The notes under the pieces were generated by a model that was not told the DNA's origin, did not search any database, and saw nothing but the letters and a program-made list of their open reading frames with translations. Positions 1-64,000 of a stretch of DNA of 64,000 nt are shown here, piece by piece (the first letter of the stretch is position 1; the number at the start of each line of letters is the position of its first letter). Made by a program: the position numbers and the translations under genes. The DNA is from Asaia bogorensis. GTDB lineage: Bacteria; Pseudomonadota; Alphaproteobacteria; Acetobacterales; Acetobacteraceae. The DNA is taken from NCBI GenBank assembly GCA_945897825.1, contig CAMDGX010000005.1, positions 1-64,000 on the forward strand, written 5' to 3'.

Positions 1-206
1 TCGGCCACGGGATAGGCGCAGGAGGCGAACGGCTTGGGCGGGGCCTTCTCGATCTCGACCAGGCACATGCGGCAATTGCCGGCGACCGAAAGCCGGTCGT
101 GGTAGCAGAAGCGCGGCACTTCCTTGCCGGCGGCCTCGCAGGCCTGCAGCACGTTGGAGCCGGGCGGAACCTCGACCTCGATGCCGTCGACGGTGACCTT
201 CACCAT
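1..206 (-). CDS. nuoG: NADH-quinone oxidoreductase subunit G, N-terminal part
   Basis: This is the start of the large Fe-S subunit of respiratory complex I; the window edge cuts it after about 68 residues. The visible part is the N-terminal [2Fe-2S] ferredoxin-like domain. It has a cysteine in RFCYHDRLS, the pair in NCRMC, and a fourth in FASCAYP, which is the usual NuoG spacing for the N1b cluster. The ATG at 206 lies 5 nt after the nuoF stop, so it is the next gene of the same minus-strand nuo operon. The remainder, including further clusters and the molybdopterin-like domain, lies outside the window. Confidence 0.93.
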
Positions 207-211
207 GACGC

Positions 212-1507
212 CTACTCCGCGGCCATGCGGGTGGCCCCGCGGGATTTGTATTGCTGGATGCGCTCCAGCATCACCGGGCGGAAATGCCGGATCAGCCCCT
301 GGATCGGCCAGGCGGCGGCATCGCCGAGGGCGCAGATGGTGTGGCCCTCGACCTGCTTGGTCACCTGCTCCAGCGTGTCGATCTCGTCCGGTTCGGCGCG
401 GCCCTGCACCATGCGGTTCATCACCCGCATCATCCAGCCGGTGCCCTCGCGGCAGGGCGTGCACTGGCCGCAGGACTCGTGCTTGTAGAAGGCCGAGAGG
501 CGGGCGATGGCGCGGATCACGTCGGTCGACTTGTCCATGACGATCACCGCGGCCGTGCCCAGGCCGGAGCGGACCTCGCGCAGGCTGTCGAAATCCATCA
601 GCACCGTGTCGCAGGTGGCTTTCGGCAGTAGCGGCACCGAGGCACCGCCAGGAATGACCGCCAGCAGGTTGTCCCACCCGCCGCGCACGCCGCCGGCGTA
701 TTTCTCGATCAGCTCGCGCATCGGGATGCCGAGTTCCTCCTCGACATTGCACGGCTTGTTCACGTGGCCGGAGATGCAGAACAGCTTGGTGCCGGCATTC
801 TTCGGACGTCCGAGGGCGGAGAACCAGGCCGCACCGCGGCGCAGGATGGTCGGCGCGACGGCGATGCTCTCGACGTTGTTCACCGTGGTGGGGCAGCCAT
901 ACAGGCCGACCGCCGCCGGGAAGGGCGGCTTCAGGCGCGGCATGCCCTTCTTGCCCTCGAGGCTCTCGATCAGCGCGGTTTCCTCGCCGCAGATGTAGGC
1001 GCCGGCGCCGCGATGCACGTAGCAGTCGAAATCCCAGCCCGAGCCGCAGGCATTCTTGCCGATCAGTCCGGCCTCGTACGCCTCGTCAACCGCCTGCTGC
1101 AAGTGCTTCGCTTCGTTGGTGAATTCGCCGCGCACATAGATGTAGCAGGCATGGGCGCCCATCGCGAAGGAGGCCAGGAGGCAGCCTTCGACCAGCTTGT
1201 GCGGGTCGTGGCGCAGGATGTCGCGGTCCTTGCAGGTGCCGGGCTCGGATTCGTCGGCGTTCACCACGAGGTAGTGCGGCCGGTCGCCAATCGCCTTGGG
1301 CATGAACGACCATTTCATGCCGGTGGGGAACCCTGCCCCGCCGCGGCCGCGCAGCCCGGAGGCCTTCATCTCCTCGATGATCGCGTCGCGCCCGCGTTCG
1401 ATGATCGCCTTGGTGCCGTCCCAGTCGCCGCGCGCGCGCGCGCCTGCAAGCCGCCAGTCGTGCACGCCGTAGAGGTTGGTGAAGATCCGGTCCTGGTCGC
1501 TCAGCAT
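212..1507 (-). CDS. nuoF: NADH-quinone oxidoreductase subunit F (NADH/FMN-binding)
   Basis: The 51-kDa-type subunit oxidises NADH and passes electrons through FMN to the N3 cluster, in the peripheral arm on the cytoplasmic side. It has 431 residues, normal for the family. The glycine-rich nucleotide/FMN motif [13 protein letters not shown] lies near residues 54-66. The C-terminal [4Fe-4S] set is SCGQCTPC followed by a cysteine in HTICALGD. The ATG at 1507 is 4 nt from the nuoE stop, showing tight operon packing. No abnormal residue or truncation is seen. Confidence 0.97.
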
Positions 1508-1511
1508 GGTG

Positions 1512-2150
1512 CTATTGCGCCTTCTCGAACGTCAGCGTGGTCAGCGTGATCGGCCCGCCCTCGGGTGCGGAAGTCTGGCGGCCGGCCATCGAGCCCGGTT
1601 TGGGAATCTCGCCGCGCTTCAGCGCCTCGATCAGCGCCTTGGTTTTCTCGGCGTCCATGTCCTCGTAGAAATCGTCGTTCACCTGCAGGATCGGCGCGTT
1701 CACGCAGGCGCCGAGGCATTCCACCTCGGTCATGGTGAACAGGCCGTCGGGCGAGACTTCCTTCCACCCCTTCAGCCCCGTCGCGCTGCGGCAGGCGGCC
1801 ACCACCTCGTCGGACCCCCGCAGCCAGCAGGGCGTGGTGGTGCAGAGCTGGAGGTGGAACTTGCCCACCGGCGCCGTGTTGAACATCAGGTAGAAGGTGG
1901 CGACCTCGTACACGCGGATCGGCGGCATATCGAGGATGCGGCCGATCTCGTCCATCGCCTTCACCGGCACCCAGGCACTGTCGGTCTGCCGGCCCATCTG
2001 GCGCTGGGCGATCCACAGCAGGGGCAGCACCGCGCTGGCCTGCTTGCCGGGCGGATATTTGGCGATCGTTGTCGCGATCTCCGCCTGGCTTTCGGCGTCG
2101 AAGGCGAAGCTGGCGGGCTGGACGAAGGCGGCGGGCGTGTGTTCGGCCAT
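1512..2150 (-). CDS. nuoE: NADH-quinone oxidoreductase subunit E (24-kDa-type)
   Basis: NuoE carries the N1a [2Fe-2S] cluster in a thioredoxin-like fold and pairs with NuoF in the NADH dehydrogenase module. The chosen ATG at 2150 gives 212 residues starting MAEHTPAAF, in line with alphaproteobacterial NuoE. The four cluster cysteines are in CTTTPCW and in [12 protein letters not shown] short Gly/Pro-rich C-terminal tail follows the cluster domain. The much longer open frame upstream only reads through nuoD in another frame and is not part of this gene. nuoD ends 5 nt upstream. Confidence 0.95.
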
Positions 2151-2155
2151 CGGGA

Positions 2156-3358
2156 TTACCTGTCGATCTCGCCGAACACGATGTCCAGCGACCCGATGAT
2201 CGCCACCGCGTCGGCCAGCATGTGCCGCTTGCTGAGGAATTCGGTCGCCTGCAGATGGGCGAAGCCGGTCGGGCGGATCTTGCAGCGGTACGGCTTGTTG
2301 GTGCCGTCGGCCACCAGATAGACGCCGAACTCGCCCTTGGGCGACTCGACCGCGGTGTAGGTCGCGCCCGCCGGCACGTGGTAGCCCTCGGTGAACAGCT
2401 TGAAGTGATGGATCAGCGCTTCCATCGAGCGCTTCATCTCCGCGCGCGTCGGCGGCGTGATCTTGTTGTCGAGCACCTTCACCGGGCCGGGCTTCATGCG
2501 CGCCAGGCACTGCTTGATGATGTCGGCACTCTCGCGCATCTCCGCCACCCGCATCAGGTAACGGTCGTAGCAGTCGCCGTTGCGGCCAACCGGCACCTTG
2601 AAGTCGAGCTGGTCGTACATCTCGTAGGGCTGCGACCGGCGCAGATCCCACGGCACGCCCGAGGCGCGCAGGCATGGGCCGCTGAAGCCCCAGGCAAGCG
2701 CATCCTCCGGCCCGATCACGCCGATATCGACGGTGCGCTGCTTCCAGATGCGATTGTCGGTCAGCAGGGATTCGAGGTCGTCGACGAATTTCGGGAAACC
2801 CTGCACCCATTCGCCGATGCGCTCCTCCAGCCCGGCCGGAAGGTCCTTGGCCACGCCGCCGGTGCGGAAATAGTTCGCATGCAGCCGCGCACCAGACGCC
2901 GCCTCGTAGAACTCCATCAGCTTTTCGCGCTCCTCGAAGCCCCAGAGCGACGGCGTGATGGCGCCCACGTCGAGCGCGTAGGTGGTGAGGTTCAGCAGGT
3001 GGTTGAGGATGCGGGTGATCTCGCTGAACAGCGTGCGGATCCATTTCGCCCGCTCCGGCGCCTCGATGCCAAGCAGCTTCTCGGTGGCCAGCGCGAAGGC
3101 GTGCTCCTGGCTCATCGGGCTGACGTAATCCAGCCGGTCGAAATACGGCATCGCCTGGATGTAGGTCTTGTACTCGATCAGCTTCTCGGTGCCGCGGTGC
3201 AGCAGGCCGATATGCGGGTCGGCACGCTCGACCACCTCGCCGTCCATTTCCAGGATCAGGCGCAGCACGCCATGGGCCGCAGGGTGCTGCGGGCCGAAAT
3301 TGATGGCGTGGCTGTCGATCTCGACCGTCTTCTTCGTCGGCCCCTCGGTCTCGCTCAT
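2156..3358 (-). CDS. nuoD: NADH-quinone oxidoreductase subunit D (49-kDa-type)
   Basis: NuoD is the 49-kDa-type subunit that forms the quinone-binding pocket with NuoB; it descends from the large subunit of NiFe hydrogenases but lacks the metal cysteines. It has 400 residues. The N-terminal [14 protein letters not shown] motif near residues 20-33 contains the conserved histidines that contact quinone. The start codon overlaps the end of nuoC by 4 nt (ATGA), indicating translational coupling. nuoC and nuoD are separate genes here, as in most alphaproteobacteria, not a CD fusion. Confidence 0.97.
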
Positions 3359-4011
3359 GGCGCGCCCTCCAGCTTGCGCGGCGGCACCTTCTCGTCACCG
3401 GGCAGCGTCGTCATCGCCTCCCACGGCGAGAGGAAGTCGAAGTTGCGGAAATCCTGGGTCAGCTGCACCGGCTCGTACACCACCTGGCCGCGCTCGGGGT
3501 CGTAGCGGACCTCGACATAGCCGGTGAGCGGGAAGTCCTTGCGCAGCGGATGCCCCTCGAAGCCGTAGTCGGTCAGGATGCGGCGCAGATCGGGCTGCCC
3601 GGAGAACACGATGCCGAACAGGTCCCAGGCCTCACGCTCCCACCAGGTCGCCACCGGCCAGATCGTGTGCACCGACGGCACCGCGGTCGACTCGTCGGTC
3701 GCGACGATCACCCGCAGGCGCTGGTTCAGCGTGACCGACAGGAGGTTGTAGACGACGTCGAAGCGCTTGGCCCGTTGCGGCCAGTCGACGCCGCAGATGT
3801 CCATCACCTGTTCGAAGGCGCAATCCTCGCGGTCGCGCAAGGCCGTCATGAGCGCCTGCAGCGACTCGAGCTCGGCCGTGACAACCACTTCGCCGTAGTG
3901 GATCGCAACGCCGGTGACACCGGGCAGCCCGGCCACGGTGGCGGACAACACCTGGATCGGGGTGGGCGGGGGAACCGGCGCGACCTCGCCCACGTCTGTC
4001 TCGTCAGCCAC
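3355..4011 (-). CDS. nuoC: NADH-quinone oxidoreductase subunit C (30-kDa-type)
   Basis: NuoC is the 30-kDa-type peripheral-arm subunit, with no cofactor, that sits against NuoD. The 218-residue protein has the family signature near residues 128-155 ([20 protein letters not shown] followed by [15 protein letters not shown]). An N-terminal stretch of about 15 acidic and proline-rich residues precedes the domain. The start overlaps the 3' end of nuoB by 8 nt and the stop overlaps the nuoD start. Both fit one continuous complex I transcript. Confidence 0.96.
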
Positions 4012-4555
4012 GAAGGATGGTCCCCGTGCGGTTGATCTTCTTCTGCAACTGCATGATCCCGTAGACCAGCGCCTCGGCCGTCGGCGGGCAGCCGGGCACG
4101 TAGATGTCCACCGGCACCACGCGGTCGCAGCCGCGCACCACGGAGTAGGAGTAGTGGTAGTAGCCGCCGCCGTTGGCGCAGCTGCCCATGCTGATCACCC
4201 AGCGCGGCTCCGGCATCTGGTCGTAGACCTTGCGCAGGGCGGGGGCCATCTTGTTGGTCAGCGTGCCGGCCACGATCATCACGTCGGACTGCCGCGGCGA
4301 GGCGCGCGGGATCACGCCCATGCGGTCCAGGTCGTAGCGCGGCATGTAGGCGTGGATCATCTCCACGGCGCAGCAGGCCAGGCCGAAGGTCATCGGCCAC
4401 AGGCTGCCGGTGCGCGCCCAGTTCACCAGCTTGTCGAGGTTGGCGACGACGAAGCCCTTGTCCTCGATCTCGCCGGTGATGCCCTTGATCACCGCGTCCT
4501 GCGTCGGCCCGGGCGGAAGCACGCCGCCGGGCGGGATTGTCTGGATGCCACTCAT
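4004..4555 (-). CDS. nuoB: NADH-quinone oxidoreductase subunit B (N2 cluster)
   Basis: NuoB holds the terminal [4Fe-4S] cluster N2 that reduces quinone. The tandem cysteines of N2 are in [10 protein letters not shown], with the other ligands in [11 protein letters not shown] and [11 protein letters not shown]. The ATG at 4555 ([11 protein letters not shown]) is preferred because a purine-rich GGGAGAG lies upstream; this gives 183 residues. A further in-frame extension to 4660 would read through the spacer behind nuoA and is unlikely. It is cytoplasmic, at the membrane-arm junction. Confidence 0.95.
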
Positions 4556-4606
4556 GCCACTCTCTCCCGCACCAGGATTCCGCAGCGCGCCCGCGCTTTT
4601 GCCACC

Positions 4607-4636
4607 CGCGTCATTCCCACCAGCGTCATTCCCAAT
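4607..4636. repeat. 15-bp tandem duplication at the nuoA stop codon
   Basis: GCGTCATTCCCA occurs twice on the plus strand with a 15-nt period. On the coding strand the unit repeats Trp-Glu-stop in frame, so the nuoA terminator codon is followed by a second W-E-stop. The copy lies in the nuoA-nuoB spacer. It is probably a replication-slippage duplication with no effect beyond a backup stop. Confidence 0.7.
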
Positions 4637-4991
4637 CGAGCGCACCCTTGCGCCACTCATAGATGAAGCCGACCGTCAGGACGCCAAGGAACGCCAGCAT
4701 CGACAGGAAGCCGAACACCCCGATGTCGCCCAGCGTCACCGCCCAGGGGAACAGGAACGCCACCTCCAGGTCGAAGATGATGAACAGGATGGCCACCAGG
4801 TAGAACCGCACGTCGAACCGGCGCCGCGCGTCGTCGAACGCCTCGAAACCGCACTCATAGGCCGAAAGCTTCTCCGCATAGGGCTTCTGCCGCGCGGCCA
4901 GCAGCGAGCCGCCGACCATGGCGATCGCGATCACCGCCGCGATGCCCATGAACACCAGGATGGGGAAGTATTCGAACAACAGCGGCGACAT
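4626..4991 (-). CDS. nuoA: NADH-quinone oxidoreductase subunit A
   Basis: NuoA is a small membrane-arm subunit of complex I and here the first gene of the nuo operon. The ATG at 4991 ([12 protein letters not shown]) gives 121 residues, the standard length. Three hydrophobic segments are visible near residues 8-30, 62-82 and 88-110. Between the first two lies the conserved loop [12 protein letters not shown], with its functional Cys and acidic residues. The last codons and stop are duplicated directly downstream as a 15-bp in-frame tandem repeat. Confidence 0.95.
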
Positions 4992-5199
4992 CCAACCCGA
5001 TCCTTCCCTGCCGGCGCGGCAACGACCTGCGCCCGGCGTGGGGAAATGCCGCGGCGCAGCGCGGCCGGACATTACCCGCAACCGTCCCCGTCTGCCATAG
5101 GGGGCGGGCGGCGATTTTCAATATTCGATCCGCGAACAGGCGAACCGCCCGTGACCGAGGCCACGAGGCACAAAGGCGATAGGAGGTAGGGAAACTGGC

Positions 5200-5276
<77 letters not shown>

Positions 5277-5436
5277 ATCCAGCGAGGCCCGGCGTTTAGA
5301 GGCTGGTGGCCCCTGCGTCAAGCGACCTTGGCGCCGAATTCGACATTTCCCTGCCTCCCGCCACGCAATGCGGCGACATGGCATGGGACGCACCTTTGCG
5401 AACCCCGTGGACATCCGCGGAGCACGCGCCGGGGAA

Positions 5437-5508
5437 TGGGCGGTGACGGGTTCGAACCGCCGACCCTCTCGGTGTAAACGAGACGCTCTACCGCTGAGCT
5501 AACCGCCC
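5437..5508 (-). tRNA. tRNA-Val (anticodon TAC)
   Basis: A minus-strand cloverleaf has acceptor GGGCGGT/ACCGCCC, D arm AGCTCAGCGGTAGAGC, anticodon stem TCTCG/CGAGA around loop TTTACAC, and T loop GTTCGAAC. The anticodon TAC and discriminator A give tRNA-Val. The CCA end is not encoded, unlike in the neighbouring tRNA-Asp 160 nt away. The spacer between the two tRNAs shows no gene. Confidence 0.94.
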
Positions 5509-5584
5509 GCCTCGTGGTGACGGCTCCGACGGCTCATGTCGCCGGCGCCGCACCACCAAGCCTGGATCCCGAAGCATGATCCAC

Positions 5585-5609
5585 CCAACACCTGCGCAGC
5601 AGGCGTTGG
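5585..5609 (-). terminator. stem-loop downstream of hup
   Basis: An 11-bp inverted repeat (CCAACRCCTGC paired with GCAGGCGTTGG, one G-U on the minus strand) with a 3-nt loop starts about 12 nt after the HU stop codon. There is no U-run after the stem, so it could be a transcript-end stabiliser rather than a strong intrinsic terminator. Confidence 0.5.
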
Positions 5610-5620
5610 CGACCGCCCTG

Positions 5621-5893
5621 CTAGCCCAGGGCGTCCTTCAGCCCCTGGCCGGGCTTGAACCGCACCGAGGTCGACTCGGCAATGGCGATCGTGTCGCCGG
5701 TGCGCGGATTGCGCCCCGTGCTGGCCTTGCGCGTGGCCGTGGCGAAGGTGCCGAAGCCGACCAGGCGGACATCCTCGCGCTTCTTGAGCGCCTCCTCGAT
5801 GGCGCCCAGAACGGCATCCACCGCCTCGCCGGCCTTTGCCCGGCTCAGCTCCGTTCGTTCGGCGACCGCCGCAATCAGTTCACTCTTGTTCAC
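5621..5893 (-). CDS. hup: DNA-binding protein HU
   Basis: This is a small nucleoid-associated protein that bends DNA as a dimer. A GTG start at 5893 (MNKSELIAAVAERTEL) gives 90 residues, exactly the HU length. The upstream AAGGGGA serves as a ribosome site, and a longer frame to 6001 has no HU homology. The DNA-binding arm is visible as GRNPRTGDTIAIAES near residues 55-70, followed by VRFKPGQGLKDALG. It sits just downstream of lon in the same direction, the usual lon-hup order, with a terminator-like hairpin between them. Confidence 0.95.
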   Translation of the reverse strand: MNKSELIAAVAERTELSRAKAGEAVDAVLGAIEEALKKREDVRLVGFGTFATATRKASTGRNPRTGDTIAIAESTSVRFKPGQGLKDALG

Positions 5894-6063
5894 CCCTGTC
5901 CCCTTGCCTGGCTGTCTTCTTCTTCGGGGAACCGCGACTCGCGGCTCCCTCCCCGACGGGACACTAAAGACACCACGCGGCACGGGCAACGATCCGCGCA
6001 AGGCTCATGGCAGTCATGTGTCATGAACCGGAGGGCGCGATTGCCCCGGTCCCACGACGAAGA

Positions 6064-6088
6064 GCCCGCCAAGGATGCCTTGGCGGGC
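6064..6088 (-). terminator. perfect hairpin after lon
   Basis: An 11-bp perfect GC-rich stem (GCCCGCCAAGG with its complement) around a 3-nt loop lies 33 nt after the lon stop, in the 227-bp lon-hup spacer. On the minus strand it is followed by TCTTCGT, a weak pyrimidine tract. It is likely an intrinsic terminator separating lon from hup. Confidence 0.7.
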
Positions 6089-6120
6089 GTTCGTTGTCGT
6101 GCCGCCGCGTAGAAATCCGC

Positions 6121-8676
<2,556 letters not shown>

Positions 8677-8810
8677 CAAATGACCTCCATAGGGACAGTC
8701 GGTACGCAGACCGCCCCAACCATGGGCACGGGCCGCATCCCCCAGCGCGACGTTCGGACCAAGCCGCCATGGCGGCCCTGGGTCAGAGGCTGAACCGGCA
8801 GGTACGTCGG

Positions 8811-8840
8811 GATATCGTCATGCCCCGCGCATGTCGCAAG
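8811..8840 (-). promoter_or_regulatory. possible heat-shock-type promoter for lon
   Basis: On the minus strand CTTGCG is followed 17 nt later by CGATATC, about 135-165 nt upstream of the lon ATG. This loosely resembles a sigma-32 promoter (CTTG then CCATAT-like), which would be expected for lon. The match is partial and the distance long. The rest of the 249-bp clpX-lon spacer shows no gene. Confidence 0.25.
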
Positions 8841-8910
8841 GCCGTGAGGTGTCGACGGGGGTGCCGCAATGGCGGCATCCGTCGCACCCCTGTCGCGCCG
8901 GCCGCGCGGG

Positions 8911-8933
8911 CCTGACCCCTTGAAGGGATCAGG
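8911..8933 (-). terminator. hairpin overlapping the clpX stop
   Basis: CCTGA and CCC arms pair with GGG and TCAGG around TTCA on the minus strand, with one G-U pair inside the stem. The hairpin covers the clpX stop codon. It has no U-tract and may only be a weak terminator or a 3'-end stabiliser. Confidence 0.35.
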
Positions 8934-10182
8934 CGCTCGTCTCGCTGGCCTTCTTGCCATACAAATACAAGGGGTTGGCCCGGCTTTCGGCCACTTCCCG
9001 GTTGATCACCACTTCCTCGACCCCGTCCAGGCTCGGCAGGTCGAACATCGTCGACAGCAGGATCTGCTCCATAATCGAACGCAGGCCGCGCGCACCGGTC
9101 TTGCGCTGGATCGCCCGGCGCGACACCGACGACAGGGCATCCTCGGTGAAGCTGAGCTTCACGCCCTCCATCTCGAACAGCCGCCCATACTGCTTGATCA
9201 GCGCGTTCTTCGGCTTGGTCAGGATCTCGATCAGCGCCGCCTCGTCCAGGTCCTCCAGCGTCGCCACCACCGGCAGGCGCCCGATGAACTCCGGGATCAG
9301 CCCGAACTTCAGCAGGTCCTCCGGCTCCACTTCGCGCAGCACCGCACCCTGCCGCCGCTCCTCGGGCGCACGGACCTCGGCGCCATAGCCGATGCCCGCA
9401 CCCTTGCCGCGGCCGGAGATGATCTTGTCCAGCCCCGAGAAGGCACCGCCGCAGATGAACAGGATGTTGGTGGTATCGACCTGCAGGAACTCCTGCTGCG
9501 GATGCTTGCGCCCGCCCTGCGGCGGCACGGAGGCTACGGTGCCCTCCATGATCTTCAGCAGCGCCTGCTGCACGCCCTCACCCGAAACATCCCGCGTGAT
9601 CGACGGGTTGTCGGACTTGCGGCTGATCTTGTCGACCTCGTCGATATAGACGATGCCGCGCTGCGCCCGCTCCACGTTGTAGTCGGCCGCCTGCAGCAGC
9701 TTGAGGATGATGTTCTCCACATCCTCGCCCACATACCCCGCTTCGGTCAGCGTGGTCGCATCGGCCATGGTGAACGGCACGTCGAGAATGCGGGCCAGGG
9801 TCTGGGCGAGCAGCGTCTTGCCCGACCCGGTCGGCCCCAGCAGGAGGATGTTGCTCTTGGCGATCTCGACGTCGTTGTTCTTCGCCCCGTGCGCCAGGCG
9901 CTTGTAATGGTTGTGCACCGCCACGCTCAGCACGCGCTTGGCATGCTGCTGGCCGATCACGTAGTCGTCCAGAACCTTACAGATTTCCTTGGGCGTCGGA
10001 ACGCCATCGCGCGACTTCACGAGGTGCGTCTTGTGCTCCTCGCGGATGATGTCCATGCACAACTCGACGCATTCGTCGCAGATGAACACCGTCGGGCCCG
10101 CGATGAGCTTCCGCACCTCGTGCTGGGACTTGCCGCAGAACGAGCAATAGAGGGTGTTCTTCGAGTCACCAGACTTGCTCAT
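8929..10182 (-). CDS. clpX: ATP-dependent Clp protease ATP-binding subunit ClpX
   Basis: ClpX is an AAA+ unfoldase that feeds substrates such as ssrA-tagged proteins to ClpP. It has 417 residues. The N-terminal zinc-binding domain has Cys13, Cys16, Cys35 and Cys38. Walker A is GPTGSGKT near residue 116, Walker B is VYIDEVDKI, and an IGF-type loop for ClpP contact is expected in the AAA+ domain. It lies downstream of clpP in the same direction with a spacer of about 200 bp. This is the common tig-clpP-clpX-lon-hup order. Confidence 0.97.
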
Positions 10183-10381
10183 GCGCCCTCCTCTCCCGCA
10201 ATCGCGGGCACGCTCGGCCTCAAGTCTAGCCCCCGGCCGGCAAGCGGGACAAGAACCCCGCCAACTGCCCGGCTCCGGGAGCCATCGTCATCCTGCCGCA
10301 CCAACCCGCCAGGCAGGTGCGCGGATGCAATGCACGCCGCATGCCAGCGCCCCATCGTCAATGGCGCCGATCCCGGCCCGC

Positions 10382-11026
10382 TCAGGGTCGCGCATCCGGG
10401 TCGACGGCGGGCGGGCGATTCTCCACCACCTGGTCCACCAGCCCGAACTCCCGGGCCTCCTCGGCGGACATGTAGGTGTCGCGCTCCAGCTTGCGCTCGA
10501 TCGCCTCGATCGGCTGGCCGGTGTGGCGGACATAGATGCCGTTCAGCAGCGCCCGCGTCTTGAGGATCTCGCGCGCCTGGATCTCGATGTCCGTCGCCTG
10601 GCCCTGCGCGCCGCCCGACGGCTGGTGCACCATGATCCGCGAATACGGGAGCGCGAACCGCTTGCCCGCGGCCCCAGCCGTCAGCAGCAGGCTGCCCATC
10701 GAGGCCGCCTGGCCGATGCACACGGTGGACACGGGGCAGCGGATGTACTGCATCGTGTCGTAGATCGCGAGGCCGGCCGACACCACGCCACCCGGCGAAT
10801 TGATGTAGAACGAGATCTCCTTGCCCGGGTTCTCGCTCTCCAGGAACAGCAGCTGCGCGCAGATCAGCGAGGCCACCCCGTCATAGACCGGGCCGGTCAG
10901 GAAGATGATCCGTTCCTTCAACAGGCGCGAATAGATGTCGAAGGCCCGCTCGCCCCGCGCGGTCTGCTCGACCACCATGGGAACCAGAGCGTTGTTGTAG
11001 ACGTCTACGGGATCACGATCCCACAT
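10382..11026 (-). CDS. clpP: ATP-dependent Clp protease proteolytic subunit ClpP
   Basis: ClpP is the serine peptidase that forms the tetradecameric degradation chamber. The ATG at 11026 ([12 protein letters not shown]) gives 214 residues. The catalytic triad is Ser109 in GQAASMGS, His134 in MVHQPSGG and Asp183 in ERDTYM, matching the E. coli numbering with an offset of 11. A longer frame to 11170 adds an Arg-rich stretch unlike ClpP and is rejected. The spacer to trigger factor upstream is about 220 bp. Confidence 0.97.
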
Positions 11027-11246
11027 GTTCTCGAACCTTCCGATGCTGGCGCCACGCCCCGACCGAACGGGCCGGATGCCCCCAAGGCCCCGACCGCGAC
11101 GCCGGAGCCACGACGACCGACACAACCACGATAACGACCGCACGTTAAGTAGGCACGAACGCCACCGCACGCCAGGGCGGCAGGCGGGTGGCGCCGCGTC
11201 GGGTCAGGGCGGCGCCCGGCGCGCGGCTGCCACCCTTGTCCTGGCC

Positions 11247-12581
11247 TCAGGCCGCCGCGCTGGCCTCGGGCTCCTTGGCCAGCTCCTCAGGCGTCACGTC
11301 CTGCACCGTCACCTTCGCCAGCTCGAGGATGAAGTCGACCACCTTCTCCTCGAAGATCGGCCCACGCAGAGTCTCGGCCACGTTCGGGTTCTTGCGGAAC
11401 AGGTCCATGATCTGCTGCTCCTGCCCCGGGTAGCGCGAGGCTTCGGCGCGCATCGCACGGGCCATCTCGTCCGGGGTGACGATGATGTCCTTGCTGCGCC
11501 CGATCTCGGCGAGAAGAAGCCCCAGGCGCACGCGCCGGTCGGCGATCGCCTTGTACTCGGCCTTCAGCGTCTCCTCGTCCTTCGTCTTGTCCTCATCGTC
11601 GACCTGGCCGTTCTTGCGGTCCTGCTCCAGCCGCTGCCAGATCGCGTCGAACTCGCCCTGCGCCATGCTCTCGGGAATCGGGAAGCTCGCCTGCCCGGCC
11701 AGCGCGTCCAGCAGCTGGCGCTTGATGCGCATGCGGCTGATCTGGTCGTATTCGCGCTGGATCTGGCCGCGGATCAGGTCCTTCATCTCGTCCAGCGTCT
11801 CGAAGCCGAACTTCTTGCCCAGCTCGTCATCGATCGCCGGCACCACCGGCTGCTTCAGCGTCTTGGCCGTGATGTCGAACGTGGCTTGCTTGCCCGCCAG
11901 CTCCGCCGCCCCGTACTCGGCCGGGAACGTCACGGTGATGGTCTTCGCCTCGCCCGGGGACATGCCCTCGAGCTGCTCGGTGAAGCCCGGGATGAAGCCG
12001 TCGCCGCCGACCTCGATGTCCATGTCCGTCGCGGCGCCGCCCTGGAACGGCTCGCCATCCAGCTTGCCGACGAAGTCGCAGGTCAGCACCTCGCCCTTGG
12101 CCGCCGGCCGCGCCTCGGCCACCGCGACCATCTCCCGCGCCCGCGCCGCCATCTGCTCGAGCGCCTTGCCGACGGCCTCGTCGTCCGGCACGGCCTTCAT
12201 GCGCGTCAGCTCGATCGTGGCGAAATCCGGCATGGCGATGTCCGGCATCAGCTCCAGTTCGACCTTGAACTCCAGGTCCTGGGCCTCCTCCAGCTTCACC
12301 ACCTCCACCTTCGGCTGGGTCGCGGCGCGCAGCCCGCGATCGCTCAGCACCTGGCGGGTCGCGTCATTGACGCTCTCTTCCAGCACCTCGGCCATCACGG
12401 CGCTGCCGAAGCGGGTGCGAACCACCCCCATCGGCACCTTGCCGGGGCGGAAGCCCGGCAGCTTCACCGTCTTGCCCAGCTCGGCCAGCCGGTTGGTGCG
12501 CTTGCCCTCGATGTCGGCCGCGGGCACGACGATCGAATAGCCGCGCTTCAGCCCCTCGGAAAGCGTCTCGGTGACCTGCAT
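11247..12581 (-). CDS. tig: trigger factor (ribosome-associated chaperone)
   Basis: Trigger factor is a peptidyl-prolyl isomerase and holdase at the ribosomal exit tunnel. The start ATG at 12581 (MQVTETLSEGLKRG) gives 444 residues. The order is an N-terminal ribosome-binding domain with GFRPGKVP at residues 43-50, then an FKBP-type domain around residues 155-240 (DFVGKLDGEPFQGG, FIPGFTEQLEGM), then the helical C-terminal domain. The longer open frame upstream crosses a tRNA gene and is not coding. It has the same direction as clpP-clpX-lon. Confidence 0.97.
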   Translation of the reverse strand: MQVTETLSEGLKRGYSIVVPAADIEGKRTNRLAELGKTVKLPGFRPGKVPMGVVRTRFGSAVMAEVLEESVNDATRQVLSDRGLRAATQPKVEVVKLEEAQDLEFKVELELMPDIAMPDFATIELTRMKAVPDDEAVGKALEQMAARAREMVAVAEARPAAKGEVLTCDFVGKLDGEPFQGGAATDMDIEVGGDGFIPGFTEQLEGMSPGEAKTITVTFPAEYGAAELAGKQATFDITAKTLKQPVVPAIDDELGKKFGFETLDEMKDLIRGQIQREYDQISRMRIKRQLLDALAGQASFPIPESMAQGEFDAIWQRLEQDRKNGQVDDEDKTKDEETLKAEYKAIADRRVRLGLLLAEIGRSKDIIVTPDEMARAMRAEASRYPGQEQQIMDLFRKNPNVAETLRGPIFEEKVVDFILELAKVTVQDVTPEELAKEPEASAAA

Positions 12582-12667
12582 GTGTCGGAAATCCTCGTCC
12601 ATCCAGCCGCTTGCGCGGCGTTCCTCTCGTGGTCCAGGCTTGGCCTGCGGCCATTCCCGGGGCGGCG

Positions 12668-12752
12668 TGGTGCGGGCGAAGGGACTTGAACCCCCACGGC
12701 TTGCGCCACCAGAACCTAAATCTGGCGTGTCTACCAGTTTCACCACGCCCGC
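12668..12752 (-). tRNA. tRNA-Leu (anticodon TAG)
   Basis: This is a class II tRNA with a long variable arm on the minus strand. The acceptor is GCGGGCG/CGCCCGC, the anticodon stem CCAGA/TCTGG encloses loop TTTAGGT, the variable arm follows as TGGCGCAAGCCG, and the T loop is GTTCAAGTC. The anticodon TAG reads CUN Leu codons. The discriminator is A and CCA is encoded (12668-12670). It lies 87 nt upstream of tig. Confidence 0.95.
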
Positions 12753-12811
12753 AGCCGCGCCCAGGCTCGCTGCAACCGTGAGCGCGCGGCTTTAGCGCAC
12801 CCGCGCCCCCG

Positions 12812-12853
12812 TCACAAGTCGCGCATCACAAGTCGCGCGTCACGCATCGCGCC
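12812..12853. repeat. three 14-bp tandem units before ycjF end
   Basis: TCACAAGTCGCGCA, TCACAAGTCGCGCG and TCACGCATCGCGCC follow each other directly, ending at the ycjF stop codon. The first two units differ by one base and the third has decayed. It is non-coding, in the short ycjF-tRNA-Leu spacer. Confidence 0.7.
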
Positions 12854-13822
12854 TCAACGCCCGCCCGGCACCAGCGGCGAACACGCCACCGACGTGAACC
12901 GCGCCAGGCGATACAGCCGCACCGCCGCCAACGTCGCGCCGGGCACCGCGCCGGCGACATGGCGCAGGACCGGCATATGCTGCAACAGCTGGTCCGACAG
13001 GCTCTGCGACAGCAGTTCCACCCCCGCCGTCCCCGCCGCCGTCACCGCCACCCGCCGCGCCAGGGCCAGCGTCGTCAGCGCGCCCGGCCGCAGCCCGTAC
13101 AGGCTCGCCACCTCGCGCACCAGCATCAGCCCCCGCCCGCCCGCCAGCAGCGCATCCAGCGCCGGATGCGGGCACAGCGCCACCAGCGCGCCGGCCTGCA
13201 ACGCCGCCACCTGCCCCGCCTGCCCCGCCGCCTGAGCGAGCGGCCCGGCCACATGCCGCTGCAACGCCGCACGCAGCACCATGGTCGTCTCCGCCGCCGC
13301 CACCGCCGCCCGCGCCGCCTCCGGCTCCGGCACCCGCCGCGCCACCACCGAGAGCCAGCCCAACGAAGCGGCCCGCGCCCGCTCGGTATCCCCCTCGCCC
13401 GCCAGCAGCGTCCGCAGCCGGTCCACCCGCGCCAACGCCCGCCAGGCCCGCCATTCCCGCCATCCGGCCCAGAGGATCATTCCCACCGCAGCACCGACCA
13501 CCGCCAGCGCCGCCCAGCCATAGGCCGGCGCCCGCGCAAACGCCGCCAGCACCAGCTCGACCGACGACAGCCCCACCCACGCCAGCAGCAGCAACGCCAC
13601 GCCGCCGAGCAACCAGCCCAGCGTCGACCCACCGCCCCCCTCCGGCACCAACACCGCCGCCCGCCACTCCGGCTCGATCACGCTCGGCGCGTCGGGCGCC
13701 GCCTCCATCAGCACCGGACGGCGCGGCATGTCGGTGGTCGACGCATCGGCCGAAGCCGCACCGGCCGGTTCCCCCGCCCCCGGCGGCATCGCATCGACGA
13801 AGCCCGGCGTCTGCCTGGTCAC
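12854..13822 (-). CDS. ycjF: YcjF-family (DUF697 / TIGR01620) inner-membrane protein
   Basis: This is a membrane protein of the family that accompanies YcjX; the biochemical role is not well established and is often linked to envelope stress. It has 322 residues. A polar N-terminal tail of about 65 residues is followed by two hydrophobic segments (about 68-95 and 101-119). A helical cytoplasmic region then ends in a DUF697-like domain containing GLRPGALTTLALARRVA. The GTG start at 13822 overlaps the ycjX stop by 4 nt, so the two are translationally coupled. Confidence 0.85.
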   Translation of the reverse strand: MTRQTPGFVDAMPPGAGEPAGAASADASTTDMPRRPVLMEAAPDAPSVIEPEWRAAVLVPEGGGGSTLGWLLGGVALLLLAWVGLSSVELVLAAFARAPAYGWAALAVVGAAVGMILWAGWREWRAWRALARVDRLRTLLAGEGDTERARAASLGWLSVVARRVPEPEAARAAVAAAETTMVLRAALQRHVAGPLAQAAGQAGQVAALQAGALVALCPHPALDALLAGGRGLMLVREVASLYGLRPGALTTLALARRVAVTAAGTAGVELLSQSLSDQLLQHMPVLRHVAGAVPGATLAAVRLYRLARFTSVACSPLVPGGR

Positions 13823-15249
13823 AGCAGGTCCCCCAGCAAGGCGACGAGAATTTCGTCCAATCCGATATGGGGTATCCCCGCCCGCAGAGGACCCCCACCG
13901 GCATCGATGCGTGGCGGCCGGAACACCGGCAGCTCGAAATACGCGCCGGACCAGAACCCCTCGGGCGGCCAGCCCGCCGGCACGTCACCCACGAAGAAAG
14001 GCCGCGCCCGGTCCTCCCCGAGCGGAACCCCCAGCACCACCTCCACGTCCCGCCCGCCCAGCCGCGCCTTGTCGTCGCGCGTGGCCAGGATGGACGCGGC
14101 CACGTGCAGGCTCACACCCCCTCCGCCGCGCTCCCCCAGTCCGGGCCCCGCCACCGCCTGCAAAAGGTGCCGCAACGCCTCGCGCCGCAGCGCCGGAACG
14201 TGGTCCGCCTTGGTCGCCACCACCGCCACCTTGGCGATCGGCGGCCGCCCCCACCGGAACCATCCCGGCGTCCCGCGCAGCCCGCGGCACAGATCGGCGA
14301 TCGCCTCGGCAGTGTCCTCGAACGCCGCCCGCCCCGCATGCAGCGCCCCCAGCACGTCGACCAGCAGGATCTGCCGGTCGAAGGCGCGGAAATGCGCCTC
14401 GAAGAACCCCTCGCGCATGTCCTGCCGATAGGCGTCGAACCGCGCCGACAGCAGCGCCCCGCCCGTCCCCGGCATCGGCGAGGCTCGCAGCTCCACCGGG
14501 AAGAACCACATGAACGGCACCTCGGCCCGTGGCCCCGGGTTGAGGAACCGCCCCGGCTGCAGGTAGCGCAGCCCCAACTGCGTCCGGCACGCCTCCAGCC
14601 CCGCGCGATAGAGCTCGTGCCCGCGCCGGATCATCCCCTCCTCCGCCGGCGCCGCCGGGTCGAACGCCTGCAGGAATGCCAGGAACGGCGCGCACAAGGC
14701 CGCCCGCGCCGGACTGCGCAGCCGCGCCAGCATCTTCGCCGACCACGCCGCATAGCTCATGTCGATCAGCGGCAGGTCCAGCAGCCACTCCCCGGGATAG
14801 TCGAGGATGTCCAGCCGCAGCCGCCGCGTCCCCAGCACCCGTCCCAATGGCGAGCGCCGCTCGATCTCCAGCGCCAGCGACAGTTCGGCGAGGTCCTCGG
14901 TCCGTGCCGGCCACCCCGCCGCCGCACCGGCGCCAGACAGTGCCGCGACATGCCCCTCATGGTCGAACCGCGGCAGGCTTCCCGCCCCGGCCGGCAGCAG
15001 CCGCACCCCGCGCAGCCGGTTCGCCCCGTCCTGCTCCAGCCGCGCCCGCAGCTTCGGCAACGTGTCCCGCCCCCCGGCAAGAGCCAGCAGGTTCTCCACC
15101 ATCGACGTAATGAACACCGTCTTGCCGGCCCGGCTCAGCCCGGTCACCGCCAGGCGGATGCGCTCCTCGTTGACGGCGCGCTCCACCACCCCCCAGGCCG
15201 CCTCCCCCGCCCGCCACAGCGGTGCGGTCAACCTGTCCATGGGGTCCAT
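13819..15249 (-). CDS. ycjX: YcjX-family P-loop GTPase-like protein (DUF463)
   Basis: This is a predicted nucleoside-triphosphatase of the YcjX/DUF463 family. A P-loop GLSRAGKT lies at residues 37-44 and a DILDYPGEWLLDLPL element follows the Walker-type region. It has 476 residues, close to the family norm. It overlaps ycjF by 4 nt and the pair forms a two-gene unit, as in many proteobacteria. The start may be 15249 or the second Met codon at 15240; neither has a clear ribosome site. The molecular function is unknown; the family assignment is solid. Confidence 0.88.
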   Translation of the reverse strand: MDPMDRLTAPLWRAGEAAWGVVERAVNEERIRLAVTGLSRAGKTVFITSMVENLLALAGGRDTLPKLRARLEQDGANRLRGVRLLPAGAGSLPRFDHEGHVAALSGAGAAAGWPARTEDLAELSLALEIERRSPLGRVLGTRRLRLDILDYPGEWLLDLPLIDMSYAAWSAKMLARLRSPARAALCAPFLAFLQAFDPAAPAEEGMIRRGHELYRAGLEACRTQLGLRYLQPGRFLNPGPRAEVPFMWFFPVELRASPMPGTGGALLSARFDAYRQDMREGFFEAHFRAFDRQILLVDVLGALHAGRAAFEDTAEAIADLCRGLRGTPGWFRWGRPPIAKVAVVATKADHVPALRREALRHLLQAVAGPGLGERGGGGVSLHVAASILATRDDKARLGGRDVEVVLGVPLGEDRARPFFVGDVPAGWPPEGFWSGAYFELPVFRPPRIDAGGGPLRAGIPHIGLDEILVALLGDLL

Positions 15250-15268
15250 CGCCGCGGGGCGCCGCCCG

Positions 15269-16405
15269 TCAGCGGGCCCGACTGACCGTGTAGTCGGCCA
15301 CTTCCATCAGCCGCGCCCGCATCGCCGAGGGCGGGAACACCGCCAGGCTCCGCTTGGCCTCGGCCGCGAACTCCGCCGCCCGCACCAGTGTGGCCGCGAT
15401 CGAGCCATGGCGCTGCATCAGCCGCATCGCCTGGGCCAAGTCGTCATCGGTCTGGTCCAGCTCCCCCACCGTGCGCTGCCAGAACGCCTGCTCGGCGGCA
15501 TCGCCAGCATGGAAGGCATGCAGCACCGGCAGGGTGATCTTGCCCTCGCGGAAATCGTCGCCCACCGTCTTGCCCAGCGTCTCCTGGTCGGCGGCATAGT
15601 CCAGCGCGTCGTCCACCAGCTGGAAGGCGATGCCCAGGTTCAGCCCATAGTCGGCCAGCCCGCGCTCCTCCGCCTCCGGCCGCCCGGCCACCACCGCGCC
15701 CACCTGGCAGGCGGCCAGGAACAGCGCCGCCGTCTTGCCCTTGATCACATCCAGGTACTGCGCCTCGCCGGTCGCCAGGTCGTTCTGGATCACCAGCTGC
15801 AGCACCTCGCCCTCGGCGATCGTCGCCGAGGCCTGGCACAAAATGTCCAGCACCCGCAGCGACCCGTCCTCCACCATCAGCTGGAAGGCGCGCGCGAACA
15901 GGAAATCCCCCACCAGCACGCTGGCCTTGTTGCCAAACACCGCGTTGGCGCTCGCCAACCCGCGGCGCAGCAGGCTCTCGTCCACCACGTCGTCGTGCAG
16001 CAGCGTCGCGGTGTGGATGAACTCCACGCAGGCCGCCAGCTTCACATGCCGCATGGCCGGCGCGGTCGCATCCCCCTCGCCATAGCCGCACAGCCGCGCG
16101 GCCGCGAGCGTCAGCAGTGGCCGCAGCCGCTTGCCCCCCGCCGCCACGATGTGCGCCGCCAACTGCGGGATCAGCGCCACCGGGCTGTCCATCCGCGCCA
16201 CGATCGTCCGGTTCGTCGCCTCGAGGTCGTCGTGCAGCATCGCCACCAGCGCGCCAAGCGCATCCTGGTCGGCGGCTTCGCGCCCGGTCTCCGGCGTCGA
16301 CTTCGTCACAGGCAGGATGGCGGCGACGCCCAAATGGCTCTCCTGAACAAGCGGAACCGGGGGGGTTGCGGCGGCAACGGCGGTCAGCGAGTCTCGAACC
16401 ACCAT
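15269..16405 (-). CDS. ispB: polyprenyl diphosphate synthase (octaprenyl/decaprenyl type)
   Basis: This enzyme makes the long isoprenoid diphosphate chain used for ubiquinone. It has 378 residues with a variable N-terminal stretch of about 45 residues, so the true start could be internal. The first aspartate-rich motif is DDVVD at 138-142 and the second is DDALD at 265-269. GGKRLRP at 90-96 binds diphosphate. Product length cannot be read from sequence alone; ubiquinone-type C40 or C50 is inferred. It lies divergent from the small DUF2007 gene. Confidence 0.9.
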   Translation of the reverse strand: MVVRDSLTAVAAATPPVPLVQESHLGVAAILPVTKSTPETGREAADQDALGALVAMLHDDLEATNRTIVARMDSPVALIPQLAAHIVAAGGKRLRPLLTLAAARLCGYGEGDATAPAMRHVKLAACVEFIHTATLLHDDVVDESLLRRGLASANAVFGNKASVLVGDFLFARAFQLMVEDGSLRVLDILCQASATIAEGEVLQLVIQNDLATGEAQYLDVIKGKTAALFLAACQVGAVVAGRPEAEERGLADYGLNLGIAFQLVDDALDYAADQETLGKTVGDDFREGKITLPVLHAFHAGDAAEQAFWQRTVGELDQTDDDLAQAMRLMQRHGSIAATLVRAAEFAAEAKRSLAVFPPSAMRARLMEVADYTVSRAR

Positions 16406-16475
16406 ATCGGCGGCCCGGAAGAAGGGTCAAGGCAAGCCCGCCCTCCCCTCCACCTCGCCCGCCGCAAGGCCCCCC

Positions 16476-16682
16476 ATGCAAACCGTCCTGCTCACCAACG
16501 ACCCTGTCCGCCTCTCCTTCCTGCGCGCCCTGCTGCGCGACGCCGGCATCGAGTGCTGGATGTTCGACGAGTTCACCAGCGGCGTCGAAGGCAGCATCGG
16601 CGCCATCCCGCGCCGCCTGGTCGTCGCCGACGAGGACGCCGCCCAGGCCCGGCGCGTTCTGGCCGACTCCGGAGAGGCATGA
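16476..16682 (+). CDS. DUF2007 small protein
   Basis: A 68-residue protein starting MQTVLLTNDPVRLSFLRALL. It has the DUF2007 pattern: a short beta-alpha-beta fold with a leucine-rich first helix, a central GIECWMFDEF and a C-terminal LVVADEDAAQAR. Members are annotated as putative signal-transducing proteins without a proven function. The stop overlaps the start of the following methyltransferase (ATGA), so they are coupled. It is divergently oriented from the polyprenyl synthase. Confidence 0.8.
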   Translation: MQTVLLTNDPVRLSFLRALLRDAGIECWMFDEFTSGVEGSIGAIPRRLVVADEDAAQARRVLADSGEA

Positions 16683-17410
16683 GCGACCAAGCCACCACCG
16701 AGGGCACGCTGCTCGGCGGCCGTGTCCATCACGCCCAGCCCCGACACGGCCACCGCACGTCGCTCGAACCCGTCCTGCTGGCGGCCAGCATCCCGGCCCG
16801 CCCCGGCCAGCGCGTGCTCGAAGGCGGCACCGGCGCCGGCGCGGCACTGCTCTGCCTCGCCGCCCGCGTCCCCGCCATCACCGGCTTCGGCCTCGAACGC
16901 GACCCGACGATGGCCGACCTCGCCCGCGCCAACGTCGCCGCCAACGGCTTCGCCCAGCTTCGGATCGAAACCTGCGACCTCACCGCCTTGCAGCCCGGCG
17001 AGCGCTTCGACCACGCCTTCGCGAACCCGCCCTGGCACGCCCCGTCCGGCACCGCCTCGCCCGACCCGGTGCGCGAGGCCGCCCGCCGCGCCACGCCAAG
17101 CCTGATCGCCAGCTGGGCGGCAGCCCTGGCCGGCGCGCTGCGCCCGCGCGGCACGCTGACGCTGATCCTCGGGGCCGACCACGTCGCCACCGGCCTGGCC
17201 GCCCTGGCCGCCGCCCGCTGCGGCAGCCCGACCATCTTCCCGCTCTGGCCCAAGCCCGGCCGCCCAGCCCGCTTGGTCCTGCTCCAGGCCAGGCGCGGCG
17301 GGCGCGGCCCCGCCCGGCTGCTGCCAGGCATGGCGTTGCACACCCCGGTCGGCCCCTTCACCGCGGAGGCCGAAGCCATCCTGCGCGACGGCGCCGCGCT
17401 GAACCTGTAA
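16679..17410 (+). CDS. TrmN6-like tRNA adenine-N6 methyltransferase
   Basis: This is an S-adenosylmethionine methyltransferase of the tRNA1(Val) A37-N6 type. It has 243 residues. The SAM-binding motif is VLEGGTGAGAALLCLA near residue 45, and the acidic ribose-contact residue is in GFGLERD. The catalytic NPPW motif, characteristic of N6-adenine or N5-glutamine methylation, appears in FANPPWHAP near residue 119. The ATG at 16679 overlaps the DUF2007 stop. The substrate is inferred from family similarity; a protein methyltransferase role cannot be excluded. Confidence 0.8.
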   Translation: MSDQATTEGTLLGGRVHHAQPRHGHRTSLEPVLLAASIPARPGQRVLEGGTGAGAALLCLAARVPAITGFGLERDPTMADLARANVAANGFAQLRIETCDLTALQPGERFDHAFANPPWHAPSGTASPDPVREAARRATPSLIASWAAALAGALRPRGTLTLILGADHVATGLAALAAARCGSPTIFPLWPKPGRPARLVLLQARRGGRGPARLLPGMALHTPVGPFTAEAEAILRDGAALNL

Positions 17411-17444
17411 TGGGGAAGTCGGTGGCAGCGCCCCCGGCCGTGCC

Positions 17445-17744
17445 TCAGCGCTGCGCCTCTTGCGGATGCCGCAAGTACCAAAGCCGCTCATGCGCCGCGA
17501 CCAGGCTGTCCATGCTGCGCCGCCGGTTCAGGTCCGGGCTCAGCGCCCGCCGCCGCAGCATCATCTCCAACACGTGCAGGAGTTGTTCCGCGACCTCGAA
17601 ATCGCCCTGGTCGCAGGCATGGTGGAAGGCGATCAGGATCTTGTCCGACAGGCGCCGGCTGTAGCGCGGCGCCGAGGCTGCCGATGGGTCCCTCGGGTTG
17701 TCCTCCTGGCGCCGGTCCTCCGTCTCGTCGGTTGAAGTATCCAT
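17445..17744 (-). CDS. conserved small hypothetical protein
   Basis: A 99-residue protein that I do not recognise as a named family. The first 30 residues are polar and disordered-looking. The rest is predicted helical, with SDKILIAFHHACDQGDFEVA and EQLLHVLEMMLRRR, resembling a short TPR-like or helical-hairpin repeat, then an Arg-rich stretch and LVAAHERLWYLRHPQ. The reading frame is clean and the nearest stop lies 34 nt from the convergent methyltransferase stop. It is probably a conserved alphaproteobacterial gene. Confidence 0.7.
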   Translation of the reverse strand: MDTSTDETEDRRQEDNPRDPSAASAPRYSRRLSDKILIAFHHACDQGDFEVAEQLLHVLEMMLRRRALSPDLNRRRSMDSLVAAHERLWYLRHPQEAQR

Positions 17745-17812
17745 GCCCTCTCCTACTGGCCCCTTCCGGGACCGGACGGCTCACCCTATGGGCAAAGCCT
17801 TACACGTCCGTC

Positions 17813-18433
17813 TCATCTCCCGGGCGCCAGTCGGGCCTTCATCGCGTCCGCCATTTCCTGCGCCGGCATCCCGTGGCGGAACAACGCACGAAACCCGCCA
17901 TCCGGGCCGATCAGGTAGATGAACGACGAGTGGTCCATCAGGTAGTCCGTCATGTCCTTTGCCTTCGCCCGGGCGTAGTACACGCGGTAGGACTTGGCGG
18001 CGGCGGCGATCTGCTCCTTGCTGCCGGTCAATCCCAACATCCGCTCGTCGAACAGCTTCACGTATTCGGCCAGTGCGGCAGGCGTATCGCGCTCTGGGTC
18101 GACGGTAATGAACACCGGCACAACCTGCTCGGCCAGGGGGCCAAGCCGGTCCAATGCTGCCGACATCGTCTGCAATTCGGTCGGGCAGACGTCCGGACAA
18201 TAAGTATATCCGAAATATACCAGCATCCACCGCCCGCGAAAGCTCGCCTCGGTCACGGTTTCGCCAGCAGTGTTCACCAGCGTGAACGGCCCGCCCATCG
18301 ATACCCCGCCCGGCATCGCCAGGCCGATGTCGTCGAGCCCCAGCTTCCCCCCACCGCGCAGCCACACCACGCCCCACCCCGCCAGCAACGCGATGATCAG
18401 GGCAACGGCGGAAAAACGGACGATCTTCAGCAT
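17813..18433 (-). CDS. SCO1/SenC-family copper chaperone
   Basis: A membrane-anchored thioredoxin-fold protein for copper delivery to the CuA site of cytochrome c oxidase. It has 206 residues with an N-terminal hydrophobic anchor at about residues 7-24. The copper ligands are Cys79 and Cys83 in YCPDVCPTE and His168 in MDHSSFIY. The rest of the domain matches SCO1 (VYFGYTYCPDVCP, ITVDPERDTP). No oxidase genes are adjacent. It is likely monocistronic. Confidence 0.93.
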   Translation of the reverse strand: MLKIVRFSAVALIIALLAGWGVVWLRGGGKLGLDDIGLAMPGGVSMGGPFTLVNTAGETVTEASFRGRWMLVYFGYTYCPDVCPTELQTMSAALDRLGPLAEQVVPVFITVDPERDTPAALAEYVKLFDERMLGLTGSKEQIAAAAKSYRVYYARAKAKDMTDYLMDHSSFIYLIGPDGGFRALFRHGMPAQEMADAMKARLAPGR

Positions 18434-18531
18434 GGGTCTCCCATAGCGGTCCCGGCCAGCCCCGTAAACCGCTTGGGAACACTCTGATAGGAAACGAGAA
18501 AACCTATAGGGACGCCCTCGTCAAATCGGCG

Positions 18532-19593
18532 TTACGACACCCGCTGCGGCGGCAGAATTGCCCCACCCGGCTGCGGCGTCTCGAAAACGTGATCGGCGAA
18601 CGCCTCCTCCCACGTCCCCGTGGTCGAAGCCTTGCTGTACTCGGTCGAACGGTTCTCGAAGAAATTCGCATGCTCCGGCGCGTTCAGCATGTCGTCCAGC
18701 CACGGCAACGGGTTCTTGTCCACGTGGTACAGCGGGTCCAGCCCCAGCTGCGTCAGCCGCCGGTCGGCGATGAAGCGGATGTACTTCTTCACCTCAACCG
18801 CCGTCAGCCCCTCCACGTTGCCCAGCTCGAACGCCAGGTCGATGAACGCGTCCTCGTGATCCACGATCGTGGCGCAGGTCAGGTACAGCTCGCGGCGCAG
18901 CTCCTCGGTCCAGATCTCCGGGTTCTCCTGCACGAAGGTGCGGAACAGCCGGATGCACGACAGGCAGTGCAGCGTCTCGTCGCGCACGCTCCAGGAAACG
19001 ATCTGCCCCATTCCCTTCATCTTCCCGAAGCGCGGGAAGTTCAGCAGGATGGCGAACGACGCGAACAGCTGCAGCCCCTCGGTGAACGCCCCGAACGCCG
19101 CCAGCGTCTTGGCGATCTCGTGCTTGCTCTCCACCGTGAACGACTGCATGTAGTCGTACTTGTCCTTCATCTCCTTGTATTTGAGGAAGGCGGTGTACTC
19201 GATCTCCGGCATCCCGACGGTATCCAGCAGGTGCGAATACGCCGCCACATGGATCGTCTCGATGTTCGAGAACGCCGAGAGCATCATCAGCACCTCGGTC
19301 GGCTTGAACACCTGCGAGTAGTGCTTCATGTAGCAGTTGTTCACCTCGACATCCGCCTGGGTGAAGAACCGGAAGATCTGCGTCAGCAGGTTGCGCTCGG
19401 TGGTCGTCAGGTTGCGATGCCAATCCTTGACGTCATCGGCCAGCGGCACCTCTTCCGGCAGCCAGTGCACCCGCTGCTGCGTCAGCCACGCCTCGTAGGC
19501 CCAGGGGTAGCGGAACGGCTTGTACACCGGATTGGCGGTCAGCAGGTCGAAGCGGACCGGGGTCTCGTCGGGGGTCGCGGTAGCGCTCATCAT
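18532..19593 (-). CDS. nrdB: ribonucleoside-diphosphate reductase, beta subunit (class I)
   Basis: This radical-generating subunit supplies the tyrosyl radical to NrdA. It has 353 residues. The iron-carboxylate ligands are visible in DVEVNNCY, in SNIETIHVAAY and in RDETLHCLS. The Tyr radical site is retained four residues after the His of ETIH, so this is a tyrosyl-radical type and not the Phe-substituted class Ic. Two ATGs in a row (19593, 19590) follow AAAGG. The partner nrdA lies about 4.5 kb further on the same strand with unrelated genes between, which is unusual. Confidence 0.95.
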   Translation of the reverse strand: MMSATATPDETPVRFDLLTANPVYKPFRYPWAYEAWLTQQRVHWLPEEVPLADDVKDWHRNLTTTERNLLTQIFRFFTQADVEVNNCYMKHYSQVFKPTEVLMMLSAFSNIETIHVAAYSHLLDTVGMPEIEYTAFLKYKEMKDKYDYMQSFTVESKHEIAKTLAAFGAFTEGLQLFASFAILLNFPRFGKMKGMGQIVSWSVRDETLHCLSCIRLFRTFVQENPEIWTEELRRELYLTCATIVDHEDAFIDLAFELGNVEGLTAVEVKKYIRFIADRRLTQLGLDPLYHVDKNPLPWLDDMLNAPEHANFFENRSTEYSKASTTGTWEEAFADHVFETPQPGGAILPPQRVS

Positions 19594-19702
19594 CCAACCT
19601 TTGTCTCTGCGAGTCGTCGGCGGCACCGTACCACCACGCCCGGCCTCAACCAATCCGAATTCCATCTTCACCACAACATGATGATGAAACGATCGATCCG
19701 TC

Positions 19703-19718
19703 CCACCATATCTAGGTG
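19703..19718 (-). promoter_or_regulatory. possible NrdR-type palindrome upstream of nrdB
   Basis: CACCATATCTAGGTG is a 15-nt imperfect palindrome with CACC/GGTG arms, about 110 nt upstream of nrdB. Its core ATATCTAG resembles the NrdR box and shares ATCTAG with a site upstream of nrdA. It lies in the 242-bp divergent spacer between nrdB and the chemoreceptor gene. Confidence 0.3.
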
Positions 19719-19835
19719 TCCGTCCACATCCGTCCAGTCCCAGCCGACCGGAACCGACATATCCACCGCCGTGCTTACCGGGCATTAACGCCCTGGCCGC
19801 ATCATTCCTCACATCCCTTGCCGGAATGCCGCGCG

Positions 19836-21848
19836 ATGCCCGTCCTGCCCGCCGCCACCGCCCGCCGCCTGATGCGTCCCGGCGTCGCCCGCACCGTGGC
19901 ACTCGCCGTCGCCGCCATGGCAATGGCCACCGCGCTGACCGCCGCCCTCCTCCTCGCCGCCCTGCAGGAGCTGAAGGTCAACGGCCCGGTCTATCTCGAG
20001 ATCCGCCGCGGCACCGACCTCACCGCCGACATCCTCCCCCCGCCACTCTACGTCATCGAGGCGCTGCTCACCCTGCACGAGCTGCGCGACACGCCCGACC
20101 CCGCCGCCCAAGCCCCCCTGCGCGCCCGCCTCACCCGCCTAGCCAGCGAGTTCGCCGACCGCGAGACCTACTGGAACAACCAGCCCGACCTCCGCGCCGA
20201 CCTCCGCGCCCCGCTCGACACCGGGGTGATTCCCTCCGGCAAGCAGTTCCTCCACCACGCCGAAACCGTCTTCCTCCCCGCCCTGGCCCGCGGCGACGCC
20301 GGCGAACTCGCCCGCGCCATGGCCGAGGCCAATGCCGTCTATGCCCGCCACCGCGCCGCGGTCGACACGCTGGTCGAGCGCGCCGCCACCGCGGTCGCCG
20401 AGGCCGAGGCCTCCGCCATCGCGCTCAACACGCGCACCAATCACGCCACCCTGGCCATCCTGGCCGCAGCCCTGGCCGTCTGCGCCTTCGCCGCCCTGGC
20501 CATGACCCGCCGCGTCGTCCGCCCCGTCGCCGCCCTGGCCGAGGCCATGCGCCGCCTCGCCGCCGGCGACCTCGCCATCGCCATCCCCGACCATCGCCGC
20601 CGTGACGAACTCGCCGACGCCGCCGCCGCCCTGGCCATCTTCCGCGACAACCTGGCCGAAACCCGCCATCTCCAGGCCGAGCAGGAACGCGCCCGCCACG
20701 CCGCCGACGAAGCCAAGCGGACCTCCCTCCTCGCCATGGCCGCCACCATCGAGCAGGAAGCCGGCACCACCATCGACCGCGTCCGCGCCCTCACCGACGG
20801 CACCGCCTCCGCCGCCCGCGCCATGGCCGCCGCCTCCGAGCGCACCCAGGCCAACGCCGAGGCGGCCAGCCGCTCCTGCGGCGAGGCGCTGCACACCGCC
20901 GAAAGCGTCGCCGGCGCCGCCCAGGAACTCGGCGCGGCCATCACCGAGATCACCCGCCAGGTCTCCGGCTCCACCGCCGTCGCCCGCGACGCCGTCACCG
21001 CCGGCGATGCTGCCCGCCGCAGCATCGAAGCCCTCAGCGACCGCGCCCTCGAGATCGGCGACATCACCCGCATGATCGCCGACATCGCCGCGCGCACCAA
21101 CCTGCTGGCCCTCAATGCCACCATCGAGGCCTCCCGCGCCGGCGAGGCCGGCCGCGGCTTCTCGGTCGTGGCCTCCGAGGTGAAGGCACTCGCCGTGCAG
21201 ACCGCCCGCTCCACCGAGGAGATCGGCCGCCAGCTCGACGGCCTGCGCGAGGCCGCCGGCCATGCGGCCGAGGCCGGCATGCGCATCGTCGCCACGATCG
21301 GCGAGATCGAGCACATGTCCCAGTCGATCGCCGCCGCCGTGGAACAGCAGGGTGCCGCCACCACCTCCATCGTCGGCAACGTGGTCGAAACCTCCCGCGC
21401 CGTGCGAAACGCCGCCGAACGCGCCAGCGCCGTCTCCGAGGATGCGCTGGAGGTCGGCGAACGCTCGCGCTCCGTCCTCTCGGCCACCGACGGGCTTGAT
21501 GGCGCGGTGGACGAATGGCGCACCGCGATCGTGCGCACCGTCCGCTCCGCCACGCCGGAGGCCGAGCGCCGCGCCGAACCCCGCCACCCGCTCGACATGC
21601 CGGCCCGCATGGAGATCCCCGGCAAGCCTTCGATGAACGTCATGGTCGCCAACATCTCGGCCAACGGCGCCCAGCTCGCGAACGGGCCGGCGCTTGCCGA
21701 CGGCGCGCGCATCACCCTCACCCTGGCCGGCCGCGCCATCCCCGCCACCGTCGTAGCCGTCAACGGCAGCACCCTTGGGCTCGAATTCGCCCAGCCCCTC
21801 CCAGGCGAGTTCGTCACCAGCCTGGTCGCCGGACGGCGCGCCGCCTGA
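19836..21848 (+). CDS. methyl-accepting chemotaxis protein with C-terminal PilZ domain
   Basis: A transmembrane chemoreceptor. The ATG at 19836 gives 670 residues. A first hydrophobic segment (about 18-43) and a second (about 206-222) flank a roughly 160-residue periplasmic sensor region. A HAMP domain follows ([20 protein letters not shown]), then a coiled signalling domain with the hairpin core [20 protein letters not shown]. From about residue 576 a PilZ domain is fused, with RAEPRH and NISANGAQL, the RxxxR and (D/N)xSxxG c-di-GMP contacts. No che genes are nearby. It points against its flanking minus-strand genes. Confidence 0.93.
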
Positions 21849-21861
21849 GCCGCGCGCGCCG

Positions 21862-21925
21862 CTAGAGCAATATCCGACCTGATCGAATCATCCGGTCGGA
21901 AGATTTTCGTTCTTAATCAATAACT
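21862..21925. repeat. possible dispersed intergenic palindrome
   Basis: CTAGAGCAATAT is followed by CCGACC ... GGTCGG enclosing TGAT-CGA-ATCA, then an AT-rich tail to the stop of the LuxR-type gene. It resembles the short 'TAGAGCA' hairpin repeats scattered in alphaproteobacterial spacers. Only one copy was seen here, so the repeat claim rests on recall. It also serves as a plausible hairpin between the convergent MCP and LuxR genes. Confidence 0.4.
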
Positions 21926-23094
21926 TATATCGGCGGCAGCGTGCCCGCCCCCGTCGCCGGCGCGCTTAGCAGCACGCGCAACAGGTCCGCTTGCCGGTTG
22001 GTGTCCGTCTTCGCCATCAGTCGCGCCAACTGGCTGCGCACCGTATTGATGCTCCGCCCGCGCGCCGCCGCCGCCTCCGCCAGGCTCCGCCCCGACAGCA
22101 GTTCCACGGCCAGCTCCGACTCCGCCGCCGTCAGGCCGAACAGCCGCGCCAGGTCCGCAGCCGGCGCCGCCCGCCCCGCGTCGTTCACCACCACCAGCGC
22201 CGCCGGCGCCACCAGCCAGCGCCAATCCCGCGCCCCCGCCACCGGCATCGTCAGCACCGTCAGCGCCGGCCGCCCCGAAGGCCGCGTCACGCGCAGGCTG
22301 CCCGAACTCCGCTCCCCCGCCCCGCCCCGCGCCGCGCGCAACACCGCCTCGCCCAACCGCCGCGACTCCTGCCCCGACACCGCGGCCAGCGTCCCGCGCC
22401 GCCCTGCGCCCCGCTGGATGCGCAACCCGTCCTCCAGCAGCGCCGCCGCCGCCGCGTTGTGCCAGATCACCCCGCCCTCGGCATCCACCGCGAACACGCC
22501 GTGCGGCAGCGCATCCAGCGCCACCTCCCCCGCCACCGCCTGCGCCGCCGCCGCACCCAGACGCCGCTGGATCGCCGCCGCGCGCTGCAGATGCGGTAGC
22601 ACCGCCCGCGCCGCCGCCAGCTCCATCCCCTCGAACGGCCCCGCCGACCACGGCCGCAGCAGCGAGATGTCCTGGATCCACCCCTCCCCGGCCCAGATCG
22701 CGAGCCGCAGCCCCTCGTGCAGCCCACGCGGCGCCAGGAACTCGTTGTACATCTGGCTGCGCAGCAATTCGTCCTTCGCGACCATCTCCCGCGTGGTCAC
22801 GATCTCGCCCGCCTCGCGCACCGGCCGCCGCGTGCCCCACACGTTGCGCGACACCCACGCGCCCAGGAACACGTCCTCGTACTCCGCGCGATCCATCCCA
22901 TGGGCCAACCCATGGAACCGGCCCCGATCATCCGTCCGGGCGAACACATCCGCGAAATGGCACCGGAACAGCCCGGCCAACGCCGCCAGCACCGATGGCC
23001 AGCCGTCCTCATCGAGAACACTGGCATACGCCGCATCCACCACTCGCCCGATCGCCGCCTGGTGCACGGCCCCCTCGGTTGCTGTTTGAAACAT
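21925..23094 (-). CDS. LuxR-family transcriptional regulator
   Basis: A DNA-binding regulator. The ATG at 23094 (MFQTATEGAVHQ) gives 389 residues; an alternative ATG at 23184 would add 30 residues of low similarity. The N-terminal two thirds contain a PAS/GAF-like sensor region (GVFAVDAEGGVIWHNAAAAAL). The C-terminal LuxR helix-turn-helix is LTAAESELAVELLSGRSLAE then INTVRSQLARLMAKT, near residues 325-370. It is convergent with the chemoreceptor and divergent from the PEP-CTERM gene. The target genes are unknown. Confidence 0.88.
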   Translation of the reverse strand: MFQTATEGAVHQAAIGRVVDAAYASVLDEDGWPSVLAALAGLFRCHFADVFARTDDRGRFHGLAHGMDRAEYEDVFLGAWVSRNVWGTRRPVREAGEIVTTREMVAKDELLRSQMYNEFLAPRGLHEGLRLAIWAGEGWIQDISLLRPWSAGPFEGMELAAARAVLPHLQRAAAIQRRLGAAAAQAVAGEVALDALPHGVFAVDAEGGVIWHNAAAAALLEDGLRIQRGAGRRGTLAAVSGQESRRLGEAVLRAARGGAGERSSGSLRVTRPSGRPALTVLTMPVAGARDWRWLVAPAALVVVNDAGRAAPAADLARLFGLTAAESELAVELLSGRSLAEAAAARGRSINTVRSQLARLMAKTDTNRQADLLRVLLSAPATGAGTLPPI

Positions 23095-23257
23095 TTTGCG
23101 GCAGCGCTGCCCGCCGGCACAAGCATTTACCGGCGCAACAACCTCCGCCGGAGAATGACACGGCAGCGTCAGGGATCGCCTCATCCGTATGGATGATGCC
23201 CCGCCCCTCCAGCCCCGTCATGCTCGTACCATCGAGACATTTTCCGGGAGACGATCA

Positions 23258-24004
23258 ATGGGATTTTCAGCCTTGGCTCCGTTCCGCGCCACGGTCGCCG
23301 CCATCGGGCTGGCCACGCTCGCCAGCCCGCCCGTCGCCGCCCAGACCGCGCCCTACTTCCTCAGCTTCACCACGACCATGTCCCAGTATTCCGTGGAACC
23401 CGTGGTGATGTTCGAAAGCGCCGTCGGCACCTCCGGGTTCGGCGTCACCTGGCCGTTCCACGTGCCGGCCGGCACCAGCACCATCACCGACCCCTTCGAG
23501 AAGCTCGCGCCGATGCAGGCCGTCTACCTCATGGGCCTGACCAACCTCGTCCCGGACGGCGAGGAGGCCACGGGCGACGAAGCACCCCACCTCGTCCTGT
23601 TCACCAACAACAGCTTCGCCGCGGCCGCCGTCGGCCAGAGCTTCGAAACCCTCTTCCCCAACACCAGCGAGGCCGCGCTCATCGCCGACCTCCAGGAAGC
23701 CTTTGCGGTCGGGTCCGACCCAAGCGACCTGCGCCTCGAGGAAGCCGGCGAGCGCCTCGGCACCTTCGCCAACATGCTGGGCGCGAGCGACGCCATCGAT
23801 GGCCCCTACGGCTCCATCGCCTTCGTCCCCGGCGACGCCTATTCCGTGATGGCCTTCTCCAGCGGCCAGATCATCGGCACGGGCCTCAGCAGCACCACCC
23901 TGGCCGAAACCCCGGTTGACGCGCCCGAGCCGCTCTCCCTCGCCCTGTTCGCCAGCAGCCTCGCGGGCCTGGCGATCATCCGCCGCCGCCGCCCCTCCGC
24001 CTGA
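23258..24004 (+). CDS. PEP-CTERM sorting-domain protein
   Basis: A secreted protein of 248 residues. The ATG at 23258 follows CGGGAG. An N-terminal signal peptide (about residues 1-32, ending PPVAAQTA) leads into a low-complexity exported body with many Thr, Ala and acidic residues. The C-terminus is a PEP-CTERM-type anchor: DAPEPLSLALFASSLAGLAI followed by an Arg cluster. Such proteins are processed by exosortase in biofilm/EPS producers. The body shows no recognised domain. It lies between the LuxR gene and nrdA. Confidence 0.85.
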   Translation: MGFSALAPFRATVAAIGLATLASPPVAAQTAPYFLSFTTTMSQYSVEPVVMFESAVGTSGFGVTWPFHVPAGTSTITDPFEKLAPMQAVYLMGLTNLVPDGEEATGDEAPHLVLFTNNSFAAAAVGQSFETLFPNTSEAALIADLQEAFAVGSDPSDLRLEEAGERLGTFANMLGASDAIDGPYGSIAFVPGDAYSVMAFSSGQIIGTGLSSTTLAETPVDAPEPLSLALFASSLAGLAIIRRRRPSA

Positions 24005-24049
24005 CGCCGCAGGCGCGCGGGCCTCAGCGCCCGCGCCGACCTGCCGCCT

Positions 24050-25927
24050 TCACTGGCAGGCGAGGCATTCCTCGTAATCCGTCGTGCCGGCCTTCGGCAT
24101 CGCCCCGGCCACCAGCGGCAGGATCCCCTGGTCATTCGCCGGCAGGTTCGCCGCCGACACCCCGGTGAACTCGTCCGGCCGCACCGCCTTCTCGCTGACG
24201 GCGTCAGCCCGCTGGATCGACATCGACCGGCAATAGTACAGGCTCTTCACGCCCTTCTTCCACGCCAGGTAATGGATCTGGTGCAGGTCGCGCTTGTGCA
24301 CGTCCGCCGGCACGAAGATGTTCACCGACTGGCTCTGGCAGATATACGGCGTCCGGTCCGCCGCATGCTCCACCACCCAGCGCTGGTCCAGCTCGAACGC
24401 CGTCTTGTACACGGCCTTCTCCTGCTCGGTCAGGAAATCGAGGTGCTGAACACTGCCCTTGTTGGTGGTGATCGACGACCACACCTCCTCGCTGTCCTGC
24501 CCTTTCTCGATCAGCAACTGGTGCAGATGCCGGTTGCGCACCGTGAAGCTGCCCGACAGCGTCTTCTGCAGGAACACGTTCGCCGCGATCGGCTCCACCC
24601 CTGGCGACGAATTGCCGGCAATGATCGAGATCGAAGCCGTCGGCGCGATCGCCATCTTGTGGCTGAACCGCTCATGCACCCCATACTCGGCCGCATCCGG
24701 GCACGCCCCGCGCTCATCGGCCAGCATCCGGCTCGCATTGTCGGCCTGCTCGCGGATGTGCTTGAACATCTTCCTGTTCCACACCTTCGCGATCACGCTC
24801 TCGAACGGCACCTTCTGCGACTGCAGGAACGAGTGGAACCCCATCACCCCGAGGCCCACCGACCGCTCGCGCATCGCCGAATACCGCGCCCGCTCCATCC
24901 CTTCCGGCGCCCGGTCGATGAAATCCTGCAGCACGTTGTCGAGGAAGCGCATCACGTCCTCGATGAACAGCGGGTCGTCCTTCCACTCGAACCAGTTCTC
25001 CAGGTTCAGGGAAGACAGGCAGCACACCGCCGTCCGCTGCTTGCCATGCTGGTCGATCCCGGTCGGCAGCGTGATCTCGCTGCACAGGTTCGAGGTCTTC
25101 ACCTCCAGCCCCGCCAGCTTGTGATGCTCCGGCTGGGCGCGGCTCACATGGTCGCTGAAGATCAGATACGGCTCGCCGGTCTCGATCCGCGCCGTCAGAA
25201 TGCGGATCCACAACGACCGCGCATTGATCTTGCGCACCACGCTGCCGTCCTTGGGCGAGGTCAGCGCCCAGTCCTCGCCCGCTTCAACCGCGCGCATGAA
25301 CGCGTCGGGCACCAGGATGCCATGGTGCAGGTTCAGCGCCTTGCGGTTCGGATCGCCCCCGGTCGGCCGCCGCAGCTCGATGAACTCCTCGATCTCAGGA
25401 TGCCACACCGGCAGGTAAACCGCCGCCGACCCGCGCCGCAGCGACCCCTGGGAAATCGCCAGCGTCAGGCTGTCCATCACCCGAATGAACGGAATCACGC
25501 CGGAGGTCTTGCCGTTCTGCCCCACCTTCTCGCCGATCGAGCGCAGGTTGCCCCAATACGACCCGATGCCGCCGCCCTTGCTGGCCAGCCACACATTCTC
25601 GTTCCACAGCCCGACAATGCCGTCGAGCGAATCGCTGGCCTCGTTCAGGAAGCAGGAAATCGGCAGCCCGCGCGTCGTCCCCCCGTTCGACAGCACCGGC
25701 GTCGCCGGCATGAACCACAGCCGGCTCATGTAGTCATACAGCCGCTGCGCATGCCCCTGGTCGTCGCCATAGAAGCTCGAAACCCGCGCGAACAGGTCCT
25801 GGTAGCTCTCCCCCGGCAGCAGATACCGGTCGTCCAGCGTCGCCCGCCCGAAATCGGTCAACAACGCATCGCGGGACCGGTCGACGCGAACCTGGTGGTG
25901 GCCCTGGAACTGAACGACATCAAGCAC
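24050..25927 (-). CDS. nrdA: ribonucleoside-diphosphate reductase, alpha subunit (short form)
   Basis: The catalytic subunit of class I RNR reduces NDPs to dNDPs. The GTG at 25927, preceded by GAGGGG, gives 625 residues. The active-site cysteines are in LPISCFLNE, in SNLCSEI (thiyl radical site) and in AVCCLSSLNLE. A C-terminal ECLACQ redox pair ends the protein. The usual ~90-residue N-terminal ATP-cone is missing: the catalytic fold begins near residue 30. Overall dATP inhibition through that cone is therefore absent in this polypeptide. nrdB is not adjacent. Confidence 0.94.
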   Translation of the reverse strand: MLDVVQFQGHHQVRVDRSRDALLTDFGRATLDDRYLLPGESYQDLFARVSSFYGDDQGHAQRLYDYMSRLWFMPATPVLSNGGTTRGLPISCFLNEASDSLDGIVGLWNENVWLASKGGGIGSYWGNLRSIGEKVGQNGKTSGVIPFIRVMDSLTLAISQGSLRRGSAAVYLPVWHPEIEEFIELRRPTGGDPNRKALNLHHGILVPDAFMRAVEAGEDWALTSPKDGSVVRKINARSLWIRILTARIETGEPYLIFSDHVSRAQPEHHKLAGLEVKTSNLCSEITLPTGIDQHGKQRTAVCCLSSLNLENWFEWKDDPLFIEDVMRFLDNVLQDFIDRAPEGMERARYSAMRERSVGLGVMGFHSFLQSQKVPFESVIAKVWNRKMFKHIREQADNASRMLADERGACPDAAEYGVHERFSHKMAIAPTASISIIAGNSSPGVEPIAANVFLQKTLSGSFTVRNRHLHQLLIEKGQDSEEVWSSITTNKGSVQHLDFLTEQEKAVYKTAFELDQRWVVEHAADRTPYICQSQSVNIFVPADVHKRDLHQIHYLAWKKGVKSLYYCRSMSIQRADAVSEKAVRPDEFTGVSAANLPANDQGILPLVAGAMPKAGTTDYEECLACQ

Positions 25928-26246
25928 GAGTAGCCCCCTCAATCCCGAAGCGGGGATGAACACCCCGTAACCCCATCCTGCCCAAAGGCTTGCGCCCGTC
26001 AATTCAAATTACACTACATCTAGCGCGCTCCACCCAACCCCCTACACAATATGGACATCTGATGCGCCGCGGCAACACCGCCCCGGCGAACGAAAACGGA
26101 ACATACGCCCCGGCCGCCCGCGCGCCAAGCACGCAGCGATTCGCTCCCCGTGTTCCTCGCTATCCACAGGCGCGCAGGCGGAAGGCGAGGGGCGCCGCCC
26201 CCCAACCTACTGGCGCCCCCGCCGGGGCCGGCGGCCCCAGACCCCA
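25928..26246. other. 319-bp nrdA upstream spacer
   Basis: There is no gene between the nrdA start and the M20 gene end. The part from about 25990 to 26060 is AT-richer and holds the possible NrdR-type sites. From 26100 to 26246 the sequence is GC-rich and featureless apart from a single TATCCACAG resembling a DnaA box. No terminator with a U-run was found. Confidence 0.7.
26011..26059 (-). promoter_or_regulatory. nrdR box: possible pair of NrdR boxes upstream of nrdA
   Basis: ACACTACATCTAGCGC (26011-26026) and ACACAATATGGACATC (26044-26059) match the NrdR box consensus at about 12 and 10 of 16 positions. They are 33 nt apart centre to centre, close to three helical turns, which is the typical pair geometry. 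They lie 85-135 nt upstream of nrdA. No tool-based scan was possible, so this is suggestive only. Confidence 0.35.
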
Positions 26247-27533
26247 TTACGAAAGCGGGCGAACCCCGCACCACTCCGCGATGAACGCCGCGATCGCCAC
26301 CGTGTTCTTCTTCAGCGACGGCAGATGCGCCCGCTCGTCGAACGCATGCGCCCCCTCCCCCTTCGGGCCGTAGCACAGGGCGGGAATCCCGTAGTAGTTC
26401 AGGTAGGCCCGAACATCGGCCACACCGGTCGATACGTGTGACTTGAGCTTCTCGCCGTACACCGCCGCATGCGTCGCCGCCAGAACCCGCTCCGCCTCGC
26501 TCCCCTCCGGCAGGTGGAAGGCATCGGCCTGAAACCCGTTCCAGATCACCTCCGGCGGGTTGTTCGCCATGAACGAATCGCCCTTCGCCGCCGCTGCCAC
26601 CGCATCCAGCACCTCCTGCCGCGCCGCGGCCAGCGTCGTGCCCTCCAGCAACCCGATCCGGCAATCCACCTCGCACCAAGCCGGCGTCGAGCTGCCCCAG
26701 TCCCCGCCCCGGATCACCCCGGGATTGAACTTCACCGGGTTGTTCATCCCCTTGAACAGCGGATGATCCTTCGCCCGGGCATTGATCCGCGCCGTCAGCT
26801 CATACAGCTCGCCCAACAGCTTGTAGGCGCTCATGATCGCATTGGTGCCGGTATCCGCCACCGCCACATGCACCGGCACGCCGCGAATGCGCAGCCGGAA
26901 CCACATCACCCCCACATGCGCCCGCGTCAGCGTCCCCGCCGTCGGCTCCGGCACCAGCGCCGCATCCGCCCGATACCCGCGCGCCAAGGTCGAAAGCGCG
27001 CCATTGCCGGTGCACTCCTCCTCTGTCACCGTCTGCACATACACATCCGACGCCGGCGCCAGCCCCGCGGTCTTCAGCGCATCCATGGCGAAGAACATCG
27101 CCGCCACGCCCTGCTTCATGTCGTGGCAGCCGCGCCCGTTCATCCACTCGCCCGAGATCACCGGGTCGAACGGCGGAAACTGCCACATCTCCTCCGGCCC
27201 CGGCGGCACCACGTCCACATGCCCCTGCACGATCAAGGACTTGCCCTTCTGTTCCGGCGACCGCACCGTCCCCACCACCTGCACCGCCTGCTGGTAGTCG
27301 GTATCCATCACCGGCGAAAACCCCGGCAGGTGGCTCATCTGCACCTCGGCCAGGGTGTAGCGATCCACGCTCCACCCCCGCCCCGCCATCTCCCGCGCCA
27401 GCCAATCCTGGCACGGCCCCTCCTTCCCGCGCACCGAGGGGAACCGCACCAGCGTCTGCAGCCAGGCAACCTGCCGCTCCCAGTTCGCCTCGACGGCGGC
27501 TTCAATCTTCCTGATCAACGCGGCATCGGCCAT
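26247..27533 (-). CDS. M20-family amidohydrolase/peptidase (ArgE/DapE/CPG2-like)
   Basis: A zinc-dependent hydrolase of amides or N-acyl amino acids. It has 428 residues. Metal ligands and catalytic residues are visible as VQGHVDVVPPG (His-x-Asp), GRGCHDMKQG (bridging Asp), the TEEECTGNG pair of Glu, and a late His in GAHAFDERA. The ATG at 27533 is 9 nt from the stop of the upstream substrate-binding protein, so the two form an operon. The true substrate is unknown; N-acyl amino acid or peptide deacylation is likely. Confidence 0.9.
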   Translation of the reverse strand: MADAALIRKIEAAVEANWERQVAWLQTLVRFPSVRGKEGPCQDWLAREMAGRGWSVDRYTLAEVQMSHLPGFSPVMDTDYQQAVQVVGTVRSPEQKGKSLIVQGHVDVVPPGPEEMWQFPPFDPVISGEWMNGRGCHDMKQGVAAMFFAMDALKTAGLAPASDVYVQTVTEEECTGNGALSTLARGYRADAALVPEPTAGTLTRAHVGVMWFRLRIRGVPVHVAVADTGTNAIMSAYKLLGELYELTARINARAKDHPLFKGMNNPVKFNPGVIRGGDWGSSTPAWCEVDCRIGLLEGTTLAAARQEVLDAVAAAAKGDSFMANNPPEVIWNGFQADAFHLPEGSEAERVLAATHAAVYGEKLKSHVSTGVADVRAYLNYYGIPALCYGPKGEGAHAFDERAHLPSLKKNTVAIAAFIAEWCGVRPLS

Positions 27534-27542
27534 GGGGCGCTC

Positions 27543-29120
27543 CTACTTCTTCTCGATGTTCCAATAGACCACCACCGGCGATTCCAGCAGCCCCGACAGG
27601 GAGGTCCGCGTCGCCACGAACTGGTCGTACTGCCCCAGCACCCGATACGGCACCGCCTCGACCAGCGCCCGGTGATACGTCTCCAGCGCCTTCGGCCGCG
27701 ACGCGTCATCCGCCGCCAGGAACGCGCTGCGCAGCTTCTCCACCTCCAGGTCGCACGGCCAGCCGACGAAGTTCCGCCCCTCGCAGGTCATGTCCGTCCC
27801 CACATTGGTCAACGGATGGAAGGTGATCGCCCCGGGCGCCCCGGTCAGGAACATGTGCCAGCTTTCCTTGTTGCGCAGCCGCTGCCCCACCGTCCCCCAG
27901 TCGTTCCACACGATCTCGATGTTCAGCCCCGCCTTCTTCAGCGCGTCGACCGCCACTTCCGCCATCTGCCCCAGCGTCGCGATCTCCTTGGTGGAGATGA
28001 AATACAGCTTCTCCCCCTTGTACCCCGCGTCGATGAACATCTGCTTCGCCTTCGCCAGGTCCATCTTCAGGTGCTCGGCCCCCGCCTCCGTCCCGAACGG
28101 CGTGCCGCAGATGAAGAACGAGTTGCAGGTCCGCCAGTTCTCCGGCTCGCCCCACGCCGCCGCCATGTAGTCGGACTGGTTCACCACCCAGTTCAGCGCG
28201 CGCCGCATCTCCACCTTGTTGAACGGCGCGATCGACGCATTCGGCCGCAGCATGTTCTGCCCCGACAGATGCGTGTTCTTCATCAGCCGGATGTTCGGAT
28301 TGCGCCGCAGCAACGGCAGCAGGTCCGGCGCGCCCCGCTCCAGCATGTCCACCTCATTGGCCTGCAACGCCGCCGAAGCCGTCGCCGGATCCGGGATCAC
28401 CCGCCATTCCACCCGGTCCACCTTCACCACGCGCCCGCCCGCCAGCCCGTCCGGCGCCTCCGCCCGCGGCCGATACGCCGCATTGCGCTCATAGACCGAC
28501 TTGTGCCCCGAAACCCGCTCGGCATGGTTGAACCGGAACGGCCCCGACCCGATCGCGTTGTTCACCTGCGTCAGCACCGGCTTGCCGTCCGCCCCGATCG
28601 CGTCCTGCGCCCGCATCACCGCCTGGAACCGCGCCGGAATCGCCGCCATCGACAGCATGAACCCCGGATACGGCCGGCTCAGCTTGATCTCGATCGTCCG
28701 CCCGTCCACCTCGTCCACGCTCGCCACCGCGCCGGCCATGTGCCGCCCCACCGTGTCGATCACCATCCACCGCCGGATCGACGCCACCACGTCCGCCGCC
28801 GTCACCGGCGCCCCGTCATGAAACGCCTGGCCCTCGCGCAGCGTGATCTTCCACGACAACCCGTCCGCCCCCTGGCTCCAGCCCTCCGCCATCTGCGGCT
28901 TCGGATTCAGCTGGCTGTCCAGCGTGAACAGCGACTCATAGATCATCACCCCATGGATCAGGCTGATCCACGCCGTGCTGAACATCGGGTCCAGCACCGT
29001 CACATCCGCCGAAGGAACCGTGCGGATCACCTTCTGCTGCGCCTGCGCCGCGCCCGCCCCAAGCGCCAACACCGCCGCCCCCGCCAGAAGCCCCCGCCGA
29101 ATGCCAGAGATCACGCCCAT
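27543..29120 (-). CDS. ABC transporter substrate-binding protein, family 5 (oligopeptide/nickel type)
   Basis: A periplasmic solute-binding protein of the DppA/OppA/family-5 group. It has 525 residues. The start ATG at 29120 is followed by an N-terminal signal peptide (MGVISGIRRGLLAGAAVLAL, cleaved after AQAQ). The body has the family-5 pattern, for example LDPMFSTAWIS and ITLREGQAFHDGAPVTAADV. No permease or ATPase genes are in the window, so it is an orphan, probably sharing or encoding the sole soluble part of a transporter elsewhere. It is co-directional with the M20 gene, 9 nt apart. Confidence 0.93.
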   Translation of the reverse strand: MGVISGIRRGLLAGAAVLALGAGAAQAQQKVIRTVPSADVTVLDPMFSTAWISLIHGVMIYESLFTLDSQLNPKPQMAEGWSQGADGLSWKITLREGQAFHDGAPVTAADVVASIRRWMVIDTVGRHMAGAVASVDEVDGRTIEIKLSRPYPGFMLSMAAIPARFQAVMRAQDAIGADGKPVLTQVNNAIGSGPFRFNHAERVSGHKSVYERNAAYRPRAEAPDGLAGGRVVKVDRVEWRVIPDPATASAALQANEVDMLERGAPDLLPLLRRNPNIRLMKNTHLSGQNMLRPNASIAPFNKVEMRRALNWVVNQSDYMAAAWGEPENWRTCNSFFICGTPFGTEAGAEHLKMDLAKAKQMFIDAGYKGEKLYFISTKEIATLGQMAEVAVDALKKAGLNIEIVWNDWGTVGQRLRNKESWHMFLTGAPGAITFHPLTNVGTDMTCEGRNFVGWPCDLEVEKLRSAFLAADDASRPKALETYHRALVEAVPYRVLGQYDQFVATRTSLSGLLESPVVVYWNIEKK

Positions 29121-29198
29121 GAACCCGCTCCCACCAGATGCTGCAACGCAACAGCACCACAGGCTCAGCGGGGAGGCAACAAGGAAGCAAGAAAGAAT

Positions 29199-29314
29199 GT
29201 TCTTTTTTGAAAAAAAGAACCAAAAAACTTTCCTCCCTTTGCGCCACGCCCGACAGACAGCCACCGCGCAAATGGATAAAAGTCTTTTTTCTTCTTTTTC
29301 TTCAGAAAAAGAAG
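29199..29314 (+). repeat. palindromic intergenic element, copy 1
   Basis: Hairpin A (GTTCTTTTTT/AAAAAAGAAC, 29199-29220) is joined by a CAAAAAACTTT link to a partly conserved inner inverted repeat (TTTGCGC ... GCGCAAATGGAT). A T-rich link and hairpin B (CTTCTTTTTC ... GAAAAAGAAG, 29291-29314) follow. Hairpin B ends 4 nt from the stop of the minus-strand oxygenase. This copy sits between tandem minus-strand genes. Confidence 0.9.
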
Positions 29315-29318
29315 AGTC

Positions 29319-30290
29319 TCACTTCTTCCTGTAGGCGTAATTCTTGTCCAGCCGCTCCATCAGGTAGTCCCCATACCGCACCGGCGCCCACCGCGGCGGG
29401 TTCGCGGCCGAGGTGCAGGTCGGCACGCATTCCACGATGCTGTCCATGTCCATGTCGAAGAAATACGGATTGGAATACCGGTCCCCGCCCGACAAATTCT
29501 TCACCCGATGCGGCGTCGACTGCCACCGCCGGTTCGTCCACCGCGACAGCATATCCGCCACATTCACCACCCACGTCCCGTCCACCGGCGGCGCCGCCAG
29601 CCAGGTCCCGTCCGCCCGCCGCACCTCCAGCCCGCCCGCCTTGTCCTGGCACAGGATGGTGAGAAACCCGTAGTCGGTATGCGGCGCCGACCCGAACGCA
29701 TCATCCGGCGCATCCGCCGGCTGCGGCGGATAATGCAGCATCCGCAGGAACGTCGTTGGCTTCTGGAAATGCGGCAGGAACCAGTCCCCCGGCAAATCCA
29801 GCGCCAACGCCATCGGCCGCAGCAGCTTCATGCAGAACCCCCGCATCGCCGCCTCATACGCCGAAACCGCCTCCCGAAACCCCGGCAGATCCGGCCACAC
29901 ATTCGGCCCATGCACCTCGGTCCCGTAGCGCGGGTCCGAAGGCTCCACCTCATGCATGATCATCAACGACTCGGAGTAGTTCGGCCGCTTCACGTTCGCC
30001 ACCGTCGAGGTCACGATCACCGAGGAGTTCGGCGCCATATACCCCCGATGCGTCGCATTCATCGCCAACGCCCGCTTCTCGCCCTCCGGCAACGAATGAA
30101 ACCGCGCCGACTCCCGGAACAACCCGTCCACCAGCCCCTGCGAAACCCCGATGTTCCGGAAGTAGCAGAACCCCATCCCCCGGAAGATCCCGTCCAACTC
30201 CCGCGCCAGCGCCAAATCCGCCGCCTCGCTCGTCCCCAGCGCCGAGAAATCCACGATCGGCAGGGCATCCAGTTCCACAGTGGCGCTCAT
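29319..30290 (-). CDS. 2-oxoglutarate/Fe(II) oxygenase, isopenicillin N synthase-like
   Basis: A non-haem iron oxygenase of the IPNS/2OG superfamily. The ATG at 30290 follows GGAGGGG and gives 323 residues. Iron ligands are His-x-Asp in APHTDYGFLTILC and the distal His in STPHRVKNLSG. The substrate/2OG binding pair is in DRYSNPYFF. It has no signal peptide. A longer frame to 30332 adds a non-homologous N-terminus. The MFS gene ends 31 nt upstream, so they may be co-transcribed. The substrate is unknown. Confidence 0.9.
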   Translation of the reverse strand: MSATVELDALPIVDFSALGTSEAADLALARELDGIFRGMGFCYFRNIGVSQGLVDGLFRESARFHSLPEGEKRALAMNATHRGYMAPNSSVIVTSTVANVKRPNYSESLMIMHEVEPSDPRYGTEVHGPNVWPDLPGFREAVSAYEAAMRGFCMKLLRPMALALDLPGDWFLPHFQKPTTFLRMLHYPPQPADAPDDAFGSAPHTDYGFLTILCQDKAGGLEVRRADGTWLAAPPVDGTWVVNVADMLSRWTNRRWQSTPHRVKNLSGGDRYSNPYFFDMDMDSIVECVPTCTSAANPPRWAPVRYGDYLMERLDKNYAYRKK

Positions 30291-30321
30291 CGTCCCCTCC
30301 ATCCCAAGGCAGCTGCCCAGC

Positions 30322-31692
30322 CTACTCCCCACCCCGCGGCCTGAACAAACTCAACACCCCCGCCCCCACCGAAAACCCCGCCGCCACCATCAGCACCAGC
30401 GACACACCCCCCGCCGGATACAGATTGAACAGCATCGCCACCAACGCCGACCCGATCGTCTGCCCCAACAGCCTGGACGTCGCCTGCATCCCGCTCGCCC
30501 CGCCCGACCGCGACCGCGGCGCCGCAGCCATGATCGTCCGGTTGTTCGGCGAGTTGAACAGCCCGAACCCCACCCCGCACACCACCATCGGCACAACGAT
30601 GGCAACCCAAGCGGGCCAAACCCACCCCGGCGCCCCACCCACCGAAGCCAGCAACACCAGCCCCAGACACAACCCCGCCTGCCCCAGCGCCCCCATCACC
30701 GCCGGCGAGAACCGGTCCGATAGCCGCCCCGCGAACATCGCCGTGAACGCCATCGCCGCCGACCACGGCGTCATCAGGATCCCCGTCTCCGTCTGCGACT
30801 TACCCAACTCCTGGATCAGCAGGAACGGCAGCGACGTGAACGCCATGCTCTGCGCCGCGAACGAACACACCGAGGCGGCAATCGACAGCGCGAACACCGG
30901 CCGCATCAACAGATCCACCGGCAACAGCGGCTTCGATTGCGGCAACTGCCGCCACACCAGCGCCACCCCCACCACCACCGCCCCCACCAGCTCCAGCGCG
31001 ATCCCCAGCCGGTCCTGCCCGTGCCCCAGCCCGTCGATCCCCAGGATCAACAGCCCGAAGAACGCCGCGTTCAGCGCCGCACTCGCCGGATCGAACTTCT
31101 GCGCCCCCAGCGGCGTCTCCGGCAGCGCCTTCCACCCGATCGCCAGCGCCAGCGCCCCCAGCGGCAAGTTCACCGCGAACAGCATGTGCCAGTCCGCCAC
31201 CGCCAGAATCCCCGACGCGATCGACGGCCCCAGCGCCGAGGTCGTCCCCCCGATCATCGCGTTGTAGCCAACCCCCCGCCCCAGCTGCGAAGCCGGATAG
31301 ATGAACCGGATCAGCGCCGTATTGACGCTCATCACCCCCGCCGCCCCGAACCCCTGCAGAACCCGCGCCCCCACCAGCTGCGGCATCGTCTGCGACAGCG
31401 CGCACGCCCCCGACGCCGCGGTGAACACCACCAGGCCCCACAGATAAACCCGCCGATACCCGAACTTCTCCCCCAGCGACGCCAACGGCAGCAACGTCAT
31501 CGTCACCGCCAGCTGATACGCATTCGCCACCCAGATCGCCTCGGAAGCGCTCACCTGGAATTCCCGCGAGATCGTCGGCAACGCCAAATTGGCCAACGTC
31601 CCGGTCAAAACCGCCATCGCCAGCCCCAACGCCAGCGTCAGGATCGCCCAGCCCCGCCGCGGAAACGGCAGCCCATCGGCGCTACCGCTCAT
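30322..31692 (-). CDS. major facilitator superfamily transporter (DHA-type)
   Basis: A polytopic inner-membrane transporter. The ATG at 31692 (MSGSADGLPFPRRG) gives 456 residues with about 12-14 hydrophobic segments. The loop 2-3 signature appears as LASLGEKFGYRRVYLWG. The start VLTGTLANLALPTIS and WVANAYQLAVTMTLLPLA match drug:H+ antiporters of the DHA2 group. The ATG is separated from a divergent DapA-like gene by copy 2 of the repeat element. Substrate and direction are not readable. Confidence 0.88.
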   Translation of the reverse strand: MSGSADGLPFPRRGWAILTLALGLAMAVLTGTLANLALPTISREFQVSASEAIWVANAYQLAVTMTLLPLASLGEKFGYRRVYLWGLVVFTAASGACALSQTMPQLVGARVLQGFGAAGVMSVNTALIRFIYPASQLGRGVGYNAMIGGTTSALGPSIASGILAVADWHMLFAVNLPLGALALAIGWKALPETPLGAQKFDPASAALNAAFFGLLILGIDGLGHGQDRLGIALELVGAVVVGVALVWRQLPQSKPLLPVDLLMRPVFALSIAASVCSFAAQSMAFTSLPFLLIQELGKSQTETGILMTPWSAAMAFTAMFAGRLSDRFSPAVMGALGQAGLCLGLVLLASVGGAPGWVWPAWVAIVVPMVVCGVGFGLFNSPNNRTIMAAAPRSRSGGASGMQATSRLLGQTIGSALVAMLFNLYPAGGVSLVLMVAAGFSVGAGVLSLFRPRGGE

Positions 31693-31783
31693 CGCGGGAA
31701 ACCTGCAACACATGCGTCATGCTGCAACGCAATATCCACGGCGCCCGAGAGGAGCGCAATGGCCAGGGAAGGCAAGGCAAGCA

Positions 31784-31924
31784 GTTCTTTTTGTGAACAA
31801 AAAGAACCAAAAAAACATCATCCCCTTGCGCCGCATCCTCCCGCCCGACACCCCGCGGCGCCCAACCGCCAAGTCCCGGCCCAATGAAAAAGTTTTTTTG
31901 CTTCTTTTTGTTCACAAAAAGAAG
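31784..31924 (+). repeat. palindromic intergenic element, copy 2 (variant arms)
   Basis: Here both outer hairpins carry different tips: GTTCTTTTTG/CAAAAAGAAC at 31784-31807 and CTTCTTTTTG/CAAAAAGAAG at 31901-31924. The central stem is decayed. Unlike other copies it lies between divergent start codons (MFS and the DapA-like gene), not after a stop. The 141-bp span is longer than the others. Confidence 0.85.
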
Positions 31925-31984
31925 GCCTTCCGCCCTTCCCTTCCGCAGCCTACCCTCCTGCACCCACCCGCGAAGGACGCGCCG

Positions 31985-32911
31985 ATGCCGAAGAACCTCA
32001 AGGACCTGCGGGGCGTCGTCCCCCCGGTCGTCACCCCGCTGAACGCCGACTTCACCGTCGACTACCCCTCGTTCACCCGCGTGATCGAGCATCTCATCCA
32101 GGGCGGCGTCCACGGCCTGTTCTTCCTCGGCTCCACCAGCGAGGTCGTCTTCCACGACGAAGCCACGCGCGACAAAATCCTCGCCCACGCCATCGAGATC
32201 ACCGCCGGCCGCCTCCCCGTCCTCGCCGGAATCGTCGACCCCACCACCGACCGCGTCATCGGCCACGCCAGGCGCGCCGCGTCCCTCGGCGTCGACGGCG
32301 TCGTCGTCACCGCCCCGTTCTACACCCGCACCAGCCAGCCCGAGACCGTCGAGCATTTCCGCTACGTGGCCGAAGCCTCCCCCACCCCGGTCATCGCCTA
32401 CGACCTGCCCGTCAGCGTCCACACCAAGCTGGCGCGCGACACCATCACCACCCTGGCGGCGGAAGGCGCCATCGTCGGCCTGAAGGATTCCAGCGGCGAC
32501 ACCGGCGGCCTGCGCTACGTCATCAGCGACATGGCCGCCCGCCCCGACTTCTTCTGCATGACCGGCGGCGAACTGGATGTCGACGGCGCCCTCCTGATGG
32601 GCGCCCACGGCGTCGTCCCCGGCCTCGGCAACGTCGACCCCGCCGCCTATGTCCGCCTCTACGACGCCGCAAGCCAGGCCAACTGGGCGTTGGCGAAAGC
32701 CGAGCAGGAACGCCTCTGCCGCCTGTTCGAAATCGTCTGGTGCGGCACCCCCCGCACGAGCGCGGGGGCGTCAGGCGTCGGCGGCTTCAAGACCGCCATG
32801 CGCGCCATGGGCCTGATCGCCACCAACACCATGGCCCGCCCGCAACGCAGCCTGAACGCCGAGGAATCCGCCCGCGTCGAGGCCATCATCCGCAGCGTCG
32901 GCCTGCTGTAG
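31985..32911 (+). CDS. dihydrodipicolinate synthase/N-acetylneuraminate lyase family aldolase
   Basis: A class I (Schiff base) aldolase or dehydratase of the DapA family. It has 308 residues. The catalytic Lys167 is in GLKDSSGD and Tyr139 in IAYDLPVS. GSTSE (49-53) replaces the usual GTTGE. The true DapA of this organism is probably elsewhere, since the gene stands among catabolic genes. A role in breaking down a sugar-acid or hydroxy-keto acid is inferred. Upstream GAAGGA serves as a ribosome site. Confidence 0.9.
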   Translation: MPKNLKDLRGVVPPVVTPLNADFTVDYPSFTRVIEHLIQGGVHGLFFLGSTSEVVFHDEATRDKILAHAIEITAGRLPVLAGIVDPTTDRVIGHARRAASLGVDGVVVTAPFYTRTSQPETVEHFRYVAEASPTPVIAYDLPVSVHTKLARDTITTLAAEGAIVGLKDSSGDTGGLRYVISDMAARPDFFCMTGGELDVDGALLMGAHGVVPGLGNVDPAAYVRLYDAASQANWALAKAEQERLCRLFEIVWCGTPRTSAGASGVGGFKTAMRAMGLIATNTMARPQRSLNAEESARVEAIIRSVGLL

Positions 32912-32919
32912 CTGTACGA

Positions 32920-32932
32920 TACAATTATTGTA
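32920..32932. promoter_or_regulatory. perfect AT palindrome upstream of tandem SDR genes
   Basis: TACAATTATTGTA is a perfect 13-bp palindrome, 9 nt after the DapA-like gene stop and about 105 nt upstream of the first SDR gene. It lies in a short AT-rich patch (32915-32960) in an otherwise GC-rich region. This looks like a regulator operator with promoter DNA. The regulator is not in the window. Confidence 0.45.
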
Positions 32933-33037
32933 ACGGAATAAAATTATAGCGTAATTGATGGGATCCCTGCTTACCTGTGCCCGACAAGAGCGGCCGGCCC
33001 GCGCGCCGCAACAGCCCTTCCCGCACAGGAGCCCTTC

Positions 33038-33796
33038 ATGCCCGCTTCCACCGCAACCCGCCTCACCGGCAAGGTCGCCCTGGTCACCGGCGCCTCGCGC
33101 GGCATTGGCGTCGCCATCGCCGAACGCCTTGCCGCCGAAGGGGCCGCCATCGCCGTCAACTACGTTGCCAGCGAAGCCGCCGCCCACGAAGTCGTCGCCC
33201 GCATCCGCGCCGCCGGCGGCACCGCCGAGGCCATCCAGGGCGATGTCAGCCAGGTCGCCGCCGCCACCCCGCTCATCGCCGAAACCATCCGCCGCCTCGG
33301 CCGCATCGACATCCTGGTCAACAACGCCGCCATCAGCGCCGGCATCGAGTTCGACGCCATCACGGAGGCCGATTTCGACCGCCTGGTCGCCACCAACATG
33401 AAGTCCGTGCTGTTCCTCTCCCAGGCCGCAGCCCGCGAAATGGCCCCCGGCAGCGTCATCATCAACCTCAGCTCGATCGGCACCCGCCTCGCCAACCCGA
33501 TCACCGTCGTCTACACCGCCACCAAGGCCGCCGTGGAGATGATGACCCTCTCCATGGCCCGCGCCCTCGGCCCGCGCCGCATCCGCGTGAACGCGGTGGC
33601 GCCAGGCATGACCGACACGGAAATGCTCCGCAGCGTCATCGCCCCCGAGGTGCTGGAGGAGGCGGCCCGCCGCAACACGCTGGGCCGTCTGGGCCAGGTC
33701 GGAGACATCGCCCCCGTCATCGCCTTCCTCGCCTCCGACGACGCCGGCTGGATCACCGGCGAAACCATCCACGTCAACGGCGGCCAGCGCGGCTGA
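33038..33796 (+). CDS. SDR-family oxidoreductase, copy 1
   Basis: A classical short-chain dehydrogenase/reductase of 252 residues. The Rossmann cofactor motif is TGASRGIGVAIAERL. NNAAI follows in the usual position. The catalytic Ser (NLSSIG), Tyr and Lys of YTATK are present with the normal 13-residue Ser-Tyr spacing. The C-terminus is WITGETIHVNGGQRG, typical of 3-oxoacyl-ACP reductase-like SDRs. A nearly identical gene follows 38 nt downstream, so this is a tandem duplication. The substrate is unknown. Confidence 0.93.
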   Translation: MPASTATRLTGKVALVTGASRGIGVAIAERLAAEGAAIAVNYVASEAAAHEVVARIRAAGGTAEAIQGDVSQVAAATPLIAETIRRLGRIDILVNNAAISAGIEFDAITEADFDRLVATNMKSVLFLSQAAAREMAPGSVIINLSSIGTRLANPITVVYTATKAAVEMMTLSMARALGPRRIRVNAVAPGMTDTEMLRSVIAPEVLEEAARRNTLGRLGQVGDIAPVIAFLASDDAGWITGETIHVNGGQRG

Positions 33797-33834
33797 GCAC
33801 TCCCCGCCACCACCCTCAGCGACAGGACCTCACC

Positions 33835-34593
33835 ATGCCCCAGCCCGTCTGCTCCCGCCTCGCCGGCAAGGTCGCCCTGGTCACCGGCGCCTCCCGCGGC
33901 ATCGGCGTCGCCATCGCCGAACGCCTGGCCGCCGAAGGGGCCGCCGTCGCCGTCAACTACGTCGCCAGCGAAGCCGCCGCCCACGAAGTCGTCGCCCGCA
34001 TCCGCGCCGCCGGCGGCACCGCCGAGGCCATCCAAGGGGACGTGAGCCAGGTCGCCGCCGCCGCGCCGCTGGTCGCCGAAACCATCCGCCGGCTCGGCCG
34101 CCTCGACATCCTGGTGAACAACGCCGCCATTGCCGCCGCCATCCCGTTCGACGACATCACTGAAGCTCATTTCGACCAGACGGTGGCCACCAACATGAAG
34201 TCGGTGCTGTTCATCTCGCAGGAAGCCGCCCGCGCCATGCCGCCCGGCAGCGTCATCGTCAACCTTGGCTCCATAGGCACGCGCATCGCCCCGCCCGCGA
34301 ACACCGTCTACGTCGCCACCAAGGCCGCCGTGGAGATGATGACCCTCTCCATGGCCCGCGCCCTCGGCCCGCGCGGCATCCGCGTGGTGGCCGTGGCACC
34401 CGGCCTCACCGACACAGAAATGCTGCGCGGCGCCGTCACTCCGCAGTACCTGGCCGAGGCCCCCGCCCGCAACATGCTCGGCCGCCTCGGCCAAACTACC
34501 GACATCGCCCCCGTCATCGCCTTCCTCGCCTCCGACGACGCCGGCTGGATCACCGGCGAAACCATCCACGTCAACGGTGGCCAGCGCAGTTGA
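33835..34593 (+). CDS. SDR-family oxidoreductase, copy 2 (tandem paralogue)
   Basis: A 252-residue SDR that repeats the previous gene almost word for word through the cofactor half (residues 10-95 differ at only a handful of positions). It diverges more after residue 100, for example AIAAAIPFDDITEAH. The catalytic Ser of NLGSIG, and Tyr and Lys in YVATK, are intact, so both copies should be active. The pattern suggests recent tandem duplication with retained function or gene conversion in the 5' half. Same direction and probably the same transcript. Confidence 0.93.
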   Translation: MPQPVCSRLAGKVALVTGASRGIGVAIAERLAAEGAAVAVNYVASEAAAHEVVARIRAAGGTAEAIQGDVSQVAAAAPLVAETIRRLGRLDILVNNAAIAAAIPFDDITEAHFDQTVATNMKSVLFISQEAARAMPPGSVIVNLGSIGTRIAPPANTVYVATKAAVEMMTLSMARALGPRGIRVVAVAPGLTDTEMLRGAVTPQYLAEAPARNMLGRLGQTTDIAPVIAFLASDDAGWITGETIHVNGGQRS

Positions 34594-34729
34594 GCCACCA
34601 CCTGCACCAAGCAAATCCTTCCATCGGCGCGGCGCCGGCGCCTCGTCATCTTGTCGTTTCGTTACGAACATTTCCAGGAGCGGCGTGCTATCATCCCGGC
34701 GTGCCCCTCCAACCACCGCGAGGCCCACC

Positions 34730-35515
34730 ATGTCCGGCACCATCCGCTTCGACGACGGAACCGCCTACGAGGAAAGCATGGGCCGCTGGAGCGAGCTCGC
34801 CGGCGCGGAATTCCTCGCATGGCTCGCCCCGCCCGCCGGCGCCGCCTGGTTGGATATCGGCTGCGGCACCGGCGTCTTCTCGCGCATGATCGCGAGAAGC
34901 TGCGCCCCCGCCGCCATCACCGCGATCGACCCGTCCGAGGCCCAGCTCGCCTACGCCCGCCAGGCCGCGCCCGCCATCCACTACCAGCAGGCCGACGCCC
35001 AGGCCCTGCCCTTCCCCGCCGCCAGCTTCGACCAGGCCGTCATGGCCCTGGTCATCTTCTTCCTGCCCGACCCCGCGAAAGGCGTCGCCGAGATGGCCCG
35101 GATCCTGCGCCCTGGCGGCACCGCCAGCGCCTATGCCTGGGATTCGCTCGGCGGCGGCACACCCACCGTCCCCGTCCAGCGCGTCCTGGAGGCCCATGGC
35201 CACAAGCCGCCGAACCCGCCCAGCCCCGCCGCCTCCGGCCTCGCCCAGCTGCGCGCCCTCTGGTCCGCCGCCGGCTTCACCGGCATCGAAACCCGAAGGA
35301 TCGACATCGGCATGCGCTTCGAAAGCTTCGCCGCCTACTGGGCCATGATGCGCCGTATGTCCCGCGTCAGCCCCCTGCTCGACAGCCTGGGCGAAGCCGA
35401 GGTCGAAGCCATCCGCGTCGACCTGCGCCAGCGCGTCGCCCCCGGCCCCGAAGGCCCCTTCACCGCCCCCGCCCATGCCAACGCCGTCCGCGGCCACCTG
35501 CCCGCGCGCGCCTAG
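34730..35515 (+). CDS. class I SAM-dependent methyltransferase
   Basis: A small-molecule methyltransferase of the UbiE/COQ5-like fold. It has 261 residues. SAM motif I is LDIGCGTGVFSR near residue 41. Motif II is the acidic IDPSEAQ, and a QADAQALPFPAASFD post-motif precedes the MALVIFFLPDP catalytic-region beta-strand. The ATG at 34730 was chosen because upstream frames add low-complexity residues. The methyl acceptor is not predictable; neighbours give no clue. Confidence 0.88.
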   Translation: MSGTIRFDDGTAYEESMGRWSELAGAEFLAWLAPPAGAAWLDIGCGTGVFSRMIARSCAPAAITAIDPSEAQLAYARQAAPAIHYQQADAQALPFPAASFDQAVMALVIFFLPDPAKGVAEMARILRPGGTASAYAWDSLGGGTPTVPVQRVLEAHGHKPPNPPSPAASGLAQLRALWSAAGFTGIETRRIDIGMRFESFAAYWAMMRRMSRVSPLLDSLGEAEVEAIRVDLRQRVAPGPEGPFTAPAHANAVRGHLPARA

Positions 35516-35587
35516 GCAGCCGAGCACCCTGAAAAATTTCTCCTCAGACCCTTGCATCGCTAACGTTTGTTATTTATATTCCCATCC

Positions 35588-36217
35588 ATGAGCACCGCAC
35601 CCCCCCTCCCGGCCCGGACCACCCCGGCCGAAGCCGCCCTGGCGGCCGGGGACCTCGCGCGCCTGCTCGACATCATTCTCGCCAGCCTGCTCGACACCCT
35701 CTGGACCCGCTCGCTCTACGCCCGCCTCCTCGGCCCGCTCGCCACCCTGGTCTGGCAGCGCATCGCCCGCACCCGTGAGCGCCTCGCCCGCGCCCTGGCC
35801 CACATCGCCGCCGGCTGCACCCCGCGACCGACCCTCCCGCGCACAACCCCGCGCGCCGCGACGCCCCGCGCGCCCTTCCCCAACCGCCGCCACGGCTGGC
35901 TCGGCGCGATGCTCGACCACGCCATCCGCAACCACGCCTCCCAGCTCGGCCACCTGCTGGCCCGCCCCGGCGTGGCCGGAATCATCGCCGCCTCGCCCGG
36001 CGCGCTGCGCACCCTGCGCCCGCTCTGCCACATGCTCGGCGCCACCCTTCCCGCGTCCCTGCGCCTGCCGCCGCGTTCCCCCCGGCCGCGCCCCGCCTGC
36101 CCCAAGCCGAAGCAAGCCGCCCCGCCTGTCCACTCGGGCACCCCCGACCGCCCCCTGCAGCCCTACGTCCGCGCCGCCGTGCGCGCCTGGCATCGCCCGC
36201 GCGCAAAAAACACCTGA
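35588..36217 (+). CDS. hypothetical protein, Arg/Pro-rich
   Basis: A 209-residue reading frame that I do not recognise. The start at 35588 (MSTAPPLPART) follows an AT-rich patch (35560-35587) that could hold a promoter. Residues 20-75 and 105-150 are predicted amphipathic/hydrophobic helices (LLDIILASLLDTLW, MLDHAIRNHASQLGHLLARP). They are linked by Arg/Pro/Thr-rich segments. Codon use is GC-rich, as in neighbours, so reading-frame length alone is weak evidence. It may be a lineage-specific gene; function unknown. Confidence 0.5.
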   Translation: MSTAPPLPARTTPAEAALAAGDLARLLDIILASLLDTLWTRSLYARLLGPLATLVWQRIARTRERLARALAHIAAGCTPRPTLPRTTPRAATPRAPFPNRRHGWLGAMLDHAIRNHASQLGHLLARPGVAGIIAASPGALRTLRPLCHMLGATLPASLRLPPRSPRPRPACPKPKQAAPPVHSGTPDRPLQPYVRAAVRAWHRPRAKNT

Positions 36218-36367
36218 CGTCGCATGAGCGAACCCACGCCCTTTTTGTTCCGTTGTAGTATTGTTTCATGGGAAGCCACCGGAACCCCAGCCCCCAGCCC
36301 GGCTTGAGCCAGATCAAGGCCGGCCTGTCACCGGCCTGTCATCGTGCCGCAACAGAAGGAGGCAGCA

Positions 36368-36784
36368 ATGGCCCAACGCCCGATCGGAGAGATCATCCGC
36401 CGCGCCCCCGTCACCCTGCCGGACTCCGCCAGCGTCCAGGATGCCTGCCGCACCATGCACGACCAGCGCATCGGCGCGATCATCGTCCTCGACGAACACG
36501 GCCAGCTCGCCGGCATCTTCACCGGCCGCGACGCCGTCCGCCTCCTCGCCCAGGGCCACAGCCCGGCCCACACAAGGCTCGACCGCGTCATGACCCGCAA
36601 CCCCGAATGCATCCGCCCGGCCGACCACGCCCTCGATGCCCTGCGCACCATGGGCGACGGCGGCTTCCGCCACCTCCCCGTGGTCGAGAACGGCCGCGTC
36701 GTCGGCCTCGTCTCGGTCGGCGACTTCCGCAGCATCGAACACGCCAGGCTCGACGAGGAAACCGGCTTCTGGGAACGGATCTAG
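36368..36784 (+). CDS. CBS-domain pair protein
   Basis: A 138-residue cytoplasmic protein made of two consecutive CBS domains (about residues 10-65 and 72-130), forming one Bateman module that senses adenine nucleotides or similar ligands. Motifs are GAIIVLDEHGQLAGIFTGRD and HLPVVENGRVVGLVSVGD. The ATG is preceded by a perfect AGGAGG. Its stop codon overlaps, on the opposite strand, the stop of the following lipoprotein gene. The regulatory target is unknown. Confidence 0.9.
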   Translation: MAQRPIGEIIRRAPVTLPDSASVQDACRTMHDQRIGAIIVLDEHGQLAGIFTGRDAVRLLAQGHSPAHTRLDRVMTRNPECIRPADHALDALRTMGDGGFRHLPVVENGRVVGLVSVGDFRSIEHARLDEETGFWERI

Positions 36785-37251
36785 CCCCCGGCAGCACACC
36801 GCAGCACATAGGCGCGCCGCACCGGATAATAGTGCCGCGCCACGAACGCCTCCCGCCCCGGCGCAACCTCCCTCAGCACCCCCTCCGTCAACCCTGGCGG
36901 CTCGTCCACCCGCCCCACCACCGCATCCACCGTCCCCGCATCCCCCAGCCGCACCCGCAGCAGATCCCCCTCCGCCACGGTCATCCCCACCGGCAGCACC
37001 GCCTGGTGGAACACCACCTCCACCGGCGAAACCGCGCACCGAACCGCCACCACCCGCCCCTGCCCCGCCAGCGCCGCCAACCCCGTGGCCGCCTCCCGCG
37101 CCCGCTCGGCCGCCGACCGATACGCCGCATTGCCGGCCATCATCGCCGGCGTCACCGGCCGCATCACCACCGCGCGGATCTCGCTGCCGGCCGGCGGCCC
37201 GGAACACGCCGCCAGGGCCAGCAGCCACGCCAGTCCGACCACGCCCCGCAT
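36781..37251 (-). CDS. putative lipoprotein, hypothetical
   Basis: A 156-residue protein with a lipoprotein signal: MRGVVGLAWLLALAAC with a lipobox cysteine at residue 16. The ATG at 37251 is favoured because GGAG lies 8 nt upstream; ATGs at 37257 and 37275 are alternatives. The mature part has an RxRLGDAGTVDAVVGRV segment and no recognised domain. It is convergent with the CBS gene, the two stop codons overlapping by 2-3 nt. It is probably anchored in the outer or inner membrane. Confidence 0.7.
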   Translation of the reverse strand: MRGVVGLAWLLALAACSGPPAGSEIRAVVMRPVTPAMMAGNAAYRSAAERAREAATGLAALAGQGRVVAVRCAVSPVEVVFHQAVLPVGMTVAEGDLLRVRLGDAGTVDAVVGRVDEPPGLTEGVLREVAPGREAFVARHYYPVRRAYVLRCAAGG

Positions 37252-37320
37252 CGGCATCGCTCCCGGCTGAAACACCCGCGGGGACTCTACACCGACGCCG
37301 CCATCGCGCTAGAAACGGCC

Positions 37321-38349
37321 ATGACCCATACCATCATGATCGCCTCCCCCCTCGAAGCCGAGCACGTCGAAGCCATCCGCGCGACCCATCGCGACATCGA
37401 GGTGCTCTACGACCCCACCCTGCTGCCCACCCCGCGTTACATCGCCGACCACAAGGGCGCCCCCTTCGCCCGCACCCCGCTGCAACAGGCCCGCTGGAAC
37501 GAGATGCTCGCCGAAGCCGAGATCCTGTGGGACCTGCCCGCCGAAGCCGACCTGCCGCATCTCGCCGCCCTGAAATGGATCCAAACCACCAGCACCGGCG
37601 TCGGCCCCTCCGTCGCCGCCCTGGGCCTGGCCGAACGCGACATCCTGGTCACCACCGCCCGCGGCGTGCACGCGCGCCCGCTGGCCGAGTTCGTGTTCAT
37701 GGCCCTGCTCTCCCACTGGCGCGGCCTGAAGCACCTTGAAGCCGAGCAGAAGCAGCACGCCTGGAACCGCTATTGCGGCGAGGAAGTCGCCGGCCGCCGC
37801 CTGGTCATCATCGGCGCCGGCGACCTCGCCCGCGGCTGCGCCCGCCTCGCCCGCGCCTTCGACATGCAGGTCATCGCCGTCGCCCGCGACCCCGCCCGCA
37901 GCCGCGCCCACAACGACCTGTTCGACGCCGTGGTCCCGACCGCCCGGATGCACGAAGCCCTCGCCCAGGCCGATGCCGTCGTCGTCACCGTGCCCCATAC
38001 CGCCCAGACCGAGAACATGATCGACGCCGCCGCCTTCGCCGCCATGCCCCACGGCGTCGCCTTCGTGAACATCGCCCGCGGCACGGTGGTCGACGAGGAT
38101 GCGCTGATCGAAGCCTGCGCCTCCGGCCGCATCGGCTTCGCCGCCCTGGACGTGGCCCGCGTCGAGCCGCTGGCCATGGACAGCCCGCTGTGGGACATGC
38201 GAAACGTGCTGATCTCGCCCCACTCCGCCAGCACGGTCACCTCGGAGAACCGCCGCATCACCGACATCTTCCGCCACAACCTGCAGTGCTGGATCGACGG
38301 CCGGCTCGGCGACATGCGCAACGTGCTGGACAAGAAGCTGCTGTACTAA
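37321..38349 (+). CDS. D-isomer-specific 2-hydroxyacid dehydrogenase family
   Basis: An NAD(P)-dependent oxidoreductase of 342 residues, with the N-terminal catalytic half, a GAGDLARGCARLA Rossmann segment, and the late catalytic residues Arg in NIARGTVVDE, Glu in ARVEPL and His in SPHSAS. The family reduces 2-keto acids to D-hydroxy acids or oxidises phosphoglycerate-like acids. The ATG at 37321 lies 70 nt after the divergent lipoprotein start. Copy 3 of the repeat starts 4 nt after its stop. Confidence 0.9.
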   Translation: MTHTIMIASPLEAEHVEAIRATHRDIEVLYDPTLLPTPRYIADHKGAPFARTPLQQARWNEMLAEAEILWDLPAEADLPHLAALKWIQTTSTGVGPSVAALGLAERDILVTTARGVHARPLAEFVFMALLSHWRGLKHLEAEQKQHAWNRYCGEEVAGRRLVIIGAGDLARGCARLARAFDMQVIAVARDPARSRAHNDLFDAVVPTARMHEALAQADAVVVTVPHTAQTENMIDAAAFAAMPHGVAFVNIARGTVVDEDALIEACASGRIGFAALDVARVEPLAMDSPLWDMRNVLISPHSASTVTSENRRITDIFRHNLQCWIDGRLGDMRNVLDKKLLY

Positions 38350-38493
38350 GCACCTTCTTTTTCTGAAGAAAAAGAAGCAAAAAGACTTTTCATCCATTTG
38401 CACCCGGCCCGACCATCCGCCAAGGCGCCAATGGATGGAAAGTTTTTTGGTTCTTTTTTTCAAAAAAGAACATTCTTGCGTCTGGAGCGAACC
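38350..38493. other. GC-skew polarity switch point
   Basis: The plus strand is C-rich on the left and G-rich on the right of this spacer, whatever the gene strand. Sampled counts on the plus strand: 30961-31020 C37/G10 and 33181-33240 C28/G20; 37921-37980 C26/G18; 38941-39000 C17/G28 and 48121-48180 C14/G31. The change falls within one gene, at repeat copy 3. Confidence 0.65.
38354..38471 (-). repeat. palindromic intergenic element, copy 3
   Basis: Hairpin B (38354-38377) begins 4 nt after the dehydrogenase stop. The inner arm CATCCATTTGCACC is partly matched by GGCGCCAATGGATGG. Hairpin A is at 38450-38471. It is followed 22 nt later by the DUF1028 ATG with GGAGCG upstream. Orientation is opposite to copies 1, 2 and 4. 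Confidence 0.9.
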
Positions 38494-39174
38494 ATGACCT
38501 TCTCCCTCCTGGGCCGCTGCCCCCGCACCGGCCAGTTCGGCGCGGTCGTCACCACCTCCGCGGTCGGCGTCGGGGCAAGGGTGCCGTTCGCCCGTGCCGG
38601 CGTGGGCGCGGTGCTGACGCAGCATCGCACCGATCCCCGCCTTGGCCCGCTGGGCCTTGAGCTGCTTGCCCGCGGCTTCACGGCACGGCAGACGATCGAT
38701 GCGATCGTGGCGGCAACCCCGCACCGGGACTGGCGCCAGCTCGCGGTGATCGACACCGCCGGGCGGACCGCGCATTTCGACGGGGCGAAGGTTCGCCAGG
38801 CCATCTCCGTCGCGCACGGCATCGATTGCGTGGCCGCCGGCAACATCCTGCGCAACGAGGCGGTGGCGCCCGCGATGGTGGCCGCGTTCGAGGCGGAGCC
38901 CGCCTTGCCGCTGGCAACGCGGCTGGTGCGGGCGATCCAGGCCGGCGAGGACGCAGGCGGCGAGACGGCTCCGGTGGTGTCGGCCTCGCTGCTGGTAGTG
39001 GCGAGCGAGAGCTTTCCATTCGTCGACCTGCGCGTGGATGCGCACGACCAGCCCTTGGCGGAGCTGGCGCGGCTCTGGGCGCTGTACGAACCGACCGCGG
39101 AAGACTACGTGCGCCGGGCAATCGACCCGGATTTCGCCGCCACCTATGTCCCGCCATCGCCCAAGGCGAATTGA
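38494..39174 (+). CDS. DUF1028 family protein
   Basis: A 226-residue protein of the DUF1028 family, an Ntn-hydrolase-like fold of unknown enzymatic role. Signatures include MTFSLLGRCPRTGQFGAVVT with a Ser-rich nucleophile-like N-terminus, and AAGNILRN. Members are often found with M20 or RidA genes. The ATG at 38494 follows GGAGCG. It is co-directional with the AtzG-like gene and amidase; a nitrogen or amino acid catabolic context is inferred, not shown. Confidence 0.9.
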   Translation: MTFSLLGRCPRTGQFGAVVTTSAVGVGARVPFARAGVGAVLTQHRTDPRLGPLGLELLARGFTARQTIDAIVAATPHRDWRQLAVIDTAGRTAHFDGAKVRQAISVAHGIDCVAAGNILRNEAVAPAMVAAFEAEPALPLATRLVRAIQAGEDAGGETAPVVSASLLVVASESFPFVDLRVDAHDQPLAELARLWALYEPTAEDYVRRAIDPDFAATYVPPSPKAN

Positions 39175-39230
39175 CTCCCCCGCGGCAATGCTGCGCAGAC
39201 TTGTGCTTGCAGCATGAACGCGGGGGACCG

Positions 39231-39431
39231 ATGTCGCAGCCGTTGACCCAGGTGGAATTCGAGGCGCTGGTGAAGCGCGCCGGGCTCGACCTCACGCCCG
39301 AGAACATCGCCGACCTCTACAGCGCCTGGCCGCATATCGAGCGATTCACCGCCCGGCTGCGCAACCCGGCGCGCGGGCGCGAGGCCGAGCCGGCGCACCT
39401 GTTCCGCCCGCTCAATCCGGAGGGCGTGTGA
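39231..39431 (+). CDS. AtzG-like (DUF4089/GatC-like) small amidase partner
   Basis: A 66-residue protein starting MSQPLTQVEFEALVKRAGLD with helical GatC/AtzG character (ENIADLYSAWPHIERFTARL) and a C-terminal EPAHLFRP. AtzG-type proteins form a complex with an amidase-signature enzyme. The amidase ATG is 2 nt after this stop, supporting a paired heteromer. The family assignment rests on the size, sequence shape and gene context. The function is unproven for this paralogue. Confidence 0.75.
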   Translation: MSQPLTQVEFEALVKRAGLDLTPENIADLYSAWPHIERFTARLRNPARGREAEPAHLFRPLNPEGV

Positions 39432-39432
39432 C

Positions 39433-40821
39433 ATGGACGCCTTCCCCACCATCGCCTCGGCGGCTGCCGACCTGGCGGCCAGGAAGATTTCGCCGGTGGA
39501 GCTGACGAAGCACCTGCTCGCCCGCATCGCCAGGCTGGACGGGCAGTTGCACAGCTTTCTGATGGTCACCGAGGAGCGCGCGCTGGCCGACGCCAAGGCC
39601 GCCGAGGCCCGCTTCATGGCCGGCCAGCCGCGCGGCCGGCTGGACGGGATTCCGATCGCCCACAAGGACATCTACGGCACCGCCGGTATCCGCACGACCG
39701 GGCATTCCCGCCTGCTGGAACACAACGTGCCGGCGACCGATTCGACCGTGGTGCGCAAATGGGCCGAGGCCGGCACCATCATGCTGGGCAAGCTCGCGAC
39801 GCATGAATTCGCCATGGGCGGGCCGAGCTTCGACCTGCCCTGGCCGCCGGCGCGCAATCCGTGGAACACCGAGCATTTCACCTCCGGATCGTCGTCCGGC
39901 ACCGGCGCGGCGGTGGCGGCCGGGCTGATCCTCGGCGGCACCGGCTCGGATACCGGCGGCTCGATCCGTGGTCCGGCGGCGTTCTGCGGCATCGCCGGCA
40001 TCAAGCCGACTTACGGCCTGTGCTCGCGCGCCGGCGTGCTGCCGCTGACCTATTCGATGGACCACACCGGCCCGATGGCCTGGACGGTGGAGGATTGCGC
40101 CCTCCTGCTCCAGGCAATGGCCGGCCACGACCCGACCGACCCGGCCAGTTCGACACGGGCCGCGCCCGACCTGCTGTCCGGGCTGAACAACGGCGTGGCC
40201 GGGCTGCGCATCGGCGTGGTGCGGCATTTCCACGAGGTCGACCACAAGGTGAACCCCGCAGTGCAGAAGGGGATCGACGACGCGGTCGAGATCCTGCGCA
40301 ACCAGGGCGCGTCGATCCGCGAAGTGACCTTGCCGTCGCTGCAGGATTTCCAGGCGGCAGGCTTCCTGATCCTGATCACCGAGGCCTATGCGCTGCACGA
40401 GAAGTGGCTCAAGACGCGCTGGAACGAATACGGCGAGCTGTTCCGCGACAGGGTGAGCTTCGGCGGCCTGATCAGCGGCGCGGACTATGTGGAGGCGGTG
40501 CGGCGGCGGCGCGAGTTGCAGCAGGCGGTGGCGGCGGCCATGGCCGACGTCGACATCCTGCTGACCGCGGGCGCGCCGACCGAGGCGCCGAAGATCGAGG
40601 GAATGCCGAAATGGTCGAGCCTGGAGAAGCCCGGTTTCACCATCCCGTTCAACCTGACCGGCCAGCCGGCGATGACGATCTGCTCCGGGTTCGGCGAGGG
40701 CGGATTGCCGGTCGGCATCCAGCTCGCGGCGAAGCCGTTCGAGGACGGGCTGCTGCTGCGGGTGTGCCAGGCCTATGAGAAGGCGACGCCCTGGCGGGGC
40801 ACGCGCCCGGCGATGGCTTGA
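39433..40821 (+). CDS. amidase signature-family hydrolase
   Basis: An amide hydrolase of 462 residues. The Ser-cisSer-Lys triad is visible: Lys78 in AHKDIYGTAG and the serines in SGSSSGTGAAVAAG. The GGTGSDTGGSIRGPAAFCGI signature follows. It lies directly after the small AtzG-like gene, 1 nt between stop and ATG. The substrate may be a urea- or biuret-like compound or a generic amide; GatA is excluded because gatB and gatC are not adjacent. A strong terminator follows. Confidence 0.93.
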   Translation: MDAFPTIASAAADLAARKISPVELTKHLLARIARLDGQLHSFLMVTEERALADAKAAEARFMAGQPRGRLDGIPIAHKDIYGTAGIRTTGHSRLLEHNVPATDSTVVRKWAEAGTIMLGKLATHEFAMGGPSFDLPWPPARNPWNTEHFTSGSSSGTGAAVAAGLILGGTGSDTGGSIRGPAAFCGIAGIKPTYGLCSRAGVLPLTYSMDHTGPMAWTVEDCALLLQAMAGHDPTDPASSTRAAPDLLSGLNNGVAGLRIGVVRHFHEVDHKVNPAVQKGIDDAVEILRNQGASIREVTLPSLQDFQAAGFLILITEAYALHEKWLKTRWNEYGELFRDRVSFGGLISGADYVEAVRRRRELQQAVAAAMADVDILLTAGAPTEAPKIEGMPKWSSLEKPGFTIPFNLTGQPAMTICSGFGEGGLPVGIQLAAKPFEDGLLLRVCQAYEKATPWRGTRPAMA

Positions 40822-40830
40822 GTGACGCAA

Positions 40831-40864
40831 CAAGGGGCCGCCGGAGCAATCCGGCGGCCCCTTG
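40831..40864. terminator. bidirectional terminator between amidase and PEP-CTERM gene
   Basis: A perfect stem of 14 bp (CAAGGGGCCGCCGG with its complement) and a 6-nt loop starts 9 nt after the amidase stop. It lies between convergent genes and ends 20 nt before the other stop. A short TTG and CAA flank the stem instead of long T-runs. Confidence 0.85.
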
Positions 40865-40883
40865 CCGCGGTTTCCGAGGTGCC

Positions 40884-41564
40884 TTAGGCCTTGCGGCGGC
40901 TGGCAATGCTCAGTGCGATCAGCCCAGCGCCGAGCAGCATCATCGATGCCGGCTCCGGCACGCTGCGCAGCTCGCCGTTGAAGCTGATGTTCGTGCTGGT
41001 TGGCCCGGCCAGCGCGGTCAGCGTCACCACCTGGGTGATCGAGTACAGTGCGCCCGTCTGGCCGACGGCGGTGTTCGAATAGGCGAAGGCGCCGCCGCCG
41101 AAGACGGCATTGCCGATCACGCTCTCGGTGCCAAACGCAACATTGGTGCTGTCGGTATAGGCCATGTAGGACAGCTGCGTGCCGGGGTTGACCGATACGG
41201 TGCCGCCGATCGCTGCGGTGAACAGACCGGAGGGCTCGGTGCTGGTCAGCCCGATCTCGGTCAGCATCATCGTCAGCGTGCCGCCCGCCGTATTTGAAAC
41301 GTTGATCGAATTGAGGTCGATCAGCGGGCTGTCCAGCGTTCCGGTGACCGGATAGCCGACGCCGGCGGTGACGTTGAAGGTCCAGTCGCCGATGGCGCCG
41401 ACATGGATCAGCGAGCCGACGCCCAGCGTGTCGATGAGCAGTACGGTCGGATTCACGCCGTCGGAGATGCTCAGCTGCAACTGCGGGACGGCTTCAGCCC
41501 GGTGCGCCGCGCCGATGGCCAGGACGGCCACAGCGGCGCAGAGCCAGCCGCGGAAGATGCTCAT
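40884..41564 (-). CDS. PEP-CTERM sorting-domain protein with sigma-54-type promoter
   Basis: A 226-residue secreted protein. The ATG at 41564 follows AGGAGC and begins a signal peptide (about residues 1-26, ending HRAEA). The body is rich in Thr, Gly, Ser and Asn, with repeated VTAG/NTAG-like strands, typical of exopolysaccharide-associated PEP-CTERM proteins. The C-terminal anchor is VPEPASMMLLGAGLIALSI then ASRRKA. A sigma-54-like site lies 45 nt upstream. No catalytic domain is seen. Confidence 0.9.
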   Translation of the reverse strand: MSIFRGWLCAAVAVLAIGAAHRAEAVPQLQLSISDGVNPTVLLIDTLGVGSLIHVGAIGDWTFNVTAGVGYPVTGTLDSPLIDLNSINVSNTAGGTLTMMLTEIGLTSTEPSGLFTAAIGGTVSVNPGTQLSYMAYTDSTNVAFGTESVIGNAVFGGGAFAYSNTAVGQTGALYSITQVVTLTALAGPTSTNISFNGELRSVPEPASMMLLGAGLIALSIASRRKA

Positions 41565-42017
41565 AATTAAGCTCCTGTCTTTAATTTCATATGTCGTCGT
41601 GTTTTCATTGCAATCGCCATGCCACATGGCATTTTTGTTCATTTTCCGAAAGATAGCGGCGGAAACAAGATATTATTGCGACAAGTGTCAAGTTTTCCGA
41701 CATATTCAAAATTCTCAGCCATCCATCCGGGCGGACTCGTTATTCGACTTTGTAATCAATTTCTCAAATTTGACTCATTGTATGGGATTTTTATAAATTC
41801 CTGCGAATCGTGGACGTTCCGCCGCTTTCCGCACGTGGAAATGCAACACCGCATCGGCTCTGGCGGCGTGACTCTGCAGCTCGACATACCCAACCGCACG
41901 CCGGAACGGCGGTCAGGGGGGCGGGCGGAGTGTAAAATTTCCGGACAACCCCGGACGGCTTCCACAGGTCGGCCGGGACAGGCATGGTGGGGCGCCAAGG
42001 TTCAACAGGGGGGCTTC
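41565..42017. other. 453-bp AT-rich spacer upstream of two divergent genes
   Basis: There is no supported gene between the PEP-CTERM gene (minus) and the class V aminotransferase gene (plus). From 41565 to about 41830 the sequence is clearly AT-richer than the surrounding genes and holds the sigma-54 site, a short palindrome and an inverted repeat TTTCCG ... CGGAAA (41643-41665) that could be an enhancer site. From 41830 on it returns to GC-rich. Confidence 0.8.
41609..41624 (-). promoter_or_regulatory. sigma-54-type promoter of the PEP-CTERM gene
   Basis: On the minus strand TGGCATGGCGATTGCA matches the -24/-12 consensus TGGCACG-N4-TTGCA at all but one position, with the correct GG-GC spacing, about 45 nt upstream of the ATG. 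PEP-CTERM genes in several EPS producers are RpoN-dependent through PrsK-PrsR. That regulator pair is not in the window. Confidence 0.65.
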
Positions 42018-43178
42018 ATGGACAACCGGCATGGCGAGGTGTTGCTGGGTGCGTCCGCCCGGGGCGAGTTCCTGCTGGACGACGGCTTCGCCACCGCCAA
42101 TCACGGGGCTTACGGGGCCACGCCGCGCCCGGTGTTGGCGGCACAGGACGAATGGCGGGCGCGGATGGAGCGGCAGCCGAGCCGCTTCTTCAACGGCACC
42201 ATCCTGCCGGCGCTGCGGGCGGCGGCGGACGAGCTGGGCGCGTTCCTCGGCGCGCGCGGGGCGGATATCGGCTTCGTCGGCAATGCGACGGAGGGGGTGA
42301 ACGGCGTGCTGCGGTCGCTGCGCTTCGAGGCGGGCGATGAGATCGTGGTGCTGTCGCATGTGTATGGCGCGGTGCGGAACACGATCCGCCATGTGTGCGC
42401 GGTGAGCGGGGCGCGGATGGTGGAAGTGCCGGTGGCGTTTCCGCGGCCGGATGATGCGGATGTGCTGGCGGGGCTGGCAGGGGCGATCACCGGGCGGACG
42501 AAGTTGGCGGTGCTGGACCACATCACCTCCTCGACCGCGCTGTTGCTGCCGATTGGGGAGATGATTGCCGCGTGCCATGCGCGCGGGGTGAAGGTGCTGG
42601 TGGACGGAGCGCACGCGCCGGGCCAGGTGGCGCTGGATCTCACCGCGCTGGATGCCGACTGGTATGTCGGCAACTGCCACAAATGGCTGTTCGCGCCGAA
42701 AGGGTGCGGGTTCCTGTGGGCGCGGGCGGATCGGCAGGAGGGGATCCATCCGGCGGTGATCTCGCATGGGTATGGGCAGGGGTTCACGGCGGAGTTCGAC
42801 TGGACCGGGACGCGCGATCCGTCGGCCTGGCTGGCGGTGCCGGCGGCGCTGGCGTTCCATGCGCGGATGGGAGGTGCGGCGCTTATGGCGCGCAACGTGG
42901 CGCTGGCGGGTTCGGCCGGGGCGGCGCTGGCGGCGCGGTGGGGGACGGAGACCGGTGCCGGCAACCGGGCGGCGGGGGCGATGGCGATGGTGCGGCTTCC
43001 TGGGGGCGAGGCGTCTCAGGCGGCCGCGCTGCGCGGGCGGTTGCTGGAGGCGGGAACGGACGTGCCGATCATGGCGCATGGCGGGCGGCTGTGGCTGCGC
43101 TTGTCGGCGCAGGCCTACAACGAGGCGGCGGACTTCGCGCGCATGGGGGACCTGGTCGAGCAGGCGCTGGGCGGGTAG
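42018..43178 (+). CDS. class V aminotransferase / isopenicillin-N-epimerase-like PLP enzyme
   Basis: A PLP-dependent enzyme of 386 residues of the class V (CefD/NifS-like) group. The PLP Lys is in YVGNCHKWLFAPKGCGF, and the cofactor-binding Asp in VLVDGAHAPGQVALD. The N-terminal ATANHGAYGATPRP and NATEGVNGVLRSL match epimerase/aminotransferase family V. The ATG at 42018 is preceded by GGGGGGC; no better start is seen. It is 54 nt from the following TauD gene on the same strand. The substrate is unknown. Confidence 0.9.
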   Translation: MDNRHGEVLLGASARGEFLLDDGFATANHGAYGATPRPVLAAQDEWRARMERQPSRFFNGTILPALRAAADELGAFLGARGADIGFVGNATEGVNGVLRSLRFEAGDEIVVLSHVYGAVRNTIRHVCAVSGARMVEVPVAFPRPDDADVLAGLAGAITGRTKLAVLDHITSSTALLLPIGEMIAACHARGVKVLVDGAHAPGQVALDLTALDADWYVGNCHKWLFAPKGCGFLWARADRQEGIHPAVISHGYGQGFTAEFDWTGTRDPSAWLAVPAALAFHARMGGAALMARNVALAGSAGAALAARWGTETGAGNRAAGAMAMVRLPGGEASQAAALRGRLLEAGTDVPIMAHGGRLWLRLSAQAYNEAADFARMGDLVEQALGG

Positions 43179-43232
43179 CGGGGTGGCGGGGGCTCCGGTA
43201 TCGTCGCCGCAACAGGCGCAACGGAGGAAACC

Positions 43233-44114
43233 ATGCGGATCGCCCCCATCGACCCGGCGCGGCCGGATTTCGCCGGCATCGTCACCGGCATCGACCTGCG
43301 CCCAGGCGTGAGCCCGGCGGCGGCCGCGGAGATCGAGGCGGGGATGGACCGCTTCGCCGTGCTGGTGTTCCCCGGCCAGGCGATCGACGATGCGCAGCAA
43401 CTCGCGTTCAGCCGGCATTTCGGGCCGCTGGAGACCGCGACGGGGGACATCGTGCAGGGCGCGGATCGGCGCCTGCCGATGGATGTCAACGACATCTCCA
43501 ACGTGGACAAGGACGGGCGCGTGCTGGCGCGCGACGACCGCAAGCGGCTGTTCGCGCTGGGCAACATGCTGTGGCACTCGGACAGCTCGTTCAAGGCCAC
43601 CCCGGCGAAGTTCTCGCTGCTGTCGGCAAGGGTAATCCCGGACCATGGCGGCAACACGGAGTTCGCCGACATGCGCGCGGCGTGGGATGCGCTGGACGAC
43701 GACACCAAGTCGCTGGTGCGGGACTTGGTGTGCGACCACACCCAGCTGCATTCGCGCGGCACGCTGGGGTTCACCGACTTCACCGCGGAGGAGCGACAGC
43801 GGTTCGCGCCGGTGCCGCAACGGTTGGTGCGGCGGCATCCGGTGACGGGGCGGCTGTCGCTGTTCCTGTCGTCCCATGCCGGGTCGATCCATGGCTGGCC
43901 GGTACCGGAGGCGCTGATGCTGCTGCGGGACCTGGGCGAGCACGCGACGCAGTCGCAGTTCGTGTATCGGCATACGTGGCGGCAGCATGACCTGGTGATG
44001 TGGGACAACCGCACGACGATGCACCGGGCGCGGCGCTATCCGGCCGAGCAGGTGCGCGATCTGCATCGCACCACGGTGGCGGATTCGGCGCCGACGCTGG
44101 AGCAGGCGGCCTGA
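43233..44114 (+). CDS. TauD/TfdA-family Fe/2OG dioxygenase
   Basis: A 293-residue taurine/2,4-D dioxygenase-type enzyme. Iron ligands are His-x-Asp in LWHSDSSFK and the distal His in TMHRARRY; the 2OG-binding Arg lies in the terminal HRARRYPAEQVRD. Start ATG at 43233 follows GGAGG. The family oxidises alpha to sulfonate or aryloxy groups; the true substrate is unknown. Repeat copy 4 begins about 10 nt after its stop. Confidence 0.92.
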   Translation: MRIAPIDPARPDFAGIVTGIDLRPGVSPAAAAEIEAGMDRFAVLVFPGQAIDDAQQLAFSRHFGPLETATGDIVQGADRRLPMDVNDISNVDKDGRVLARDDRKRLFALGNMLWHSDSSFKATPAKFSLLSARVIPDHGGNTEFADMRAAWDALDDDTKSLVRDLVCDHTQLHSRGTLGFTDFTAEERQRFAPVPQRLVRRHPVTGRLSLFLSSHAGSIHGWPVPEALMLLRDLGEHATQSQFVYRHTWRQHDLVMWDNRTTMHRARRYPAEQVRDLHRTTVADSAPTLEQAA

Positions 44115-44124
44115 CAGGAAGAAC

Positions 44125-44241
44125 GTTCTTTTTTGAAAAAAAGAACCAAAAAACTTTTTTCCATTTGCGCGGCGCCGACCGGTTACCCCCGGCGCAAATG
44201 GATGAAAAGTCTTTTTGCTTCTTTTTCTTCAGAAAAAGAAG
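44125..44241 (+). repeat. palindromic intergenic element, copy 4
   Basis: Hairpin A is at 44125-44146 and hairpin B at 44218-44241. Between them the inner arms TCCATTTGCGC and GCGCAAATGGA are perfect. It lies between the TauD stop (about 10 nt) and the cyclase ATG (25 nt). A polypurine AGGAG follows hairpin B, so the element ends just before the next ribosome site. Confidence 0.9.
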
Positions 44242-44266
44242 AATCCTTATCTAGGAGACCCGTACC

Positions 44267-45316
44267 ATGACCAATCCGCGCTGGACACGCCGCCCCGAGG
44301 GGTCGACCTGGGGCGACTGGGGGCCTGACGACCAGCTCGGGCGGCTCAATCTGCTGACGCCCAGGAAGGTGTTGCAGGGGATTGCCGAGGTGAAGGAGGG
44401 GCGGGCGTTCTGCCTGTCGCTGCCGTTGGATTATCCGGGCGGGAACGTGATCAACCCGCGGCGGCATCCGCCGGAGCTGATGCCGACGTTCCGCGACGGG
44501 CGCGCGAACATGGCGGTGCCGCTGCGGTGCTACGACCCGAATGCGCTCGATGTGATCTGCGACGACCGCGTGCTGCTGACGCTTCAGTATTCGACGCAGT
44601 GGGACACGCTGGCGCATGTCGGCCAGATGTTCGACGTGGATGGCGACGGGCGGATGGAGGACGTGTTCTACAACGGCTTCCGCGCCGGGACGGATGTCGC
44701 CGGGCCGCTGGAGTACGACCGCGGGGTGGAGGGGCGGCCGAATCCCGTGCCGCCCGGTGCCCACAAGCTGGGGGTGGAGAACATCGCGGCGACCTGCGTG
44801 CAGGGCCGCGCCGTCATGATCGACCTGCTGGCGCATCACGGGCGCAGCGGCAAGGTGGTCGGCTACGCGGAGCTGATGGCGATCCTGGAGAAGGACCGCG
44901 TGGTGGTGGAGGAAGGCGACATGGTGTGCTTCCGCACCGGGTTCGCCGAGCTGCTGCTGGAGATGAAGAAGCAGCCGGACCGGGACGTACTGTTCGGCAC
45001 GACGAGCGCGCTCGACGGGCGCGACGAGCGGCTGCTGCAATGGATCACCGATAGCGGGGCGGTGGCGCTGTTCGCCGACAACTACGCGGTCGAGGCGATG
45101 CCGGCGCGGCCGGGCTCGGCCGATCCGTGCGCGACGCTGCCGCTGCATGCGCATTGCCTGTTCAAGCTCGGCTGCTACCTCGGCGAGATGTGGTACTTCA
45201 CGGAACTGGCCGACTGGCTGCGGGCCAATGGGCGCAACCGGTTCCTGATGACGGCGCCGCCGCTGCGGCTGCCCGGGGCCGTGGGCTCGCCGGCGACGCC
45301 GGTGGGGACCGTGTAG
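44267..45316 (+). CDS. cyclase-family (kynurenine formamidase-like) hydrolase
   Basis: A 349-residue protein of the cyclase family (PF04199), a metal-dependent amide or ester hydrolase group. The metal motif is the family variant QYSTQWDTLAHVG rather than HxGTHxD. LPLHAHCLFKLG supplies another expected metal His in the C-terminal third. The ATG at 44267 follows AGGAG. The position 58 nt before a PPC-domain gene suggests an operon, but the substrate is unknown. Confidence 0.87.
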   Translation: MTNPRWTRRPEGSTWGDWGPDDQLGRLNLLTPRKVLQGIAEVKEGRAFCLSLPLDYPGGNVINPRRHPPELMPTFRDGRANMAVPLRCYDPNALDVICDDRVLLTLQYSTQWDTLAHVGQMFDVDGDGRMEDVFYNGFRAGTDVAGPLEYDRGVEGRPNPVPPGAHKLGVENIAATCVQGRAVMIDLLAHHGRSGKVVGYAELMAILEKDRVVVEEGDMVCFRTGFAELLLEMKKQPDRDVLFGTTSALDGRDERLLQWITDSGAVALFADNYAVEAMPARPGSADPCATLPLHAHCLFKLGCYLGEMWYFTELADWLRANGRNRFLMTAPPLRLPGAVGSPATPVGTV

Positions 45317-45374
45317 CCCGGAACCCTCGTCGTCGCGCCGTCATTGCGGGAGCAGTGGCGGCAGGAGGACGGGG

Positions 45375-45815
45375 ATGCGGAGCAAGCTGATCCATGAGGC
45401 GCACGGCCAGCGCAGCTTCATCGTGGTGCTGGATCGTGGCGACGAGATCAAGGAGTGCCTGGGGCGATTCGCGGCGGCCGAGCGGCTGACGGCGGCGCAG
45501 GTGACGGCGATCGGCGCGTTCGAGCGGGCGGTGCTGCTGTTCTACCTGTGGGAGACGAAGGACTACGAGCGCATCGAGGTTCCGGAGGCGACCGAGGTGG
45601 TGTCGCTGAACGGCGACATCGTGCTTGACGAGCATGACAAGCCCTATCTGCACCTGCATGCGCTGCTGGGCCGGCGCGATGGCTCGACTGTGGGGGGGCA
45701 TTTGGACAGCGCGGTGGTGCGGCCGACGCTGGAGGTGATGGTGACGGAGTCGCCCGCGCATCTGCGGCGGCGGCACGATCCCGAAAGCGGGCTGGCGCTG
45801 ATCCGGCTGGGCTGA
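45375..45815 (+). CDS. PPC-domain (DUF296) protein
   Basis: A 146-residue single-domain protein of the DUF296/PPC family, a compact trimeric metal-binding fold in bacteria; in plants it is fused to AT-hook motifs, absent here. Signatures are KPYLHLHALLGRRDGSTVGG and HLDSAVVRPTLEVMV, containing the conserved His/Asp ligands. ATG at 45375 follows AGGAGGA. A role in DNA binding is not supported by this domain alone. Confidence 0.88.
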   Translation: MRSKLIHEAHGQRSFIVVLDRGDEIKECLGRFAAAERLTAAQVTAIGAFERAVLLFYLWETKDYERIEVPEATEVVSLNGDIVLDEHDKPYLHLHALLGRRDGSTVGGHLDSAVVRPTLEVMVTESPAHLRRRHDPESGLALIRLG

Positions 45816-45915
45816 CCGGGGCGGATTGCGCCGGGATCCGCGCCATTTGGCGGAACCAGCCGGCCCGGGCTGCGTCATCCGGACAGTTTGATACGGCAAC
45901 CCGGGAGTCCGCGGC

Positions 45916-47091
45916 ATGAAGGCGCTGGTTTGGCACGGCAAGGAAGATATCCGCTGCGACACGGTCACCGATCCCGGCATCGAGGACCCGCGCGACGCCA
46001 TCATCAAGGTGACGAGCTGCGCCATCTGCGGCTCGGACCTGCACCTGTTCCACAACCTGATCCCCGCGATGCTGCCCGGGGACATCATGGGCCACGAGAC
46101 GATGGGCGAGGTGGTGGAGGTCGGGAAGGGAGTCAACGGCAAGCTCAAGAAGGGCGATCGGATCGTGGTGCCGTTCACCATCATCTGCGGCGAGTGCGAG
46201 CAGTGCCGGCGCGGGAACTTCTCGGTGTGCGAGCGGACGAACCGCAACCGCGCGATGGCCGATACGGTGTTCGGCCACGGCACGGCCGGGCTGTTCGGCT
46301 ACACCCACCTGACCGGCGGCTATCCCGGTGGGCAGGCGGAATACCTGCGCGTGCCGTTTGCCGACACAACCCACATCAAGGTTCCCGATGGACTGAGCGA
46401 CGAGAAGGTGCTGTTCCTGAGCGACATCTTCCCGACCGGGTGGCAGGCGGCGGTGCAATGCGACATCGAGCCGGACGATACCGTGGCAGTGTGGGGCTGC
46501 GGGCCGGTGGGGCAGATGGCGATCCGCAGCGCGATCCTGCTGGGCGCGCGCCAGGTGGTGGCGATCGACCGGCTGGAGGAGCGGCTGAGCATGGCGCGGG
46601 CGGCCGGGGCGATCACCATCAACTTCGAGACCGAGAGCGTGGTGGAGCGATTGAACGACCTCACCGGCGGCAAGGGGCCGGAGAAGTGCATCGATGCGGT
46701 CGGCGCGGAGAGCCACGTTTCGCTGGGCCAGCCCGACACGATCCTGGACCGGGCGAAGCAGTTGATGATGGTGCAGTCCGACCGGCCGCATGTGTTGCGC
46801 GAGATGATCTATGTCTGCCGGCCGGCGGGCACGATCTCCATTCCCGGCGTGTATGGCGGGGTGATCGACACGTTCCCGATGGGCCTGGTGATGAACAAGG
46901 GGCTGACGATCCGAACGGCGCAGACCCATGTGAACCGCTGGACCGACGACCTGCTGCGGCGGATCGAGCAGGGGCAGATCGACCCTTCCTTCGTGATCAC
47001 CCATACCGCGACGCTCGAGAATGGGCCCGACATGTACAAGGTGTTCCGCGACAAGCAGGACAGCTGCATCAAGGTTGTCCTCAAGCCCTGA
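45916..47091 (+). CDS. zinc-dependent alcohol dehydrogenase (formaldehyde-dehydrogenase-like)
   Basis: A medium-chain Zn-dehydrogenase of 391 residues, related to glutathione-independent formaldehyde dehydrogenases. The catalytic zinc ligands are Cys in [10 protein letters not shown] and His-Glu in MGHETMGEV. The structural zinc cysteines are in [15 protein letters not shown]. The cofactor motif is [15 protein letters not shown]. The frame is intact. It is co-directional with the next gene 15 nt downstream, a common ADH-membrane protein pairing. Confidence 0.9.
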
Positions 47092-47106
47092 CCGGGAGGC
47101 ATCGCC

Positions 47107-47637
47107 ATGACCATGACGACGAAGTTGTTGAACATCGAGCGCGCCAAGGGCGACCCGCGGGTGCTGGAGACCGGGCCGAGTTCGCTGCGCAATGCCGACC
47201 GGCTGGCGCGGGGGCTGGGGTGGTTCAGCCTGGCGCTGGGCGCGGTGCAATTGCTGGCGGCGCGGCGGGTGACGCGGGCGCTGGGAATGCCGGGGCAGGA
47301 AGGGCTCGTGCGCGCCTACGGGGTGCGGGAGATCGGCAGCGGGATCCTGTCGCTGTCGGTCGACAAGCGGACCGGGCTGAACGCGCGGCTGATCGGCGAC
47401 GGAATCGACATCGCCACGCTGGTCGCGGCCGACCATCGCCGCAACCGCAAGCGCGACAACGTGGCGCTCGCCCTGGTGATGGTGCTGGGGATGACGGCGC
47501 TGGATGTGGCCGCCCGGCTCGGGCTGGGGGCGACGCATGGGCGGTGGCGCGGGCAGCGGCGCGACTATTCGGACCGGAGCGGGTTTCCGCAGGGCGTGGA
47601 ACGGGCGCGGGGGGCGGCAGCGAAGAAAATGGCGTAG
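47107..47637 (+). CDS. small membrane protein linked to Zn-ADH
   Basis: A 176-residue protein. The start is 47107, or the second Met at 47113. Two or three hydrophobic segments are seen near residues 36-52, 96-106 and 115-133. The pattern ADRLARGLGWFSLALGAVQL, RAYGVREIGSGIL and LIGDGIDIATLVAA resembles the membrane part of cyclase/dehydrase-type proteins found beside alcohol dehydrogenases. No catalytic motif is visible. The C-terminal tail is Arg/Gly-rich. Its stop is 10 nt from repeat copy 5. Confidence 0.75.
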   Translation: MTMTTKLLNIERAKGDPRVLETGPSSLRNADRLARGLGWFSLALGAVQLLAARRVTRALGMPGQEGLVRAYGVREIGSGILSLSVDKRTGLNARLIGDGIDIATLVAADHRRNRKRDNVALALVMVLGMTALDVAARLGLGATHGRWRGQRRDYSDRSGFPQGVERARGAAAKKMA

Positions 47638-47647
47638 CAGGAAGGTT

Positions 47648-47767
47648 CTTCTTTTTCTGAAGAAAAAGAAGCAAAAAGACTTTTCATCCATTTGCACCGT
47701 GCTTGGCGAGTTCAGCACGGTGCAAATGGTTAAAAAATTTTTTGGTTCTTTTTTTTCAAAAAAGAAC
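47648..47767 (-). repeat. palindromic intergenic element, copy 5 (most complete)
   Basis: Hairpin B is at 47648-47671 and hairpin A at 47745-47767. The inner stem is a perfect 16 bp (CCATTTGCACCGTGCT with its complement) around a 10-nt loop. It fills the convergent spacer: 10 nt after one stop, 3 nt from the stop of the minus-strand hydratase. T-rich tracts follow the central stem on both strands. Confidence 0.93.
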
Positions 47768-47770
47768 CGC

Positions 47771-48556
47771 TTATTTTCCCTTGAAGTCCGGCGCGCGCCG
47801 TTCGGCCATCGCCTTCACGCCTTCGCGGAAATCCGCCGTGCGGCGCTGCCATTCCTGTTCGACCAGTTCGCGCTCGGTGGCGGTTTCGATCGCGTCGGCG
47901 AGGCCGCGGCGCAGGGTTTCGCGGGTGGATTGCAGGGCGAGCGGGGCGGCGACGGCGATTTCGGCGGCGAGGGCCAGGGCCGTGGCGCGCAGGTCGGCGA
48001 GTGGGGCGAGCTGGTCGGCGAGGCCCATGGCGACCGCCTCTTCGCCGGTGTAGCGGCGGCCGGTGTAGAAGATCATCTGCGCCTTCTGCTGGCCGACCAG
48101 GCGCGGCAGGGTGGCGGTGAGGCCGAAGCCGGGGTGGAAGCCGAGGCGGGTGAAGTTCGCGCTGAAGCGGGCCTCGGGGGCGGCGATGCGGAAATCGGCG
48201 ACCAGGGCGAGGCCGAGGCCGCCGCCAATCGCCGGGCCTTGGATGGCGGCGACAATGGGCTTGCGGGTGCGGAAGATGCGCACGGCTTCCTTGTAGAGGT
48301 GCTTGGTGACCTGGCCGCCTTCCTCGGTGACGAGGCCGGTGTCGGGCCGGTTGGAGAAATCAGCTCCGGCACAGAAGGCTTTTCCTTCCGCGCAGAACAG
48401 GACGGAGCGGATCTCGTTGTCGGCGTCGAAGGCCTCGAGCGCGTCGGCGATCTGGTTGATGAGGGCGACGTCGAAGAAATTGTGGGGCGGCTTGCGGATC
48501 TCGACGATTCCGACGCGGCCGTCGGTGGTCGCCGCGATGTCCTTGTAGGTGGCCAT
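47771..48556 (-). CDS. enoyl-CoA hydratase/isomerase family
   Basis: A crotonase-fold enzyme of 261 residues. The oxyanion-hole segment AFCAGADFSNR and GPAIGGGLGLALVADFRIA are present. The catalytic Glu positions of hydratases cannot be checked from sequence alone, so isomerase or hydrolase activity is possible. ATG at 48556; upstream gene stop 11 nt away. It heads the minus-strand run hydratase, hydrolase, CoA-transferase and FAH hydrolase when read from the far end, likely a CoA-dependent degradation module. Confidence 0.92.
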   Translation of the reverse strand: MATYKDIAATTDGRVGIVEIRKPPHNFFDVALINQIADALEAFDADNEIRSVLFCAEGKAFCAGADFSNRPDTGLVTEEGGQVTKHLYKEAVRIFRTRKPIVAAIQGPAIGGGLGLALVADFRIAAPEARFSANFTRLGFHPGFGLTATLPRLVGQQKAQMIFYTGRRYTGEEAVAMGLADQLAPLADLRATALALAAEIAVAAPLALQSTRETLRRGLADAIETATERELVEQEWQRRTADFREGVKAMAERRAPDFKGK

Positions 48557-48567
48557 GGTTTGGACTT

Positions 48568-49329
48568 TCAGGTGAGGGTCGCGAGGAAGGCGAGGACGGC
48601 GTCGTTGAAGGCCGCCGGCTGGTCGATGTTGGCGGCGTGGCCGGCGTCGGGGATGACGACCTTGGTGCTGCCCTCGATCTTGGCGGCCATGTAGTCGGTG
48701 GCGGCGAGGAAGGGAGTGTCGCGGCTGCCGACGAGGACCAGTGACGGGACCTTGATCGTGGGCAGCGAGTTGATCACGCCGGCGTCGCGCTGGGTGAGCA
48801 TGCCGCGGGCGGCGTGCGCCAGGCCGGTGGCGTCGCGGTGGCGGGACTTGGAGCGCTCGGCGGTGCCCTTGAGCAGCGGGGCGAGGCCCTCGGCGTCGAA
48901 GCGGGCGGCGGTCTCAAGGCTGCGGGCGTTCCAGGCGTCGCGCGCCTCGTCCTTCTTGAAGCCGGGGCCGGTGTCGATGATCAGCAGGGCGCGGCAGCGT
49001 TCGGGGTGGCGGAGGTGGAAGGCGAGCGACATGTAGCCGCCAAGCGAGAGGCCGCCGATGATGGCCTTTGGGGCGCCGACGGCGTCGAGGATGGCGGCCA
49101 TGTCCGATACGGTGGCTTCCTCGCTGTAGAGGGCGGGGTCGGCGGGGTAGTCGGAGTTTCCGTGGCCGCGCATGTCCCACAGGATGAGCGTGTGGTCGCG
49201 CGAGAGGGGCTCGACCTGGCCGCGCCACATGGCGGAGGTGGCGGAGAAGCCGTGGCTCAGCAGCAGGGGCGGGCCGGAGCCGTGGGTTTCGTAGTGGATG
49301 GTGACGCCTTGGTTGGTCAGGGTGGGCAT
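48568..49329 (-). CDS. alpha/beta hydrolase (3-oxoadipate enol-lactonase-like)
   Basis: A 253-residue alpha/beta hydrolase. Nucleophile elbow GGLSLGGYMS, catalytic Asp in LVGSRDTPF and His in DAGHAANID. The oxyanion motif is LLLSHGFSATSAMW. The ATG at 49329 (MPTLTNQGVTIHY) follows GGAGG; the longer frame begins inside repeat copy 6 and is a read-through artefact. Gene context suggests hydrolysis of a ring-cleavage lactone or CoA ester. Confidence 0.92.
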   Translation of the reverse strand: MPTLTNQGVTIHYETHGSGPPLLLSHGFSATSAMWRGQVEPLSRDHTLILWDMRGHGNSDYPADPALYSEEATVSDMAAILDAVGAPKAIIGGLSLGGYMSLAFHLRHPERCRALLIIDTGPGFKKDEARDAWNARSLETAARFDAEGLAPLLKGTAERSKSRHRDATGLAHAARGMLTQRDAGVINSLPTIKVPSLVLVGSRDTPFLAATDYMAAKIEGSTKVVIPDAGHAANIDQPAAFNDAVLAFLATLT

Positions 49330-49357
49330 GGGGTTGCCTCCAGGAGGAAGGAAGATT

Positions 49358-49476
49358 CTTCTTTTTCTGAAGAAAAAGAAGCAAAAAGACTTTTCATCCA
49401 TTTGCGCCGGGCGTGCCACGGTTGGCACGGTGCAAATGGATAGAAAGTTTTTTGGTTCTTTTTTTCAAAAAAGAAC
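49358..49476 (-). repeat. palindromic intergenic element, copy 6
   Basis: Hairpin B is at 49358-49381 and hairpin A at 49455-49476. The inner arms ATCCATTTGC and GCAAATGGAT are intact with a 20-nt GC-rich centre. Hairpin A ends 7 nt from the CaiB-type transferase stop. The hydrolase ribosome site begins about 14 nt from hairpin B. Confidence 0.9.
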
Positions 49477-49483
49477 ATCTTGC

Positions 49484-50689
49484 TTATGCGACCGCGCCCG
49501 ATTGCCGCAGCGCCTCGATTTCGGCGTCTGAGTACCCGGCGTCGCGCAGGATCGCGCAGCTGTTCTCGCCGACATCGGGTGCGCGGGTTGCGGGCACCTT
49601 GGGGGCGCCTTCGATGGTGAAGGGGGAATCGACGGTGAGGTAGCCGGTGCCTTCGATCGGGCGCAGGGCGCCGATGGCCAGCGCCTGTTCGTCGGCGGCG
49701 ATTTCGTAGGTGGTGCCGATTGGGCCGAAGGTGATGCCCGCGGCGTCGAGGCGGGCGCGCCATTCGGCCAGCGGGGCGGTGGCGAAGACCTTGTCGAAGA
49801 TCGCCATCAGGGCGCTTGCGTTGGCGCGGCGGGCGGCGGTGGTGGCGAAGCGCGGGTCGTCGATCAGCGTGGCGAGGCGCATGGCGGTGGCAAGCGGGGC
49901 CCATTGGCGGTCTTCGCTGACGACGGCGATGATGAACCAGCGGTCGTCGCTGGCGCGGTAGAGGTTGCCGAGCGCGTTGGGGGCTTCGTCGCGCTTGGGG
50001 CGGGACGGGATGGTGGCGCCGCAGAGGACGGCCTGGATGAGGAAGGTGTTGGCCCACATGCCGGCGTTCATCAGGTTGGCGCGGACTTCACCGCCCTGGC
50101 CGGTTCTTTCGCGGCGGTAGAGGGCGGCGGCGATGCCGCCGAAGAGCGCGCTGGCGGTGGGATGATCGCCCATGCCGGGGACGGAGCGGGCCGGCAGGGC
50201 GCTGTGGTCGGCGCAGACCTCGTCCATCAGGCCGGAGCGGGCCCAGTAGGCGGTGGTGTCGAAGCCGGTCTTGTCGCCTTCGGGGCCGGTCTCGCCATAG
50301 GCGGTGAGCGAGGCGTAGATCAGGCGGGGGTACTTTTGCGCGAAGTCGGCGTAGCGGGTGCGGAGGCGTTCGCGCACGGGCAGCGGGAAGTTGGTGACGA
50401 AGACGTCGGCCTGGGAGACGAGGCGTTCGAGGACGGCGCGGCCTTCGGGGGATTTGAGGTCGAGCGCCAGGCCGCGCTTGTTGCGGCTGACGGCGAGCCA
50501 GGCGTAGTCGACGCCGGGGTTGGGGGCGCCCGGGCGAGTGTGCAGCGAGCGATAGGCGTCGCCGGCGCCGGGGGGCTCGATCTTGATCACGTCCGCGCCG
50601 TGGTCGGCCAGGATGGTGGCGGCGGCGGGGCCGGCGATGAAGCTGGCGCAGTCGATCACCTTCAGGCCCGCGAAGATCGGCTCGCTCAT
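49484..50689 (-). CDS. CaiB/BaiF family CoA-transferase
   Basis: A type III CoA-transferase of 401 residues. The N-terminal GLKVIDCASFIAGPAAATIL and DHGADVIKIEPP are family signatures, and the catalytic Asp is in TGFDTTAYWARSGL. The ATG at 50689 overlaps the FAH-family stop by 4 nt, so the two are coupled. It may activate or transfer a carboxylic acid to CoA. The acid is not predictable. Confidence 0.93.
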   Translation of the reverse strand: MSEPIFAGLKVIDCASFIAGPAAATILADHGADVIKIEPPGAGDAYRSLHTRPGAPNPGVDYAWLAVSRNKRGLALDLKSPEGRAVLERLVSQADVFVTNFPLPVRERLRTRYADFAQKYPRLIYASLTAYGETGPEGDKTGFDTTAYWARSGLMDEVCADHSALPARSVPGMGDHPTASALFGGIAAALYRRERTGQGGEVRANLMNAGMWANTFLIQAVLCGATIPSRPKRDEAPNALGNLYRASDDRWFIIAVVSEDRQWAPLATAMRLATLIDDPRFATTAARRANASALMAIFDKVFATAPLAEWRARLDAAGITFGPIGTTYEIAADEQALAIGALRPIEGTGYLTVDSPFTIEGAPKVPATRAPDVGENSCAILRDAGYSDAEIEALRQSGAVA

Positions 50690-51471
50690 GCGGGCTGCTC
50701 CGTGGGCGCGAAGACGTTGCCCAGCGTGCCGATGCCGTCGATCACCACTTCGACGGTCATGCCCGGGCGCATCGCCGTGGCGCCGAGGGAGGTGCCGCAG
50801 GCGATGAGGTCGCCGGAGTCGAGCGTCATCTCGCGCGACAGCAGGGCCACGATCCGCACCGGCGACAGGATCATGTCCGACACCGGGTAGTTCTGCCGTT
50901 CGCGACCGTTGAGCAGCACGCGGACGCGGGCATCGGCGGGAAGCTCGGGCACGATGCAGGGGCCGACGGGGCCGAAGGTGTCGGGCGACTTGGCGCGGGC
51001 CCATTGGTGGAAGGCGGGGTCAGCCCGGAGGATGTCGGCGGCTGTGACGTCGTTGACGCAGGTGTAGCCGAAGATGGCGCGGGCGGCCTCGGGTTCGTCG
51101 GCATGGGTGATGCGGCGGCCGATGACGATGCCGAGCTCACCCTCATACACCACGCGGCCGGCATAGCTCGGCGGCGGCACGATGGGCGCGTCCGGGCCGA
51201 CGACGCTGCCGGAGGCTTTCAGGAAGTAGAGCGGGTCCTCGGGGATCGTGTTGCCTTCCTTGGTGGCGCGCTCGTGGAAGTTGTTCCACAGGCCGATGAA
51301 CTTTCCGGGGCGCACGGGGGCGCGGAGCACGACTGCCGACGCCGGCACGATCTCGCCGGTGGGGATCGGATTGTCGAACATGTCGCCGCGGTGGATGGCG
51401 ACGGAGCCGTCCTCGGCCTGCGTGCCGAAGGCGCCGCCGCCGCCATGTGCCAGCCGGACCCATTTTGCCAT
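50686..51471 (-). CDS. fumarylacetoacetate hydrolase family protein
   Basis: A 261-residue FAH-fold hydrolase or hydratase. Metal ligands are in YEGELGIVIGRR (Glu-x-Glu type) and in CVNDVTAADI (Asp). RPGKFIGLWNNFHE opens the domain. Start ATG 51471 gives a full domain. It probably acts on a 2-oxo diacid or an acylpyruvate from ring cleavage. It is co-transcribed with the CoA-transferase through the 4-nt overlap. Confidence 0.92.
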   Translation of the reverse strand: MAKWVRLAHGGGGAFGTQAEDGSVAIHRGDMFDNPIPTGEIVPASAVVLRAPVRPGKFIGLWNNFHERATKEGNTIPEDPLYFLKASGSVVGPDAPIVPPPSYAGRVVYEGELGIVIGRRITHADEPEAARAIFGYTCVNDVTAADILRADPAFHQWARAKSPDTFGPVGPCIVPELPADARVRVLLNGRERQNYPVSDMILSPVRIVALLSREMTLDSGDLIACGTSLGATAMRPGMTVEVVIDGIGTLGNVFAPTEQPA

Positions 51472-51589
51472 ATGCGACGCCCCTTGTTCCCTGGCGGAAG
51501 CTTAGCGGCATTGCGGGCGGCGGCAATGCGGCGGGGTTGCGCGGGCGCGGATCGGGCGCATCATGGCGGCAAGAACGGAGGAGACGAGC

Positions 51590-53149
51590 ATGACCTGGCA
51601 GCCCGAACTGGACGAACTGCGCCGTCGCGAGGAGATGGCCCGCCGAATGGGCGGGGCGGACAAGGTGAAGCGCCAGCATGATGGCGGGCGGCTGACGGTG
51701 CGCGAGCGGATCGAGGGCGTGCTGGACCAGGGCAGCTTCCACGAGGTCGGCGCGATCGCCGGCAAGGCGCAGTACGACGAGGCGGGCAACCTGCTGGAGC
51801 TGGTGCCGTCCAACTGCGTGTTCGGGCGCGGCAAGGTGGACGGGCGGCCGGTGGTGGTGGTCGGCGACGACTTCACCGTGCGCGGCGGCTCGGCGGATGC
51901 GACGATCAAGGCCAAACCGATCATGGCGGAAAAGATGGCCGCCGAGTTCCGGCTGCCGATCATCCGCATCATCGAGGGCTCGGGCGGCGGCGGCTCGGTC
52001 AAGACGATCGAGACGACCGGGCGGGCGAACCTGCCGGGCGGCGTGGGCGGGGGCGAGGGGTTCTTCCTGGCGACCGACAATCTCAGCCAGGTGCCGGTGG
52101 TGGGGCTTGGATTGGGGTCGGTGGCAGGGCTGGGTGCTGCGCGGCTGGCGGCGACGCATTATTCGATCATGACCAAGGGCACCTCGGCGATGTTCGTCGC
52201 CGGGCCGCCGGTGGTGAACGCGCTGGGCCACAACGTGACCAAGCAGGAGCTGGGCGGCTGGGAGATCCAGACCCGCGCCGGCGGCGTGGACGATGCCGTG
52301 GACACCGAGGAGGAAGCCTTCGCCCGCGCGCGTCGGTTCCTGAGCTACCTGCCGTCGAGCGTGCATGGCGTGCCGCCGGTGGAGACGTGCAGCGACGATC
52401 CGGCGCGGCGGGACGAGTCGCTGATGAAGGCGATCCCGCGCGACCGGCGCAAGGTGTACAAGATGCGCACCATCATCGACACGGTGGTGGACCAGGGCAG
52501 CTTCTTCGAGATGGGGCGCAATTTCGGCCGCTCGGTGATCACCGGGCTGGCGCGGCTGGGCGGGCATCCGGTGGCGCTGATGGCGTCGGACCCCTACCAC
52601 TATGCCGGCGCCTGGACGGCGGATGCCTGCCAGAAGGTGGTGCGGTTCGTGGACCTGGCCGAGACGTTCCACCTGCCGGTCGTGTACCTGATGGACTGCC
52701 CCGGCTTCCTGATCGGCGTGGAGGCGGAGCGCAGTGCGGTGATCCGCCACGGTGTTCGCGCGATGGCGGCGATGAACCAGACGACGGTGCCGTGGTGCAC
52801 GGTGGTGGTGCGCAATTCGTTCGGCGTGGCCGGCGCGGTGCACACGCCGGCCGGGCGGCTGGCGCTGCGCTATGCGTGGCTGTCGGGCTGGTGGGGCTCC
52901 CTGCCGCTGGAGGGGGGCATCGAGGCGGCGTACCGGGCGGATATCGAGGGCGCGGACGACCCCAAGGCGAAGCTGCGCGAGATCGAGGACCGGCTGAACA
53001 AGCTGCGTTCGCCGTTCCGCACGGCAGAGACGTTTCAGGTCGAGGAGATCGTCGATCCGCGGGACACGCGGCGGCTGCTGTGCGAGTTCGCCCAACTGGC
53101 CGAGCCGTTGCGCATCCCGGGGCGGCCGCATCTGCTGACGCGGCCGTAG
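51590..53149 (+). CDS. acyl-CoA carboxylase carboxyltransferase (beta) subunit
   Basis: A carboxyltransferase of 519 residues of the PccB/AccD5 type. Motifs include GGRLTVRERIEGVLDQGSF, GGSVKTIETTGRANLPGGVG and LMDCPGFLIGVEAE. ATG at 51590 follows GGAGGAGACGAG. No biotin carboxylase or biotin carrier gene is adjacent, so it is an orphan subunit, either partnering a remote BC-BCCP or acting as a decarboxylase-type enzyme. Substrate unclear. Confidence 0.9.
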   Translation: MTWQPELDELRRREEMARRMGGADKVKRQHDGGRLTVRERIEGVLDQGSFHEVGAIAGKAQYDEAGNLLELVPSNCVFGRGKVDGRPVVVVGDDFTVRGGSADATIKAKPIMAEKMAAEFRLPIIRIIEGSGGGGSVKTIETTGRANLPGGVGGGEGFFLATDNLSQVPVVGLGLGSVAGLGAARLAATHYSIMTKGTSAMFVAGPPVVNALGHNVTKQELGGWEIQTRAGGVDDAVDTEEEAFARARRFLSYLPSSVHGVPPVETCSDDPARRDESLMKAIPRDRRKVYKMRTIIDTVVDQGSFFEMGRNFGRSVITGLARLGGHPVALMASDPYHYAGAWTADACQKVVRFVDLAETFHLPVVYLMDCPGFLIGVEAERSAVIRHGVRAMAAMNQTTVPWCTVVVRNSFGVAGAVHTPAGRLALRYAWLSGWWGSLPLEGGIEAAYRADIEGADDPKAKLREIEDRLNKLRSPFRTAETFQVEEIVDPRDTRRLLCEFAQLAEPLRIPGRPHLLTRP

Positions 53150-53312
53150 CGGAGGGTCCGGGACCGGCGGGCGATCCGGTTCCCGGCCGCGGCCACTTTT
53201 CCGCGACACGAGTCCGTGTGGACTTCGCCGCCGCGCGCGCGGCGGATGGTTTCGGGATCGGCGTTATGGGATACAGGCAGGAGCGCCACGCACGTCACGG
53301 CACCCTGCCCGC

Positions 53313-54872
53313 ATGAATCCGGCTTCTGCTGCCCCTTCCGCCGCGCGCCTCACCCTGGCCCTGCTGCCGGTGGTGCTGCTGCTTGGCCTGGTGCCGTTGC
53401 TGGCGGTGACGATCCCGCCCTTGCATGACTACCCGTTCCATCTTGCCCGGGCGGACGCGGTGGCGGCGCTGGTGGGGCAGGTCGATCGCCTCACGGTGTA
53501 TCGCCTGGGCAGCTTCGCGCTGCCGAACGAGGCGATGGACGTGGTGACCGTGGCGCTGACGGCGGTGATGCCGCCGGTGGTGGCGGGGCGGGTGTTCCTG
53601 GGGCTGGTGCAGGCCTTGCTGCTCGGTGGCGTGGTGGCGCTGCACTGGGCGCTGCACCGGCGGCTGTCGCCGTGGCCGCTGCTGGCGGGGTTCATCCTCT
53701 ACAACTGGATTTTCCTGTACGGCTTCACGAACTACCTGTTCGGCGTGGCCATCATGCTCTGGGGGGTTGCGGCGTGGGTAGCGCTGGCGCGCGCGCCGAC
53801 TTGGGTGCGGCTGGCGGTCGGCACGGCGATCGGCGTGGTGGTGATGTTCTCCCACCTGGTGGCCTTCGGCCTCTATGCCGTGGTGCTGGGCGGGCTGGCG
53901 CTGCACGACGCCTTGTCGGAGGGGCGCGGGGGGGCACGGGCGATGCTGGCGCATCTGCTGATGCCGGCCCTTCCGGTCGCCGTCGTGCTGGCGGTGTTCA
54001 TCGCCCTGTCGCCGACCGCCGGCGAGGTGCGCCAGCCGGTCGCTTACCAGACGTGGTTCGGATGGAAGCCGCTGATGGCGTGGCGGACGCTGCAGAGCGG
54101 GATGCCGGGGCTGGATCTCGCCACGCTGGCGCCGGTCGCGGTGCTGGGGGCGGGGTTGCTGGTGCTGCGACGGCTGGTGCTGGTGCCCGCGATGCTGGCG
54201 CCACTGCTGTTGCTGGGCATCACCTACCTGGTCATGCCGTACAGCCTGTTCGGCTCGCTCTACGGGGATGCGCGGATGCCGGTGGCGATGGCGCTGGTGG
54301 CGGTGGCGAGCTTCGACCTGCATCGCGTGCCGGCGCGGGCGGTGGCGCTGGGCGCGGTGCTGCTGGTGGCGTTGCTGGCCGGGCGCAACGTGGCGATCGC
54401 GCGCGGCTGGCAGGCGATGGCGCCGATCCATGACAGCCACGAAGCGGCCTTCGCCCGGTTGCCCGAGGGCAGCCGGCTGTGGGCGGCGACCGCCGGTGCC
54501 TATCCCTCGCTGGCCTGGCGCAACGCCGCGGACCTTGCGATGTGGCATCCGCCGCTGAAGCATGTCGCCTCGCTGGCCAGCGTCGGGCGCGATGTGTTCG
54601 TGCCGTCGACCTGGGCCGATCCGGCCAAGCAGCCGATCGCGCTGCCGCCGGAGCACTTGCCGGCGAAGCTGGTGCAGGGCGACAACCCGATCAAGACCCC
54701 GACGGCCGGCGAGCTGGAACAGGCGCTGCGGTCGATCCGGCGCATCCGCCAGCCGGGCGACCGGGCGGATTTCCTGTTGCTGTCCTATCCGGAACGGCTG
54801 CAGGGCGCGTTGCCGGCCGGGCTGGCCACGGTGGCCGAAGGGCCGCATTTCCTGTTGTTGCGGATCGAATAG
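53313..54872 (+). CDS. polytopic membrane protein, possible GT-C-like glycosyltransferase
   Basis: A 519-residue integral membrane protein with about 10 hydrophobic segments in the first 360 residues and a long periplasmic C-terminal domain of about 150 residues. After the first TM an acidic IPPLHDYPFHLARAD loop recalls the aspartate loop of GT-C lipid-linked sugar transferases, but no definite family motif is seen. It begins the plus-strand saccharide cluster, 3 nt before the FAD-dependent gene. Function inferred from neighbours only. Confidence 0.75.
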   Translation: MNPASAAPSAARLTLALLPVVLLLGLVPLLAVTIPPLHDYPFHLARADAVAALVGQVDRLTVYRLGSFALPNEAMDVVTVALTAVMPPVVAGRVFLGLVQALLLGGVVALHWALHRRLSPWPLLAGFILYNWIFLYGFTNYLFGVAIMLWGVAAWVALARAPTWVRLAVGTAIGVVVMFSHLVAFGLYAVVLGGLALHDALSEGRGGARAMLAHLLMPALPVAVVLAVFIALSPTAGEVRQPVAYQTWFGWKPLMAWRTLQSGMPGLDLATLAPVAVLGAGLLVLRRLVLVPAMLAPLLLLGITYLVMPYSLFGSLYGDARMPVAMALVAVASFDLHRVPARAVALGAVLLVALLAGRNVAIARGWQAMAPIHDSHEAAFARLPEGSRLWAATAGAYPSLAWRNAADLAMWHPPLKHVASLASVGRDVFVPSTWADPAKQPIALPPEHLPAKLVQGDNPIKTPTAGELEQALRSIRRIRQPGDRADFLLLSYPERLQGALPAGLATVAEGPHFLLLRIE

Positions 54873-54875
54873 GCG

Positions 54876-55976
54876 ATGGACCGACCGGACGCGCTGGTGA
54901 TCGGCGGAGGGTTCTACGGCTGTTGCCTGGCCATCCATCTGCGCCAGCGCTTCGGCCGCGTGGTGCTGGTGGACGAGGCGGCGGGGTTGCTGTCGCGCGC
55001 CTCGCGGGTGAACCAGGCACGGCTGCACAACGGCTACCACTATCCGCGCAGCTTCCTGACCGCGGCGCGCAGCCGCAGCAACCTCGACGTGTTCCGGCGC
55101 AGCTTTCCCGCAGGCGTGTTCGAGGAGTTCCGCCACCTGTATGCGATCGCGCGCGGCGATTCCAAGGTGGGTTACCGGCACTTCGAGCGCTTCGCCGCGG
55201 CGATCGGCGCCGCACTCGGCCCCGCCAGCGACGCCGACCGGCGGATGTTCTCGCCGCGGCTCATCGAGGCGGTGTACGAGGTGGTGGAACCGGCCTTCGA
55301 CGTGCGGGCGCTGCGCCGGTTCCTCACGGGGCGGCTGGACGAGACCGGGGTGGAGCTGCGCATGGGGTGCCGCGTGGCGCGCCTCGGCCCGGCGGATGGC
55401 GGCGTTGCCGTGGAACTGGCGGACGGCAGCGCAATGGTGGCGGGCTGGGCGTTCAACTGCACCTATGCCGCGCTGAACCGCGTCGTGCCGGAGCCCGCCG
55501 CATTGCGCCCGCGCCTGGTGCACCAGCTGACGGAGGTCGCGCTGATCGAGCCGCCGCCGGCGCTGAAGCACATGGCGGTGACGGTGATGGACGGGCCGTT
55601 CTTCTCGACCATGCCGTTCCCGTCGGAGGGCCTGCACTCGCTGACGCATGTGCGCTACACGCCGCACCTGTCCTGGCCGGAGGCGTCCGCGCCCGGGCGC
55701 GATCCGAACGAGGTGATGGATCCGCCGCCGGACTCGCGCTTCGCCTGGATGCTGCGCGACGCGCGGCGGTTCCTGCCGGCGCTGGACGGCGCGATCCATG
55801 TGCGCTCCCTGTTCGACATCAAGACGATTCCCGACGGCACGCAGGGAGACGATGCGCGACCGATCCTGTATCATCGCGACTCGGTTGCGCCCCGCCTGGT
55901 GTCGATCCTCGGCAGCAAGCTGGATAACATCTTCGACGTGTACGATTACGTGGACGCGACGCTGGAGGCTCCATGA
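54876..55976 (+). CDS. FAD-dependent oxidoreductase (DAO-like)
   Basis: A 366-residue flavoprotein. The N-terminal Rossmann motif is LVIGGGFYGCCLAIHL with the acidic VVLVDEAAGL at its end. It continues with RLHNGYHYPRS and FNCTYAALNR in the D-amino acid oxidase/glycine oxidase fold. No signal peptide. The stop overlaps the next GT start by 4 nt (ATGA), so this is a coupled unit. A sugar or amino-sugar substrate is inferred from the cluster; unproven. Confidence 0.85.
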   Translation: MDRPDALVIGGGFYGCCLAIHLRQRFGRVVLVDEAAGLLSRASRVNQARLHNGYHYPRSFLTAARSRSNLDVFRRSFPAGVFEEFRHLYAIARGDSKVGYRHFERFAAAIGAALGPASDADRRMFSPRLIEAVYEVVEPAFDVRALRRFLTGRLDETGVELRMGCRVARLGPADGGVAVELADGSAMVAGWAFNCTYAALNRVVPEPAALRPRLVHQLTEVALIEPPPALKHMAVTVMDGPFFSTMPFPSEGLHSLTHVRYTPHLSWPEASAPGRDPNEVMDPPPDSRFAWMLRDARRFLPALDGAIHVRSLFDIKTIPDGTQGDDARPILYHRDSVAPRLVSILGSKLDNIFDVYDYVDATLEAP

Positions 55977-57094
55977 GGACGCGCGACATCTTCGTCTCGG
56001 TGGTGATGCGGGTCCGCGACGCGGAGCTGTACATCGGCCCGGCGCTGGAACGGCTGTCCGGCGTGATGGAGGCGGCCTTCGCCTACTACGAGATCCTGGT
56101 GGTGGACGATGCCTCGATCGACGCCACGCGGGCGCGCATCGCCGAGGTGCAGGGGCGCGCGCGCAACATCCAGCTCTACACGCTGGCCCGCCGCAAGGGC
56201 GACAACATCGCGCTGACCGCCGGGCTGGACCATGCGATCGGCGACATGATCGTGACGCTGGACCCCTTGCTCGACCCGCCGGAGCTGATCCCGCAGATGG
56301 TGGAACGCGCGCTGCAGGGGGTGGACATCGTGTATGCGCTGCCGCGCGAGCGGCTGGCCAACCGGGGGCTGGCAAACATCGTGGTGCGCGGCTTCGTGGC
56401 GACGCTGTCGCGGCTGATCAAGGTCGATGCGCCGCAGGCGATGTCGAGCTACCGGCTGCTGAACCGCGGCGTGCTGAACTACATGCTGGAGGCGGTGGAC
56501 CGGCACCGCTCGCTGATGTTCCTGCCGGCGCTGTCCGGCTATCCGTATGCGACGATCGAGTATGACCGGCTGGCGGGCGCGGGCCAGGGCCGCGCCTCGA
56601 CGCGCGAGCGGGCGGCCAAGGCGGTGGACCTGCTGTTCTCGACCTCGGCGCGGCCGCTGCGGATCATCACGCTGATGTCGCTCGGGATCAGCGTGGTCAC
56701 CTTGCTGTACGCGCTGTATTCCGTGCTGATCTACGTGGTGCGCGATGACGTGGCGGCGGGCTGGACATCGCTGAGCCTGCAGATCTCAGGGCTGTTCTTC
56801 CTCGTGTGCATCATCCTGGCGGTGATGAGCGAATACATCCTGCAGATCCTGGAGGCGACGACGCACCACCCGCGCTACCACATCGCCGCCCAGCGCCACA
56901 GCACGACGATGGACTACGCGCGCACGCGCAATGTCATTGCCACGCACGCACAGGCAGGGCGGGCGATCCACGGCTCCGGCGATCGCGCGCCCGGCTCAGC
57001 GCACGATGCCGCCGCGGGCCAGGCGGTGCTGCAGCAGGCAATAGGCGATGGTGGCCAGATAGAGCGTGCCGGCCTGGATCAGGCGAAACTTTGA
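55973..57094 (+). CDS. GT2-family glycosyltransferase with two C-terminal TMs
   Basis: A polyprenyl-phosphate sugar transferase-like protein of 373 residues. The GT2 core has VVMRVRDAE, EILVVDDASIDAT (nucleotide DD), and LDPLLDPPEL in place of the usual DADLQDPPE. Two TM segments (about 232-256 and 266-288) follow, as in dolichol-phosphate-mannose-synthase-like transferases of group GtrB. The last 33 codons lie antisense to the next gene's end. The C-terminal tail after residue 300 is unlike the family and may be an extension. Confidence 0.88.
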   Translation: MRTRDIFVSVVMRVRDAELYIGPALERLSGVMEAAFAYYEILVVDDASIDATRARIAEVQGRARNIQLYTLARRKGDNIALTAGLDHAIGDMIVTLDPLLDPPELIPQMVERALQGVDIVYALPRERLANRGLANIVVRGFVATLSRLIKVDAPQAMSSYRLLNRGVLNYMLEAVDRHRSLMFLPALSGYPYATIEYDRLAGAGQGRASTRERAAKAVDLLFSTSARPLRIITLMSLGISVVTLLYALYSVLIYVVRDDVAAGWTSLSLQISGLFFLVCIILAVMSEYILQILEATTHHPRYHIAAQRHSTTMDYARTRNVIATHAQAGRAIHGSGDRAPGSAHDAAAGQAVLQQAIGDGGQIERAGLDQAKL

Positions 57095-57724
57095 CACGCC
57101 GCCGGCGCGCTCGATCCAGCTGTTTGGCACTACGGCGAAGCGGGCGCCGCCCAGCACCGCCTTGATCGACATCTCGATGGTGAGGTTGAACTGCGCGCCG
57201 ACCAGCGGCTGCATCCGTTCGATCACCTCGCGGCGGAAGCATTTGAAGCCGTTGGTGAAGTCCGTGTAGTCGCTGCCGACCAGCCAGGCGATCAGGCGGT
57301 TGCCGGCGCGGTTGAGCAGGCGCTTGGCGCGCGGATAGCCGACCACCTGGGTGCCCGGGGCGAAGCGCATGCCGAAGGCGCAGTCGTAGCCTTCCTCGAT
57401 CTTGCGGAAATAGGCCACGACATCGGAGGGCGCATCCGACCCGTCGGCCATCGCGACCACCACGGCGTCGCCGCGGAAATGCGCGAGGCCGTGGCGCACG
57501 GCGCAGCCATAGCCGTGCGGGCCGGGGTTGTTGACGTGGCGCAGATTCAGCAGCGCGCGCTCCAGGTCCAGCAGCACCGCCTCCGTGCCGTCGCGGCTTT
57601 TGTCGTTCACCACCAGGATCTCGTAGGCGATGGCGTTGCGGTCGAGCTCGACGGCGAGCGCGCGCACGGTGTCGGCGATCACAGCTTCCTCGTTGTAGGC
57701 GGGCATGACGACGGAGAGCATCAT
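56996..57724 (-). CDS. GT2-family glycosyltransferase (dolichol-P-mannose-synthase-like, no C-terminal TM pair)
   Basis: A 242-residue GT2 enzyme. The N-terminal MMLSVVMPAYNEEAVI, the DD-type VNDKSRDGTE, and MADGSDAPSD (DxD equivalent) are intact. C-terminal residues 215-232 are hydrophobic. The MM start at 57724 overlaps the TIM-barrel gene stop by 4 nt. Its 3' end overlaps the convergent GT gene by 99 bp. It is likely a polyprenyl-phosphate sugar transferase of the same pathway as the other GT. Confidence 0.88.
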   Translation of the reverse strand: MMLSVVMPAYNEEAVIADTVRALAVELDRNAIAYEILVVNDKSRDGTEAVLLDLERALLNLRHVNNPGPHGYGCAVRHGLAHFRGDAVVVAMADGSDAPSDVVAYFRKIEEGYDCAFGMRFAPGTQVVGYPRAKRLLNRAGNRLIAWLVGSDYTDFTNGFKCFRREVIERMQPLVGAQFNLTIEMSIKAVLGGARFAVVPNSWIERAGGVSKFRLIQAGTLYLATIAYCLLQHRLARGGIVR

Positions 57725-58530
57725 GCGTAGCAGGCCCGCACATGGGATGCCGCCCGGCGGATGGTGTCCAGCGGCGTGTCGGTGCGGCGCATCTCGATCG
57801 ACACCCAGCCGGTGTAGCCGCCGGCGCGCAGGGCGGCGGCGACCGCCGGGTGGGCGATGTCGCTGGCATCGTCGACGGGGGCGAGCATTGGCGCGCTGAC
57901 GTGGAAGTGGCCGAGGCGGGCGGCGCAGGCGGCGGCGGCTTCAACGGGATCGTCGCCGGCGAGGGCGGTGCAGGCCGTGTCGAGATGCAGCACCACGCCG
58001 GGATGGTCGACGCGGGCGACCAACTCGGCCGCCTCGGTCCAGCGCAGCAGGAAGTCGCCGCCGTACTGGGGCGGATTGGCCTCGATGCCGAGTGCCGTGC
58101 CTTCGTTGCGGCAGGCTTCGGCCAGGGCGCGGAACAGCGGAACGGCCTGGTCCATTGCCTGCTCCGGCGCGAGGTCGCCGCGCAGGCGGTTGCGGGGAGA
58201 GCCGAACACCATCACGCCCGCGCCCAGCGCGCCAGCCAAGGCGGCGACGCGGGCGATATGGGAAACCAGCGCGTCGCGGCTAGCGGCATCGCCGAACACA
58301 TGCAAGTCGGGGCGGGCGAACAGGATCGATTGCAGCGCGGGGATGGCGAAGCCCTGCCCCGCCAATGCATCGCGCAATGCGAGCGCGGCGGCCGGTGTCG
58401 CACCGTCCCAGTTCGGCCAGACCATGGTGGGGGCGATCTCGATGCCGGTGACGCCGAGTTCGGGCAGGGCGGCGAGGATCGCATCCTGCTCATCCGCCGC
58501 CCAGGCGATGTTCGAGACGGCGAGCCTCAT
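57721..58530 (-). CDS. sugar phosphate isomerase/epimerase (TIM-barrel, xylose isomerase-like)
   Basis: A 269-residue protein of the AP endonuclease family 2/sugar isomerase fold. Metal ligands are expected in GIEANPPQYGG (Glu), in VVLHLDTACTAL (Asp) and in GHFHVSAPM (His). It starts MRLAVSNIAWAADEQD. The stop overlaps the next GT2 start, and its own start overlaps the epimerase gene's stop, so three genes are packed with 4-nt overlaps. It could act on a keto sugar. Confidence 0.87.
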   Translation of the reverse strand: MRLAVSNIAWAADEQDAILAALPELGVTGIEIAPTMVWPNWDGATPAAALALRDALAGQGFAIPALQSILFARPDLHVFGDAASRDALVSHIARVAALAGALGAGVMVFGSPRNRLRGDLAPEQAMDQAVPLFRALAEACRNEGTALGIEANPPQYGGDFLLRWTEAAELVARVDHPGVVLHLDTACTALAGDDPVEAAAACAARLGHFHVSAPMLAPVDDASDIAHPAVAAALRAGGYTGWVSIEMRRTDTPLDTIRRAASHVRACYA

Positions 58531-59294
58531 GCCGGTCGCTCGGCGGCGATGAACGCGGCGAGGCGGCGGAAGACGTCTTCGGCGTTCTGGATGTAGCCGC
58601 CGCTGCCGCCGAACACCGCGGCGTGGCGGGTGCGGAAATCGTAGGAGGGGCTACCGGCGGTCGGCGGGGTGCCGACCTTCGCGCCCGGGAAGAAACGCGC
58701 CACGATGTCGGCCGTCAGCACCGGCGCGGGCACGAGGTGGACCAGCGACAAGCCGGCCTCCTGGGCGCGGACGATGTCGGCCCAGAGGGCGGTGAGGTCG
58801 TAGAACTGGAAGCGTGCGGCCGGGTCGATCTTGTCGACCTGGTTGTCGTGCAGCAGGTCGTAGAGGATGTTCTTGCGCAGGTCCGGGCCGAACAAGCCGG
58901 GCAGGCGCACCGTCAGCATGCCGGGGTAGCGGGCGCGCAATTCCTGTTCCAGCCAGAGGCGATGCTCGCCGTAGGGATGGGTGCGATGGGCGGCGCAATC
59001 GAAGCCTTCGTCGGCGCCCGGCACCTGCGGCACCACGTCGATGGTCGAGATCAGCACCACGCGGCTTGCAGTCACGCCGCGCATCGCGTCGAGCGCGCGC
59101 TGGATGCCGGCGCGGTCCTCGACCGGGTTCTGGTTGGCCCACCATTTCTTGGCCTGGGCGCCGGAGAACACCAGCGTGCCGAAGTCGCGCCCGGCGATGG
59201 TCTCGATGTTGGAGGTGTTGAAGCAGGCCTCGAAACGGTGCTGGCGCAGCAGGTTGCCGCCGACGAAGCCGGTGTGGCCGATCAGTGCGTCCAT
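58527..59294 (-). CDS. atypical SDR/NAD-dependent epimerase-like protein
   Basis: A 255-residue Rossmann protein of the extended SDR group. The glycine motif is GHTGFVGGNLL at residues 6-16. A typical YxxxK active site is seen only as HPYGEHRLW, with His rather than Lys, so a classic epimerase activity is uncertain. The ATG at 59294 lies before repeat copy 7. It is coupled by overlapping codons with the TIM-barrel gene, indicating the same pathway. Confidence 0.78.
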   Translation of the reverse strand: MDALIGHTGFVGGNLLRQHRFEACFNTSNIETIAGRDFGTLVFSGAQAKKWWANQNPVEDRAGIQRALDAMRGVTASRVVLISTIDVVPQVPGADEGFDCAAHRTHPYGEHRLWLEQELRARYPGMLTVRLPGLFGPDLRKNILYDLLHDNQVDKIDPAARFQFYDLTALWADIVRAQEAGLSLVHLVPAPVLTADIVARFFPGAKVGTPPTAGSPSYDFRTRHAAVFGGSGGYIQNAEDVFRRLAAFIAAERPA

Positions 59295-59326
59295 ACGGGG
59301 TGCCCTTGAGAGGAAGCAAGGAAGGC

Positions 59327-59432
59327 CTTCTTTTTCTGTAGAAAAGGAAGCAAAAAGACTTTCATCCATTGGGAGGCGACGCGCGGGCGCCATGGATGAA
59401 AAGTTTTTTGGTTCTTTTTTTCAAAAAAGAAC
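59327..59432 (-). repeat. palindromic intergenic element, copy 7
   Basis: Hairpin B (59327-59350) is imperfect here, with two mismatches, and hairpin A (59411-59432) is intact. The inner arms (CATCCATTGGGAGGCG and CGCCATGGATG) are short, so this copy is the most decayed and the shortest at 106 bp. Hairpin A ends 4 nt from the stop of the GMC gene. Confidence 0.87.
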
Positions 59433-59436
59433 ATGC

Positions 59437-61032
59437 TTACGTCAACTCCTGCTGCAGCCGCTCGCCCAGCCGCAGCGCCAGGGCCACGATGGTCAGCGTC
59501 GGGTTGGCGAAGCCGGCGCCTGGGAAAACCGAGCTGCTGGCGATGTATAGATTGGCCACGCCGTGGACGCGACATTGCGCATCGACCACGCCCATGCGCG
59601 GCGAGTCCGCCATGCGGGTGGTGCCCATGTGGTGGCGGCTGCCCTGGAGGTCGCCGGGCCAGGAATCGGCGTCGCCCAGCGTGTTGCCGCGCAGCCGTCC
59701 GATGCCCAGGCGGCCCATTTCCAGGCCGACCAGTTCGACCGCGCGGCGGATGGTGCGCTTCTCCGGCACGCCTGGCCGCCAGTCGAGCGCGATGCGGTTC
59801 TGGCCGAGCGTGTCGCGCGCGCGGGTGAGGGTGACGCGGCTGTCGGGGTTGGGCATCTGCTCGACGTTGATGTCCAGGTGCGCGCCAACGATGGGGGCGT
59901 CCTGCGGTTCCGGCGTGCCGAACGGGCTTTTGCGGGTGCGGAAGATCGTTTTGTAGGAGGAGTCGATCACCGCGTCGTAGTCGTAGAAGGCGCGGCCGAG
60001 ATTGCCGAAGAACTGGCGCGGCCAGCGCAGGGCGGCGATGTCGCTGCCGATCGACTTCAGTGCCGACACCCCCTCCACGACGCGGCGCGACGGGCGGAGC
60101 AGCACGCGGAATCCGCCGATACCCGGCTCGGCCACGGCCGGGGCGAGGGTTGCCAGCACGGTGACGCCGTGGGCCACCAGCTCGTCGAGATACAGGCGCA
60201 GGTCGTGGTCATGGCGGCTGAAGCCGACAAAGCCATAATGCGCGAGCCACGGGTGGTCCATGAAGTAGCGGCCGAGCAGGTCATAGGTGTTGCCGAGCCC
60301 CGCCGGCTGCGCGCGGTTGGACAGCAGCAGCAGGCGCGTGGTTTCCAGCCCGCCGGCGGCGAGCACGAACAGCTTCGCCTTCACGCTGAACTCGCTGCCG
60401 CCCAGGCTGCGGGCGCGCAGGCCGGTCACGCGGCTGGCGGTGTCGTCGGTCTGGACCTCCAGCACGTTGGCGTTCAGCCAGACATCGATGCTGCGGGAGG
60501 CCGCGAAATCCGCTTCGTGCTCGGCGCCGAGGCGAACGGGGCGAACCTGGAACAGCGCGGTGCGCAGGCGCTTGGGGTCGAGCGCGAGCGTGGGGGCGCC
60601 GGCGGCGGCGGCCCAGGGCGCCAGCGTGTCGTAGTCGCTGGGGCCGAGGCCGAGGGCGGTGTGCGCGGCTTCATACCAGGGCTCGAGCACCTCCAGCCCG
60701 AACGGCCAGCGCCGCGGGTCGGCGGGGTCGGGCGGGCGGAAATCGTGCGCTTCCAGCTTGCGGCACCAGCCGGCCCAGTGGTTGGTGGTGCCGCCGAAAT
60801 AGCGCAGGCGCGAAGCGTCGAGGTCGAGCTGGGACACGCCGCGCAATTCGCCCTGGTAGAGCGCCTGGGTCGGCTCCTCCAGCTCCATGCCGCCGGATTC
60901 CAGCAGCAGCACGCGAAACCCCCGATCGCGCAGGCTGTGCGCAAGCATGATGCCCGCGGCCCCGGCGCCGACGATGCAGATCTCGGCCTCCAGCACCGAG
61001 CCGGCCGGAAGGTGGCGCGCGTCGTGGAACAT
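59437..61032 (-). CDS. GMC-family FAD oxidoreductase
   Basis: A flavoprotein oxidoreductase of 531 residues. The N-terminal FAD motif is CIVGAGAAGIMLAHSL with an acidic LESGG strand end. TNHWAGWCRKLE follows in the GMC fold. The C-terminal histidine-asparagine region reads SRHHMGTTRMADSPRMG and FPGAGFANPTLTIVALALRL. It has no Tat or Sec signal, so it is cytoplasmic, unlike membrane-bound glucose 3-dehydrogenases. In the cluster it could oxidise a sugar or glycoside hydroxyl, feeding the isomerase. Confidence 0.88.
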   Translation of the reverse strand: MFHDARHLPAGSVLEAEICIVGAGAAGIMLAHSLRDRGFRVLLLESGGMELEEPTQALYQGELRGVSQLDLDASRLRYFGGTTNHWAGWCRKLEAHDFRPPDPADPRRWPFGLEVLEPWYEAAHTALGLGPSDYDTLAPWAAAAGAPTLALDPKRLRTALFQVRPVRLGAEHEADFAASRSIDVWLNANVLEVQTDDTASRVTGLRARSLGGSEFSVKAKLFVLAAGGLETTRLLLLSNRAQPAGLGNTYDLLGRYFMDHPWLAHYGFVGFSRHDHDLRLYLDELVAHGVTVLATLAPAVAEPGIGGFRVLLRPSRRVVEGVSALKSIGSDIAALRWPRQFFGNLGRAFYDYDAVIDSSYKTIFRTRKSPFGTPEPQDAPIVGAHLDINVEQMPNPDSRVTLTRARDTLGQNRIALDWRPGVPEKRTIRRAVELVGLEMGRLGIGRLRGNTLGDADSWPGDLQGSRHHMGTTRMADSPRMGVVDAQCRVHGVANLYIASSSVFPGAGFANPTLTIVALALRLGERLQQELT

Positions 61033-61167
61033 GGAGCGAAACTAGCGCATGCCACCTGCGCGCGAAACCATGCGGCGAACGACTTGTCCGGCTTGCACGC
61101 CGCGCCGGGCGGTGGTTCGCTGACGCCAGCGGGCGCCGCAGGGCGCACACGACGGGAGGAGAACACG

Positions 61168-62358
61168 ATGCAGGCTCTCGAGGATTTCCGGGCGCAGACC
61201 CGGGCGTGGCTGGAGGCGAACTGCCCGCCATCGATGCGCACGCCGATGCCGGCCGAGGAGGCGGTCAACGGCGGCAAGAACGCGACATTCGCCAATCCGG
61301 ATTCTAAGATCTGGTTCGAGCGCATGCGCGACCGCGGTTGGACAGCGCCGACCTGGCCCAAGGCCTATGGCGGCGGCGGGCTCTCCAAGGACGAGGGCAT
61401 GATCCTCGAGGAGGAGATGAAGTCGCTCGGCTGCCGCGCGCCGCTCGTTGGCATGGGGCTGTCGATGCTCGGCCCGGTGCTGCTGGAATACGGCACCGAG
61501 GAGCAGAAGCAGGAGCACCTGACCAAGATCATCCGCGGCGAGATCCGCTGGTGCCAGGGCTATTCGGAGCCGGGCGCGGGCAGCGACCTCGCCGGGCTGC
61601 AGACGCGCGCGGTGCTGCAGGGCGACCACTTCCTGGTCAACGGCCACAAGATCTGGACCAGCAACGCGCATTACGCCGACTGGATCTTCTGCCTGGTCCG
61701 CACCGACCCCACGGTGAAGAAGCATGACGGCATCAGCTTCCTGCTGATCGACATGGCCGACCCCGGCGTGCGGCCGCGGCCGATCCGGCTGATCTCGGGC
61801 TATTCGGTGTTCTGCGAGACGTTCCTGGAGAACGTGCAGGTGCCGAAGGAGAACCTGCTGGGCGAGCTGAACAAGGGCTGGACCATCGCCAAGCGCCTGC
61901 TGGAGCACGAGCGCAAGTCGATCGGCGGCATCGGCGAGCGCGGCGCGAAAAGCCGGGAGAAGCCGATCCCCGACATGGCCAAGCAGCATGTTGGCGAAGT
62001 GGACGGGCGCATCGCCGACGGGTCGCTGCGCGAGCGCATCGCCAGCCATGCGATGAGCGCGCATGCCTTCTCGCTGACCCGCAGGCGTGCGGCGGAGGAG
62101 GCGGAGAGCGGCGCGCCGCCGGGGCCGCTCTCGGCGATGTTCAAGTATTACGCCACCGAGCTGAACAAGCTGCGCTACGAGACCATCCTGCAGGCCGGCG
62201 GCACCCAGCAGCTGGGTTGGGAGGGCGACGATTTCTCCGACGACGAGATCCGCCTGGGCCGCGAATGGCTGCGCAGCAAGGCCAACACCATCGAGGGCGG
62301 CACCAGCGAGGTGCAGCTGAACATCATCGCCAAGCGTGTGCTTGGCCTGCCGGATTGA
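61168..62358 (+). CDS. acyl-CoA dehydrogenase, copy 1
   Basis: An FAD-dependent acyl-CoA dehydrogenase of 396 residues. FAD-binding RWCQGYSEPGAGSDLAGLQ and KIWTSNAHYADWIF are present, and the C-terminal NTIEGGTSEVQLNIIAKRVL supplies a Glu-rich FAD/active-site region. The ATG at 61168 follows GGGAGGAG. Divergent from the GMC gene; only 10 nt precede the second acyl-CoA dehydrogenase, so they are probably a heteromeric pair as in steroid side-chain or fatty-acid pathways. Confidence 0.93.
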   Translation: MQALEDFRAQTRAWLEANCPPSMRTPMPAEEAVNGGKNATFANPDSKIWFERMRDRGWTAPTWPKAYGGGGLSKDEGMILEEEMKSLGCRAPLVGMGLSMLGPVLLEYGTEEQKQEHLTKIIRGEIRWCQGYSEPGAGSDLAGLQTRAVLQGDHFLVNGHKIWTSNAHYADWIFCLVRTDPTVKKHDGISFLLIDMADPGVRPRPIRLISGYSVFCETFLENVQVPKENLLGELNKGWTIAKRLLEHERKSIGGIGERGAKSREKPIPDMAKQHVGEVDGRIADGSLRERIASHAMSAHAFSLTRRRAAEEAESGAPPGPLSAMFKYYATELNKLRYETILQAGGTQQLGWEGDDFSDDEIRLGREWLRSKANTIEGGTSEVQLNIIAKRVLGLPD

Positions 62359-62368
62359 GGCGCGACCG

Positions 62369-63508
62369 ATGCCGATGATCATTTCGTCCGATGCGCGGAT
62401 GGTGCGCGAGACCGCGCATGACTATTTCCGCGAGAAATCCCCGATCCTGGCGCTGCGCAAGCTGCGCGACAGCCAGGACCCCGACGGCTTCGACCGCGCG
62501 CTGTGGCGGGAGATGGCCGAGCTCGGCTGGGCCGGATTCGTGGTGCCGGAGGAGCATGGCGGCTCCGGGTTCGGCCATGTCGGCCTGGGCCAGGTGATGG
62601 AGGCGGCCGGGCGCACGCTGGCCGCCACGCCATTGCTGGGAACTGCGCTGGTCGGCGCCGTGGCACTCGACAAGGGCGGCAGCGACGAACAGAAATCGAC
62701 GTATTTCCCGGGGCTTGTCGCCGGCGAGGCGATCTTCGCGTTGGCGCTGGAGGAGCATCCGCACCACAACCCGTACTGGATCGCCACGACGGCCAAGAAG
62801 GACGGTTCGGGCTGGGTGCTGAACGGCGCCAAGCAGTTCGTGCTGGACGGGCATGTCGCCGATACGCTGATCGTGGTGGCGCGCACATCGGGGGCAGAGG
62901 GAGGCCGCAACGGGCTCACGCTGTTCCTGGTGCCGGGCAATGCCGCCGGCGTATCCCGCCGCCGCTCGATCATGGTCGATAGCCGCAACGCAGCGCGCAT
63001 CCGCTTCGAGAACGTGACGGTCGGTGCGGACGCGGTGCTGGGCCCGGTCGATGGCGGCGCGGACCTGCTGGACACCATCCTGGACGCCGCCCGCGCCGGA
63101 CTTTCCGCCGAGATGCTGGGCAGTTCGGCCGAAGCGTTCGAGCGCACGGTGCAATACCTGAAGGACCGCAAGCAGTTCGGCGTGCCGATCGGCAGCTTCC
63201 AGGCGCTGAAGCACCGCGCGGCGCACATGTATTGCGAGGTGGAGGCCACGCGCTCGGCCGTCACCGCCGCGCTGGATGCGCTGGACAACAACGCCAACGA
63301 CGCCAGCCTGTTGGTCAGCCTCGCCAAGAGCAAGGCCAACCAGACCGCGCGGCTGACCGGCGACGAGGGCATCCAGATGCATGGCGGCATCGGCATGACC
63401 GACGAGCACGAGATCGGCTTCTTCCTCAAGCGCGCCCGCGTGGCCGAGGCAACGTTCGGCGACGCGGCGTTCCACCGCGACCGCTACGCCGCCCTTTCCG
63501 GCTACTGA
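62369..63508 (+). CDS. acyl-CoA dehydrogenase, copy 2
   Basis: A 379-residue acyl-CoA dehydrogenase-like protein. FAD segments FVVPEEHGGSGFGHVGLGQV and YLKDRKQFGVPIGSFQALKH are present. The C-terminal HGGIGMTDEHEIGFFLKRA is family-typical but the catalytic Glu position of copy 1 is not reproduced in the same context. It may be a non-catalytic or differently acting partner in an alpha2beta2 complex. ATG at 62369; 10 nt after copy 1. Confidence 0.88.
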   Translation: MPMIISSDARMVRETAHDYFREKSPILALRKLRDSQDPDGFDRALWREMAELGWAGFVVPEEHGGSGFGHVGLGQVMEAAGRTLAATPLLGTALVGAVALDKGGSDEQKSTYFPGLVAGEAIFALALEEHPHHNPYWIATTAKKDGSGWVLNGAKQFVLDGHVADTLIVVARTSGAEGGRNGLTLFLVPGNAAGVSRRRSIMVDSRNAARIRFENVTVGADAVLGPVDGGADLLDTILDAARAGLSAEMLGSSAEAFERTVQYLKDRKQFGVPIGSFQALKHRAAHMYCEVEATRSAVTAALDALDNNANDASLLVSLAKSKANQTARLTGDEGIQMHGGIGMTDEHEIGFFLKRARVAEATFGDAAFHRDRYAALSGY

Positions 63509-63521
63509 ACAGGAGGCCGGG

Positions 63522-64000
63522 ATGCGCAACGCCAATCGCCGCATCGTGTTGCGCGCCCGGCCCGAGGGCATCGCCGGGCCAGAGCATTTCGCCGAGGAGA
63601 CGGTCGCCGTGCGCGCGCCCGGCCCCGGCGAGGTGTTGCTGGAGACGCTGTTTGTGTCGGTCGATCCGGCGATGCGCGTCTGGATCAGCGAAAACCCGGG
63701 CTACGTGACGCGCATCGAGCCCGGCGAGACGATGCGGTCCAGCGGCATCGCGCGCGTGCTGGAGAGCAAGGTGCCCGAGCTGTCGCCCGGCGACCTCGTG
63801 CACGCGCGCACCGGCTGGCAAAGCCACCCGACCCTGGAGGCCGAGGCGGTGGAGAAGCTGCCCGGCAATGTCTCGCCCACCGACTGGCTCGGCGTGCTCG
63901 GCACCACCGGCCTGACCGCCTATTTCGGCATGCGCGACGTGGGCGCGGTGAGGCCGGGCGAGACCGTACTGGTCTCGGGTGCGGCCGGCGGCGTCGGCCA
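63522..64000 (+). CDS. CurA-type NADP-dependent oxidoreductase, N-terminal part
   Basis: A medium-chain, zinc-free reductase-like protein (MDR of the CurA/prostaglandin reductase group), cut by the window end after about 159 residues. ATG at 63522 follows AGGAGG, 13 nt after the dehydrogenase stop. VDPAMRVWISENPGYV matches the CurA/leukotriene B4-dehydrogenase family and GTTGLTAYFGMRDVG precedes the nucleotide-binding GAAGGVG. It is likely co-transcribed with the acyl-CoA dehydrogenases. Confidence 0.9.
   Translation, partial: MRNANRRIVLRARPEGIAGPEHFAEETVAVRAPGPGEVLLETLFVSVDPAMRVWISENPGYVTRIEPGETMRSSGIARVLESKVPELSPGDLVHARTGWQSHPTLEAEAVEKLPGNVSPTDWLGVLGTTGLTAYFGMRDVGAVRPGETVLVSGAAGGVG

Follow-up and report, generated by a model that had tools for sequence, protein, structure and literature searches.

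The change from a C-rich to a G-rich top strand in the stretch of DNA analyzed here is a single tooth in a sawtooth pattern of strand composition that spans the genome, with sharp rises of GC skew followed by gradual falls. This stretch, hereafter the window, comprises positions 1 to 64,000 of contig CAMDGX010000005.1 (C5) in an Asaia bogorensis draft (GCA_945897825.1; hereafter G000). The draft consists of 208 contigs and 4.93 Mb, with completeness stated as 96.7%, and 809 kb of it were examined, namely contigs C1–C9 nearly whole, apparently the longest ones (C1, C3, C4, C5 and C9 being covered completely), and 20 kb around dnaA on C15. The main measure was top-strand GC skew at four-fold codon sites, taken gene by gene. 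Because the gene caller is blind to the choice between G and C at third positions, skew there cannot drive the calls. Steps were counted as changes of four-fold skew over a 6-kb baseline, with thresholds of at least 0.5 and at least 0.7; that the change-points of jumps fall inside genes is so by construction and carries no evidence.

The reversal in the window

The flip is real, both at four-fold sites and in 1-kb skew, and the four plus-strand base counts that an earlier note on this DNA had quoted for it were all exact on recount. Raw 1-kb skew lies between −0.25 and −0.28 at 35–38 kb, between −0.05 and +0.06 at 38–42 kb and between +0.10 and +0.24 at 42–55 kb, and the cumulative-skew minimum of the window is at 40,179. 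The switch had been placed at 38.35–38.5 kb, and a two-level model of the four-fold sites does put its step nearby, at 38,573 (range 38,552–38,687), but the change consists of two steps around a neutral plateau at 38.5–41.6 kb (Table 1). The last ORF of this plateau, together with the spacer that extends from it to 42018, lies near the lowest-GC kilobase of the window (41–42 kb). Since the genes that flank this ORF are directly adjacent in two congeners (G006 and G001), it was either inserted here or lost there.

Genes on both strands share the local sign at four-fold sites, in agreement with the earlier statement that the flip is independent of gene strand. To the left, top-strand four-fold skew is −0.89 in a minus-strand MFS gene and −0.62 in the plus-strand gene at 31985–32911, the four plus-strand genes beside the MFS gene ranging from −0.62 to −0.70; to the right it is +0.55 in the plus-strand gene at 42018–43178 and +0.64 in the minus-strand gene at 48568–49329, with +0.20 to +0.64 for genes on both strands throughout 42–51 kb. 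Beyond the window, skew stays slightly negative until contig C5 ends at 84.5 kb. Per-gene skew has a lag-1 autocorrelation of 0.83 across 677 genes, as against at most 0.14 in 1000 permutations, and the pattern is therefore far beyond chance.

Table 1. Features of the window, with top-strand four-fold skew where given.
Feature	Position	Strand	Four-fold skew or remark
Near-zero tail of preceding tooth	1..12602	12 minus-strand genes	−0.21 to +0.20 in 10 of 12
Four tRNAs	between 5.2 and 12.8 kb
C-rich left flank of jump	12854..38349	both	−0.23 to −0.89
Copies of the intergenic repeat	29190–29336, 31772–31940, 38342–38482, 44106–44249
Further copies of the repeat	47636–47777, 49336–49495, 59312–59443
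MFS gene	30322..31692	minus	most negative value, −0.89 (16 G, 267 C)
D-2-hydroxyacid dehydrogenase gene	37321..38349	plus	last gene of C-rich flank
Intergenic inverted-repeat copy	38342..38482	plus	~120-nt family, long hairpin; adjoins jump
Transition zone	38494..41564		+0.05 to +0.15
DUF1028 gene	38494–39174		in transition zone
Small ORF	39231–39431		in transition zone
Amidase gene	39433–40821		in transition zone
ORF	40884–41564	minus	in transition zone; no Pfam match at 1e-8
G-rich right flank	42018..61032	both	+0.20 to +0.64, declining toward far end
Decay of tooth through zero	61168..64000		−0.01, −0.04, −0.19

A sawtooth that follows position

The sawtooth is visible in both the raw and the four-fold skew of the 809 kb from G000. 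Steps of at least 0.5 number 16 up and 6 down, those of at least 0.7 number 15 up and 1 down, and overlapping 4-kb differences above 0.7 run 42 up and 0 down. The steps recur about every 50 kb (nine measured intervals span 25–80 kb), with sharp rises and gradual falls. Centered on the change-points, the mean profile passes from −0.28 to +0.31, peaks at −0.44 and +0.48 some 3–5 kb away and has faded by 20–30 kb. In a 24.6-kb interval the jump amplitude is still +0.68, so that short spacing brings no shrinkage. Gene strand has an effect of only −0.023 on skew in G000, and in intergenic DNA the sign is shared, with an amplitude about a third as large. AT skew is only weakly developed in G000, and in G006 it is inconsistent. 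Extrapolation from the 16 jumps in 809 kb would give about 97 in the whole genome.

The skew of a gene depends on the side of a jump on which the gene lies. Among 127 orthologues, gene skew correlates with that of the surroundings, the gene itself excluded, at r 0.92 in G000 and 0.91 in G006. In seven congener comparisons, restricted to absolute local skew above 0.15 in both species and with some genes recurring, both genes follow their surroundings in 115 of the 126 orthologue pairs with surroundings of the same sign and in 28 of the 36 comparisons with surroundings of opposite sign. Gene order around 37–45 kb of the window is largely common to the congeners, and the window jump is found at the same genes in G006 and G001; in G003 and G005 the genes to its left carry positive skew, and the orthologues of the MFS gene are skewed oppositely. 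For the dehydrogenase gene at 37321–38349, compared across seven congeners at identities of 81% or more, the gene-oriented skew of the 4-kb locus is negative in G001, G002, G004 and G006 and positive in G003, G005 and G007.

The jumps also drift between species. On contig C4 the jump lies at 66.3 kb in G000 and near 59.5 kb (G000 coordinates) in G006, a displacement of 6–7 kb inside collinear genes: 11 of the 13 genes at 55.0–72.1 kb have G006 orthologues in the same order and on the same strand, and three of them switch from −0.79, −0.78 and −0.66 in G000 to +0.52, +0.69 and +0.60 in G006. On C3, the jump in G006, G004 and G008 is shifted some 1 kb to the left of its place in G000, and G005 has a weaker jump a few kilobases to the right. 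Gene-oriented skew is kept in blocks that were inverted across a jump (73.7–90 kb in G006; 66–73.5 kb in G003) and reversed in a block carried across unflipped (43.6–54.9 kb in G002), as expected around origins.

Outside G000, the sawtooth recurs in the congener G006, where 602 kb contain 7 steps up and 0 down, spaced more widely than in G000; if extrapolated to 5.1 Mb, this would amount to about 59 jumps. The short contigs of G001–G005 and G008 (249 kb) have a skew standard deviation (0.375) close to that of G000 (0.386), with 4 steps up and 4 down at 0.5 or more and 1 up and 0 down at 0.7 or more. Seven other genera of the family (473 kb) have zero steps and a standard deviation of 0.096, and 41 named single-gene neighborhoods, each 15 kb or longer (836 kb in total, most but not all of them from the family), have 1 up and 0 down; G044, in which no genes were called, does not enter these counts. 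Two further genera of the family, G014 (0 steps up and 1 down, the latter adjoining a run of N) and G028 (2 up, 2 down), combine strong skew in long one-signed stretches with no clear sawtooth, and are candidates for a related, more widely spaced pattern; four-fold skew reaches about 0.8 in G028:C141 1–120000 and in G014:C67 100001–379482.

These data bear on the explanations first offered for the window. Many similar flips, the outcome named at the start as refuting, do occur along the genome, and the flip is therefore neither the single origin of the replicon nor a unique joint. Its polarity, from C-rich to G-rich, is indeed that of a replication origin, as had been remarked, and its amplitude would also suit the idea that this jump alone is the chromosomal oriC. 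Unlike the canonical oriC, which occurs once per chromosome with DnaA boxes and marker genes, the jumps are repeated and have neither: fifteen others of at least 0.5 lie in the same 809 kb, no DnaA-box cluster was found at the flip, and the single dnaA match of G000 is on contig C15, the absence of both from the flip being as first described. We consider a sole origin here exceedingly improbable. Hardly more probable is that replicon arms were inverted or joined through the repeat, or that rearrangement scrambled a chromosome which had a single strong origin, even though inversions between congeners occur. Bacterial genomes frequently carry inversions biased about the origin-terminus axis (PMC5850607, in excerpt). 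Scrambling should yield up and down steps equally, which the ratio of 15 to 1 contradicts, and the jump moves inside collinear genes whose orthologues carry opposite skew (C4 of G000 against G006; C5 of G000 against G003 and G005). A repeat copy was said to lie exactly at the switch, and the copy at 38342–38482 does adjoin the flip, but the repeats are not enriched at jumps: a copy lies within 300 bases of 2 of the 16 jumps (0.79 expected, P 0.18) and within 1 kb of 3 of the 16 (2.36 expected), and of the 58 copies 10 are no more than 4 kb from a jump, a range that takes in 15.8% of the sequence, the figures for 8 kb being 25 of 58 and 31.3%, a modest excess. With this lack of enrichment the repeat was rejected as the cause of the jumps, and the copy beside the window jump seems to be a coincidence. 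In favor of an effect of gene orientation or expression, acting through codon use or transcription, a codon-strand effect does exist in the family (for example −0.119 in G019 and −0.209 in G028), but the very small effect in G000 and the local sign shared by both strands and by intergenic DNA make this, too, very improbable for the sawtooth. Skew that tracks position, and a jump that has moved within collinear genes, argue alike against inversion, misassembly and codon use. All three are unlikely, as are rearrangement more broadly and a single oriC, which leaves a process with strand polarity that sets out from drifting zones and works outward in both directions over tens of kilobases.

Proposed replication initiation zones and competing readings

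The leading strand is G-rich in most bacteria. From the sequence patterns we tentatively propose, at somewhat less than even confidence, that each jump marks a drifting zone of bidirectional replication initiation. A sharp C-to-G jump would then be a zone of a few kilobases with a higher rate of bidirectional replication starts than the rest of the chromosome, and the two forks would travel outward until they met the forks of the neighboring zones. Differing mutation of the leading and lagging strands would, over evolution, turn G-rich the strand that runs outward 5′ to 3′ (leading-type), and a gradual shift in the mix of fork directions between zones would produce the slow fall of skew. The zones would drift by kilobases between species without a change of gene order, seemingly not being fixed to one sequence. 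Forks from many zones would explain the polarity, the gene-strand independence, the change of sign between jumps, the effects of inversion and the drift; the asymmetry between up and down steps speaks for replication, and so do the polarity and the two-sided decay, which are those of bidirectional origins. The positive skew that lasts to about 50 kb from the rise on contig C8 of G006 does so too, although the rise of that interval has few sites and a dip at 35–40 kb may hide a second small jump. We infer that the fork is the moving agent, together with the kind of mutation bias and a number of zones between tens and about 100 per chromosome, perhaps 60–100. Held a shade more loosely is the wider proposal that the genus replicates its ~5-Mb chromosome from 60–100 such dispersed, drifting zones with no sequence-specific origin motif, as a bacterial counterpart of the human skew N-domains.

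Several results argue against replication, among them the absence of an origin motif, the orientation of genes and the weak AT skew. In G000, 0 of the 3 exact DnaA boxes (TTATNCACA) lie within 3 kb of a jump; one-mismatch boxes at jumps number 4 of 28 in G000 (3.3 expected) and 1 of 26 in G006 (1.8 expected), and no cluster of three such boxes in 600 bases was found. No 7- or 9-mer is enriched at jumps (best excess 7.2 and 6.5, against random-set maxima of 7.3 and 8.2), nor is an AT-rich element, and GC and coding density show no marked change there. Within 3 kb of jumps GANTC is in mild excess (135 against 110.4 expected), and Chi occurs 27 times against 40.8 expected. In G006 the orthologous transition falls within a series of genes separated by spacers no longer than 53 bases. 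The 15 proteins at jumps share no common gene family, being mostly enzymes and transporters, with one TamB, one Ku, two DUFs and one without a match at 1e-8. The Ku (end-joining) gene, a single case, is at G000:C1:38649–39521.

Co-orientation of genes with the supposed forks is lacking (225 of 434, 51.8%, in G000; 148 of 328, 45.1%, in G006), and the ribosomal L2 operon genes occupy, in both genomes, the strand other than the mildly G-rich one, an observation confounded by codon use that also counts against replication. Co-oriented tRNAs are 10 of 14 in G000 and 1 of 4 in G006, numbers too few to weigh; at absolute skew above 0.15 the G000 tRNAs are 6 co-oriented and 0 anti, and clustered. Also adverse are the 4 up and 4 down steps in the short congener contigs and the stretches at 80–108 kb on C8 and 66–93 kb on C42 of G006, where near-zero plateaus rather than a straight line separate distant jumps. 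The shape of the intervals favors neither model: over 119 points in 9 intervals, a linear N fits with an R2 of 0.690 and fixed-length tracts fit with 0.678 and 0.689. Loss of RNase HI, as a path to origin-free initiation, was set aside because the gene is present. An oriC is expected near mnmG and hemE, and neither mnmG (gidA) nor hemE was found in the G000 assembly. Because mnmG is present in 8 of 8 congeners, with its surroundings covered to 1.5 kb, the usual oriC neighborhood is probably missing from this assembly.

Among the points against replication are also substitution counts that show no clear strand bias. C–G exchanges make up 52–86% of four-fold differences within the genus, which might have suggested a peculiar mutation spectrum, but they make up 53–86% in control genera (16 pairs from three of four groups; Belnapia, Roseicella, Paracraurococcus/Dankookia), and only the strand bias is therefore special. 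With substitutions polarized by parsimony and G000 as outgroup, a first count on the G-rich strand of strongly skewed genes gave C>G at 101 of 529 sites (0.19) and G>C at 134 of 1764 (0.076), with C>T at 23 of 529 and G>A at 42 of 1764, as if cytosine were being lost from that strand. This count does not stand, since 86 of the 101 C>G changes come from the comparison with G002, in which part of the genes are oppositely skewed in the outgroup. When all three species lie on the same side of the jump (20 gene comparisons), the loss is no longer seen: C>G is 101 of 850 (0.119), G>C 230 of 2327 (0.099), C>T 23 of 850 (0.027) and G>A 85 of 2327 (0.037), and without G002 the two transversions are equal (0.090 and 0.088). 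The lack of a clear bias in this count lowered our confidence in the replication reading from even to its present level, and took the many-zone proposal down by a similar small amount from just under even. Parsimony on skewed composition is error-prone and may hide a strand bias, which may otherwise be weak or in part a relic; the skew itself could be partly a relic. A DnaE2/ImuB transversion idea found no support in the excerpt of PMC7198004.

Two other readings share the drifting zones and differ in the agent. If the jumps were hot spots of recombination or breakage, single-stranded tracts or repair synthesis would extend outward from them for tens of kilobases and be filled in an error-prone way while replication remained ordinary. 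The maximum near the jump and the decay over about 20–25 kb suit such tracts, fixed-tract fits being as good as the linear one; one of the jumps has a Ku end-joining gene, and the substitution counts are compatible. The sign is a difficulty: single-stranded DNA usually loses C, and 5′–3′ resection would expose the bottom strand to the right of a break, giving the opposite skew, an argument that assumes C loss, of which the same-side count gave no clear sign. The undiminished amplitude in the 24.6-kb interval and the skew that persists far out in the wide interval of G006 C8 also count against hot spots, which we think unlikely, though far from negligible. About as unlikely, in our estimation, is an undescribed strand-polar process, for instance an outward long-range helicase or transcription indifferent to gene strand, that acts or once acted from the jump zones. 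The lack of origin-like sequence at jumps, of gene co-orientation and of a clear current strand bias in substitutions would fit it, but the polarity of the jumps is that of forks, and we know of no process of the helicase or transcription kind that acts over tens of kilobases regardless of gene strand.

Related systems and other features of the window

Human skew N-domains, with sharp upward jumps and a gradual, sign-changing fall, have been read as fork polarity around initiation zones (PMC3320577, in excerpt), and the sawtooth resembles them in both features as well as in its independence of gene strand and its presence in intergenic DNA. Those domains, in the portion of that article available, are of megabase size and belong to a eukaryote, whereas the present intervals of 25–80 kb belong to a bacterium; here, moreover, single-gene four-fold skew reaches about 0.9 and jumps drift between congeners. 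In cyanobacteria such as Synechocystis 6803 and Nostoc 7120, DnaA-independent replication from multiple origins is experimental knowledge and skew is irregular (PMC7198777, partial text). Our proposal shares with them a bacterial chromosome started at many places and differs in its regular, strong sawtooth, in its basis and in the one dnaA match of G000. Several bacterial origins have been proposed from changes of skew polarity (Xia 2012, PMC3269012; Gao 2015, PMC4403523), in the passages available to us from whole-genome plots or as a pair of putative oriCs on each chromosome, where rearrangement or transfer is also considered; for the loci compared here, collinear orthologues with reversed skew argue against rearrangement. 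The same passages pose multiple origins per bacterial chromosome as an open question. We found no published report of a regular bacterial skew sawtooth in a search that left out bioRxiv and most subscription journals.

The sawtooth offers dozens of testable positions per genome, and among the congeners the same genes can be compared on either side of a jump. Should forks start at the jumps, the genus would serve as a bacterial model of initiation zones that lack origin sequences; otherwise a strong mutation process with strand polarity, of another kind, awaits discovery. The sawtooth also warns against taking a local GC-skew minimum for an oriC or a misassembly.

The intergenic repeat is a family of inverted elements of ~120 nt with complementary A/T-rich ends, present in 58 copies in the 809 kb of G000, and is possibly a bidirectional terminator or a small mobile repeat; the copy at 38342 folds at −50.3 kcal/mol (z −6.9). 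A tandem gene pair in the C-rich flank (33038–33796 and 33835–34593), the first member of which is a short-chain dehydrogenase by Pfam, contains stretches 92% identical at the DNA level, which indicates recent duplication. Further along the contig, a continuous minus-strand call of 5757 codons (G000:C5:67263–84533) runs nearly to the contig end and perhaps encodes one giant protein; G001 has a similarly long gene at the matching place, with 57.5% identity to it.
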